Of a DNA stretch of 38,179 bases, positions 1 to 38,179 are shown in pieces; position 1 is the stretch's first letter, and each line of letters begins with the position of its first letter. The stretch spans positions 1-38,179 of the IMG/VR virus record IMGVR_UViG_3300027742_000019. One strand, given 5' to 3'. Origin of the DNA: a virus. The position numbers and the translations under genes are program-made. The notes beneath the pieces were generated by a model that saw only the letters and a program-made list of their open reading frames with translations, was not told the DNA's origin and ran no database searches.

Positions 1-2
1 AT

Positions 3-1265
3 GCGGATAATATGCACAATATCTTTCGTGATTTTGGTTATCCTGATCAACTAACATTTACTAATTTTTGGAATATGTATCGACGTTTTGGGGTGGCTAA
101 AACGGTTATTGAAACGCAGCCTAAATTATCATGGTTACATTCCCCATCAATTAAATCTGATGATGAACAATTCATTGCTGAATTAGATAAATTAGTGACT
201 GATTTAGATTTTTGGAATCGTTTAAAAGGCGTTGATATTCGTCAACGTGTCGGTAAATATGCAGGACTATTTTTGCGTGTTAAAGATGGCAAAACGCCTG
301 AAAAACCATTAACAATGCTTAACGGTGTTGATAGTATTATGGAATTAAAACCATTATACGAATCACAATTACTTGTTGAACAGACAATTACCGACCCGAA
401 TGACCCTGATTTTGGTCAACCTAAGAAATATACCTTTATTCCATCGGCTGATGGCAATCGCAACAAAAATGATAATCAGAGTATCGAAATTCACCCAAGT
501 CGTATCATTCCTATTGCGGAAGGCGCTGATGATGGTTCAATTTACGGTATCCCTGCATTAGAATCCGTTTATAACGATTTAATGGATTTACGTAAAATAT
601 CTGGCGCTGGTGGTGAAGGATTTTATCAAAATACGCGAAATGCTCCATTCTTTGAAGCGGCAGGTGATTTTCAAATGCCTACTGATACGCAAACGCTTGA
701 TAAATTGGAAGCTGCTGTTGATGATTGGTTATCGAAACATCGCAAACGCTTAATGTTGCAAGGTGTTAAACCGCATTATCCTAACATTCAATTATCAACG
801 CCTAAAGAGTTTGCACAAAACAGTATCAATAACATTGCCGCAGGTTCAGATACGCCTAGTGCTATTCTTGTTGGGCAACAAACAGGTCGTTTAGCGAGTG
901 AAAAGGATTCAGATTATTTCTTAACTATCATTCAAGCGCGTAAAATCAATTTCTGTACAAGTGTTATAAAAACTGTTATTGATAGATTAATTAAGTATAA
1001 GGTGTTACCTAGCGCAGAATATAAGATTGTTTGGGACGATTTATTAGCATCAAGTGATTCAGCGAAATTTACATTAAGTAAGATGATGGCTGAAATGAAT
1101 AAGTGGTCTTATGATGCAGGTGGTTCACCAATCTTCACTGAACAGCAAATTCAAGAAAAAGCAGGTTACGATGAACAGTTTAATGAACGCAACGATGTTG
1201 GTCAAAATGACCGAAGTGGCGATAAATTAACAAAACCTGATACTGGTACTAACATTGATGACTAA
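3..1265 (+). CDS. Phage portal protein (DUF1073-like), 5' truncated by the window edge
   Basis: Portal protein: the dodecameric ring at one capsid vertex through which DNA is packaged and ejected. The frame is open to the left edge (Ala-Asp-Asn before the first Met at base 12), so the N terminus lies outside the window. The start of the visible protein (HNIFRDFGYP, then a tryptophan-rich FWNMYRRFGVAK) matches the beginning of DUF1073-type portal proteins as I know them, so little is missing. It is followed by the capsid protease and major capsid genes, the usual head-gene order. The terminase should lie just upstream. The tail is hydrophilic and disordered-looking. Family assignment is from recall of conserved motifs and gene order, not from a search. 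Confidence 0.85.
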   Translation, partial: ADNMHNIFRDFGYPDQLTFTNFWNMYRRFGVAKTVIETQPKLSWLHSPSIKSDDEQFIAELDKLVTDLDFWNRLKGVDIRQRVGKYAGLFLRVKDGKTPEKPLTMLNGVDSIMELKPLYESQLLVEQTITDPNDPDFGQPKKYTFIPSADGNRNKNDNQSIEIHPSRIIPIAEGADDGSIYGIPALESVYNDLMDLRKISGAGGEGFYQNTRNAPFFEAAGDFQMPTDTQTLDKLEAAVDDWLSKHRKRLMLQGVKPHYPNIQLSTPKEFAQNSINNIAAGSDTPSAILVGQQTGRLASEKDSDYFLTIIQARKINFCTSVIKTVIDRLIKYKVLPSAEYKIVWDDLLASSDSAKFTLSKMMAEMNKWSYDAGGSPIFTEQQIQEKAGYDEQFNERNDVGQNDRSGDKLTKPDTGTNIDD

Positions 1266-1284
1266 ATAAAAAGTCATTGTAGTG

Positions 1285-1313
1285 TTGATTAAATTATGTT
1301 ATTTCTTTATTAT
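1285..1313 (+). promoter_or_regulatory. Candidate sigma70-type promoter before the capsid protease gene
   Basis: TTGATT, a 17-base spacer, then TATTAT, inside an 89-base AT-rich gap between the portal and protease genes. This gap is the longest in the left head module and could allow separate transcription of capsid genes. In such AT-rich sequence chance matches are common, so this is tentative. Confidence 0.3.
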
Positions 1314-1354
1314 AACCATAAGTTATATTAAAAACCATTATATAAGGTTAATGT

Positions 1355-2707
1355 GTGAATAAAAAATTAATCCTTTGTCGCTCAGTGGTGAACAAAGAGC
1401 GAATTAAAAGAGAAAATAGAAACGGTATTGAACATATCGTTATCACATCGTACACCTTACCACCTAATATTGTGATGAATGGTGGTCTTTATCCAGAAGA
1501 TGAAGTCGCCAATTCATTTCACACCTTAGATAGAACCCTTGCCCCCGTTGAGCACCCACAAATTGACGGGCAGTATTTACCTGCAAGTGACCCTATCGCT
1601 ATCAATGAATTTTATGCAGGTGCATGGAATGAAAACCCGACAAAACTTGAAGATGGTCGCATTGCCATAGATAAAGTAATTAATGTTTCAGAAGCATTAA
1701 AAACTGAGCGTGGCAAACGACTTCTTGATAGAATTGACGAGTTAGAAACGAATGATAAACCTCGTGCTATCCATACCTCTGTTGGTGTTTATATCGAAGT
1801 TGATGTTTTAGATGAACCTAAATTCAATGCAAGTGGCGATTCTTATTCTTGGGTTGCTAAAGGCATGGTATTTGACCATGACGCAATCTTACTTGATTCT
1901 ATTGGTGCAGCAACGCCAGAAAAAGGTGTCGGCATTGGTGTTAACAGTCAAAATGTTGACGTAGAGATAGTAACGTGTGATAGAATAAGCGAAAGCAGAA
2001 AGCTACCGAATAATTTAAGAACAAATGAAAGTGAATTATCGTTCCATGAAATAACGATGAAGTTATATGATGAATTAAATCTCATATATGAATATACTTA
2101 CATTGCAGAAGTTTACAACGACACTTTCATTTATGAAAACGAAAACAGCCTATACCAGTCAAATTATACGATTGATAATGGCGATATTAAAATTTCAGAT
2201 ACTCGCTTACCCGTGAAGCGTGTAGTGGAATACAAGCAAGATATTTCAACAATTAAAGAGGACAACGTGATGCGTGATGCTATCATTGCCGAACTAGCGA
2301 AGATGGGAATTACTGCTAACGCAGAATTATCCGATGCAGAGCTATTGGCGCTATACAATGAAAAACTAACTGCCAATAATGACGGCAGTGAAGATGCTCA
2401 AATGCTTGAAAAACTAACGCAAGTAGTTAATTCAGCTATTGAACCATTAAAAACCGAACTTACTCAAGTTAAGACTGAATTATCTACTAACAGCGATAAA
2501 GAGTTAACACAACTTGCAGAAGTTGTTGTAAACTCTGGCAAATACGCAGGTTTAGACCTTGAAGATGTCAAAAGTCTCGGTGCTGAAAAGGTACGCGGTA
2601 TGGCTGCAAATTGCCAAACAGCGTTTGGAATTAACTCTACATTTAATAACCAAGAAAAAGATGATTCTTTGAACTTGTCTGTTAATGTTGCTGATTTACC
2701 AGAATAA
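1355..2707 (+). CDS. Capsid maturation protease fused to scaffold-like C terminus (DUF2213-like)
   Basis: Residues 1-200 resemble the DUF2213-type phage prohead protease: an N-terminal ITSYTLPPNIVMNGG segment, then APVEHPQ, HTSVGVY and a FDHDAILLDS segment of the kind seen in phage serine proteases. Residues about 220-320 form a linker, and residues 340-440 are charged and helix-rich (TQVVNSAIEPLKTELTQVK), as expected of a scaffold. It would assemble and then cleave the prohead. The start is GTG at 1355 with TAAGGT upstream; the ATG at 1351 is in another frame and stops after two codons. It lies between portal and capsid genes. The catalytic triad was not assigned with certainty. Confidence 0.75.
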   Translation: MNKKLILCRSVVNKERIKRENRNGIEHIVITSYTLPPNIVMNGGLYPEDEVANSFHTLDRTLAPVEHPQIDGQYLPASDPIAINEFYAGAWNENPTKLEDGRIAIDKVINVSEALKTERGKRLLDRIDELETNDKPRAIHTSVGVYIEVDVLDEPKFNASGDSYSWVAKGMVFDHDAILLDSIGAATPEKGVGIGVNSQNVDVEIVTCDRISESRKLPNNLRTNESELSFHEITMKLYDELNLIYEYTYIAEVYNDTFIYENENSLYQSNYTIDNGDIKISDTRLPVKRVVEYKQDISTIKEDNVMRDAIIAELAKMGITANAELSDAELLALYNEKLTANNDGSEDAQMLEKLTQVVNSAIEPLKTELTQVKTELSTNSDKELTQLAEVVVNSGKYAGLDLEDVKSLGAEKVRGMAANCQTAFGINSTFNNQEKDDSLNLSVNVADLPE

Positions 2708-2717
2708 GGGGTAAGAA

Positions 2718-3158
2718 ATGGCTACTGTAATTGGAAAACGCGTTATCTTAGCAGGTGGCGAATGTCCTTTATCAGTTGAAGCGAAAGCGCTTGAAGCTGA
2801 TATTATTGGGGGTATGTCTGTTGATATGACCGCTACTGGCTTACAAAAGAATGCTAATGCAGCAACGGTTAAAGGCGTTTTACCTTTAATTGCTGATAAA
2901 GATAGCATGAAGCAAAAAACTGTAGAAGATGCTTGGGCTATCAATGAAAACATGATTGCCTTGCAACCAGAATCAGGCACTTTTTTAAACGTGTTAGTTG
3001 CCACTGGTAACAACATTACTAAAGTTGGCACACCGTTAACAGTTAATGGCGCAGGTAAATTCAAAATTGCCGCCCCTGCCACTGATAACGTTTATTGCTA
3101 CGCTGATGAAATTGTGAACTTAGGCGCAGACGCGCTAGTTCGTGTTCGTTTTGCATAA
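2718..3158 (+). CDS. Capsid decoration/cement-like protein
   Basis: A 146-residue beta-rich protein placed directly between the scaffold/protease and the major capsid genes, where decoration or capsid-stabilising proteins are normally encoded. It has alternating small hydrophobic and glycine residues, few charges and no membrane segment. A GGGGTAAGAA ribosome site precedes the ATG, and 10 bases separate it from the upstream stop. Members of similar families trimerise on the capsid surface. The assignment rests mainly on position and size; an unrelated minor head protein is possible. Confidence 0.6.
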   Translation: MATVIGKRVILAGGECPLSVEAKALEADIIGGMSVDMTATGLQKNANAATVKGVLPLIADKDSMKQKTVEDAWAINENMIALQPESGTFLNVLVATGNNITKVGTPLTVNGAGKFKIAAPATDNVYCYADEIVNLGADALVRVRFA

Positions 3159-3173
3159 TTGAGGATTAATTAA

Positions 3174-4229
3174 ATGCTATTTACTAAACAATTTGTGCAA
3201 AACAGTCGAATTGCACAAGACCAATTAAAACATCGTGATACTTTGCGTATGATGAATAATAGTGCAGAACAAGCGTTTGCGCCTATTTACACACAGCATG
3301 GTTTAGCGGTTAACGAAGGTATTATCCCACGCGATGTATACCAAGAATTCGATAATGTTTCAATCGAACGTATGCGTCAAGATGACGGTGATGTATTCTT
3401 AAATGCGTTAATGCCATTAGCTCGTGCTGTTAACATCGGTAAACTTGTACTTGAAACTCGCCAAACCTCTGATGCAGGTTTAGCACAAACTTCAATGTCT
3501 GGTCGTACTGGCGTTAAAATGGATAACGTCGATTACAGCTATGATGGTTTCATCATTCCAATCCATGACATCGGCTTTGGTCGTGAATGGCGTGAAATGG
3601 CGGCTCAAACATCAGAAGGCTTTGACGCATTAGTTGATGATGCGCGTGAAACTACTGCTACATTACGTAGACACTTAGTTGATACATTCCTTGACGGTCA
3701 TAAAGATGCTAACGGTCAAATTTTAACCGTAGCGGGTCGTTCATGGTCTGGCATTCGTAACGATAGTCGCGTTTTGGCTGTTGACTTAGGTATTGCTGGT
3801 GTTAACTTCGACTTTACCGACCAAACTAAAACGTATGCTGAAATTGAATCAGCGTTTAAAGCAGTTCGTGATTTAATGTATATCGGTCAAAAATGTAATA
3901 AAGAATTAACTTATTATGTTTCACTTGAAATTGCATCAAACATGGAACGTAATAGCTCAGAATCTTACAATTCTGAAAAAATTCTTAGCCGTTTAGCAGG
4001 TTTATTAGGTGTTGCAGGTATTGAAGCATCAAGCAAACTTTCTGGTAATGAATTTTTCGCTATGCCTAACGATGGCTCTGTTCGTCCGTTAGTTGGTATG
4101 GGCGTTTCAACAATCGCTTTACCTCGTCCAATGTATAACAGTCGCCATGAATTTGCAACTTCTACTGCAATGGGTTGGAGAGTAGATAATGATTACTTTG
4201 GTCGCACTTGTGTATTATACGCATCATAA
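3174..4229 (+). CDS. Major capsid protein
   Basis: A 351-residue protein in the canonical capsid slot. It contains segments I associate with one HK97-fold major capsid family: IPRDVYQEFDNVSIERMRQD, a NIGKLV motif, SMSGRTGVK, IHDIGFGREWREM and a strong C-terminal ALPRP-WGWRVDND-type ending. It would form the icosahedral shell. GAGGA lies 8-12 bases before the ATG. The DNA is more codon-regular than its neighbours, with many CGT arginine codons, consistent with a highly expressed gene. A short gene and a strong palindromic terminator follow. Confidence 0.85.
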   Translation: MLFTKQFVQNSRIAQDQLKHRDTLRMMNNSAEQAFAPIYTQHGLAVNEGIIPRDVYQEFDNVSIERMRQDDGDVFLNALMPLARAVNIGKLVLETRQTSDAGLAQTSMSGRTGVKMDNVDYSYDGFIIPIHDIGFGREWREMAAQTSEGFDALVDDARETTATLRRHLVDTFLDGHKDANGQILTVAGRSWSGIRNDSRVLAVDLGIAGVNFDFTDQTKTYAEIESAFKAVRDLMYIGQKCNKELTYYVSLEIASNMERNSSESYNSEKILSRLAGLLGVAGIEASSKLSGNEFFAMPNDGSVRPLVGMGVSTIALPRPMYNSRHEFATSTAMGWRVDNDYFGRTCVLYAS

Positions 4230-4239
4230 GGATTAAATT

Positions 4240-4422
4240 ATGGCAGCATATATTATCAAACGCTCAAAAGTCGTTTTAGCAGTTAACGGTGAACTACAAC
4301 AATTTAACGAAGGCGATGAAATCAACCTAAGTGAAAATGTTGCAAAAGGTTTACTCGCTAAAGGTCGAATCGCAGCGAAAGCAGAAAAAGCGACAAAAAC
4401 TGTCGGTCAAAAATCTAAGTAA
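4240..4422 (+). CDS. Small hypothetical head-region protein
   Basis: A 60-residue protein with a pattern of short beta strands, then LSENVAKGLLAKGRIAAKAEKA and a lysine-rich tail. Similar small proteins (a strand-rich start followed by an L-x-x-x-x-A-x-x-L-x-x-x-G helix) are common next to phage capsid genes, and the 71-residue protein at 11752 has the same layout. The function is unknown; a minor head or connector role is a guess. It is followed by a perfect inverted repeat that probably ends the capsid transcript. Confidence 0.7.
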   Translation: MAAYIIKRSKVVLAVNGELQQFNEGDEINLSENVAKGLLAKGRIAAKAEKATKTVGQKSK

Positions 4423-4440
4423 ATCTTAGGTTACTATGAG

Positions 4441-4468
4441 AAAGTGGGGAATTCCCCACTTTTCTTTT
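4441..4468 (+). terminator. Rho-independent terminator with perfect palindromic stem after the capsid genes
   Basis: Bases 4441-4462 are a perfect 22-base palindrome built on AAAGTGGGGA and its complement, with an EcoRI-type GAATTC centre, followed by TCTTTT. It lies between the 60-residue gene and the connector gene. The stem is GC-rich against an AT-rich background. It would lower, not abolish, transcription of the connector and tail genes, giving high capsid-to-tail protein ratios. Confidence 0.7.
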
Positions 4469-4479
4469 AAGGGTTATAA

Positions 4480-4866
4480 ATGAGCAGAGTAACGCCAGAC
4501 GAAGTAAGACAAATTAAAACAACTAAATCAGGTGATGAAGTCATTCAAGTATGGATTGATTTAGCGAATGCTATCATAGATAGTAATTTAGACTGCATGA
4601 CATCTGATGAAACGAAACTCACCAAAATTGAATTAAGCTTATCAGCACATTTTCTTGAACTTGTTGAACCAAGTCGCGCAAGTCGAATAAAAAAAGAAAA
4701 AGCTGATGGATTAAGCACAGAATACGGACGAGCAACCGTATCAAATAGCATCAATGAAACAACGTATGGTTACGCAGCAAACTTATTATCAGGCGGTTGT
4801 TTAGCTAATCTTGATAAAGCGTTAATCTCTGTTAAATCAGTAGGAACGAAAGATTATGTTATCTGA
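4480..4866 (+). CDS. Head-tail adaptor (DUF4054-like)
   Basis: A 128-residue helical protein starting RVTPDEVRQI, with an ANAIIDSNLDC segment, a SLSAHFLELV helix, YGRATVS and a C-terminal SVKSVG. These match the layout of phage head-tail connector proteins that ring the portal (DUF4054-like, from recall). It occupies the first slot after the capsid genes and overlaps the next gene by 11 bases, indicating translational coupling. The start follows the terminator closely, with AAGGG as ribosome site. Confidence 0.7.
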   Translation: MSRVTPDEVRQIKTTKSGDEVIQVWIDLANAIIDSNLDCMTSDETKLTKIELSLSAHFLELVEPSRASRIKKEKADGLSTEYGRATVSNSINETTYGYAANLLSGGCLANLDKALISVKSVGTKDYVI

Positions 4867-5206
4867 TGCTGCAACAAGTCAAATTGAACGCTATGGTAGC
4901 AAAGGTGTTGCAACTTTAATCAGAACAACAACTGTTTATGATGAAAATACCATGGTGAATACAGCCACTACCTTAGAAATTAGCTTATTAGCTTATGTCG
5001 GTAGCATTCCATTTGACCAACAATACGGTGAAAATAAATGGAGCAAAGGCGTCAAAATAATGGCGGCACTTGATGAAGATTTTGACGGTGTTGTCACAGA
5101 GAAAGACAGAATTACTATCGGCGTGACCTCTTATGATATTACATTAATAAACCCGAATTACATTAATAATGAATTAGCGTATGTGGAATTAATTTGCCAT
5201 GGCTAA
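4856..5206 (+). CDS. Head closure/stopper-like connector protein
   Basis: A 116-residue, mainly beta protein encoded between the adaptor and the HK97 gp10-like gene. This is the slot of the SPP1 gp16-type stopper that seals the head after packaging. The central part (KIMAALDEDFDGVVTEKDRI followed by a small beta segment) fits a small barrel that recognises the adaptor. It overlaps both neighbours (11 and 8 bases). No diagnostic motif was seen, so the function is by synteny. Confidence 0.55.
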   Translation: MLSDAATSQIERYGSKGVATLIRTTTVYDENTMVNTATTLEISLLAYVGSIPFDQQYGENKWSKGVKIMAALDEDFDGVVTEKDRITIGVTSYDITLINPNYINNELAYVELICHG

Positions 5207-5684
5207 AGTTACTTATGATTTTGAAGATGAATTAAGAATTGACGCTGTTGATATTGCAGAAGAAATGATTGGTAAATTTGAAAAAGCAGTCGTTGAATTT
5301 GCAAGTACAGTGATTAATAAATCGCCAATAGGTATCGAAGATAGCGAAGGTAATTATCAAGCGAATTGGCAAATAGCAAGCAAAGAAAATGATAACGTGT
5401 TAGATGGTCGTTTTAAAGCAGGTGTCGCTTATTCTAAATCGAAATTAGAAGGCAAATACAAATACGGAAAAGATATAACGATGTATTTATTTAACAACTC
5501 ACCTCAAGCGAATGTTATTGAATACGGTGGTTATAAGAAAAACCCAAAACAAGGCACATGGAATAAGTACAAAAAAGCGTATGAAATACGTTCATTAAGC
5601 GGTTTTTCTAAACAAGCACCACAAGGTCATGTTAGAATAAATTTACAGAAACTAAATGAAAAATTAAGGGTTTTAGCGCAATGA
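5199..5684 (+). CDS. Tail completion/neck protein (HK97 gp10-like)
   Basis: A 161-residue protein with the N-terminal helix, a SPIG...GNYQANWQIA segment, a Y-x-x-N-x-x-x-x-A/V-x-x-x-E-YG-type motif (LFNNSPQANVIEYGGY) and a C-terminal QAPQGHVRINL. This pattern is typical of HK97 gp10-like neck proteins that join tail to head. The start overlaps the previous gene by 8 bases and the end overlaps the tail terminator by 4 (ATGA). Confidence 0.75.
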   Translation: MAKVTYDFEDELRIDAVDIAEEMIGKFEKAVVEFASTVINKSPIGIEDSEGNYQANWQIASKENDNVLDGRFKAGVAYSKSKLEGKYKYGKDITMYLFNNSPQANVIEYGGYKKNPKQGTWNKYKKAYEIRSLSGFSKQAPQGHVRINLQKLNEKLRVLAQ

Positions 5685-6079
5685 GTTGGTATAATATAGA
5701 ATTAGCATTGCAAAAGCGTTTAAAATCAGTAGGTGTATCTGACCCGATATTTTTTGAAAACGTAAAAGAAGATTCGTCTATTGGCGACCATGTTACGTGT
5801 AAAAATTTCCCAACAGTCACTACGGCAATGGATAAAACATTAGCAGATAAGCGCACAGGATTTTACCAGGTATCATTGTTTAAATTGACAGATATAGGTA
5901 AAAAGAATATCCTTGATTTAACTGATTTAATTTTAAGTTTTTTTAAGTTTGGTGACGAATTGACAGAAGGTGGTGATGTTGTTTTTATTGAAAATTCAAC
6001 ACCAACTCCAGCAGAAGTGCAAGATAAATACTATGTCGTTCACTTAACAATAGATTACAACTCATACTCACAGAGGTAA
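5681..6079 (+). CDS. Tail terminator protein (DUF4128-like)
   Basis: A 132-residue protein between the neck gene and the tail tube genes, the position of the hexameric terminator that stops tube growth. It contains a helix from ALQKRLKSVG, an FPTVTTAMD strand, and a TDLILSFFKFGDEL segment, followed by a strand ending VVHLTIDY, the alternating alpha/beta order of this family. ATG overlaps the previous stop (ATGA). Assignment by size, order and partial motif recall. Confidence 0.65.
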   Translation: MSWYNIELALQKRLKSVGVSDPIFFENVKEDSSIGDHVTCKNFPTVTTAMDKTLADKRTGFYQVSLFKLTDIGKKNILDLTDLILSFFKFGDELTEGGDVVFIENSTPTPAEVQDKYYVVHLTIDYNSYSQR

Positions 6080-6085
6080 GAACAA

Positions 6086-6496
6086 ATGGCTACACCAGCA
6101 GGAATTAGCAACGGTACTAAAGTAATTTTATCAATCGACACAGGTGGCGGCACTTATGTTCCACTTGAAGGCGAAATGTCACATTCAATGGCATTCAGTA
6201 AAGCGATTATTGAAATCACCAACAAATCATCTGATGAATTTCGTGAATATTTAGCAGCAAACGGCACTAAATCACTTGACGTTTCATTAGAAAGTTTAAA
6301 ATCAATTGATGCTGTTTACGCAGTATTACGCGCAGCATGGTTCAGTGGCGTTGAAGTGCCAGTAAGACGTTCATTAAATGGTTTGGTTTTAGACGTTAAT
6401 TGTTTAGTTGAATCAATGTCTGATTCAGCAGGTTTAAACGAAGCGGTTAAAACATCATTAAGTCTTAAATCAACTGGCACATTTACTGAGGTTTAG
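6086..6496 (+). CDS. Tail tube protein, paralogue 1 of 3
   Basis: A 136-residue major tail protein of the TP901-1-like type: ISNGTK at the start, a IIEITNKSSDEFRE motif near residue 50, GTKSLDVS, and a C-terminal LNEAVKTSLSLKS. Such proteins stack as hexamers to form the tail tube. The following two genes are clear paralogues with the same motifs in the same order. A strong GAGG ribosome site lies upstream. Which of the three copies forms most of the tube cannot be told from the sequence. Confidence 0.8.
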   Translation: MATPAGISNGTKVILSIDTGGGTYVPLEGEMSHSMAFSKAIIEITNKSSDEFREYLAANGTKSLDVSLESLKSIDAVYAVLRAAWFSGVEVPVRRSLNGLVLDVNCLVESMSDSAGLNEAVKTSLSLKSTGTFTEV

Positions 6497-6498
6497 TA

Positions 6499-6909
6499 AT
6501 GGCTAACCCAACTGGCTTGATTAACGGCACAAAGTATTTACTTTTGCTTGGCAAAACGCCTATCGGGGCGGTCTTTACGTCAAGCCAAAGTTATACTAAA
6601 GCGTTGATAGAAATCACCAACAAATCATCGGAAGAATTTCGCGATATGATTGAGGGCGGCACTAAATCACTTGATGTAAGTTTTGAGTGCTTATTTCAAT
6701 CGCATGGTGCTTACCAATTAATACGTGATGCGTGGTCAACTGGCGAAATTCAACAATTTGATTTTGCTGTAAATGGTGTTGTGCAAAACTATCCGTTTTA
6801 TTGCGTTGTTGAAAATCTATCAGATACCGCAGGGCTAAATGAAGCCATGAAAACATCATTTAGTTTGAAATCTAGTGGCGCATTGCTCGATAATACGGTG
6901 GTGATTTAA
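6499..6909 (+). CDS. Tail tube protein, paralogue 2 of 3
   Basis: A 136-residue paralogue of the gene just upstream, two bases after its stop. It keeps NGTK, ALIEITNKSSEEFRD, GTKSLDVS and LNEAMKTSFSLKSSG but differs widely in between (residues 20-45 and 70-105), the loops that would face the tube lumen or outside. It could make a mixed tube or a tail-end subassembly. Its stop overlaps the next ATG at a single base. Confidence 0.8.
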   Translation: MANPTGLINGTKYLLLLGKTPIGAVFTSSQSYTKALIEITNKSSEEFRDMIEGGTKSLDVSFECLFQSHGAYQLIRDAWSTGEIQQFDFAVNGVVQNYPFYCVVENLSDTAGLNEAMKTSFSLKSSGALLDNTVVI

Positions 6910-7400
6910 TGGCAACTCCAACAGGTGTTATTAATGGCACGAATTGTTTACTCGTTAAGCAAATGAACAATGGTTCACAAAAAATCATTGGCGCATTAAT
7001 TAGCAACTCGAATTCATTCAGTCGTGCATTAATCGAATCAACCTCAAAATCATCTGATGAATTTCGTGAGTACATGATTGGCGAAGGCACTAAATCTGCC
7101 GACCATTCATGTGAGTGTTATTTTAGTGATGATGCTGCATTCTTAGAAATGCGTCAAGCGTGGACTAGCGGTGAAATTGGTAGATACTTATTCGTTTATG
7201 ATGGTGCGGCTACTGATTGGTTTGATTTTATCGTTGAAACAGATTCAGAAACAGCCAATTTGAATGAAGCGGTAAAAGCCTCATTTAGTCTGAAATCATC
7301 TAATCAATTTGAATTACAAAAACTGTTTGAAACATTAACAACTAACGATGATATAAATCTATCAGCGAATGACGCTGAAATATTAGCCGTTAAAGTGTAG
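6909..7400 (+). CDS. Tail tube protein, paralogue 3 of 3, with C-terminal extension
   Basis: A 163-residue third paralogue with INGT, ALIESTSKSSDEFREYM, GTKSADHS and LNEAVKASFSLKS. It is more diverged (ADHS in place of LDVS) and carries a C-terminal extension of about 25 residues that the other two lack. Longer tube proteins in other phages add an external domain; this extension is too short for an Ig-like domain. It is followed by the S74-type fibre gene. Confidence 0.8.
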   Translation: MATPTGVINGTNCLLVKQMNNGSQKIIGALISNSNSFSRALIESTSKSSDEFREYMIGEGTKSADHSCECYFSDDAAFLEMRQAWTSGEIGRYLFVYDGAATDWFDFIVETDSETANLNEAVKASFSLKSSNQFELQKLFETLTTNDDINLSANDAEILAVKV

Positions 7401-7409
7401 GAGAAAAGA

Positions 7410-8711
7410 ATGACTTTTAAAATGACATCTATTGCGAATGGTGCGGCAGTAGAGCAAATATTAAATGACGCTGATGCGAGTGGCGCAGGGAAAACAGGTT
7501 TAACAGCCGTTGCTGATTTAGATTCAATTAATAGTAATGGTTTTTTTAGAGCAATAAATACAACATTAAATACGCCAGTAGCAGGGCAATATTTTTCTGT
7601 ATTATCTAATAGAGTAGCATCAGACGAAGGAACACAAGTAGCAGGGCATATACAATTTAATCAAATTTATTTCAGAAGGCAACAAGGTGGTATTTGGCAA
7701 CCATGGCAAGAAGTCCTTGCAAGCGACACACTAACAAGTGCTCAAGCTAACACGATTTTGACTGACGCTGATGCGAGTAATGTTGGTAAATCAACACCAA
7801 CAGTTTCGGCTGACGCTGACGCTGAAACTACTTTTACATTGAAAATTGTTGGTTCATCATGGATTGGCTCACCTTACTCTGGCGTTGATGGAAGTAATCA
7901 AGGTAAATTACTAAACTTACCAACAAACGCATCTAATTTATACGAAACGCAACTTTTCTTTGGTATTAATGACGCTGACGACACACTAAAAACGCGCAGA
8001 AAGAATAATGGCGTTTGGGATTCGTCATGGCACAGTTATTATCATGATGGGAATGTTGGTAATACAACATTTAATGCACCAGCCCCAACAGCAGGGACTT
8101 ATCAAGTAAATATTTCTCGTTCAGGTCTAGGTTTAATTGAAATATCGAATTTAACAACTGTTCCAACAACAAATATGCTATTTTACAATCCCAACGGAGC
8201 AGTCGGCTCAATCACAACATCTGGAACAGCAACCTCATACAACACAGCATCCGATAACCGCCTTAAAACCGTATTAGGGAAACCGACTGATGCTGATATT
8301 GATGCTAAATTTGATGCAATTTACAACACATTTACTACATTCGATTGGGTAAATGGTAGCAACACTCAGCCTGTTTGGGGTTTCTTAGCGCATGATGTTA
8401 TTGATGCTGGCTTAGATTTTGGCTCAGAAGGTGAAGGTGATAGAGCATTAGCTATCGGTGATGTTTATGAACCTGCCGTTTATAAAGATGTGACTACAGA
8501 ACAACCTGTTTTTTATAAAACGGGTGCTAAAAAAGGTGAACCTAAACTTGATGCCGATGGCAATCAATTAACGGAAACGGTCACTACTCAAGAATTAGTT
8601 ACACCTGAGAAAGTCGTTACACCAGCAGGTGTTGACCAATCAAAAGTTGTGCCTTATCTTGTTGCTAAAATTGAACAATTAGAGCGCAGATTAATAGCAG
8701 GTGGTTTATAA
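7410..8711 (+). CDS. Tail fibre with C-terminal S74-type intramolecular chaperone
   Basis: A 433-residue fibre or spike. The N-terminal half has two copies of a NDADASGAGKTG/TDADASNVGKST segment and tryptophan-rich repeats (IWQPWQEV, WDSSWHSYYHDGN) seen in phage fibres. From about residue 275 it has the S74 autoprocessing module: SDNRLK at 281-286, where Ser281 and Lys286 would be the cleavage pair, then WGFLAHDV, a P-rich linker and a closing SKVVPYLVAKIEQLERR coiled coil. In the family, the trimeric chaperone folds the fibre and cuts itself off. Nearby structural genes support a virion role. Confidence 0.8.
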   Translation: MTFKMTSIANGAAVEQILNDADASGAGKTGLTAVADLDSINSNGFFRAINTTLNTPVAGQYFSVLSNRVASDEGTQVAGHIQFNQIYFRRQQGGIWQPWQEVLASDTLTSAQANTILTDADASNVGKSTPTVSADADAETTFTLKIVGSSWIGSPYSGVDGSNQGKLLNLPTNASNLYETQLFFGINDADDTLKTRRKNNGVWDSSWHSYYHDGNVGNTTFNAPAPTAGTYQVNISRSGLGLIEISNLTTVPTTNMLFYNPNGAVGSITTSGTATSYNTASDNRLKTVLGKPTDADIDAKFDAIYNTFTTFDWVNGSNTQPVWGFLAHDVIDAGLDFGSEGEGDRALAIGDVYEPAVYKDVTTEQPVFYKTGAKKGEPKLDADGNQLTETVTTQELVTPEKVVTPAGVDQSKVVPYLVAKIEQLERRLIAGGL

Positions 8712-9059
8712 ATGCTATCAATCATATCAACAACAAGACAATTACTAGGTTATCTACTGTTAGCGATTGTCTTATTAGCAAACCCTGTTGGTTGGTATTT
8801 TATTTATTTGCTAACCAAAATAAAAACGGATAAGACAGCGTATAATTTGTGGTTAGCAATCGACCGTTTATTTTGTCGCATTTGCCATGGCACGTATCAA
8901 CGCACTATTAGTGGTTGGGCTGGTCAATGGGCTGAAACGAAGAAACGCTATTACTATCAAGCTAAAGTCATTGATTACTTAGCATATAAATTTATGGACG
9001 ATAAAAACCATTGCTTTGATGCGTTTTTATGGGAAGTTAAAAAAGGTTTTGTAAAATAA
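8712..9059 (+). CDS. Hypothetical membrane-anchored phage protein with C-x-x-C motif
   Basis: A 115-residue protein with one long hydrophobic segment (about residues 10-36) followed by a soluble part containing AIDRLFCRICHGTYQRTISGWAG, VIDYLAYKF and a terminal NHCFDAFLWE. I recall widespread phage proteins with the same A-I-D-x-L, T-I/L-S, V-I-D and H-C spacing near tail or lysis genes, of unknown function. It starts immediately after the fibre stop codon. A chaperone for the fibre or a membrane-related role cannot be told apart. Confidence 0.65.
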   Translation: MLSIISTTRQLLGYLLLAIVLLANPVGWYFIYLLTKIKTDKTAYNLWLAIDRLFCRICHGTYQRTISGWAGQWAETKKRYYYQAKVIDYLAYKFMDDKNHCFDAFLWEVKKGFVK

Positions 9060-9070
9060 AGGAATAGTCA

Positions 9071-9316
9071 ATGTTCAACGACCCTGTTATCGAACAGTTT
9101 CGCTTGAACGCAAACGGTAAAAGCTACACGGGCGTATTTACGTTAGCGTACCCAAACATGACAATTTGTATCGTGTTAGGGTTTACAAGCACACAGCAGT
9201 TAAAATTAAGTCAAGTGAAAGCGTTAATTAACCATGTTAAATCGACAGGTAGAAAAGAGATAATCTTCTATCGTGAACGTAGTAATAAAGAAATTGAAAA
9301 AAGGATAAAACTTTGA
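9071..9316 (+). CDS. Small hypothetical protein
   Basis: An 81-residue protein of mixed strands and a basic C-terminal helix (SNKEIEKRIKL). No motif recognised. It has AAAGGAATAG before the ATG and overlaps the next gene by four bases (TTGA), so it belongs to the accessory virion operon. No signal peptide or membrane segment is visible. Confidence 0.6.
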   Translation: MFNDPVIEQFRLNANGKSYTGVFTLAYPNMTICIVLGFTSTQQLKLSQVKALINHVKSTGRKEIIFYRERSNKEIEKRIKL

Positions 9317-10029
9317 ATAAATCAGCATTAGTCACATTCGTAAATGAACAATTAGCAATTAATTCCCTAGCAACTGATGCTGAATTATTGGCGGCATTAC
9401 CAACACTTGTAACTAAATTAGGTCGAATTGATGGATTAAACAAACTAGATTTAGTGACTATTGTTATCGGTGGCAGTTTAGATGACAGATGCGATTCGAT
9501 GATTGCTGCTAATGCAACTGCTTTGAGTGTTGAAATAGCAACTAAATTAAAAAAAGCATTAGACCCATTGTTGTTAATGTCTAATTTATACAGAATAAAC
9601 CTAGCTGTACCAGAGGTTAAAGCCTTATTAGATGGTGCAAGCCCATTAGGTGTGGGGTTATTAACTCAAGATGAATACGACAAAATAATTGCATTAGCCA
9701 CGTATACACTTAATGATTTCACAGGTACAACTTTATCTGACATTGCTCAAGCGCGATTAGCATACAACCAAGCGAATAAAATATACACTTCAAAAATTAT
9801 TCAATACAACGGGCAACAATTAAACCTCACGTTAAACACAGAATTACCAACAAATTGCGCGGCTACACTATGGATAACTGAAACAGGTTATTTGCAAGAA
9901 AATGCAGGTCGCGCTGTTTATTTGGCGCAAGTGGGGAAATATAAATTAAATTTAAGTGGGGTATCACATGGAGAGTTAGAGGTAAGAGTGCCATTTGCTA
10001 ATGCTGATTTTGTTATTGGGGTTAACTAA
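9313..10029 (+). CDS. Hypothetical structural protein, TTG start
   Basis: A 238-residue protein. Residues 1-120 are alpha-helical with regularly spaced leucines and alanines; the C-terminal 70 residues are beta-rich (LNLTLNTELPTNCAATLWITETG) and resemble a small virion adhesin or fibre-attachment domain. The TTG start at 9313 overlaps the previous stop and is preceded by AAAAAGGA at suitable distance. It overlaps the next ATG at one base. Function unknown; virion role inferred from neighbours. Confidence 0.6.
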   Translation: MNKSALVTFVNEQLAINSLATDAELLAALPTLVTKLGRIDGLNKLDLVTIVIGGSLDDRCDSMIAANATALSVEIATKLKKALDPLLLMSNLYRINLAVPEVKALLDGASPLGVGLLTQDEYDKIIALATYTLNDFTGTTLSDIAQARLAYNQANKIYTSKIIQYNGQQLNLTLNTELPTNCAATLWITETGYLQENAGRAVYLAQVGKYKLNLSGVSHGELEVRVPFANADFVIGVN

Positions 10030-11357
10030 TGGCGTGGGCGTTACAGTTTGACGGAGTTAATGACAAAGCGATAATGCTTACACCTTGGGTCGCTAGCGGT
10101 GATTTTACTGTATCGGGTTTTGCAGACACAAGAAGTGTTACAGAAATATTCATTGGCGACAACTCAGGCAGTTTAAACTATGTAGCAAACATTAGTAATA
10201 ATACATTTAGGATAAAAGTTGCCAATGTGCAAGTAAGTGTAACTGGTACAACAAGAGGAACTAATACTCCATTTACATTTAGTCGGGTAGGCTCAACCGT
10301 TTCATATGATGTTGACGGAGTAACTGGAAGTTTCACATCATCTGGGACTTTTACACTAGATACATTCGGCACGTATAACAATAATTCACTACATTATGGT
10401 GGCAGAATGTATGGAGTCTGGACACTATCAAGAGTTGGTGACGTAAGAACTTATGATTTTGATGCCTCAAATCACAGTGCTGGACAGCCTGCTGTTACAG
10501 ACACATCGGCTGGGGCAAACAACGCTACAGGTGTTAATTTCCCAACTGATGGTAGTGCTTGGGTTAATTTAGGCGGCGGCTCAATACTAATAACGATTGA
10601 TTCATTATCACAATCACAAGCATTAGAACAAATAACAGTTACGCCAACTTATTCATCAACAACGGTTACAGTTAATAATGCAAGTCAACAGCAATCTATT
10701 GGTCAAATAAATTTAACACAATTAAATAAACTTGTGATTAATAATTTATCACACCAACAAACCGTTGAACAATCATTATTAACTCAACATAATAATATTG
10801 CCATTGATGGTTTATCAAACGCACAAACACTTGATTCAATAAATTTAACTCAAGCGTATATTTTAACGATTAATAATTTATCGCAATCGCAAACAACTGA
10901 GCAGGTGACTACAACTACATTAGGTGTCGTGAATGTTAACAATACGAATCAACAACAAACTGTTGAACAACCATCATTAACACAATTAGGTACAGTAGGT
11001 TTAGATAGCGTTAACCAACAACAAACATTAGAGCAGATATTATTAACTGAGCATTCAACACTAACGCTTGATAGTTTATCTCAACAACAATATGTTGACC
11101 CAACGGTTTTAACGTATGCAGCAAAAATTTTATTAAATTCGTTATCACAACCACAAACCGCACAAGATATTAATTTATCAACCATTAATATTGTGACGAT
11201 TGATAATCTATCAAATCAACAAATGATTGATTCGATTAATTTTGGTGGCGTTATTGTAGGTTATTTAGCAGGTGAATTATCTGTTGTTTATGCTTATAAT
11301 GGTGATATTATGATACAAAATGCACTAACAGGTGATGTTAGTATTTTAACAAATTAA
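10029..11357 (+). CDS. Virion protein with lectin-like N terminus and ten 22-residue repeats
   Basis: A 442-residue protein with three parts. Residues 1-180 look like a LamG/concanavalin-type beta sandwich (ALQFDGVNDKAIM start, GDFTVSGFAD, GGRMYGVWTLSR). Residues 186-409 are ten repeats on the pattern L-x-I-D/N-N/S-L-S-Q-x-Q-T-x-E-Q-x-x-L-T-Q. The end (ELSVVYAYNGDIMIQNALTGDVSIL) has short strand repeats. Comparable repeat proteins with LxVxDxLHxHxxDNxxLTQ units are known from other phage virions by recall. It probably binds surface glycans or spans the tail exterior. It follows the previous gene with a one-base overlap. Confidence 0.65.
   Translation: MAWALQFDGVNDKAIMLTPWVASGDFTVSGFADTRSVTEIFIGDNSGSLNYVANISNNTFRIKVANVQVSVTGTTRGTNTPFTFSRVGSTVSYDVDGVTGSFTSSGTFTLDTFGTYNNNSLHYGGRMYGVWTLSRVGDVRTYDFDASNHSAGQPAVTDTSAGANNATGVNFPTDGSAWVNLGGGSILITIDSLSQSQALEQITVTPTYSSTTVTVNNASQQQSIGQINLTQLNKLVINNLSHQQTVEQSLLTQHNNIAIDGLSNAQTLDSINLTQAYILTINNLSQSQTTEQVTTTTLGVVNVNNTNQQQTVEQPSLTQLGTVGLDSVNQQQTLEQILLTEHSTLTLDSLSQQQYVDPTVLTYAAKILLNSLSQPQTAQDINLSTINIVTIDNLSNQQMIDSINFGGVIVGYLAGELSVVYAYNGDIMIQNALTGDVSILTN
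10584..11255 (+). repeat. Ten tandem 66-base coding repeats (22 residues each)
   Basis: Units of 22 residues (the first two of 24) sharing LSQ-x-QT-x-EQ and a closing LTQ. The DNA copies are diverged (synonymous and non-synonymous changes), so the array is old and not a recent slippage product. Glutamine-rich positions recur every 22 residues, expected for a beta-solenoid or a beads-on-string fibre shaft. Confidence 0.85.
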
Positions 11358-11380
11358 ATACTCTTAGGAGATTGTAAACA

Positions 11381-11749
11381 ATGGCTAAATCAATACCATT
11401 ATCTAACATAGACTTAATGTTAGCAATTTGTGAAGGTGACCAACTTCATTTATGCTCGGCACAACCAACAACATTTGCAGAAGCAACAACCACTTACCAA
11501 CTAGCAACATTTACTGTTATCGGTGGTAATTATGTAAAAGCAGCAGGTGATGTTTCAGGTCGTAAAAATACACTTGCTGCATTAACTGGAGCAACCATTG
11601 ATAATACAGGTACTTGTACTCATGCCGCAGTAACAACATCGACAGGAAGTGTGTTAGAGTTAGTTACCACAACAGTGAGTCAATTATTAACAAGTGGCGG
11701 CACAGTTGATACTTCTGCATTCGCTCACGAAATACAACAGGCGGTTTAG
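11381..11749 (+). CDS. Small virion-associated hypothetical protein
   Basis: A 122-residue protein with LSNIDLMLA, an LHLCSAQPTTFAEATTTYQLA segment, GRKNTLAA and a THAAVTTS strand. Proteins with the same CSA/E-PT-T-x-x-EA-TTYQLA pattern occur widely in tailed phages beside fibre genes, in my recollection, without assigned function. GGAG precedes the ATG well. It probably contributes to the outer virion or fibre network. Confidence 0.65.
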   Translation: MAKSIPLSNIDLMLAICEGDQLHLCSAQPTTFAEATTTYQLATFTVIGGNYVKAAGDVSGRKNTLAALTGATIDNTGTCTHAAVTTSTGSVLELVTTTVSQLLTSGGTVDTSAFAHEIQQAV

Positions 11750-11751
11750 TC

Positions 11752-11967
11752 ATGCGTAAAATTGAAATACTAGAAACAATCAAAGAAGGTGTTATTACTC
11801 GTCAAGAAGGTGATATTTGTTCGATTGAAAAATCACTTGCTGACGTTTATGTCAAAGCAGGTTTAGCTAAATGCGTTGAAACTGGCGAAGTAGGCACGCG
11901 TGATTCAAATAAAACGCATACCTTAGTTGACGTAAATTCAATCGTAACGAAAGTCGGTATTGTTTAA
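11752..11967 (+). CDS. Small hypothetical protein, layout similar to the 60-residue head gene
   Basis: A 71-residue protein: a short strand start (IEILETIKEG), a SIEKSLADVYVKAGLAKCVETGEVGTR middle and a valine-rich end. The K-A-G-L-A-K helix recalls the protein at 4240. Two bases separate it from the previous gene, and its stop overlaps the next ATG. Function unknown. Confidence 0.6.
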   Translation: MRKIEILETIKEGVITRQEGDICSIEKSLADVYVKAGLAKCVETGEVGTRDSNKTHTLVDVNSIVTKVGIV

Positions 11968-12266
11968 TGTTAAGTCCGAACAATTCAATCACATTTAGTC
12001 ACACATTAGTTAACCCGATTACAGGGTTAAATGTGAATAATGCAACGGTGACGATTGATATTCAAGATAGCAACGGTGTGAGTATTGCTGAAACAACGCC
12101 ACCAGCACAATTATTTTTTGTATCTGACGGATTGTACCGTCAAACGTTTGCTAGTTTGTCTGTCATTCCAAAAGAAATGTATACAATTATTGTTGAGGCG
12201 GTAACGCCAGAGCCGTTATACTTAACGTGTAAAAAAATGACGAAAGCAACAGATAGAATCTGTTAG
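11967..12266 (+). CDS. Hypothetical beta-rich protein
   Basis: A 99-residue beta-sandwich-like protein (FSHTLVNPITGLNVNNATVTIDIQDSNG, then YRQTFASL and YTIIVEAVT). The pattern resembles the Ig/Big-type domain of phage baseplate upper proteins that convert a strand pair around N-A-T-V. It follows with a one-base overlap and closes the accessory virion block before the tail assembly chaperones. Function unknown. Confidence 0.55.
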   Translation: MLSPNNSITFSHTLVNPITGLNVNNATVTIDIQDSNGVSIAETTPPAQLFFVSDGLYRQTFASLSVIPKEMYTIIVEAVTPEPLYLTCKKMTKATDRIC

Positions 12267-12288
12267 ATAAATAAAGGGCGAATTAAAA

Positions 12289-12789
12289 ATGAATAAAGAA
12301 GGCAAAACAAGTTTTAAATTACTCGGTGTAAACTATGACGCACATTTTACATGGGGCGCATACGAGCGAATTAGAGCAGCAACAGGTCAATGTCCGTATG
12401 CTGTTTTTTCTGATGTAGTTCAGCAATCAAGTACACTAATCGAAAATGATTTATTCTCAACACCAGAAGGTATCTCAGTATCTTGTAGTGAATTGGCGCA
12501 AACTATTTCATTACATTTTGCATATCATTTACTTTATGAAATGGCGCACCAGGCGAATAAAGCAGTAACGCAAGAAGAAATTCAAGACGCTTTATTGCAA
12601 GAAGGTACAGCACCATCAAATATTGTAATTGAAAAAGATGGGCGCGAAATTGAAATTGAATGTGACGGTTATTGTTTTATCGTTGCTGCCATTGCAATGT
12701 GGGCGCTTGATGTTGGTGGTAATAAAAAAAAAGCGAAAAACCCGTCTTTCGTACATTTACTAATGTCGTGGTTGAGAAAAACGAAATAA
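12289..12789 (+). CDS. Tail assembly chaperone, G-like product
   Basis: A 166-residue protein directly upstream of the tape measure gene, the position of lambda gpG-type chaperones that coat the tape measure during tail assembly. It has an N-terminal beta part (FKLLGVNYDAHFTWGAYERIRAATG) and a helical middle (LAQTISLHFAYHLLYEMA). A run of nine A residues at 12724-12732 lies 19 codons before its stop, and the -1 frame downstream is open for 79 codons, so a longer GT-type protein can be made. This arrangement, more than sequence, supports the function. Confidence 0.75.
   Translation: MNKEGKTSFKLLGVNYDAHFTWGAYERIRAATGQCPYAVFSDVVQQSSTLIENDLFSTPEGISVSCSELAQTISLHFAYHLLYEMAHQANKAVTQEEIQDALLQEGTAPSNIVIEKDGREIEIECDGYCFIVAAIAMWALDVGGNKKKAKNPSFVHLLMSWLRKTK
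12724..12732 (+). promoter_or_regulatory. Slippery A9 run for programmed -1 frameshifting
   Basis: Nine consecutive A residues encode Lys-Lys-Lys in the chaperone frame and provide A-AAA-AAA slippage. After a -1 shift the frame continues without a stop to 12969-12971. No clear downstream pseudoknot was identified by eye. Confidence 0.65.
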
Positions 12790-12971
12790 ACATAGATTTA
12801 GCCTTAGAATACTGCAAAACAGAGCTAGGGCTAAACGCACAAGAATTCCTGAAATCCTCACCTAATTTATTCTTCTCTCACATCTATTCAAAAAATGACA
12901 AAAACGATTTAACAAGGTATGATTACGTTGAACAAATACGTTTATTCAATAACTTAAAACCTAAGAGTTAA
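12732..12971 (+). CDS. Frameshift extension (T-like part) of the tail assembly chaperone
   Basis: Read in the -1 frame from the A9 run it adds 79 residues to the first 148 of the chaperone, giving a G-T fusion of about 227 residues. The extension is helical and acidic (DLALEYCKTELGLNAQEF, YDYVEQIRLFNNL). A GTG at 12768 could start this segment alone, but there is no ribosome site and independent expression is not needed. It ends six bases before the tape measure start. In lambda the equivalent extension recruits the tube protein. Confidence 0.65.
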   Translation, partial: SEKPVFRTFTNVVVEKNEINIDLALEYCKTELGLNAQEFLKSSPNLFFSHIYSKNDKNDLTRYDYVEQIRLFNNLKPKS

Positions 12972-12977
12972 TATCGC

Positions 12978-15560
12978 ATGGCACCAAAAATATCCGTTCA
13001 AATGGAGTTGCTGAACAAGAAATATAAAGCGCAACTCGAAGAAGCAATCGGTGATACGAAGAAAGGTCAAGCAACTATTGTTTCTAATCTGAAACGGGTT
13101 GAGAATGCCACTTCATCAATGGCAGGTCAAGCAGCGAAAGCGCACGCGGTTGTTGCCAAAGCGTTACAATCTGAGGCACAAGAGGCAGCGAAAACGGCAG
13201 CGGTTGTTGAAACAGCCGAGCAAGCGAAAGCGAGAGCGCGAAATAAAACAGCGAGTGACGCGATTCTTGCTGATACAAAATTAAAAAATGCCGAACAGCA
13301 ATTAATCAACAAGAAAAACGCTGATGCTAATGCGACTAGACGTTTGCAAATTGCAGAAGAAAAGCACGCGATAGCAAAAGATAAAGCTACTGGCGCAGCA
13401 AAGCGACAATCTAAAGCGCTTTTAGGTTTGAATAAACAGCTTATTATGGCTGTTGCTGGATATGCCGCATTAGAGGTGACGAGATTACAAGATGCGTGGA
13501 CTAAAGCAGAAGTTCAGATAAATTCAACAACTTCTAGCGTCCGTGAAGCATTAGGGGTTCAGCAACAACTTTATGACCAAGCGCAAACATTAGGCGTTTC
13601 TTACACTGGTTTAGCCTCTAACTTTGGTCGCTTCAAACGTTCACTTGCAGAATATGGCGCGAGTAGCGATGATGTTATTCAAATAACCAGTAACTTGCAA
13701 AAAGCCTTTATGATGGAAGGTTCAACAGCTAACGAAACAAATTCAATGATTATTCAGCTATCGCAATCATTGCGTTCAGGTGTATTAGCAGGTGATGAAT
13801 TTAGGTCTGTTTCAGAATCATCTGGCATATTCCTAAAAGCATTATCAAAGGAAATGAATGTCAATGTAGGTGCTTTAAAGAAACTAGCATCTGAAAATAA
13901 AATCACAACGCAAAATGTTTTAAATGCAGCGAAGTCAATTAAAGTTCAAGATGGCGCTATCGAAGAAATGTCTAATACTTGGGGAGCTATTGGCAACAAA
14001 CTTGTCAACTCTTTAGGTAAAGCGATTGTCGCATTCGATAAAATGACAGGTATTTTAACATTACTTAAAATGTCGCTTACTGGTTGGGGGTTAATCCTTG
14101 ATGAATTTGGCGACCAATGGGATAAATTTGCAGAAGATAGAAACAAAAGTTTCAAAACCATTGCAAAAGCTTTAGGTTTGTTAACACCTGAAATGGAAAT
14201 GTACGGTACTGAAACTGAACGATTAGCCGCAGTTACAGAGGAATTAACCAACAAAGAAAAAGCTTTAATTGAATCAAAGAAAAAATTAGCTATTTTACAA
14301 AAAATTAGTGCATACCCTAGCGCGATAGCAGGGCTAAAGGTTTATATTGCTACTTTGGAAAAAGAATTAGGAGTACAAAAGGCACTTAAAAAAACATTAA
14401 ATGAAAAGGTTGAAAAAAATAAACCTAAAGATAAAAAAGAAACGGGCAATCAAGTTGAATCTAAATCTGGTAATTTAGCTATTGACCAATCTAAAAAGTT
14501 TGCTAAAGCAGAGCGCGATAGGCTTAAAGGGCGTATTCAATTAGATGAAGAAGCAACACAAGCACAAATAGATAATCTTAAAAAAGTTTTAAAACAAACT
14601 GATTTAACTAAAAATCAGCGTAGCGAAATAGAGAAACAAGTTGAATCTTTAGAGGAGTGGAAAGCGAATACAAAACAACGCTATCGTGATATTGAGTTAG
14701 AAAAAGAAAAAACACTCAACAAAGAACGTGCGAAAGATGCACTTGAACGTCTTGATGAAGAATTGCGTGTTGAAAAAGAAGGCGAACAAAGTAAATTAGA
14801 TACTATTTTAGCAAATGTTATTTTACGCAAAACAATAGCTAAAGACGCACTTGATAAAGAAGTACTTGATAAAGAGGCTTATCGCAAACGTATCGATGAA
14901 ATTGATGCTAATGCAAAAGTACTAAAAGCTGAATTGTTAAAAACAAAAGATGAATTGCTTACTGAAAAGTATGCGAAAGAATTAAGCGATTATGAAAAGT
15001 TATTAGGTGATAAAGCAGCCCTTGATTTTAGATATACTGCGAAAAAAGGTGAACTAGAATTACAACAAGTCGATACAGCAGGTTCGTTAGCTGTTAAGCA
15101 GTTTCGCTCAAAAACTGGTTTAGATAGCGCAACATATAAAATGTCTGAACGCGCTATGAATTCATTCGCTCAAAAATCAGAGAAGTTTGCGAGAGCACAG
15201 TTTAATATTCAGAAACTTCAAAAAGGAACAGAGGCGTTTGTTAATACAAGGGCAGGTGTTACCGCGGCATTATCACATGGTAATTTCCCATTAGCGATAG
15301 CAACAGGGATAGCAGGTGCGGCAGAAATAGCAGCGATAGCAAGTTCACAATTTGGTAGTGGTACATCATCAAGCAGTACATCATCTGTATCAAGCTCTGA
15401 AACTGATACAGAAGTACCACAAAACACCGAAGTTTCTCTATTAAATACATCTGATAATAGTAGAATGAGAATAGATATAGGTATCGAAGGTTTAGATACG
15501 TTAATTGAAGGTGTCGCATTAGGCACTGAGCAATTAAAACGTGATGGCAGGATTGGATAA
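12978..15560 (+). CDS. Tape measure protein
   Basis: An 860-residue tail length ruler. Residues 1-150 are an alanine/lysine-rich coiled coil; about 165-315 match the tape-measure N-terminal domain (GLASNFGRFKRSLAEYGASSDDV, then LSQSLRSGVLAGDEFRSVSE and KKLASENKITTQNVL). A long lysine/glutamate coiled coil runs from about 420 to 690, and a small alanine/glycine-rich hydrophobic patch near 770-790 may enter the membrane. At the usual 0.15 nm per residue, the tail would be roughly 130 nm. It follows the chaperone frameshift pair and precedes the distal tail genes. The stop overlaps the next ATG at one base. Confidence 0.9.
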   Translation: MAPKISVQMELLNKKYKAQLEEAIGDTKKGQATIVSNLKRVENATSSMAGQAAKAHAVVAKALQSEAQEAAKTAAVVETAEQAKARARNKTASDAILADTKLKNAEQQLINKKNADANATRRLQIAEEKHAIAKDKATGAAKRQSKALLGLNKQLIMAVAGYAALEVTRLQDAWTKAEVQINSTTSSVREALGVQQQLYDQAQTLGVSYTGLASNFGRFKRSLAEYGASSDDVIQITSNLQKAFMMEGSTANETNSMIIQLSQSLRSGVLAGDEFRSVSESSGIFLKALSKEMNVNVGALKKLASENKITTQNVLNAAKSIKVQDGAIEEMSNTWGAIGNKLVNSLGKAIVAFDKMTGILTLLKMSLTGWGLILDEFGDQWDKFAEDRNKSFKTIAKALGLLTPEMEMYGTETERLAAVTEELTNKEKALIESKKKLAILQKISAYPSAIAGLKVYIATLEKELGVQKALKKTLNEKVEKNKPKDKKETGNQVESKSGNLAIDQSKKFAKAERDRLKGRIQLDEEATQAQIDNLKKVLKQTDLTKNQRSEIEKQVESLEEWKANTKQRYRDIELEKEKTLNKERAKDALERLDEELRVEKEGEQSKLDTILANVILRKTIAKDALDKEVLDKEAYRKRIDEIDANAKVLKAELLKTKDELLTEKYAKELSDYEKLLGDKAALDFRYTAKKGELELQQVDTAGSLAVKQFRSKTGLDSATYKMSERAMNSFAQKSEKFARAQFNIQKLQKGTEAFVNTRAGVTAALSHGNFPLAIATGIAGAAEIAAIASSQFGSGTSSSSTSSVSSSETDTEVPQNTEVSLLNTSDNSRMRIDIGIEGLDTLIEGVALGTEQLKRDGRIG

Positions 15561-16294
15561 TGATAATAAGTACCAGTAATTTTTTAAGTAATGCAACATT
15601 CACGTTAACAACAGGAACACTTGTTGATGGCGCATTAATTGATTTAAAAGACACTAATTTTAGTTACAATTTAACAACGAGTGGCGCAACAACGGAAATT
15701 ACTTGCGGCTCAACCGTAGCGACTTGTTCATTTGTTGCTGTTCATGGTTTGCGCTATTCTGCATCAACTTGCGATGTCGCTGTTTATGACGGCACAACAT
15801 TAATAACAAGTGGCACAACAAGGTCAAGTAATGCTGTATTTAAAGTGTCGAGATTGTTCACTAATTTAAAAATAAGATTTACGAATTATGGTGGTCAAGT
15901 AACCACATCGTATATTAGTGCAGGTGAATCAATAGTTATTCCTAATAGCGGTGTGCGTGGCGGTCAAAAATTACCGTATTTTGGTTACAATTATAAAGAC
16001 ACTGTTGGCTCAAACCAATTTGCACAACCGACAGATAGATTGCGCGAGCGTACAGCACCTAGTATTTCTTTATCAATACCAACGCCAAATAAAACAGCGT
16101 TTGTTCGCAACGAATTATTCAAAATATTCGATTACTATGGCTCGTATGGTCACGTCTCCATTTTAGATTATGAAGATGACGGATTTTGTGGCGAATCATG
16201 GTGTGCTTTTGATTTAAGTACAGGTGATGTTTCAGCGCATGGAGCAACCACATTGTTAGCGCCAGTTAAATTATCATTCAAAGCAGGGGTTTAA
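15560..16294 (+). CDS. Distal tail / tail tip protein
   Basis: A 244-residue protein right after the tape measure. The N-terminal part is threonine/serine-rich beta structure; the C-terminal part (ELFKIFDYYGSYGHVSILDYEDDGFCGESWCAFDLS then HGATTLLAPVKLSFKAG) resembles tail proteins that attach the fibre hub. Gene order puts it in the distal-tail (Dit-like) slot. It overlaps the tape measure by one base and abuts the hub gene. Exact family not recognised. Confidence 0.6.
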   Translation: MIISTSNFLSNATFTLTTGTLVDGALIDLKDTNFSYNLTTSGATTEITCGSTVATCSFVAVHGLRYSASTCDVAVYDGTTLITSGTTRSSNAVFKVSRLFTNLKIRFTNYGGQVTTSYISAGESIVIPNSGVRGGQKLPYFGYNYKDTVGSNQFAQPTDRLRERTAPSISLSIPTPNKTAFVRNELFKIFDYYGSYGHVSILDYEDDGFCGESWCAFDLSTGDVSAHGATTLLAPVKLSFKAGV

Positions 16295-18643
16295 ATGTAT
16301 CACATTGTCGAAATAGATATGGAAGTCGTAACGAATGATGTTGCAGGTTACGGCACAGCATTAACTTACGCACCAAAAACATTAACACCAACGTATGCAA
16401 CGAGAACATATAAATTTACTGATGCCCCTCATGTTATACCGCAAAGCGGTGTATTAAAATGTATTAGCTCAGTGATAATAAAAACACCTGTATTGAAAGC
16501 AGGTTTAGGTATGGCAAGTCGCGCAACAGCGACAATAGGGTTAACTTATTTTGTTGATGACCCAAACAAAGATGCACCTGCTGTTATTGCTGATTCAGGT
16601 ACGATTACCAGAGGTTCATACTTTGGTAAATTTAGTTTCAGATACATCATAGCGAATAGAGTTATCCGCGTAAAAGAATACACTGATGACGATGTTTTAA
16701 TGCAAGAGTATTCTTTTATTGGTGATAAGCTAACTAATTCAGGGAGTGGCAAATGGTCACTCACCGCTAAAGATGTTTTGTTTAGAACGGATTTAAAAAA
16801 ATCTCAATACCCTGCTTTAGTCACAGGCACATTGCAAACAGATATTACGCAAACAACAACTTCAATAACCGTATTAGAAACTGATTTTGCCGATTGGGAT
16901 AAAAATAAACACGTGGCTATTATTGCCGATGAAGAAATTTGTGCCATATCCAATATTGTAGATAACGGCAATAATTCAATCACATTAACGGTTATTCGTG
17001 GTGGCACAATTAATGTTAACGGACGCATTTATAAAAATACGAATCAAGCGGCAAGTTCAGGCGATGATGTTTTTCGTGGTCGCTATTTTTCTAATGCAAA
17101 AATAGAAGATGTTATTTTTGACGTATTCACCGATGCAGGGATAACAACGGCGAATTACAATCCAACGAATATATCGACTGAACTTGATACGTGGCTTGGT
17201 TTAAATTATCGCATCAACTGTATTTTCTATGAATCAAATGATACGAGCGATGTATTAGATACAATTTGTAAAGAATTCATGCTCGATATTTTTACCGATG
17301 ATTCAGGACAAATTCAAGTAAGCTCAACAAGTCAATGGAAAACACCAGTAACAACTTTCACAGAAGGTCGTGAGATTGTTTATAAAACGCAAAAAGTTAA
17401 AACTGATGAAGATGCAAGATATTCACGCTCTTTATTTCAATATAATAAAGATGATATAACGCAAGATAAAAGCTACAGAAAATCATCATTAGTTTTTGAC
17501 CCAACGTATGAAACTTCACATTTTTATGATGAAGTAAAAGTGAAGAAGTTAGCTAAGTCTATCATCTTAGGCAATCAAACTTACGATACCGAATTAGTCG
17601 AGGCGACAAATACACGTTTCATTAACCGCTTTAGTGCGCCACCAAAAACATACAGTGGCATAATGACGGCTAGAGCGAGAGCATTAGTTTCATTAGGTGA
17701 TGTTATTTATATCCAATCAGATGAAGTACAAGGTGCTGACGGTTCAACGAATCTATTAAGGAAAGCGCAATTAATTAATATTGCACCAACGAAAGATGTT
17801 GGTCGATATTCATATCAAGCAATGACTTATGATTTAACGGATATTAATCCTGATGGTGGTTTTGTTTTTAACATTGTTAACACAGTAGATTTAAATTTAT
17901 ATTCTATTGCAGGTAATCCACCAGTTAATAGCCAACTATCTGAATACGTTTATATTTTCGATGGTGGTGATTACGGTCAACTTTATAACTTACAAACAAT
18001 CACGAGTGGTACAGGTTGGCGAACAACTGGTGGCACAGTCACTTTAAATATTGTTTGTATTAATGGTGCTAACATTTCATCGACTGGCGGTAATGGTGGT
18101 GATAGTAATAGAGACGGTGGTAATGCAGGTGATGTTCTACTTGTAGAAACGCAAGTTGCAAGTAATGTCATTATCAACGTTTGGACGAATGGAAGTCGAA
18201 CGATTGCAGGTACGGTTTATACTTGTGATGGATATTTCAGAGCAGGTGGTGGCGGTGGCTCAGGTGGTGACAATGTTGTATTTGAACTACCTCAAGAAAC
18301 TGCAATCGCTGTTGGTGGTGGTGGTGGTGGTGGTGCAGGTGTATCTGGCGGTAATGGTGGTTTATCTAAAGGTAGTCCATATTTAGGTAGTGATGGTACT
18401 GATGGCACAAACCAAACGAACGGTACTGGTGGTTTTGGTGGTTTTGTTTTTGGGGAAGGTTCAGCAGAGAATGGTGGTGACGGTGGTTACTTTGGTGTAG
18501 ATGGTGGTGACAGTATCACTAAAACAGGTGGTTTAGCAGGGAAAACTATTATCAATAACGGGGCAGCAGTGAACGTTTATACAAGTGGTGACGCAACAAG
18601 ATTTGTTGTTGGGCATGGCGATGCTAAATCAGGTGGTGATTAA
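16295..18643 (+). CDS. Tail hub/adhesin with C-terminal glycine-rich tip
   Basis: A 782-residue protein encoded at the end of the tail module. Residues 1-540 are a mixed alpha/beta hub-like region with a repeat of short strands and a TSITVLETDFADWD segment; about 597-782 are glycine-rich blocks (GGNGGDSN, GGGGGSGGDN, GGNGGLSKG) separated by variable segments. That pattern recalls the polyglycine-sandwich host-range tips of T2-type gp38 adhesins and similar tail tips, in which variable loops between glycine blocks contact the receptor. It probably forms the tail tip that binds the host. It is the last late gene before the terminator. Confidence 0.65.
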   Translation: MYHIVEIDMEVVTNDVAGYGTALTYAPKTLTPTYATRTYKFTDAPHVIPQSGVLKCISSVIIKTPVLKAGLGMASRATATIGLTYFVDDPNKDAPAVIADSGTITRGSYFGKFSFRYIIANRVIRVKEYTDDDVLMQEYSFIGDKLTNSGSGKWSLTAKDVLFRTDLKKSQYPALVTGTLQTDITQTTTSITVLETDFADWDKNKHVAIIADEEICAISNIVDNGNNSITLTVIRGGTINVNGRIYKNTNQAASSGDDVFRGRYFSNAKIEDVIFDVFTDAGITTANYNPTNISTELDTWLGLNYRINCIFYESNDTSDVLDTICKEFMLDIFTDDSGQIQVSSTSQWKTPVTTFTEGREIVYKTQKVKTDEDARYSRSLFQYNKDDITQDKSYRKSSLVFDPTYETSHFYDEVKVKKLAKSIILGNQTYDTELVEATNTRFINRFSAPPKTYSGIMTARARALVSLGDVIYIQSDEVQGADGSTNLLRKAQLINIAPTKDVGRYSYQAMTYDLTDINPDGGFVFNIVNTVDLNLYSIAGNPPVNSQLSEYVYIFDGGDYGQLYNLQTITSGTGWRTTGGTVTLNIVCINGANISSTGGNGGDSNRDGGNAGDVLLVETQVASNVIINVWTNGSRTIAGTVYTCDGYFRAGGGGGSGGDNVVFELPQETAIAVGGGGGGGAGVSGGNGGLSKGSPYLGSDGTDGTNQTNGTGGFGGFVFGEGSAENGGDGGYFGVDGGDSITKTGGLAGKTIINNGAAVNVYTSGDATRFVVGHGDAKSGGD

Positions 18644-18680
18644 ACTACCTTTTGTTATGCTATTATGATATAACTACACT

Positions 18681-18749
18681 ATGGTGATTCGCCCCACCAT
18701 GCCCTATAATTAGGGATATGGGATATTCAATCGAATATCCCTTCTTTTT
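18681..18749 (+). terminator. Terminator region at the end of the tail operon
   Basis: Three consecutive hairpins: ATGGTG/CACCAT (18681-18700), CCCTA/TAGGG (18702-18715) and GGGATATTC/GAATATCCC with a four-base loop (18720-18741). The last is followed by TTCTTTTT and is the likely rho-independent terminator. Confidence 0.75.
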
Positions 18750-18787
18750 ACTTAATGATAAAAAAAATATTTACTTTTCTTTGTGGA

Positions 18788-18816
18788 TTGTTTATATTTC
18801 TGTTTCACTTTAGAAT
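18788..18816 (+). promoter_or_regulatory. Candidate sigma70-type promoter of the replication operon
   Basis: TTGTTT, 17 bases, TAGAAT, located between the late-gene terminator and the primase-helicase gene and about 30 bases before its ATG. The position after a terminator makes a promoter necessary. Confidence 0.5.
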
Positions 18817-18846
18817 AACTAGCTATCTTTCAAACAGGGGTTAGGA

Positions 18847-21006
18847 ATGCAAACCAATGAAAATTTAGTATACGGCAGTTTATTAACTATATTACAATTA
18901 AAAGAATCACACAGAAAAAATCTAATTGAGCGAGGTTTTACACAAAAACAAATAGAAGAAAACGGGTATAAATCTTTTTTAAGAGGCGGATTAACCAATA
19001 CAGAGTTTAAAGTATTAGCTAATTCTGTTGAAGAACAAAACGGTTCATTTGATGGAATTGCAGGTTTTTATTTCGATAAGAATTTAGGTGGTTGGGCGAC
19101 CACTAAACCTGCCATATTGAGAAATAAACGCAAAGAGCAACCGAGTGAACCTGATTTAAAAAATGCCATCGCTATTCCTGTTCGTGATATTGATAGGTCA
19201 TTAGTTGCAATTAAATTTAGATTAGACACATCAATCACTAAAAATAAGTACATTTATTTTTCATCTAATAAATATCCAAGAGGTACGCAAGCTAAACCTG
19301 CCGTACATTTCCCATTACATTCTAATCTAAAAGACTTAACAACTATTCGCGTGACAGAGGGTGAATTAAAAGCGGATTTCCTTACCTTGAACACACAAAC
19401 ATACACGATTTCTATTGCAGGTGTTGGTCAATGGAAAACAGGTGTTGAAGCAATTCTGCGTTTGCCAAAAATTAGAAAAGTTATCTTATGCCCTGATGCT
19501 GATAAAAGTGCTGATGTTGACCCATATTCAGGAAAACGTGGCGCAATAAATCAAGTTGCTAGAGCCTTTGCTTCATTTGCTTGTGAATTAAAAGCGCGTG
19601 GTTATGAAGTGATGATGGAAGATTGGGATATTGAATTAGGGAAAGGTGCTGATGATGTTATTGCCGCAGGTAATCAAAATTCCATTAGAACATTTTCAGA
19701 AAGTGAATTAGAATTTTTTGTTTCGACAAACGGTAAACCTGCTTTCCCACATATTCGAGAAACAAAGCGTGGTTATACATTATTATCAACAAGAGAAAAT
19801 GTGAAAGCGCTATGCGAATTTATGGGGATTACCTTTCGTTATAATGAGTTAAAACACAGAGAGGAATTTGTTACACAGCGTGGTGAGTATTCACGCTTTG
19901 AAATGTTCGATTCTATTGTCAACGTGGTTAAATCGAAAGCCAGTGAATTTGGATTACCTCAAAGTAACATACCTGAATTCATTGATTTGATTTGCCATGA
20001 CAATCCATACCACCCTGCTAGAGATTGGGTTGATAGTTTGCGGTGGGACGGTGTTGAACGTTTCGATGATTTTTGCGCGACACTTCATGTGGATAAAGAT
20101 TGGGAGCAAGTAAAAAAGATGTACCTTAAACGGTGGTTGATTAGCGGTGTCGCTGCATTATACGCACCTAATTTTTGGACGAAAATTTGTTTGGTACTTG
20201 TTGGTCAAGGTTCGCTCGGTAAAACAACATGGTTAAATAATTTGTTTGGCGATATTAGCGAAGAAGTATTTAAAGATGGCGTTATTCTCGACCCGAGTAA
20301 TAAAGATTCTCGCATGAATGTGGTTACAAATTGGTGTATTGAATTAGGTGAATTAGGAGCTACATTCAGAAAACGTGATAGAGAAGAACTAAAAGCGTTG
20401 ATTACTGAGCGCAGAGATACAATTCGTTTGCCATACGGCAGAAAATCACATGATTATAAACGCCAATGTTTTTTCGCTGCCAGCGTTGACCAAGCAACTT
20501 TTCTAACAGACCATGCAGGCGATATTCGTTTTGCTTGTTTACCAGTAAATTCTATTGATTGGGAACATGGGCTAGATATGCAGCAAGTTTTCGCAGAAAT
20601 AAAAGAACAATATTATGAAAAAGATGAAACGTGGTTTTTCAATCAAATGGAAACAGAAGTCGTTAAAAATGCGAATAGTATGTTTAGAGAACTTGACCCA
20701 TTAATGGAAATTATCGAATTAGCTTATGGTATTGAAAGACCTGATAATGGCTCAAATGTTAGACCAAGAACGGCAAGTGAAATTCTTGATGAATTAATGA
20801 TTGAAGGTTATTTATCACCAAAAGATTGCAGTACACAGGGCGCTAAAAAGATTAGTGGTTTATTGTCGCAACATTATATTACGCAGCAATCGAAACACTC
20901 CAAACACGCAAGACGTTTCTATTTACCTGAAATTCAGAGTAAAGATAAAATAGCACGTATTGGTATGATGGACGCAATGGAAGAAATAAACAAAACATTG
21001 AACTAA
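18847..21006 (+). CDS. Primase-helicase: Toprim-like N terminus with VirE/VapE-type ATPase
   Basis: A 719-residue replication protein. Residues 160-240 carry Toprim-like features (VTEGELKAD with Glu171; LCPDAD with Asp217 and Asp219), as in DUF3854-type primases. Residues 340-640 match the VirE/VapE ATPase found in phage and island replication: DNPYHPARDWVDSLRWDGVER, Walker A GQGSLGKTT (453-461) and an ELGELGATFRKRDREELKA segment. It probably primes and unwinds DNA at the phage origin. It is the first gene of the replication operon, with GGGGTTAGGA before ATG. Confidence 0.85.
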   Translation: MQTNENLVYGSLLTILQLKESHRKNLIERGFTQKQIEENGYKSFLRGGLTNTEFKVLANSVEEQNGSFDGIAGFYFDKNLGGWATTKPAILRNKRKEQPSEPDLKNAIAIPVRDIDRSLVAIKFRLDTSITKNKYIYFSSNKYPRGTQAKPAVHFPLHSNLKDLTTIRVTEGELKADFLTLNTQTYTISIAGVGQWKTGVEAILRLPKIRKVILCPDADKSADVDPYSGKRGAINQVARAFASFACELKARGYEVMMEDWDIELGKGADDVIAAGNQNSIRTFSESELEFFVSTNGKPAFPHIRETKRGYTLLSTRENVKALCEFMGITFRYNELKHREEFVTQRGEYSRFEMFDSIVNVVKSKASEFGLPQSNIPEFIDLICHDNPYHPARDWVDSLRWDGVERFDDFCATLHVDKDWEQVKKMYLKRWLISGVAALYAPNFWTKICLVLVGQGSLGKTTWLNNLFGDISEEVFKDGVILDPSNKDSRMNVVTNWCIELGELGATFRKRDREELKALITERRDTIRLPYGRKSHDYKRQCFFAASVDQATFLTDHAGDIRFACLPVNSIDWEHGLDMQQVFAEIKEQYYEKDETWFFNQMETEVVKNANSMFRELDPLMEIIELAYGIERPDNGSNVRPRTASEILDELMIEGYLSPKDCSTQGAKKISGLLSQHYITQQSKHSKHARRFYLPEIQSKDKIARIGMMDAMEEINKTLN

Positions 21007-21017
21007 AAGGATTAAAC

Positions 21018-21275
21018 ATGGGCGAAAGACGAAGATATGTTTCTTACTTAGATAAACCTTACAAACAACGTGAATTTTGCACAGGGCAAACATTCTGCCC
21101 TAGAAAATGTAGATTCAAACTAACAAAAGCTGATAAGCGAAAATTAGATAAACTAAAAAAACAACGTGTCGATTATCGGGATTATAAAGAATGCGAATAC
21201 TGGCGTGATGTTGAACTGTTTTTATTAAAAAAGAAAATGCGTTTAGCAATAATTAAGACGATGGAGATAAATTAG
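21018..21275 (+). CDS. Small basic cysteine-containing hypothetical protein
   Basis: An 85-residue, strongly basic protein with Cys residues in FCTGQTFCPRKCRF and KECEYW, possibly a zinc site, and a long lysine/leucine helix in the middle (KLTKADKRKLDKLKKQR). It starts 11 bases after the primase-helicase stop with AAAAGG as ribosome site. Nucleic-acid binding is plausible but inferred. No family recognised. Confidence 0.6.
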   Translation: MGERRRYVSYLDKPYKQREFCTGQTFCPRKCRFKLTKADKRKLDKLKKQRVDYRDYKECEYWRDVELFLLKKKMRLAIIKTMEIN

Positions 21276-21278
21276 TTA

Positions 21279-21307
21279 TTGCATTAAATAAATATTTGTT
21301 TTAATAT
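21279..21307 (+). promoter_or_regulatory. Candidate promoter before the coiled-coil/ssDNA-binding gene pair
   Basis: TTGCAT, 17-base spacer, TAATAT in the 62-base gap upstream of the gene at 21338. The same hexamers and spacing occur at 36580-36608. The sequence is AT-rich, so this alone is moderate evidence. Confidence 0.4.
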
Positions 21308-21337
21308 AGCTAAACAAATTAACAACAGGGGCGAAAA

Positions 21338-21958
21338 ATGAATGATTTAGATTTTATGGAAGATATGGCTAATCTTAGCAATGTATCAGAAGATAATATG
21401 AAACGTTTAGCAGATTTAGTTGCTACATACAATAAATATCAAAATGCGCTAGGAGAATTAAAAGAGCGTGTTAAAAAAGGCGAAAAGATTATTCGTGAAA
21501 TTGAAACGGAATTTATCCCATCAATAATGGAAGAAATCGGAATGTCTGAATACAAGCTTGCTGATGGTAGCAAAGTTACTATGAGTAGCGTTGTTGCAGG
21601 TCGAATACCAAGTCAAGGTGCTATTGATAAAGCAAAAGGTGATGCGCATGATGACCTTATTGCGAAACGCGCTGAATGTTTTGACTGGTTAAGAAACCAT
21701 AATGCAGGTTCAATAATTAAACGTGAATTTTCGTTTAATCTTGGTAAAGGTGATGAAAGCGAACAAGCGAAAAATAAGTTGCTTGAAATTGCTGATGAAT
21801 TGAAATTACCTTATCAAGATGCAGAAAATGTTCACGCAATGTCGCTGAATGCGATATTAAAAGAATTAGTTCAAAATGGTGTTGATGTTCCTGTTGATAC
21901 CTTTGGATTATTTGTTGGCAATAAAGCCAAAATTGTAAAACCGAAAACTAAACTTTAA
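21338..21958 (+). CDS. Coiled-coil DNA-metabolism-associated hypothetical protein
   Basis: A 206-residue protein: N-terminal heptad-rich coiled coil (LADLVATYNKYQNALGELKERVKKGEKIIREIETEF), a MEEIGMSEYKLADGSKVTM segment and an SLNAILKELVQNGVDVPVDTFGL end. I recall a phage family with the same M-x-x-x-G-x-x-E-F/Y-x-L-x-D-G motif encoded next to ssDNA-binding or annealing genes. It is here immediately upstream of the putative ssDNA-binding protein. Function unknown. Confidence 0.65.
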   Translation: MNDLDFMEDMANLSNVSEDNMKRLADLVATYNKYQNALGELKERVKKGEKIIREIETEFIPSIMEEIGMSEYKLADGSKVTMSSVVAGRIPSQGAIDKAKGDAHDDLIAKRAECFDWLRNHNAGSIIKREFSFNLGKGDESEQAKNKLLEIADELKLPYQDAENVHAMSLNAILKELVQNGVDVPVDTFGLFVGNKAKIVKPKTKL

Positions 21959-21980
21959 TTAAATAAAAGAGAAACGAAAA

Positions 21981-22778
21981 ATGGCTACTAAAAAAGAATT
22001 AACTGTTAAAGAAGAAGCGAATACTGATTTAGCGATGTTAGGTGATTCATTCATGGATAACATGGACGAATTTGCGAACAATGCTACAGCAGAAGATATG
22101 GCTATTCCACGTTTAGCGATTGCTCAAGCATTAAGTAAAATTTGTGAGCGCGGTCATGCTGATTATAACGCAGAAGTAAATATCGGTGATTTTTATGATA
22201 AATCACAAGATTTGCATTGGGACGGTGAAGAAGGTGTTTTAATTCTACCAATATCATATCGAAGAACTTACATTGAGTGGAATAAACGTGATTTTGTTGC
22301 AGACCATGGACTTGATTTAGCGCTTGTTAACTCATGCACTAAAGATGAAAAAGGTAAAATGATTACGCCTGACGGTGGAACATTAGTTCAAACGGCTGAA
22401 TATGCTGTATTTGTTCTTGATGGTGAAGGTGGTTATTTCCCTGCAATGATTTCAATGAGTGGCGCACAGTTTAAAAAGTCTAAAAACTGGCAAAGCAAAA
22501 TCAACAATTTATTGATTGATACGCCTCAAGGTAAACGCAATCCACCTTGTTTTTATAAATCTTATTTGCTTAAAACGCAGCCTGAGAAAAACGACCAAGG
22601 TTCATGGTTTGGTTATAATATCGCTGGCGATAAAACAGTCACTGAGTTAGAAAAAGGCGGTGAAATTTGGAAAGCGGCTGTTGAATTTAGAAAACAAATG
22701 GACGCAGGTGAAGTAAAAGTTGCCTCTTATGAATCAGAAGGTGAAACGATTGATGAAGATGATGATTCAGCAATGTAA
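21981..22778 (+). CDS. Putative single-stranded DNA-binding protein
   Basis: A 265-residue protein starting with an acidic stretch, then AIPRLAIAQALS, a GEEGVLILPISYRRTYIEW segment, and a central beta-rich domain. It ends in a strongly acidic tail (GETIDEDDDSAM) like those by which phage and bacterial SSBs contact replication partners. Location between the coiled-coil gene and exonuclease/helicase/polymerase genes fits an SSB. No SSB motif was verified, so the call rests on tail, size and context. A terminator-like hairpin follows. Confidence 0.5.
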   Translation: MATKKELTVKEEANTDLAMLGDSFMDNMDEFANNATAEDMAIPRLAIAQALSKICERGHADYNAEVNIGDFYDKSQDLHWDGEEGVLILPISYRRTYIEWNKRDFVADHGLDLALVNSCTKDEKGKMITPDGGTLVQTAEYAVFVLDGEGGYFPAMISMSGAQFKKSKNWQSKINNLLIDTPQGKRNPPCFYKSYLLKTQPEKNDQGSWFGYNIAGDKTVTELEKGGEIWKAAVEFRKQMDAGEVKVASYESEGETIDEDDDSAM

Positions 22779-22794
22779 TTAGTATTTGATGTTA

Positions 22795-22823
22795 AAGGCT
22801 ACTGCAATGGTAGCCTTATTTTT
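22795..22823 (+). terminator. Rho-independent terminator abutting the exonuclease start
   Basis: AAGGCTAC and GTAGCCTT form a perfect eight-base stem with a seven-base loop, followed directly by ATTTTT and then the ATG at 22824. A terminator that would reduce transcription of the polymerase module relative to the SSB-like gene. Confidence 0.6.
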
Positions 22824-23375
22824 ATGGCGAAAATAATGATAGTATTTGATACAGAAACAACAGGCTTAACAAAAGCAGGTGTTATTGATTTATCTGAGCA
22901 ACCAACGATAATTGAGTTTGCCGCGATAAAACTTCACGATAAAACATTAAAAGAAAAATCACGCATTGATTTTCTTGTCAACCCAAAACAATCACTTGAA
23001 CCAATTATCACAAAAATCACAGGTATTACTAATGATGAATTAGTGAATGAGCCGACTTTTGGTGAAAAGTATTCTGAACTTTACGATTTCTTTTTAGGTG
23101 AAACAATCTGGGTTGCTCATAATATTCAATTCGATTTTAGTTTAATGAAATTCGATTTACAGCGCATAGGTAAAGAGTTTTCATTTCCTTATCCAAAACA
23201 ATACATTTGCACGAGTGAAGGGACAAAGCATTTAAGTGGTAAACGGTTTAAATTAAATGATTTACATAAACTCGCTACTGGCAAGCCTATTGAAAATGCA
23301 CATAGAGCAATCAATGATGTTGAAGCGTTAGTTGCTTGTATTAAATGGTTAAGGAAAGAACATGATTTTATCTAA
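22824..23375 (+). CDS. DnaQ-like 3'-5' exonuclease (DEDDh)
   Basis: A 183-residue exonuclease of the RNase T/DnaQ superfamily. The DEDDh residues are visible: FDTETTG with Asp9 and Glu11, NIQFDF with Asp104, and HRAINDVEA with His160 and Asp165. It could serve as the proofreading subunit for the phage polymerase III alpha encoded 1.2 kb downstream, as epsilon does in bacteria. The ATG follows a terminator hairpin with no Shine-Dalgarno sequence; ATG at 22836 is an alternative that keeps motif I intact. Seven bases separate the reading frame from the next gene's ribosome site. Confidence 0.9.
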   Translation: MAKIMIVFDTETTGLTKAGVIDLSEQPTIIEFAAIKLHDKTLKEKSRIDFLVNPKQSLEPIITKITGITNDELVNEPTFGEKYSELYDFFLGETIWVAHNIQFDFSLMKFDLQRIGKEFSFPYPKQYICTSEGTKHLSGKRFKLNDLHKLATGKPIENAHRAINDVEALVACIKWLRKEHDFI

Positions 23376-23384
23376 GGAATCACT

Positions 23385-24596
23385 ATGTCAATAATATTAA
23401 CAAATGAACAACAAAGTGTTGTAAAACAAATAATTGGTTGGTCTGTAAACGGTAGTGAGCGATGTTTCTTTCTTAAAGCAGCAGCAGGTACAGGGAAAAC
23501 TACAATAATGAAAGAGACTTTACCATTATTACCTGATGTAATAGTCGTTGCGCCAACAGGGAAAGCAGCGAGTGTTTTGCAAGACAAAACAGGCTATCCA
23601 GTAAAAACAATTCACTCATTATTATATTTACCAGAAGAAAATATTGATGGCGAATGGCTTGAGTTAAGAAAAAATCACGAAGAAAACCCTGATGATGAAC
23701 TGGCTAAAAAAGCGTTTTTTGATTATAAATCAAGAATCAATGAAGTTAATTTTATTGATAAGAAAACTAAGTTTTCAGGCAATGCAGTTATTGTTATCGA
23801 TGAAGCGTCAATGGTTGGTGATGCTATGGCTAACGATTTGTTGAATACTGGCGCTAGGTTATTATTTATTGGCGATGATTCACAACTACCACCAGTTCAA
23901 CAAAAAGCGTTCTTTCATAATTCAGCGACTACAGCTAGGCTAACAAAAGTCCACAGACAAGCGCTAGATTCTGATATTCTGCGATTAGCTACATTAATAA
24001 GAAATGGTGAATCAATTCGTTTTTCTGATTGGGAAACAGGTGATGCGATTATCACAACATCAAAGAATGTTGCTAAAGATGATTGGTTAGCAGCAGACCA
24101 ATTATTAACTGATACAAACGCACAGCGCAAAAAGTTAAATCGCTATTTTAGAAATGCGCTTGGTTATTCTGGAAATAATTTAATCGAACGCGGTGAGAAA
24201 ATCATTTGCTTAAAAAATAATTGGGAGCGAGAAATTCCTTTTATTAACGGTGTGCAATGTCATGTTGGTAATGATATTCGCAATGTGGGCGCTGATTTAA
24301 TGATGGAAACTAATTACGGTAATATGCGTACTGTTGTTTCATGCCCTGATTATTATTTTCGTTGTAATTATCAAATGATGCCTTATATGCCATATTCCGA
24401 ATTTCAAGGTATGGATTTATTTGATTACGGTTACTGTATTACGGTACATAAATCACAAGGTAGCGAATGGGATAATGTTATTTTTGCTGATTCACGTTAT
24501 GCCATTAAAACCTATAAAAATGATATGAACGCTAGAGCTTTGTTATACACAGCGATAACTCGGGCGAGTAAAAATTTTACATTGGTGATGAAATGA
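23385..24596 (+). CDS. SF1 helicase, RecD/Dda-like
   Basis: A 403-residue DNA helicase. Motifs: LTNEQQSVV (Q motif), AAAGTGKTT (Walker A, Lys38), VAPTGKAAS (Ia), VIVIDEASM (Walker B), LFIGDDSQLPPV (III) and, at the C terminus, TVHKSQGSEWDNV and YTAITRASKNF (V/VI). These define a RecD-like SF1B 5'-3' helicase similar to T4 Dda in size. It probably unwinds DNA or remodels protein-DNA complexes during phage replication. Its stop overlaps the start of polymerase III alpha (ATGA), showing coupling. Confidence 0.9.
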   Translation: MSIILTNEQQSVVKQIIGWSVNGSERCFFLKAAAGTGKTTIMKETLPLLPDVIVVAPTGKAASVLQDKTGYPVKTIHSLLYLPEENIDGEWLELRKNHEENPDDELAKKAFFDYKSRINEVNFIDKKTKFSGNAVIVIDEASMVGDAMANDLLNTGARLLFIGDDSQLPPVQQKAFFHNSATTARLTKVHRQALDSDILRLATLIRNGESIRFSDWETGDAIITTSKNVAKDDWLAADQLLTDTNAQRKKLNRYFRNALGYSGNNLIERGEKIICLKNNWEREIPFINGVQCHVGNDIRNVGADLMMETNYGNMRTVVSCPDYYFRCNYQMMPYMPYSEFQGMDLFDYGYCITVHKSQGSEWDNVIFADSRYAIKTYKNDMNARALLYTAITRASKNFTLVMK

Positions 24597-27439
24597 TTAA
24601 TCTAAAAATAAGAACTGAATACTCGATAGGTACAGCTTATGGATTTTTTGATGATGTTTTTAATTCCCAAAAAACCAATGGTGTCCTGGCAATGACTGAT
24701 AGAAACAATACGTTTGGTCATTGGAAACTTCAAAAGAAATGTATTGCTGAAAATATTAAACCGATTTTTGGTGTTGAATTGGCGATTTATGAAAGCTTAA
24801 CTGATGCTAAATTTAAAAAGCAACGCTCCCCTGATAATTGGGTGACAGTGATTGCTAAGAATGATTCAGGTTTAAAAGAAGTTTATGAATTGATGACAGA
24901 GGCAACAGAAAATAAATATTATATCTTTCGTTTAAGTTATGATGATTTAAACAACGTGAGTGATAATGTTTATGTATTATCTGGTCAAAATCCAAAGTTT
25001 GAATTGATGGATAACATCGAAAACTTGTATGTAGAAGTTAATCCAGTAACAAGACAATCTGTCATTGATGAAGCTGTTAAGTTAAATTTACCGCTAATTG
25101 CCACAAGTGATAATTTTTACTTAAGTAATGAACAGGAAAATGTTTATGAAGTCGCATTAGGTAGAAATGCAAATGTTGAAACTCATGCTCAGTTTTTATT
25201 GAATGAATCATCATGGAATGCTGCAACGTGCCATTTAATTTTCGACCATGCACAGGCAATAAGTAATACCTATTCAATCGCTGATAGTTGCAATGCGAAA
25301 ATTCACATGGCGAAAAATGTTAAACCAAAAGTGGATAAAACATTAATTGAATTGTGTGAGATTGGCGCTAAGAAAAAGAATATTGATTTGACCGACAAAA
25401 CATACAATGAACGATTGTATTACGAATTAAAAATGATACGCGAAAAAGGTTTTGAAGATTACTTTTTGATGGTATCTGATTTGATTGATTACGCAAAAAG
25501 CGAAATGATTGTCGGTGCAGGTCGTGGCTCAAGTGCAGGTTCATTAGTTTGTTACCTTACTAACATTACTGAAATAAATCCGATAGAGCATAATTTAATG
25601 TTTGAACGATTTATGTCACCAGACCGTTACGACCCACCAGACGTTGATACTGATTTTGAAGATAACAAACGTGATTTAGTGCATCTTTATCTTGAGCGGA
25701 AATACGGCATTGATTGTGTTGCAGGTATTGGCACAGTAAACCAATTCAAACCTAAAAGTGCATTGATTGACGCAATAAAAGTGTTAGGTATTCCACTAAA
25801 CGCCATCAATGAATTCAAAGATTCCGTTATTGAGCGTAGCGCAGGTGATGAACGTGCTACAAAATGTTTATATGATTCATTACATCATACAAATAGAGGA
25901 AAGGAATTGCTTAAAAAATTCCCAACTTTAGATATTGTTTGTAACTTAGAAGGTCATACTCGACACGTTGGAAAACACGCAGCAGGTATTGTTGTTACTG
26001 ATTCACCATTAACAAATTATTGTGCTATTGATAAAAGTACAGGCGCAGTAATGATGGATAAGTATGATGTTGAAGAATGCGGAATGCTGAAACTTGATGC
26101 GCTCGGTTTACGCACGTTGACGATTGTTGGTGATATTCTTAAACAAATTGATAAGGATATGGATTGGTTATTAACAAAACCATTAAATGATGTTCGTGTT
26201 TTTGATGAACTAAATAACAAGCGATTCGATGGCATTTTTCAGTGGGAAGGTGATGCGCTTAAAGGTTTAACTAGTCAAGTGGTTGTTGATGATTTCAGTG
26301 ATTTTGTTGCTATTACATCATTAGCTCGACCTGCATCATTAGCATCTGGGGGCGCTCAACAATGGGTTGATAGAAAAAACGGTGAAGAAGTTGCTTATGT
26401 TTCTCAAAAATTAAAACCGTTTATTGAAGAAACAAAAGGTGTACTTACTTACCAAGAGCAAGTGTTACAAGCGTGTCGTGAAATTGGTCACATGGAATGG
26501 TCTGATATTAGTGGATTGCGGAAAGCCATTGGTAAATCAAAAGGTCGCCAATTCATTCAATCAAACTATGGCGAGAAATTTATTAACGGTGCGGTGAAAA
26601 ATGGTTTACCGAAAAATGAAGCGGCAGCAATATTCGATTACTTTGTTACCTTTGGCGAGTATGGTTTTAATAAAAGTCATGCGGTTTCTTATGCCTTATT
26701 GAGCTATCAAACAGCGTTTTTAAAAGCATATTATCCATTAGAGTTTTATGTGGCTACTTTGCGAAATGCGAAAGATGAACAACAAACTGTTGCTATATTG
26801 CGACAGCTTGTGAAAGATGGTTACGAATATTCATCTTATGATAAAGAATTGTCTGGTTTAGATTGGGCGGTTATTGATGGTAAAGTGATTGGTGGCTTAA
26901 CCAATATTAAAGGGCTAGGTATTACAAAAGCGCGAAGTATTTTACAAAAGCGTAAAATGGATAAACCGTTATTACCGAATGAATCAAAGTTGTTACTCAA
27001 TGGAATAACACCATTTGATGATGTTTTTGAACGCAATACGTTATGGTCACACGTTATAGAAAATCCAAGTGAATATAATATTGTGAGTAAAATATCTGAT
27101 TTAGAAGAAATTGATGGCACAAGCCAAGGTACATTCTTGATTTTAGCTAAAATAGCTGAATCAAACTTAACAGACATGAATGATAGTGTACGCGTTGAAA
27201 GACGTGGTAATAAAGTAAAAGGTAATTCAATTGCATTAAGCTTATTGCTTGAAGATGATACAGGTCACATAAAAGCTATGATTAACCGAACAAAATATCA
27301 TACGATTGGTAAGAAGTTTGAAAGTGAATGTATTGACGGTGACTATTGTTTATTTAAAGGTGAAGTAAGCGGTGGTTTTAGATTCTTACACATTGATAGA
27401 TATGTTAAATTAACAGGGGTAAGTAAATATGAAAGATAA
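24593..27439 (+). CDS. DNA polymerase III alpha subunit (C family), phage-encoded
   Basis: A 948-residue C-family replicative polymerase. N-terminal PHP domain, then the polymerase core with GAGRGSSAGSLV (about 306-317) and the catalytic PDVDTDFED with Asp352 and Asp354, an FDGIFQWEGD/FSDFVAITSLARP region for the third carboxylate, a YGFNKSHAVSYALLSYQTA fingers segment and HhH-like GLGITKARSI. An OB-fold-like C terminus follows (GTFLILAKI, GHIKAMINR). It is shorter than the roughly 1160 residues of E. coli DnaE, lacking the C-terminal tau-binding region. The PHP metal ligands are lost. It overlaps the helicase by 4 and the next gene by 11 bases. Confidence 0.9.
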   Translation: MINLKIRTEYSIGTAYGFFDDVFNSQKTNGVLAMTDRNNTFGHWKLQKKCIAENIKPIFGVELAIYESLTDAKFKKQRSPDNWVTVIAKNDSGLKEVYELMTEATENKYYIFRLSYDDLNNVSDNVYVLSGQNPKFELMDNIENLYVEVNPVTRQSVIDEAVKLNLPLIATSDNFYLSNEQENVYEVALGRNANVETHAQFLLNESSWNAATCHLIFDHAQAISNTYSIADSCNAKIHMAKNVKPKVDKTLIELCEIGAKKKNIDLTDKTYNERLYYELKMIREKGFEDYFLMVSDLIDYAKSEMIVGAGRGSSAGSLVCYLTNITEINPIEHNLMFERFMSPDRYDPPDVDTDFEDNKRDLVHLYLERKYGIDCVAGIGTVNQFKPKSALIDAIKVLGIPLNAINEFKDSVIERSAGDERATKCLYDSLHHTNRGKELLKKFPTLDIVCNLEGHTRHVGKHAAGIVVTDSPLTNYCAIDKSTGAVMMDKYDVEECGMLKLDALGLRTLTIVGDILKQIDKDMDWLLTKPLNDVRVFDELNNKRFDGIFQWEGDALKGLTSQVVVDDFSDFVAITSLARPASLASGGAQQWVDRKNGEEVAYVSQKLKPFIEETKGVLTYQEQVLQACREIGHMEWSDISGLRKAIGKSKGRQFIQSNYGEKFINGAVKNGLPKNEAAAIFDYFVTFGEYGFNKSHAVSYALLSYQTAFLKAYYPLEFYVATLRNAKDEQQTVAILRQLVKDGYEYSSYDKELSGLDWAVIDGKVIGGLTNIKGLGITKARSILQKRKMDKPLLPNESKLLLNGITPFDDVFERNTLWSHVIENPSEYNIVSKISDLEEIDGTSQGTFLILAKIAESNLTDMNDSVRVERRGNKVKGNSIALSLLLEDDTGHIKAMINRTKYHTIGKKFESECIDGDYCLFKGEVSGGFRFLHIDRYVKLTGVSKYER

Positions 27440-27704
27440 AACAGAAGAAACATTAATTGAGCGTGGTAAAAATTACGGCAGTTTTCAAACAGGTGCTATC
27501 ACTATGCAAACATTAAAAAGAGTGGTACGTGATAACAGAAATTATCGCAATCTATCCTCTGCGCAATGTGAAGCGATTGACATGATATTACATAAAATTG
27601 GTCGTGTTGTTAATGGCAATCCTAACTATGCTGATAATTGGCATGACATAGCAGGTTACGCTAAATTGATTGAAAATCAGATAAATGGTGAGGGTGAAGT
27701 TTAA
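27429..27704 (+). CDS. Small conserved phage protein (DUF6378-like)
   Basis: A 91-residue protein: RGKNYGSFQTGA, a central helix and AIDMILHKIGRVVNGNPNYADNWHDIAGYAKL. This matches a small all-helical family found in many phages next to nucleotide metabolism and replication genes (DUF6378-type, from recall). The E/D-rich helices suggest a MazG-like nucleotide-binding fold, but that is inference. It overlaps polymerase III alpha by 11 bases and abuts the SNF2 gene by one. Confidence 0.7.
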   Translation: MKDKTEETLIERGKNYGSFQTGAITMQTLKRVVRDNRNYRNLSSAQCEAIDMILHKIGRVVNGNPNYADNWHDIAGYAKLIENQINGEGEV

Positions 27705-29419
27705 TGCTTAAAATAAAAACAAACAGTAGAAACCAACTGATACTTAGTGCTAAATTAACAGCAGAGGTTATGGCTTTTTATGATGATTTTCCATCGTTTA
27801 AAAAGTATAACGGTCGTGATTTAATTATCCGACAAACAGGCGCAAATATTGAACATTTAACATCATTCGATGGAGATTTTGAATATGAGACGGACGAAGC
27901 AAAGTTGGTGGTTGAAACATTCCTTACCAAAAAAGAAGAAGAAGCCAAACTCTTAATGCAGCGTGACGTTTTAAATAATTCTTATGAACTGAAAACTGAT
28001 TTTGAATTTGCTCGTTCACCAATGAAGCATCAAGTCGAAGCGTTTTTATTAAGTCGTGACAAAGAATATTTTGCTTTGTTTCATGAGCAAGGATTAGGGA
28101 AAACTAAAACTACGATTGATTCTGCCGTATATCTTTACGAAAAAGAATTGATTAATTGTTTAGTGGTTATAGCGCACCCGAATGGTTTACATAGAAATTG
28201 GACTGATTATGAAATTCCAGAAGACGTGCCAAAGCGTATTGATTATTCTTGTTTCGCATGGTCAAGTAAGTTTGGTAAAAAGCGTAAAGAGTTAATGTAT
28301 GAAATGATTGAAAGTAAGGGGAGTGAATTTAAAATCTTTGCTTTCAATGTTGAAGCATTTAGCTCAGATAAAGCAAGAAAACCATTGCTTGATATTTTAA
28401 AACAAAATCAATGTATGTTAGTTATTGACCAAAGCGCGAGTATTAAAAATTCACAAGCGAAACGTACTAAATTTTTAGTGAAAGATGCTGCTAATTTTGC
28501 AAAGTACAAACGCATTTTAGATGGTTCGCCATTAGCTGAAAATCCTAGTGAGTTGTATTCGCAATTTATGTTTTTGAACCAAGATATTATTGGTCACGAC
28601 ACATGGACGGGTTTTAAAAATGAATTTTGTACGATTGGTCGATTCAATGAAATTTCAGGTTATCGAAACATTGAACGATTGATGTCAAGAATTCAACCCT
28701 ATTTACATAGAGCGTTAGAAGAAGAATGTTTAGATTTACCGAAACGCATTTATAAAACATTTTGTTATGATTTGTCGCCCACTGAAATGAAAATATATGA
28801 AGAACTGCGAGTATCTAAGTTCACATTATTTGAAGGTGATGCGATTGATGCGCCATTACCTATTGTGAAATCAATTCGTATGCAACAAGTCACAAGTGGT
28901 TGGTTTTCAGGTCAAGACAGTTTTCGCAGTATTGAAGAAACACCTACCAGAGTTAAGGCGCTAAAAGATTTAATCAGCACCTTTGGTGAAGATGAAAAGG
29001 TGTTGATATTCTCGCGTTTCAAAGCTGATATGAAAGTTATTAAAGAAGCGTTAGGCGACGATTGTGTTGATTATTATGGTGATACTGAACAAGAACAACG
29101 TGAAATTAATAAACGTGAATACCAACAAGGTAAGGCGCGTTTCTTAGTTGGTAATCAAACTACCATGGGAATTGGTCATACGTTTACCGCGACAAAGCAC
29201 GTTATTTTTTACGCGAATAGTCATGCTTTACGAGCAAGAATAGAATCAGAAAAACGCGCACACCGCAAAGGGCAAGAAAAACAAGTGATTGTCTGGGATT
29301 TAATTGCGAATAACACACAAGATAAAAAGATACGTGATACATTGAGAAACAAAAAACAAGTTGCTGATATTATTATGGGTGACCCTGATTCTTTCTTTAT
29401 GGGAGATGCTAATGATTAG
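27704..29419 (+). CDS. SNF2-like SF2 ATPase with DQSA in place of the DExx box
   Basis: A 571-residue SNF2-family protein. Motif I is EQGLGKTKT (Lys133), followed by VIAHPNGLHRNW (Ia). Motif II reads VIDQSASIKN with Asp242 and Gln243 where Glu is expected. The C-terminal lobe has VLIFSRFKADM, a GNQTTMGIGHTFTA motif and EKRAHRKGQ (motif VI arginines). Similar phage proteins help replication or recombination near nuclease genes. A VRR-NUC-like nuclease follows immediately, overlapping by five bases. If Gln243 is real, ATP hydrolysis may be weakened. Confidence 0.85.
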   Translation: MLKIKTNSRNQLILSAKLTAEVMAFYDDFPSFKKYNGRDLIIRQTGANIEHLTSFDGDFEYETDEAKLVVETFLTKKEEEAKLLMQRDVLNNSYELKTDFEFARSPMKHQVEAFLLSRDKEYFALFHEQGLGKTKTTIDSAVYLYEKELINCLVVIAHPNGLHRNWTDYEIPEDVPKRIDYSCFAWSSKFGKKRKELMYEMIESKGSEFKIFAFNVEAFSSDKARKPLLDILKQNQCMLVIDQSASIKNSQAKRTKFLVKDAANFAKYKRILDGSPLAENPSELYSQFMFLNQDIIGHDTWTGFKNEFCTIGRFNEISGYRNIERLMSRIQPYLHRALEEECLDLPKRIYKTFCYDLSPTEMKIYEELRVSKFTLFEGDAIDAPLPIVKSIRMQQVTSGWFSGQDSFRSIEETPTRVKALKDLISTFGEDEKVLIFSRFKADMKVIKEALGDDCVDYYGDTEQEQREINKREYQQGKARFLVGNQTTMGIGHTFTATKHVIFYANSHALRARIESEKRAHRKGQEKQVIVWDLIANNTQDKKIRDTLRNKKQVADIIMGDPDSFFMGDAND

Positions 29420-29825
29420 AAAGGAGATACGAATTGAAAAAGATTTGGACGTTTGCCTTCGAAATGTACTTACAAAGTATGGGAATACTTATAAAGTTGA
29501 TACTAATGTCGGTTATGGGTTTCCTGATTTTTACTTTGTGGGTGAGTTTACTTGTTGGGTTGAAGATAAAATCGCTGAAAAATTGGGTGACAAAATTAAG
29601 TTTCAAGCTGGGCAACCGTCTTGGTTGAGTGAAAACAATAATGTTGCCAATACGTTCATTTTAGTTTATTATAAAAATGAAAATGTTTTTTATTTATACT
29701 CAGGTAAAGATGCAAGAACATTACAATTTAACGGTGATGTTGTATCACCATTAGCGACTTTTGATAAGCGCACTTTTAAAGAAATTTACGGGAGATTACA
29801 TGAATTTTGCACAAGAAATTCTTAA
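29415..29825 (+). CDS. PD-(D/E)XK nuclease, VRR-NUC-like
   Basis: A 136-residue protein with the nuclease core: GFPDFYFV with Pro38-Asp39, then 11 residues on, WVEDK with Glu51 and Lys53, and a FILVYYKNENVFYLY strand pair. This is the order of phage VRR-NUC-like resolvases or nucleases that pair with SNF2-like genes. The start at 29415 has GGGAGA eight bases upstream; longer starts (29361) lie inside the SNF2 gene. It is translationally coupled to the ATPase and overlaps the next gene. Confidence 0.75.
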   Translation: MRKEIRIEKDLDVCLRNVLTKYGNTYKVDTNVGYGFPDFYFVGEFTCWVEDKIAEKLGDKIKFQAGQPSWLSENNNVANTFILVYYKNENVFYLYSGKDARTLQFNGDVVSPLATFDKRTFKEIYGRLHEFCTRNS

Positions 29826-30063
29826 AATAGAAATGTCGGAAGGCGAATATGTTCAAATTATTCGTGACATTTCTAATTGGCAGAAAGTACAGTTATTGTT
29901 TGATAATAACAAAGATGAAGATGATTTTTTATGTTATTTAAGAAAAGCCTTACAAGTTGAAATGAAAACTAAACGAAGATGGACTATCATTAAGCGCTTA
30001 CACCAAGGTTATCATAACCTAGTTCGTCAACGTGAACTTAAATCAATCATGGATATTGTTTAG
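29800..30063 (+). CDS. Small hypothetical protein at the end of the replication operon
   Basis: An 87-residue helical protein (FAQEILKIEMSEGEYVQII, then KRRWTIIKRLHQGYHNLVRQRELKSIM) starting with ATG at 29800 behind GGGAGA. It overlaps the nuclease gene by 26 bases in another frame and meets the only leftward gene tail to tail with a 21-base overlap. Basic C-terminal helix could bind nucleic acid. No family recognised. Confidence 0.6.
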   Translation: MNFAQEILKIEMSEGEYVQIIRDISNWQKVQLLFDNNKDEDDFLCYLRKALQVEMKTKRRWTIIKRLHQGYHNLVRQRELKSIMDIV

Positions 30064-30249
30064 TACAATATTGCCATTTTTTAAGAAGAAATCGAAGTCT
30101 TGGCGCATTGATTGTCGCCAAACTTCTTTACTCTTTTGGTAGTGTACAAAACCGTTAATCATTTTATAAAGCGTATTTTCATACCGCACAGTATAACATT
30201 CACCCGTATTCCCGTTTAAACCAATCATATCAATTCTACTGTTTTCCAT
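30043..30249 (-). CDS. Leftward small hypothetical protein
   Basis: A 68-residue protein on the minus strand, the only convincing leftward gene in the window. Read from 30249: ATG preceded by AAAAGGT at good spacing, with GENTL-type beta-strand pattern (TGECYTVRYENTLYKMINGFVHYQ) and an aromatic helix. No HTH was recognised. It points away from the dUTPase and shares its upstream region, including the operator-like dyad, suggesting divergent control. The strand bias of its surroundings makes it a candidate lysogeny-type or moron gene. Confidence 0.55.
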   Translation of the reverse strand: MENSRIDMIGLNGNTGECYTVRYENTLYKMINGFVHYQKSKEVWRQSMRQDFDFFLKNGNIVLNNIHD

Positions 30250-30265
30250 TTATTTTACCTTTTTA

Positions 30266-30306
30266 TTAAAACAATGTTTGCTTTATTAAGCGTTCTACGT
30301 TATATT
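30266..30306 (+). promoter_or_regulatory. Operator-promoter before dUTPase, copy 1
   Basis: The 16-base motif TTAAAACAATGTTTGC (30266-30281) contains an imperfect dyad AAACA-A-TGTTT. It overlaps the -35 box TTGCTT (30278-30283); 17 bases on is TATATT (30301-30306). The identical 16-mer recurs at 36568 in the same promoter arrangement. Probably a repressible early promoter feeding dUTPase, the Cro-like gene and the first cassette block. Confidence 0.6.
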
Positions 30307-30344
30307 CTATCACAGTTAGTTAATAATTAAAAAAGGAAAAAGAA

Positions 30345-30737
30345 ATGACACCAGTTTATAAAACTAAATATGCGGCTGCGGCTGATTTATTTTGTAGTGA
30401 GAATACAGAAATTGAGCCTCATACTATTCGTTGCATACCAACAGGTTATTTTTTACCTGAGTATTTAAAAGATGAATGTAAAAATCATTACATTGAAGTT
30501 AAGCCACGTTCAAGTTTACCAATGAAAACGGGTTTAATTGATACTTTGGGCGGTGGTGTTTTAGATTTAGATTATACAGGTGAGGTTTTCCTTCAAGTCT
30601 ATAACACGAATAATTTTAATATTTACATCAATGAAGGTGAGCGTATCGGTCAATGCTTATTAAAGAAATTTGAAGATTGCATTGATTGGGAACGAGAAGA
30701 TAATCAGCGTGGCGAAAGTGGGAGTACAGGGAAATGA
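30345..30737 (+). CDS. dut: dUTP diphosphatase (dUTPase)
   Basis: A 130-residue trimeric-type dUTPase that hydrolyses dUTP to dUMP and keeps uracil out of phage DNA. All five motifs are recognisable: AAAADL (I), PRSSLPMKTG (II), GVLDLDYTGEV (III), GERIGQCL (IV) and RGESGSTGK (V). Motif V lacks the Gly-Phe pair of the usual RGEGGFGSTG, so the aromatic residue that caps the uracil is missing. A GGAAAAAG ribosome site precedes ATG. It overlaps the next gene by four bases. Confidence 0.9.
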   Translation: MTPVYKTKYAAAADLFCSENTEIEPHTIRCIPTGYFLPEYLKDECKNHYIEVKPRSSLPMKTGLIDTLGGGVLDLDYTGEVFLQVYNTNNFNIYINEGERIGQCLLKKFEDCIDWEREDNQRGESGSTGK

Positions 30738-30943
30738 AAATCGTTAATGTGATTGATGAAAACGCAGAAGTTATGAGTTTGCCTGATTATATTGCCGCTA
30801 AGTTTCGTGGCTCACAAACGAGTTTTGCTTATGCTCAAGGTGTTAAATTACCGCAAGTGACGCAATGGATTAATAAGAATTTTATTGTAGTGAATGATGA
30901 ATTGCATTCACCAAGACGTAAGTTAAATCAGATGGAAAGTTAG
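30734..30943 (+). CDS. Cro-like helix-turn-helix regulator
   Basis: A 69-residue protein with a helix-turn-helix: IAAKFRGSQTSFAYAQGVKLPQVTQWINKNFIVVNDELHSPRR. The QTSFAYAQGVKLPQVTQWI span fits the two helices of Cro-type repressors and the N-F-I-V-V end fits a dimer strand. It is coupled to dut (ATGA) and located between the two kinds of genes (early and cassettes). It is the best candidate to bind the dyad AAACA-A-TGTTT upstream of dut and at 36568. The stop codon is immediately followed by a GTTATGT core. Confidence 0.7.
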   Translation: MKIVNVIDENAEVMSLPDYIAAKFRGSQTSFAYAQGVKLPQVTQWINKNFIVVNDELHSPRRKLNQMES

Positions 30944-30949
30944 TTATGT
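30943..30949 (+). other. GTTATGT core, likely left end of the first cassette block
   Basis: GTTATGT overlaps the last base of the Cro-like stop codon. It equals the right core of four downstream attC-like sites, and the gene that follows ends in the complementary ACATAAC (31253). No attC-like arm is visible to its left, so it resembles a secondary insertion point or attI-like end. Confidence 0.4.
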
Positions 30950-30973
30950 TTGAGAAAGAAGGAGTTAAATAAA

Positions 30974-31258
30974 ATGGAAAACGAGCAAGAAAAACCAACT
31001 GTCAGTAGTCCGACTTCCACGGCGTTGTTATGTGCATGCACAGGAATAAAAGAAGGAACGGTAACTAGTAAAGAATATAAAGAAGCTTACAGTGTAACAA
31101 CCATGATGGTGGTTGGTAAGACAATGGTGCCACAAACCATTTATTACGATGAATCGTGGATAATTTATATAAGCAAAAACGGAGAGTACGGCAGTTGCGA
31201 GGTAAGTAAAACCACCTTTAAAAAAGTGCAGCCGTTGGATTATGTAAAATGCACATAA
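30974..31258 (+). CDS. First cassette gene, unknown
   Basis: A 94-residue protein of unknown function. It begins with a polar, disordered-looking segment, then ALLCACTGIKEGTVTSKEYK and a beta-rich part (SVTTMMVVGK, WIIYISKNGEYGSCEVSK). AGAAGGAG stands 10 bases before ATG 30974; a TTG at 30950 would add eight residues and is not favoured. The unit begins with GTTATGT (30943) and its stop codon lies inside ACATAAC (31253-31259), the cassette layout seen downstream. Confidence 0.6.
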   Translation: MENEQEKPTVSSPTSTALLCACTGIKEGTVTSKEYKEAYSVTTMMVVGKTMVPQTIYYDESWIIYISKNGEYGSCEVSKTTFKKVQPLDYVKCT

Positions 31259-31374
31259 CACTGTTACTAAGGAAATTTAATCCTTCTTTTACACATTAGA
31301 CCAGTAATCATAAACCATTGTTTTAGTGTGTGAATTTATTTTGAATACGACGATTACGGGGAAATAAGGCAAAT
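31253..31374 (+). repeat. 122-base direct repeat, copy 1
   Basis: Identical to 34486-34607 except for one base (T at 31290, C at 34523). Begins with ACATAAC and includes a hairpin AAGGA/TCCTT followed by CTTTT, an ACACATTA/TAGTGTGT partial dyad, a weak promoter-like TTGTTT-17-TGAATA, and AATAAGG as ribosome site. The repeat ends exactly at the A-T of the next gene's ATG. Confidence 0.95.
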
Positions 31375-31729
31375 GGATAGTTTTAAAGAATATTTAGAAA
31401 AAGGACAGCGTTTAGAAAAGCTTAAATATTTAGAAGAAAAATACGAACGTTTAAGTGAAATCAATGCTAAATTAGAAAAACAATTAACGTCAACACGTAG
31501 AGCGTTAAGTGATGCACGTAAAAAAATAGCAAAAGCTAAACGCAAAGAAACTTATATTGAACCAAGAAGTGTTGAAGTTAAAAAACATATTGCTAAAATC
31601 ATTAAAAATGGTTTTGATGGTAAGGTTAGCGAAAAGGTTATAGAAATATCAAAGCAATTTTTTTATAGTGAAGGGTATATCATGCAAATGTGGTACGATG
31701 AAATAAAGAGAACTAAAAATGAAAGTTGA
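31373..31729 (+). CDS. Coiled-coil protein with C-terminal GFD/YSE domain
   Basis: A 118-residue protein. Residues 1-60 form a charged coiled coil (LEKGQRLEKLKYLEEKYERLSEINAKLEKQ), and the C-terminal 50 residues (VKKHIAKIIKNGFDGKVSEKVIEISKQFFYSEGYIMQMWYDEIKRTK) are a domain duplicated in the next gene. The domain pattern suggests a small winged- or HTH-like fold, but function is unknown. The start codon overlaps the last two bases of the 122-base repeat, whose AAGG acts as ribosome site. It overlaps the next gene by 11 bases. Confidence 0.65.
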   Translation: MDSFKEYLEKGQRLEKLKYLEEKYERLSEINAKLEKQLTSTRRALSDARKKIAKAKRKETYIEPRSVEVKKHIAKIIKNGFDGKVSEKVIEISKQFFYSEGYIMQMWYDEIKRTKNES

Positions 31730-31889
31730 GCCAAAATATAAACGTGTGCAAGCGTACATTGAAAAAGTACAAGATGAAGGGTTTGATTGTAGCGTACGTG
31801 AAATGATTTCTAAAATAGCGTTAAAGTTTTCATACAGTGAAGCGCGAGTGAATTCCTTCTGGTATAAAATAGATAGAACAAAAGGTTAG
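31719..31889 (+). CDS. 56-residue paralogue of the upstream C-terminal domain
   Basis: A short protein, MKVEPKYKRVQAYIEKVQ..., that aligns end to end with residues 70-115 of the preceding protein: V-x-x-I-x-K, GFD, V-x-E-x-I, F-x-YSE, W-Y-x-I-x-RTK. It lacks the coiled coil. The start overlaps the previous stop (TGA/ATGA-like, 11 bases). Probably a stand-alone copy of the same domain that could hetero-oligomerise. Too short for many gene finders. Confidence 0.55.
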   Translation: MKVEPKYKRVQAYIEKVQDEGFDCSVREMISKIALKFSYSEARVNSFWYKIDRTKG

Positions 31890-31897
31890 TAATTGCA

Positions 31898-32104
31898 ATG
31901 AATGATGAAAAGAAGTTTACTATAGCAAGTCAGATTGAGCCTATTGTTATGTTGCGACTAAAGGAAGCGCGTATAGTTTCTTTTAAGCCGCAAGATGATG
32001 GGACTTTTAGAGTTCAAGAAAAGTGTGATAGATATTTCACTGATTATTTGACGAAAAGTGAAATGCTAAAGCTGGCACAAGAAATAATTGATTTGGCAAC
32101 ATAA
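31898..32104 (+). CDS. Cassette gene, unknown 68-residue protein
   Basis: A 68-residue mixed alpha/beta protein (IVMLRLKEARIVSFKPQDDGTFRVQEKCDRYFTDYLTKSEMLKLAQEIIDL). The pattern, several strands then a C-terminal helix with a TKSEMLKLAQEI segment, resembles the 70-residue protein at 32746 (LSKQDILILAKCVG), so the two may be distant relatives. Its stop codon lies in ACATAAC, the left core of the first complete attC-like site. Confidence 0.6.
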   Translation: MNDEKKFTIASQIEPIVMLRLKEARIVSFKPQDDGTFRVQEKCDRYFTDYLTKSEMLKLAQEIIDLAT

Positions 32105-32194
32105 CCTTTTGCGTTAAGCGGTGAGTGAAAGTGGCGAAGCCAACTGTAACGAATCCGACGACCAAAGGGAGTGAATTTAAACGCGTTGTTAGGC
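32099..32194 (+). other. attC-like recombination site 1 (96 bases)
   Basis: Left core ACATAAC (32099-32105), right core GTTAGGC (32188-32194). The inner arms GCGTTAA and TTTAAACGC pair with one extra T, and a GGC-GAA-GCC hairpin sits in the loop. The right core belongs to the following cassette, which ends in GCCTAAC. Confidence 0.7.
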
Positions 32195-32236
32195 GGTTTG
32201 CTTGACAACTTAACCAAAAAGAAAGAGGAAACACAA

Positions 32237-32461
32237 ATGGATAATCAACACAAGAAAATCAAAGGCTACCGTGATTTAAGCCAGCAAGAAATTAACGACA
32301 TGAATGATATTAAAGCTGAAGGCGAACGCTTAAAAAATGTTATTGCAATAATGCGCGAGCGAAAAGGTTTAGATCAACGATGGGTTTCCATAGCTGAAAC
32401 GCATTTACAGCAAGGTATTATGGCTGCTGTTCGTGCAGTAGCGCAGCCAGAGAGTTTTTAA
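32237..32461 (+). CDS. Acb2/Tad1-like cyclic-nucleotide sponge (putative anti-CBASS/anti-Thoeris)
   Basis: A 74-residue protein matching, by recall, the Acb2/Tad1 hairpin family: KIKGYRDLSQQEINDMNDIK, then DQRWVSIAETHLQQGIMAAVRAVAQP. Members form small helical hairpin oligomers that bind the cyclic nucleotide messengers made by CBASS or Thoeris, blocking the abortive-infection effector. Key features seen: the GYR-L-S motif, the RW and the QQG-M-x-x-x-RAVAQP end. ATG 32237 follows GAGGAAA. A longer frame starts inside the attC-like site and is spurious. It shares a cassette with the next gene. Confidence 0.75.
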   Translation: MDNQHKKIKGYRDLSQQEINDMNDIKAEGERLKNVIAIMRERKGLDQRWVSIAETHLQQGIMAAVRAVAQPESF

Positions 32462-32464
32462 GTT

Positions 32465-32668
32465 ATGGCTATTGGTGATAAAGCTAGGATGTTACAGAAG
32501 TTTGGTGAAGAGCTTTGCAAGGTTGCTAACGACCGAACAAGGCTGCAAATAGCTTTTGAGCAAACATTAAGTAGGCTTGGTTTGCCAGAAAGCCAAATAA
32601 ACAAAATAGTAAAAGATGTTAGAGCGGCTGATTTTAATAGTTTACACAAAACGTTGCGACTGGATTAA
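32465..32668 (+). CDS. Second gene of the Acb2-like cassette, unknown
   Basis: A 67-residue helical protein (ARMLQKFGEELCKVANDRTRLQIAFEQTLSRLGLPESQINKIVKDVRAADF). It starts three bases after the Acb2-like stop codon without a clear ribosome site, implying translational coupling. There is no core between the two genes, so they move together as one cassette beginning TTAGGCGG and ending CCGCCTAAC. Partner or independent anti-defence role is a hypothesis only. Confidence 0.55.
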   Translation: MAIGDKARMLQKFGEELCKVANDRTRLQIAFEQTLSRLGLPESQINKIVKDVRAADFNSLHKTLRLD

Positions 32669-32670
32669 CC

Positions 32671-32728
32671 GCCTAACCTTTTACTTAATGGGTAAGCGTA
32701 GCGCGTCCCGTTGAAGTTGTTGTTATGT
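32671..32728 (+). other. attC-like recombination site 2 (58 bases)
   Basis: Left core GCCTAAC (32671), right core GTTATGT (32722-32728). The arms ACTTAATGGG and CCCGTTGAAGT pair with a single extra base on the right strand, the hallmark of attC. The left core is the exact complement of GTTAGGC at the start of the same cassette (32188). Confidence 0.85.
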
Positions 32729-32745
32729 GACGTATTGGAGGAATG

Positions 32746-32955
32746 ATGAATAGAGATTACGCATTTAAAACTAAATTTGATAACGAACGAATTAAAATTG
32801 TTGCGGCAGGGTTTGAAAGCCCTTTGAATGACCTAGTTTTATGCTTAAAAGATGAATACGGTAGGAGTGTTGAGGCTTTGTTAAGTAAGCAAGATATTTT
32901 AATACTGGCAAAGTGTGTTGGAATAAATGAAGGCGATTTAACGCAAGACACATAA
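32746..32955 (+). CDS. Cassette gene, unknown 69-residue protein
   Basis: A 69-residue alpha/beta protein (NRDYAFKTKFDNERIKIVAAGFESPLNDLVLCLKDEYGRSVEALLSKQDILILAKCVG). ATG at 32746 is chosen over 32743 because GGAGG would be too close to the first. Similar in layout to the product of 31898. Cassette begins GTTATGT and ends ACATAAC, which contains the stop codon. Function unknown. Confidence 0.6.
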   Translation: MNRDYAFKTKFDNERIKIVAAGFESPLNDLVLCLKDEYGRSVEALLSKQDILILAKCVGINEGDLTQDT

Positions 32956-33077
32956 CCTTAACTTAACGGGTTGCGACCCAAAGGAGAAAAATATGGTAAA
33001 CACACCAATTGATTTAGATTATTTACACACAAATGAAAAGCAAGCTGTTAGCAATCCCGTTGAAGCCGTTGTTAGCA
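32950..33077 (+). other. attC-like recombination site 3 (128 bases, long loop)
   Basis: Left core ACATAAC (32950), right core GTTAGCA (33071-33077). Arms CTTAACGGG and CCCGTTGAAG pair with one extra C. An 80-base loop contains AAAGGAG and an ATG (32993) open into the next cassette. A second GTTAGCA at 33047 is probably fortuitous or an old core. Confidence 0.65.
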
Positions 33078-33118
33078 GTGAATTATTAAATACTAAAATT
33101 GATAGAGAGAGAGAAAGA

Positions 33119-33322
33119 ATGGAAATGAAAAAAGTATTAGTCAAAGCAAATATAGAGATAATGGTTGAAGTGCCAGTAACGGTAAGTTTAGAGGATGCTG
33201 AGAAAATAGCACTGTTTAACATAGAGCCATTAATACCAAGTATCAAGTCAGACTTAAACGAAATGATAAATGATATTGAAATTTATGATTGTGAAGTGGT
33301 GAGCACGGAAGAGTTAGAGTAA
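33119..33322 (+). CDS. Cassette gene, unknown 67-residue protein
   Basis: A 67-residue beta/alpha protein (KKVLVKANIEIMVEVPVTVSLEDAEKIALFNIEPLI...) with acidic C terminus. ATG 33119 follows GAGAGAGAAAG. A reading frame open from 32993 would add 42 residues translated from the attC-like site and leader (AVSNPVEAVVSS), which I regard as non-coding because the same leader precedes a different gene at 37957. A protein starting at 32993 remains possible since AAAGGAG precedes it. Its cassette ends in TGCTAAC. Confidence 0.55.
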   Translation: MEMKKVLVKANIEIMVEVPVTVSLEDAEKIALFNIEPLIPSIKSDLNEMINDIEIYDCEVVSTEELE

Positions 33323-33326
33323 TTCC

Positions 33327-33416
33327 TGCTAACCCTAAGCTAAACGGGCGCTAACACCGCCCTTTAAATTAACGAAAACAAACTGTTAGCGCTCCGATTT
33401 AAGCGAGTTGTTAGCA
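33327..33416 (+). other. attC-like recombination site 4 (90 bases)
   Basis: Left core TGCTAAC (33327-33333), right core GTTAGCA (33410-33416), exact complements. Arms GCTAAACGG (left) and CCGATTTAAGC (right, complement GCTTAAATCGG) pair leaving two single unpaired T positions on the bottom strand. The textbook attC geometry of extrahelical bases. Confidence 0.85.
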
Positions 33417-33442
33417 GAGCAATAACACAAGGATAACAACGA

Positions 33443-34072
33443 ATGCGGATTTTAGTGGCGTGTGAAGAAAGCCAAGCAGTAACAATTGAATTAAGAAGGT
33501 TAGGTCATGAAGCTTATAGTTGCGATCTAGTAGAGTGTAGCGGTGGCAAACCAGAATGGCACTTACAGACTGATTTAATGGAGTTATTAGATCAAGAGTG
33601 GGATATGATTTTAGCCTTTCCTCCTTGCACTTATCTGACGGTAACAGGGAGTAGGTGGTTTAACGTTGAGCGCTATGGAGATAAAGCCATTAAGCGCCAC
33701 GAAGACCGCAAAGATGCGATAAGATTTTTTATGGCTATAGCCAATGCAAAATGCGACAAAATAGCTATAGAAAATCCAGTTGGCGTGATGAGCAGCGAAT
33801 GGAGAAAGCCAGATCAAATAGTTAACCCGTACCAGTTTGGTGATGCGTTTGAGAAGAAAACTTGCTTATGGTTAAAGGGGCTGCCTTTACTAGAAGCGAC
33901 AAACGAAGTTGAGCCACCAAAAAGAACAGAGTTTGCAAGCGGAAAAACAATGCCTGCTTGGTATGCTGACGCATGGAAACTACCAAAAGAAGAAAGAGCT
34001 AAACTGAGAAGTAAAACCTTTCCAGGTATAGCAAAAGCAATGGCAACTCAGTGGGCTGGATTTGCCTGCTAA
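33443..34072 (+). CDS. Methyltransferase-like cassette protein (C5 cytosine type fold)
   Basis: A 209-residue protein resembling phage genes annotated as cytosine methyltransferases: MRILVACEESQAVTIELRRLGHEAYSCDLV (SAM-binding start), FPPCTYLTVTG with a PPC motif (catalytic Cys), and IENPVG. The downstream part (KTCLWLKGLPLL) is also typical. No target-recognition domain of a full C5 methyltransferase is present, so its substrate is uncertain; modification of phage DNA against restriction is plausible. Three GATC tetramers occur in it, against about one in the whole 32-kb backbone. The stop codon lies inside TGCTAAC. Confidence 0.7.
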   Translation: MRILVACEESQAVTIELRRLGHEAYSCDLVECSGGKPEWHLQTDLMELLDQEWDMILAFPPCTYLTVTGSRWFNVERYGDKAIKRHEDRKDAIRFFMAIANAKCDKIAIENPVGVMSSEWRKPDQIVNPYQFGDAFEKKTCLWLKGLPLLEATNEVEPPKRTEFASGKTMPAWYADAWKLPKEERAKLRSKTFPGIAKAMATQWAGFAC

Positions 34073-34176
34073 CCTCGTTTTAAAATGCAAAAACGAAATA
34101 AGTACTAAACTAAATTGAGAGCATAACAAGCAAGAGGCGCCTAGCTGTTTTTGTCTTTTTGAAAATATTGTTATGT
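34067..34176 (+). other. attC-like recombination site 5 (110 bases)
   Basis: Left core TGCTAAC (34067-34073) complements GTTAGCA at the start of its cassette. Right core GTTATGT (34170-34176). Long A/T arms (TTTTAAAATGCAAAAACG and the complementary CTGTTTTTGTCTTTTTGAAAA) pair with several bulges. Contains an internal GCATAAC. Confidence 0.7.
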
Positions 34177-34209
34177 TACCTACACAAATATTAAATTGGA
34201 GAAAGAAAA

Positions 34210-34491
34210 ATGAAAGACACAACATTGTTAGATATTGCAATAAAAATAAATGAAGTAGCAAAAAGTGATGGTGTTTATGCCGAAGTTAATTTTAACCCTG
34301 AACCTTACAGAAACGCACCAAACGAAATAAAACTATGGGATATAGCGTTAACTTATAATAACTACCGACGAGTAGAGCTATTTAATAATAATATGCAGAT
34401 AGAAGATTTTGAGGTTGACCGAATAGCGAATATTTTACTAAAAGATTTATTCGCTGATTATTTTAGCAACAAACTTGGTTTAGTAACATAA
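34210..34491 (+). CDS. Cassette gene, unknown 93-residue protein
   Basis: A 93-residue acidic alpha/beta protein (TTLLDIAIKINEVAKSDGVYAEVNFNPEPY, later IANILLKDLFADYF). ATG follows TTGGAGAAAGAAA. Its leader from GTTATGT shares about 30 of 34 bases with the leader of the cassette at 37331. The stop codon lies in ACATAAC at the start of the second 122-base repeat. Function unknown. Confidence 0.6.
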   Translation: MKDTTLLDIAIKINEVAKSDGVYAEVNFNPEPYRNAPNEIKLWDIALTYNNYRRVELFNNNMQIEDFEVDRIANILLKDLFADYFSNKLGLVT

Positions 34492-34607
34492 CACTGTTAC
34501 TAAGGAAATTTAATCCTTCTTTCACACATTAGACCAGTAATCATAAACCATTGTTTTAGTGTGTGAATTTATTTTGAATACGACGATTACGGGGAAATAA
34601 GGCAAAT
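34486..34607 (+). repeat. 122-base direct repeat, copy 2
   Basis: Matches 31253-31374 in 121 of 122 positions. It follows the stop of the 93-residue cassette gene just as copy 1 follows the 94-residue gene. After it, the start codon present after copy 1 is replaced by ATA. Confidence 0.95.
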
Positions 34608-34733
34608 AAAAAGATTGAAGAAGTTGGTATGATATATAAAGAATTAAAAAAGCTTGATGCAAACCCTAAGTATACAACAAGAGGTAGTTTCACAGAAAGA
34701 TACTATATTAATTGCACTTTAAAGATAGGTTAA
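34608..34733 (+). pseudogene. Short reading frame, probably a start-less gene remnant
   Basis: After the repeat a frame reads KKIEEVGMIYKELKKLDANP then a second half to a stop at 34731-34733. The first Met is at 34629, giving only 34 residues. It could be a truncated helical protein cut by insertion of the 122-base repeat, or a real small peptide. No ribosome site precedes the Met. Confidence 0.3.
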
Positions 34734-34738
34734 TAATT

Positions 34739-35149
34739 ATGTATAAATACGGCAAGAATAGTCTCGCAAAAATAGAAACAGTTGATGAAACATTACAATT
34801 AATTTGTCACAAAGCTATTGAGATAATGAATAACAAGCACCCTAAATCTCATAAGGTAGACTTTGGGATTAGTTGTGGTATTCGTACATTAGCTATTCAA
34901 AAAGAAATGTTTGCTCAAGGAAAATCTAAAGCTGATGGTGTTAACAATAAGTCGTATCATCAGTATGGTCTTGCCGTTGATTTTTATGCGTATGTTGATG
35001 GTAAAGCGAATTATGACTTAGTGAATATTCAAGCAATCGCGTTATGTTTCTTACAAGCAGCGAGTTTTTACAATGTAGAATCGCGTTGGGGTGGTCATTT
35101 TAGCACAATTTATGATTCACCTCATTTTGAATTGCCAATGATTCCATAA
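34739..35149 (+). CDS. Endolysin, M15-type L,D/D,D-peptidase
   Basis: A 136-residue zinc peptidase of the M15/VanY type that cleaves peptidoglycan stem peptides. Ligands visible: YHQYGLAVDF with His74 and Asp81, and SPHFEL with His129. The SCGIRTLAIQKEMFAQGKSKADG segment matches the conserved substrate-binding part (S-G-x-R). Length equals the T5 endolysin type. ATG 34739 is used with AGG 10 bases upstream; TTG at 34712 would add nine residues. First gene of the lysis module. No signal peptide, so it needs a holin. Confidence 0.85.
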   Translation: MYKYGKNSLAKIETVDETLQLICHKAIEIMNNKHPKSHKVDFGISCGIRTLAIQKEMFAQGKSKADGVNNKSYHQYGLAVDFYAYVDGKANYDLVNIQAIALCFLQAASFYNVESRWGGHFSTIYDSPHFELPMIP

Positions 35150-35189
35150 CTGCTTATAATAATAGGAAATTCTTTTAATTAGTGATGGA

Positions 35190-35288
35190 ATGTTAATTAT
35201 ATCATTAGAACTTTTGTTTATATCTGTTACAATACCGTTAATTATATTCATCGGTATTGTTTTGGTAAAATTATTCTATGCAAAATGA
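35190..35288 (+). CDS. Putative 32-residue membrane peptide before the lysis cluster
   Basis: ATG 35190 opens a 32-residue frame that is almost entirely hydrophobic (LIISLELLFISVTIPLIIF, then a closing VKLFYAK). It overlaps the next start by 11 bases, so it could drive coupled translation of a gene that has no good ribosome site of its own. Size and position are consistent with a small holin or holin-accessory peptide. Not distinguishable from chance. Confidence 0.35.
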   Translation: MLIISLELLFISVTIPLIIFIGIVLVKLFYAK

Positions 35289-35631
35289 AACGCTTGAAAA
35301 AATGTTGGAACACCAACAAACTGAAATTTCAGAAATAAAAGACACTCAAAACGGTATCGCTGAAACATTGCATACTTTAGTTTCTATGGAATCAGGTGTT
35401 AAGGCGAATGAACAGAATATTAAAGACCATGAAACTAGGATTCGAGGGTTAGAATCTTATAAATGGGTAACAGTATTAATGGCTTTGGTTATTACCAGTG
35501 GGGTTGCTTTCATGGGAAACAAAGCATTAGAGTTGGCAACCCACGCAGAAGAAAATCCACCGATAACCAAAGCTGATATTATTGATGCCATAAAACAAGG
35601 TAATAAAAAAGATGTTAGCGACAATAACTAA
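35278..35631 (+). CDS. Membrane protein with coiled coil, lysis-associated (XhlA-like layout)
   Basis: A 117-residue protein: a coiled coil (residues 1-62, ETLEKMLEHQQTEISEIK and RIRGLESYK), one transmembrane segment (WVTVLMALVITSGVAFMG, about 62-80) and a short C terminus. This is the shape of haemolysin XhlA-like and similar holin-associated proteins beside endolysin genes. The start lacks a clear Shine-Dalgarno and overlaps the small membrane reading frame. It overlaps the spanin gene by 20 bases. Confidence 0.65.
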   Translation: MQNETLEKMLEHQQTEISEIKDTQNGIAETLHTLVSMESGVKANEQNIKDHETRIRGLESYKWVTVLMALVITSGVAFMGNKALELATHAEENPPITKADIIDAIKQGNKKDVSDNN

Positions 35632-36091
35632 ATTCTTTTCAAGTTCAACTGGCGGCTTATGCGCAAAGATTGGCGCAGTGGCGACCGCTTTAGTCACAAT
35701 CTATACTTTGCATTCTAATATTGTTGATAATGCAAGAAAGAATGCCTACCTTAAAGCGCAAACAGAATTCAATAAAAAAGTTAATGAAGAAAATGCTAAA
35801 GTGTTAGCCGTTGCTAAATTAGAATTTGAGAAACAAAGCAAAGCATATAATGATGAATTGAAAATAGCATTAGCGAAAGCGACAAAAAAGAAAGAAGATT
35901 ATTACAATCAACTGCTTAAAAAAGAGCGATTGAAAAATATTGAATTAAGTAAAAGTGAGGCGACAAAAAATGAACTTATTAAACGTGCGGAATCAGTTCG
36001 TGATACTCTTTCTAGTGATGCTGTCCAGTTGCTCCACGAAACAAGAAATCAAATTAAACCGCCCGTTGACTATGACCTTACCGACCATTAA
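35612..36091 (+). CDS. Inner-membrane spanin (Rz-like)
   Basis: A 159-residue protein with an N-terminal hydrophobic segment (GAVATALVTIYTL, about 21-33) then a long periplasmic coiled coil (KAQTEFNKKVNEENAKVLAVAK... and LLKKERLKNIELSKSEATK). This is the topology of i-spanins that disrupt the outer membrane with an o-spanin. The o-spanin gene starts inside it, out of frame. The protein ends shortly after the o-spanin signal peptide region. No family-level sequence match was sought. Confidence 0.75.
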   Translation: MLATITKFFSSSTGGLCAKIGAVATALVTIYTLHSNIVDNARKNAYLKAQTEFNKKVNEENAKVLAVAKLEFEKQSKAYNDELKIALAKATKKKEDYYNQLLKKERLKNIELSKSEATKNELIKRAESVRDTLSSDAVQLLHETRNQIKPPVDYDLTDH

Positions 36092-36296
36092 GAAAGTGGT
36101 TGTTGATGATTTATTACCGCCTATTCCTGAGTTATTGTTGCGTCCCTGTTACGATGATTTAACACCCCCTGTTCCAATTACAAATAAAGTTTCTGTTATC
36201 TTACAAAATGATGCGACTGTTTTTAGCATGATTAACGAATGCTATTTAAGACAATTACGTTTAATTCAAGAAGTGATATTGCGTGAACATGAATAA
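35970..36296 (+). CDS. Outer-membrane lipoprotein spanin (Rz1-like), overlapping the Rz-like gene
   Basis: A 108-residue protein beginning MNLLNVRNQFVILFLVMLSSC with a lipobox (L-S-S-C) at Cys21, then a proline-containing linker (RPLTMTLP, DDLLPPIPEL, DDLTPPVP). Lipidated proline-containing periplasmic proteins are the o-spanin partner. ATG 35970 follows GAGG; it lies in another frame 122 bases inside the Rz-like gene. It is longer than typical Rz1 and extends beyond the Rz stop. Confidence 0.75.
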   Translation: MNLLNVRNQFVILFLVMLSSCSTKQEIKLNRPLTMTLPTIKKVVVDDLLPPIPELLLRPCYDDLTPPVPITNKVSVILQNDATVFSMINECYLRQLRLIQEVILREHE

Positions 36297-36534
36297 AGAG
36301 CCGTTATATAAAACATTACGTCATTACAGAATACCAACAGTTTGTTGGGCTTTTGTGTTGATGTGGTCATATATTCATGTTGTGCGAATTATGTTTGACA
36401 ATTTAGAACATCTTAATCTACAAGTCCTTGGTCTTGCTGCCGCTTTTTTAACACAAGCTGTTATCTCAACGCGTGATGTTTTAAAGGATTTGCGCGACCC
36501 AATGAATGACGAGCATCATAAAATAGAGAAATAA
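36289..36534 (+). CDS. Two-transmembrane protein, candidate holin
   Basis: An 81-residue protein with two hydrophobic segments (VCWAFVLMWSYIHVV and LQVLGLAAAFLTQAVI) and a charged C terminus (KDLRDPMNDEHHKIEK), a class II holin-like shape. It overlaps the o-spanin by eight bases and ends the lysis cluster. ATG 36289 was chosen over GTG 36283. Holin function is inferred from topology and location. Confidence 0.6.
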   Translation: MNKEPLYKTLRHYRIPTVCWAFVLMWSYIHVVRIMFDNLEHLNLQVLGLAAAFLTQAVISTRDVLKDLRDPMNDEHHKIEK

Positions 36535-36567
36535 ATTTAAGTTTTTTCGTTTTATTTTGATATTTTG

Positions 36568-36608
36568 TTAAAACAATGTTTGCATAATTAAAGTAAATGA
36601 GTTAATAT
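36568..36608 (+). promoter_or_regulatory. Operator-promoter before the second cassette block, copy 2
   Basis: TTAAAACAATGTTTGC (36568-36583), identical to 30266-30281, with AAACA-A-TGTTT dyad. The motif overlaps TTGCAT (36580-36585); 17 bases later is TAATAT (36603-36608), a near-consensus sigma70 promoter. Transcription would begin near 36615 and enter the second cassette block. Confidence 0.65.
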
Positions 36609-36640
36609 TTTTGGTAGTTAGAATTAAGAAGGGAAATACG

Positions 36641-36859
36641 ATGACCGATAGATGTTATGTATCAGAGCAAATCGCAGAATATTGCAATCGTGATGAATCG
36701 ACAATTTGTTGGGCGTGTGAAAATGTTATTAGCGAAGATGATGAATCAAATGAAATCAGAACTGAATTCGATGGTATTCAATGCGTTTGCGATAATTGTT
36801 TTCGTGAAATGATTAATGAAATTAAAGAATTAGTTAAAGGAATGAGGAATGAGGAATGA
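36641..36859 (+). CDS. Cysteine-rich (zinc-ribbon-like) small protein
   Basis: A 72-residue protein with ICWACEN (C-x-x-C) and CVCDNCF (C-x-C-x-x-C) separated by an acidic loop, plausibly one zinc site. ATG 36641 follows AAGGGAA; a longer frame from 36611 is unsupported. It is the first gene after the second operator-promoter. The C terminus runs into a seven-base repeat array, so its last residues depend on copy number. Function unknown. Confidence 0.65.
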   Translation: MTDRCYVSEQIAEYCNRDESTICWACENVISEDDESNEIRTEFDGIQCVCDNCFREMINEIKELVKGMRNEE

Positions 36860-36894
36860 GGAATGAGGAATGAGAGATGAAAGATGAAAGATGA
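36839..36894 (+). repeat. Heptanucleotide repeat array (5 x GGAATGA plus 3 variants)
   Basis: Five perfect GGAATGA units followed by GAGATGA and two AAGATGA, covering the end of the Cys-rich gene and the start of the next. Each GGAATGA contains a Shine-Dalgarno-like GAGGA and an ATG. Copy-number change shifts the frame by one base per unit. Confidence 0.9.
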
Positions 36895-37043
36895 AAGTGT
36901 TAAGTCAAAAAGAATTGATTAAATTGTGGATAGAAGAAGAAGGTGAATATTCTGGTGAATTAGTTTATTTTTTTAATGAAGTTTTTGAGTTTATTAAATG
37001 GTACGATGAATATAGAAAGAGGGAATTAAACAATGAAAAATAA
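36891..37043 (+). CDS. Small hypothetical protein after the repeats
   Basis: A 50-residue acidic helical protein (VLSQKELIKLWIEEEGEYSGELVYFFNEVFEFIKWYDEY). Its ATG is in the last AAGATGA unit, so the repeat supplies the ribosome-binding context. It overlaps the following gene by 11 bases. Too short for reliable family assignment; translational coupling to upstream start-stop codons in the repeats is possible. Confidence 0.45.
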   Translation: MKVLSQKELIKLWIEEEGEYSGELVYFFNEVFEFIKWYDEYRKRELNNEK

Positions 37044-37224
37044 AATGTCAACTTCACAAAAACAAATGTTGTATTCTCATGCTGAAATAAATGCGAAAAA
37101 GCCGCAGAAGATTCCCAAGAAAATAGATAGTCCTGTGTTGAAAGCGCGTAGGGCTATTGAAAAAATGAATGATGATTTAGCGATTGAGCATATTAATACA
37201 GCTCATTTAGAAGAAGATTTTTAG
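37033..37224 (+). CDS. Small basic hypothetical protein
   Basis: A 63-residue polar protein (KNKMSTSQKQMLYSHAEINAKKPQKIPKKIDSPVLKARRAIEKMNDDLAIEHINTAHLEEDF) with a lysine-rich middle and acidic tail. GAGGG lies about 10 bases before ATG. The last gene before attC-like site 6. No motif recognised; disorder expected in the middle. Confidence 0.5.
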   Translation: MKNKMSTSQKQMLYSHAEINAKKPQKIPKKIDSPVLKARRAIEKMNDDLAIEHINTAHLEEDF

Positions 37225-37237
37225 TATGAAAAAAGCA

Positions 37238-37337
37238 AACTAACCTAGAGCTAATGTGCCACCACGTTTTTTAGGTGGTAGAGTGAGGGGCGAGCGATAG
37301 CCAACAGTGGTGGTAGCAATTCAGCGTGTTGTTATGT
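37238..37337 (+). other. attC-like recombination site 6 (100 bases)
   Basis: Left core AACTAAC (37238-37244), a loose match; right core GTTATGT (37331-37337). Arms GCTAATGTGCCACCAC and the complement of GTGGTGGTAGCAATTCAGC pair with single bulges. Inner hairpin CCACC/GGTGG. Confidence 0.65.
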
Positions 37338-37369
37338 TACCGTTACAAATATTAAATTGGAGAAATAAG

Positions 37370-37558
37370 ATGAGTATTAGATGCAGATTAGGTTGGCATA
37401 ATTGGACTAAGTTTGGATTGCCAAAAAGTTGCTATGGACAACTGAGTCAATTTAGGGAGTGCAAACGATGTGGAGTAGTTAATTCCAAGAAAGGCTACCA
37501 TGAACAAGCCACATCAGAAGAAATAAAAGAATCATTAGATGAAGGTAATGGAGGCTAA
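37370..37558 (+). CDS. Cassette gene: small zinc-ribbon-like protein
   Basis: A 62-residue protein of the shape seen in small phage proteins with CRLGWHNW and ECKRCG (one His and three Cys, likely Zn binding; DUF1660-like from recall). ATG 37370 follows TTGGAGAAATA. The frame extends upstream to 37307 only through the attC-like site. Its leader resembles that of the cassette at 34170. The R'' at its end is ATATAAC, a close but imperfect complement of GTTATGT. Confidence 0.6.
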   Translation: MSIRCRLGWHNWTKFGLPKSCYGQLSQFRECKRCGVVNSKKGYHEQATSEEIKESLDEGNGG

Positions 37559-37569
37559 GTTGTTTAGTA

Positions 37570-37625
37570 ATATAACCTTTGCGTTAAGCGGCTGTTTACA
37601 GTCCGACTTTAAGTTGTTGTTATGT
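37570..37625 (+). other. attC-like recombination site 7 (56 bases)
   Basis: Left core ATATAAC (37570-37576), right core GTTATGT (37619-37625). Arms TTAAGCGGCTG and CAGTCCGACTTTAA pair with three extra bases (A, T, A on the bottom strand). A compact, highly typical attC. Confidence 0.85.
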
Positions 37626-37655
37626 GGCGTATTGAATATTAAAAGGGGATTTAAG

Positions 37656-37898
37656 ATGGAATGGTTACTGGGCATAAGTGTGGTTTTAAATATTTTTCTT
37701 GGGTTATTTGTTGCCGCTTTAATTTACGGGAAAGTTAGCGCTGAAAACGAAGCATTCCACGCAAGAGAGGAGTGGAGCAAATGGGAAGATCGCTTCTATG
37801 AAGCTCAAGGTAGGTTATTGCAAGACCATAATCTATTTGTTGCACCTACAATGGGTGAGTTTGGCAAGATGATTATTAAGGAACATAAAGACACATAA
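37656..37898 (+). CDS. Cassette gene: membrane-anchored small protein
   Basis: An 80-residue protein with an N-terminal transmembrane segment (WLLGISVVLNIFLGLFVAALIY, about 3-24) then a soluble coiled segment (SAENEAFHAREEWSKWEDRFYEAQGRLLQ). ATG 37656 follows AAAAGGGG. A frame open from 37539 would start in another cassette and cross attC-like site 7, so it is rejected. Stop codon is in ACATAAC. Contains one GATC. Confidence 0.6.
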   Translation: MEWLLGISVVLNIFLGLFVAALIYGKVSAENEAFHAREEWSKWEDRFYEAQGRLLQDHNLFVAPTMGEFGKMIIKEHKDT

Positions 37899-37963
37899 CC
37901 GGTTATATTAGCCGGTAAACCGAGCGCAGCGATGATTTATCCGCGCTTAATTTGTTGTTAGCA
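37893..37963 (+). other. attC-like recombination site 8 (71 bases)
   Basis: Left core ACATAAC (37893-37899), right core GTTAGCA (37957-37963). Arms ATTAGCCGGTAAAC and the complement of GATTTATCCGCGCTTAAT pair with single extra bases on the right. ACATAAC complements the GTTATGT opening its cassette at 37619. Confidence 0.8.
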
Positions 37964-38000
37964 GTGAATTATTAAATACTAAAACAATAGGAATATAATT

Positions 38001-38179
38001 ATGTTTGGAAGTTTATTAAATAACATTAGTAATACATTAGAAGACTTTATTGATGACCCGATTGGTACAGCGGTAAAGGTTGCAACTCAACCAGTCGTTG
38101 ATGGTTGTGATTTACTTGAAGGTTTAACGGAGGGAGAGTTTAGGCATAAAGCGGCGTTAAGGCTTGGTGCCGATGTTGA
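38001..38179 (+). CDS. Cassette gene, truncated by the right edge
   Basis: The first 59 residues of a protein (MFGSLLNNISNTLEDFIDDPIG, TAVKVATQPVVDGCDLLEGLTEGEFRHKAALRLGADV). The DP-I-G-x-x-x-x-x-x-TQP-x-VDG and LTEGE segments resemble a small phage family I recall, without known function. Leader TTAGCAGTGAATTATTAAAT is the same as that of the cassette at 33071. The frame is open to the last base, so the gene and the array continue beyond the window. Confidence 0.65.
   Translation, partial: MFGSLLNNISNTLEDFIDDPIGTAVKVATQPVVDGCDLLEGLTEGEFRHKAALRLGADV

Follow-up and report, generated by a model that had tools for sequence, protein, structure and literature searches.

Integrase-less integron cassette arrays in a double-stranded DNA phage, and attC sites that appear to supply the start of the following gene

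Downstream of its lysis genes, a double-stranded DNA phage recorded in IMG/VR (G000) carries cassette genes separated by integron-like sites, which raises the question of what such an array is in a phage genome, how its cassettes are acquired, and how they are translated. We analyzed the record over its full 38,179 nt, hereafter the window. Phage-borne attC sites were earlier known from few phages. The backbone genes recognized in the window encode a portal, tape measure, primase-helicase, phrog_405 DNA polymerase, dUTPase, and endolysin. In our assessment, positions 36617-38179 are very probably the left part of an integrase-less cassette array (CALIN), one of three in this genome, in which a host integron integrase would move cassettes from a pool shared among phages and leaders within attC sites would start many of the genes.

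The part of this array within the window, array C, contains three plus-strand attC sites: site 6 (37238..37337), site 7 (37570..37625), and site 8 (37893..37963). They lie where the first-pass annotation had placed them, were picked up by eye and by two detectors, and share one architecture of R'' (NNNTAAC), L'', L', and R' (GTTANNN), in which L' pairs with L'' but has three additional bases. Site 6 has R'' AACTAAC, R' GTTATGT at 37331, and three extrahelical bases in L''/L', and was picked without using closure, as defined below; site 8 has R'' ACATAAC and R' GTTAGCA at 37957. Site 7, singled out earlier as a 56-nt hairpin with three extrahelical bases, is indeed one: between R'' ATATAAC and R' GTTATGT at 37619, alignment of L'' TTAAGCGGCTGT with the reverse complement of L' TTAAAGTCGGACTGT shows three bulges. 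The cassette genes, also on the plus strand, are a 62-aa open reading frame with a weak phrog_2670 match (37370..37558), an 80-aa frame with a hydrophobic stretch at its N-terminus and its stop codon inside the next R'' (37656..37898), and a phrog_13459 gene cut by the edge (38001..38179). The proposed start of the block at 36617 could not be upheld: the first R'', AACTAAC, requires an upstream GTTAGTT, and 36000-37238 has one-mismatch cores only.

Selection on the L''/L' arms alone returned three sites in 36600-38179 against a shuffle mean of 0.01 (three were reached in 0/100 shuffles) and six in 30900-38179 against 0.08; positions 1-30000 gave one site against 0.2, a count reached in 4 of 20 shuffles. 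Most sites have three extrahelical bases under a detector allowing three bulges. In integron arrays, the R' core of one site is part of the next cassette, so each R'' is expected to complement the R' that opens the same cassette, a property we call closure. Array A closes as GTTATGT31027/ACATAAC31253, and array B as GTTATGT31946/ACATAAC32099, GTTAGGC32188/GCCTAAC32671, GTTATGT32722/ACATAAC32950, GTTAGCA33071/TGCTAAC33327, GTTAGCA33410/TGCTAAC34067, and GTTATGT34170/ACATAAC34486. Array C matches at 7/7 positions in GTTATGT37619/ACATAAC37893 and at 6/7 in GTTATGT37331/ATATAAC37570. Among sites picked without closure in nine records, 23 of 40 neighboring pairs closed at 7/7, while permuting R' within arrays gave a mean of 8.8 closed pairs and reached 23 in none of 20,000 trials. 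Strict R''/R' matching within one site was also tried, but it overlooked the sites, as each R' core is part of the cassette that follows; the right test is closure across the cassette.

The first detector, which uses closure, found no three-site chain when 29001-38179 was dinucleotide-shuffled 200 times. Applied to 66 other phage loci, it found a weak three-site chain in two (L048 and L070, probably one phage; score 23), which we rejected as noise with poor closure. Array C scored 24 and array B 55, so this score alone is not decisive for array C; what is decisive is the arms-only count together with exact closure. The first arm detector allowed one bulge and missed sites with the type B leaders described below; its successor allows three, and settings were changed once before the final counts. 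The successor's chain through the window omits site 1 and includes a site at 35144 that we rejected on inspection.

The block had been described as open at the window edge, and it does continue. A pattern made from D1, the repeat that ends the arrays, matched a single IMG/VR contig, L005, whose first 18 nt equal window positions 38161-38178. L005 and the window disagree at the last base of the window, given which the contig may come from a close strain. At its other end, L005 breaks off within a portal gene that resumes in the first residues of the window, about one base being absent at the join. We infer that the window and L005 form one genome of about 47.8 kb, joined through the 18-nt overlap and gene continuity only. 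The gene cut at the window edge is completed on L005 as a 73-aa protein ending at L005:61, and its cassette is closed there by R'' TGCTAAC, which pairs at 7/7 positions across the contig edge (GTTAGCA at 37957, TGCTAAC at L005:67). The extension adds three attC sites to array C (L005:67-196, 455-583, and 742-854), and L005 carries a D12 adenine-methyltransferase cassette (PF02086), then D1, and beyond it the terminase large subunit gene and the start of the portal gene. Several AAAAAGTTAAGTTTTTTCG-like copies occur in L005:1860-2380, with a related stretch at window 36540-36555.

Two arrays flanking the lysis module had been reported, and there are in fact three: A (31027-31259), B (31898-34492), and C (37238 to L005:1608). 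The plus-strand lysis region (34739..36534) does lie between B and C, with array A as a third array; it comprises the endolysin gene (34739-35149; phrog_465, E 2.8e-37) and small frames 3' of it, up to 36534, that are spanin-like in position and on inspection. Array A opens with a half-attC bearing a type B leader (30974..31033, plus strand; Shine-Dalgarno sequence (SD), ATG, MENEQEKPTVSSPTSTA/LLC), for which R''/L'' were not found. The half-attC opening array B bears a type A leader (31898..31952, plus strand; MNDEKKFTIASQIEPI/V) and is identical to a leader of phage G011 at 43/55 positions, the best value in 1-30000 being 29. Array B continues on the plus strand with sites 1 (32099..32194), 2 (32671..32728), 3 (32950..33077; type A leader, SD and ATG at 32993, MVNTPIDLDYLHTNEKQAVSNPVEAV/VSS), 4 (33327..33416), and 5 (34067..34176). 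Its cassettes include a DNA methyltransferase gene (33443..34072, plus strand; phrog_757, E 5.5e-68) and a gene (32237..32461, plus strand) whose product is a predicted Acb2, of the anti-CBASS / cyclic-nucleotide sponge family, having both the Acb2/Tad1 hairpin domain (PF24729, E 2.9e-19; 69.4 bits against a cut-off of 27) and a match to a solved Acb2 (PDB 8h2j, E 2.1e-17). Read upstream, the Acb2 frame stays open into site 1 (32171-32461; GTG start, VNLNALLGGLLDN..), as is the corresponding frame in phage G007, possibly as a leader-like extension.

All three arrays end in D1, a 134-nt repeat whose start falls on the final R'' in each case (A, 31253; B, 34486; C, L005:1602). The plus-strand copy ending array A (31253..31386) is 96% identical to that ending array B (34486..34619), whose RNA folds into two hairpins (z -3.56). 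G004 also has D1 at an array end, as does G011 more weakly; in all, five arrays from three phage backgrounds end in D1. The two-hairpin fold has z values of -3.6 in the window, -2.7 in L005, and -1.9 in G004; the short G011 piece is without such a fold. D1 may be a terminator or insulator that closes the array. As a candidate attC it was rejected, having no R' partner on inspection.

Arrays of this kind fall within the CALIN class, for which at least two attC sites must lie close together: there are three in 37238-37963, three on L005, and five in array B, with the R''-L''-L'-R' architecture, extrahelical bases, and closure described above. An integron integrase (TIGR02249, PF00589) is absent from the window and L005, both of which may be incomplete records, and none of 12 phage records tested has one above cut-off; without an integrase the arrays are classed as CALINs rather than as complete integrons. 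The available text of Qi et al. (2023, PMC9892861) describes CALINs in virulent and temperate phages (TJE1, P12002L, PH101, and M16-3) that likewise are integrase-less attC arrays with methyltransferase cassettes, and it reports that IntI1 acts on phage attC sites. The phage described here differs from those accounts in having three arrays per genome, a shared D1 ending, leader attC sites, cassettes occurring across phage types, and an Acb2 cassette.

To place the sites more widely, we scanned with the attC 3'-half pattern AACTGTYAGYARTCCN{5,25}GTTGTTA, which matched 13 IMG/VR contigs; in two of these (GC above 0.5) no array was found, and two further patterns added L112-L115. Apart from this phage, the attC lineage is present in 15 IMG/VR contigs, which represent several phage types. 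Among 84,980 species genomes, the pattern matched one, Thalassotalea ND16A (L084), also the only match among 395 genomes of its order, a contrast that may partly reflect the attC sequences searched, since the scans were built on these phages' own sites. Relatives of the window phage were not found in IMG/VR with helicase and polymerase queries, and INPHARED gave no match to the array region or to L005:60-600; a distant INPHARED search with array B gave, among the matches listed, genes for methyltransferases as well as short hits close to the Acb2 cassette. Three of the records (G007, G009, and G012) are one phage, and six (G002, G004, G005, G008, G010, and G413) have many proteins in common, with portal phrog_156 in G004 and G005; the others include G007, with inverted terminal repeats, and G013, with a tail sheath. 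A single-strand-binding-protein-like gene adjoins the array start in three of them (G004:23967-24479, G005:31702-32202, and G007:38464-38988). G007 also has palindromic, mutually inverted ends (1-92 and 55800-55925) and a large replication protein of the N15-type family phrog_4913, and may be a linear hairpin-ended phage-plasmid.

Cassettes are visibly shared between these phages. One cassette of G007 is 82% identical to the Acb2 cassette of the window; the two records otherwise have one protein in common (blastp 1e-8). The related phages G004 and G010 have backbone parts up to 93% identical and carry different cassettes at one locus, the array region being alike only in attC-like stretches. 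With three arrays here, the lineage in other contigs, cassettes common to largely unrelated phages, and this one variable locus, the earlier view that more than a single chance insertion is involved is well founded. It seems unlikely that the arrays are ancient acquisitions from the chromosomal integron of a bacterium, now inert and altered only by homologous recombination between phages. Such frozen remnants would fit the lack of an integrase in the phage records tested. They would also fit the attC bodies, which often differ after a shared cassette, as crossing-over in conserved arms would yield and as homologous recombination could explain and simple IntI insertion does not. Nearly all cassettes are nevertheless still closed, the lineage spans several phage types against one matched bacterial genome, and related phages differ in array content.

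We prefer active exchange by a host integrase, in which the integron integrase of the infected host would recognize the folded bottom strands and insert or excise cassettes, and the phage would thereby draw on a pool common to other phages. The host is probably a marine gammaproteobacterium, because one Thalassotalea, with a complete IntI, has similar sites. In ND16A, the matching site sits among attC-like sites on inspection; as an example of the sedentary chromosomal integrons of marine Alteromonadales, it offers a similar attC 3' half, but the sites inspected there have no SD-ATG leader, unlike the leader sites described below. The pool would hold likely counter-defense genes (Acb2, DNA methyltransferases, and Lar), and the data suggest that it circulates in several phage types. 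It would then mirror the chromosomal integrons that serve as biobanks of defense systems (cited in the available text of PMC13064858), which also store arms-race genes, there against phages and here likely for them.

Some attC sites further appear to provide the gene after them with its start codon and N-terminal residues. An SD and ATG with a frame crossing R' into the next gene were present in 14 of 18 attC sites of at least 120 nt, against 0 of 59 shorter than 100 nt, and in three sites of 114-119 nt, counts that come from chained sites, used closure in site selection, and include the rejected 35144 site. These 17 leaders have 13-26 codons and fall into three types: A (..SNPVEAV/V and variants), B (..PTVSSPTCTA/LLC), and C (LLIVLLSV/LLVSLSGC, a lipoprotein signal peptide). 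Distances from ATG to R' are 48, 51, 75, and 78 in type A, 53 and 80 in type B, and 41, 47, and 50 in type C, each type keeping one frame. Further leaders lie at 31027 and 31946 (the half-attC sites opening arrays A and B), G011:8312, G411:9182, and G414:1532; the type B stretch in G013 did not come up as a leader. Of the 17 leader sites, 13 have another site after them, and in 9 of these the stop codon is inside the R'' of that next site. Leaders and bodies occur in several combinations: one body is found after two leaders (G004 and G011), MNIEEFANTIDLTEKPT.ASPIEPV leads into one body in G011 and another in G413, a type C leader precedes three bodies, and a Lar-family body (PF14354) is read from a type B leader.

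Since most long attC sites have an SD and an ATG whose leader codons stay in frame across the G^TT crossover, with the stop often in the cassette's own R'', many cassette genes may be exon-type bodies whose start is supplied by the attC that happens to precede them. We hold with moderate confidence that these phages share their own integron cassette lineage, in which long attC sites act as translation starts and integrase-type recombination makes new proteins by pairing exchangeable N-terminal leaders with bodies that lack a start. It is rather improbable that the leader frames are accidental and that translation begins within each cassette, leaving the attC ATG unused: some bodies do have an internal ATG (e.g., window 33116), but several have no early internal start on inspection (L005:137, L005:526, and G010), the Lar body begins at the crossover, and neither the split between long and short sites nor the single frame kept by each leader type despite unequal lengths would be expected. 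If the leader reading is true, recombination would exchange protein front ends, a new route from site-specific recombination to protein fusions that would help explain the translation of start-less cassettes inside arrays. A comparable case in the available text of PMC8876359 and PMC4670013 is ORF-11 of the class 1 integron attI1 and its fused cassettes, where a recombination site likewise gives translation signals to a cassette lacking them; ORF-11 is part of attI and works through coupled translation, whereas here the leader lies in the preceding cassette's attC and runs in frame into the next gene. Descriptions of leader attC sites, a mainly-phage attC lineage, or an Acb2 cassette were not found in the accessible portions of the open-access literature, and the lineage, the cassettes (including Acb2) common to largely unrelated phages, and the leader sites look new.

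Folding of the bottom strand had been proposed as a further check, and site 4 does fold well (z -3.66), while the free-strand energies of the sites are mostly unexceptional, including those of sites 6-8 (z -0.67, -1.35, and -1.16); support for sites 6-8 is architecture and closure, not fold stability. That the sites are repeated intergenic terminators or regulatory hairpins is very hard to credit: D1 folds as hairpins and, in the available text of PMC8876359, attC hairpins affect translation of downstream cassettes, but R'/R'' closure and one-sided extra bases are needless in terminators, and an Rfam search gave no match.

The DNA polymerase (24593-27439) has its nearest known relatives in Vibrio phage vB_ValP_VA-RY-3 (39%) and Cronobacter phage vB_CsaP_Ss1 (37%), both annotated as Pol III alpha. 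An exact 16-nt repeat, TTAAAACAATGTTTGC, lies at 30266-30281 and 36568-36583 within a 61-nt repeat of 77% identity, one copy upstream of the dUTPase gene that precedes array A and the other upstream of array C. This repeat is promoter-like; as an attI it was ruled out, the GTTRRRY core being absent. Ahead of site 6, at 36838-36893, heptamers of the AGGAATG type stand in tandem.
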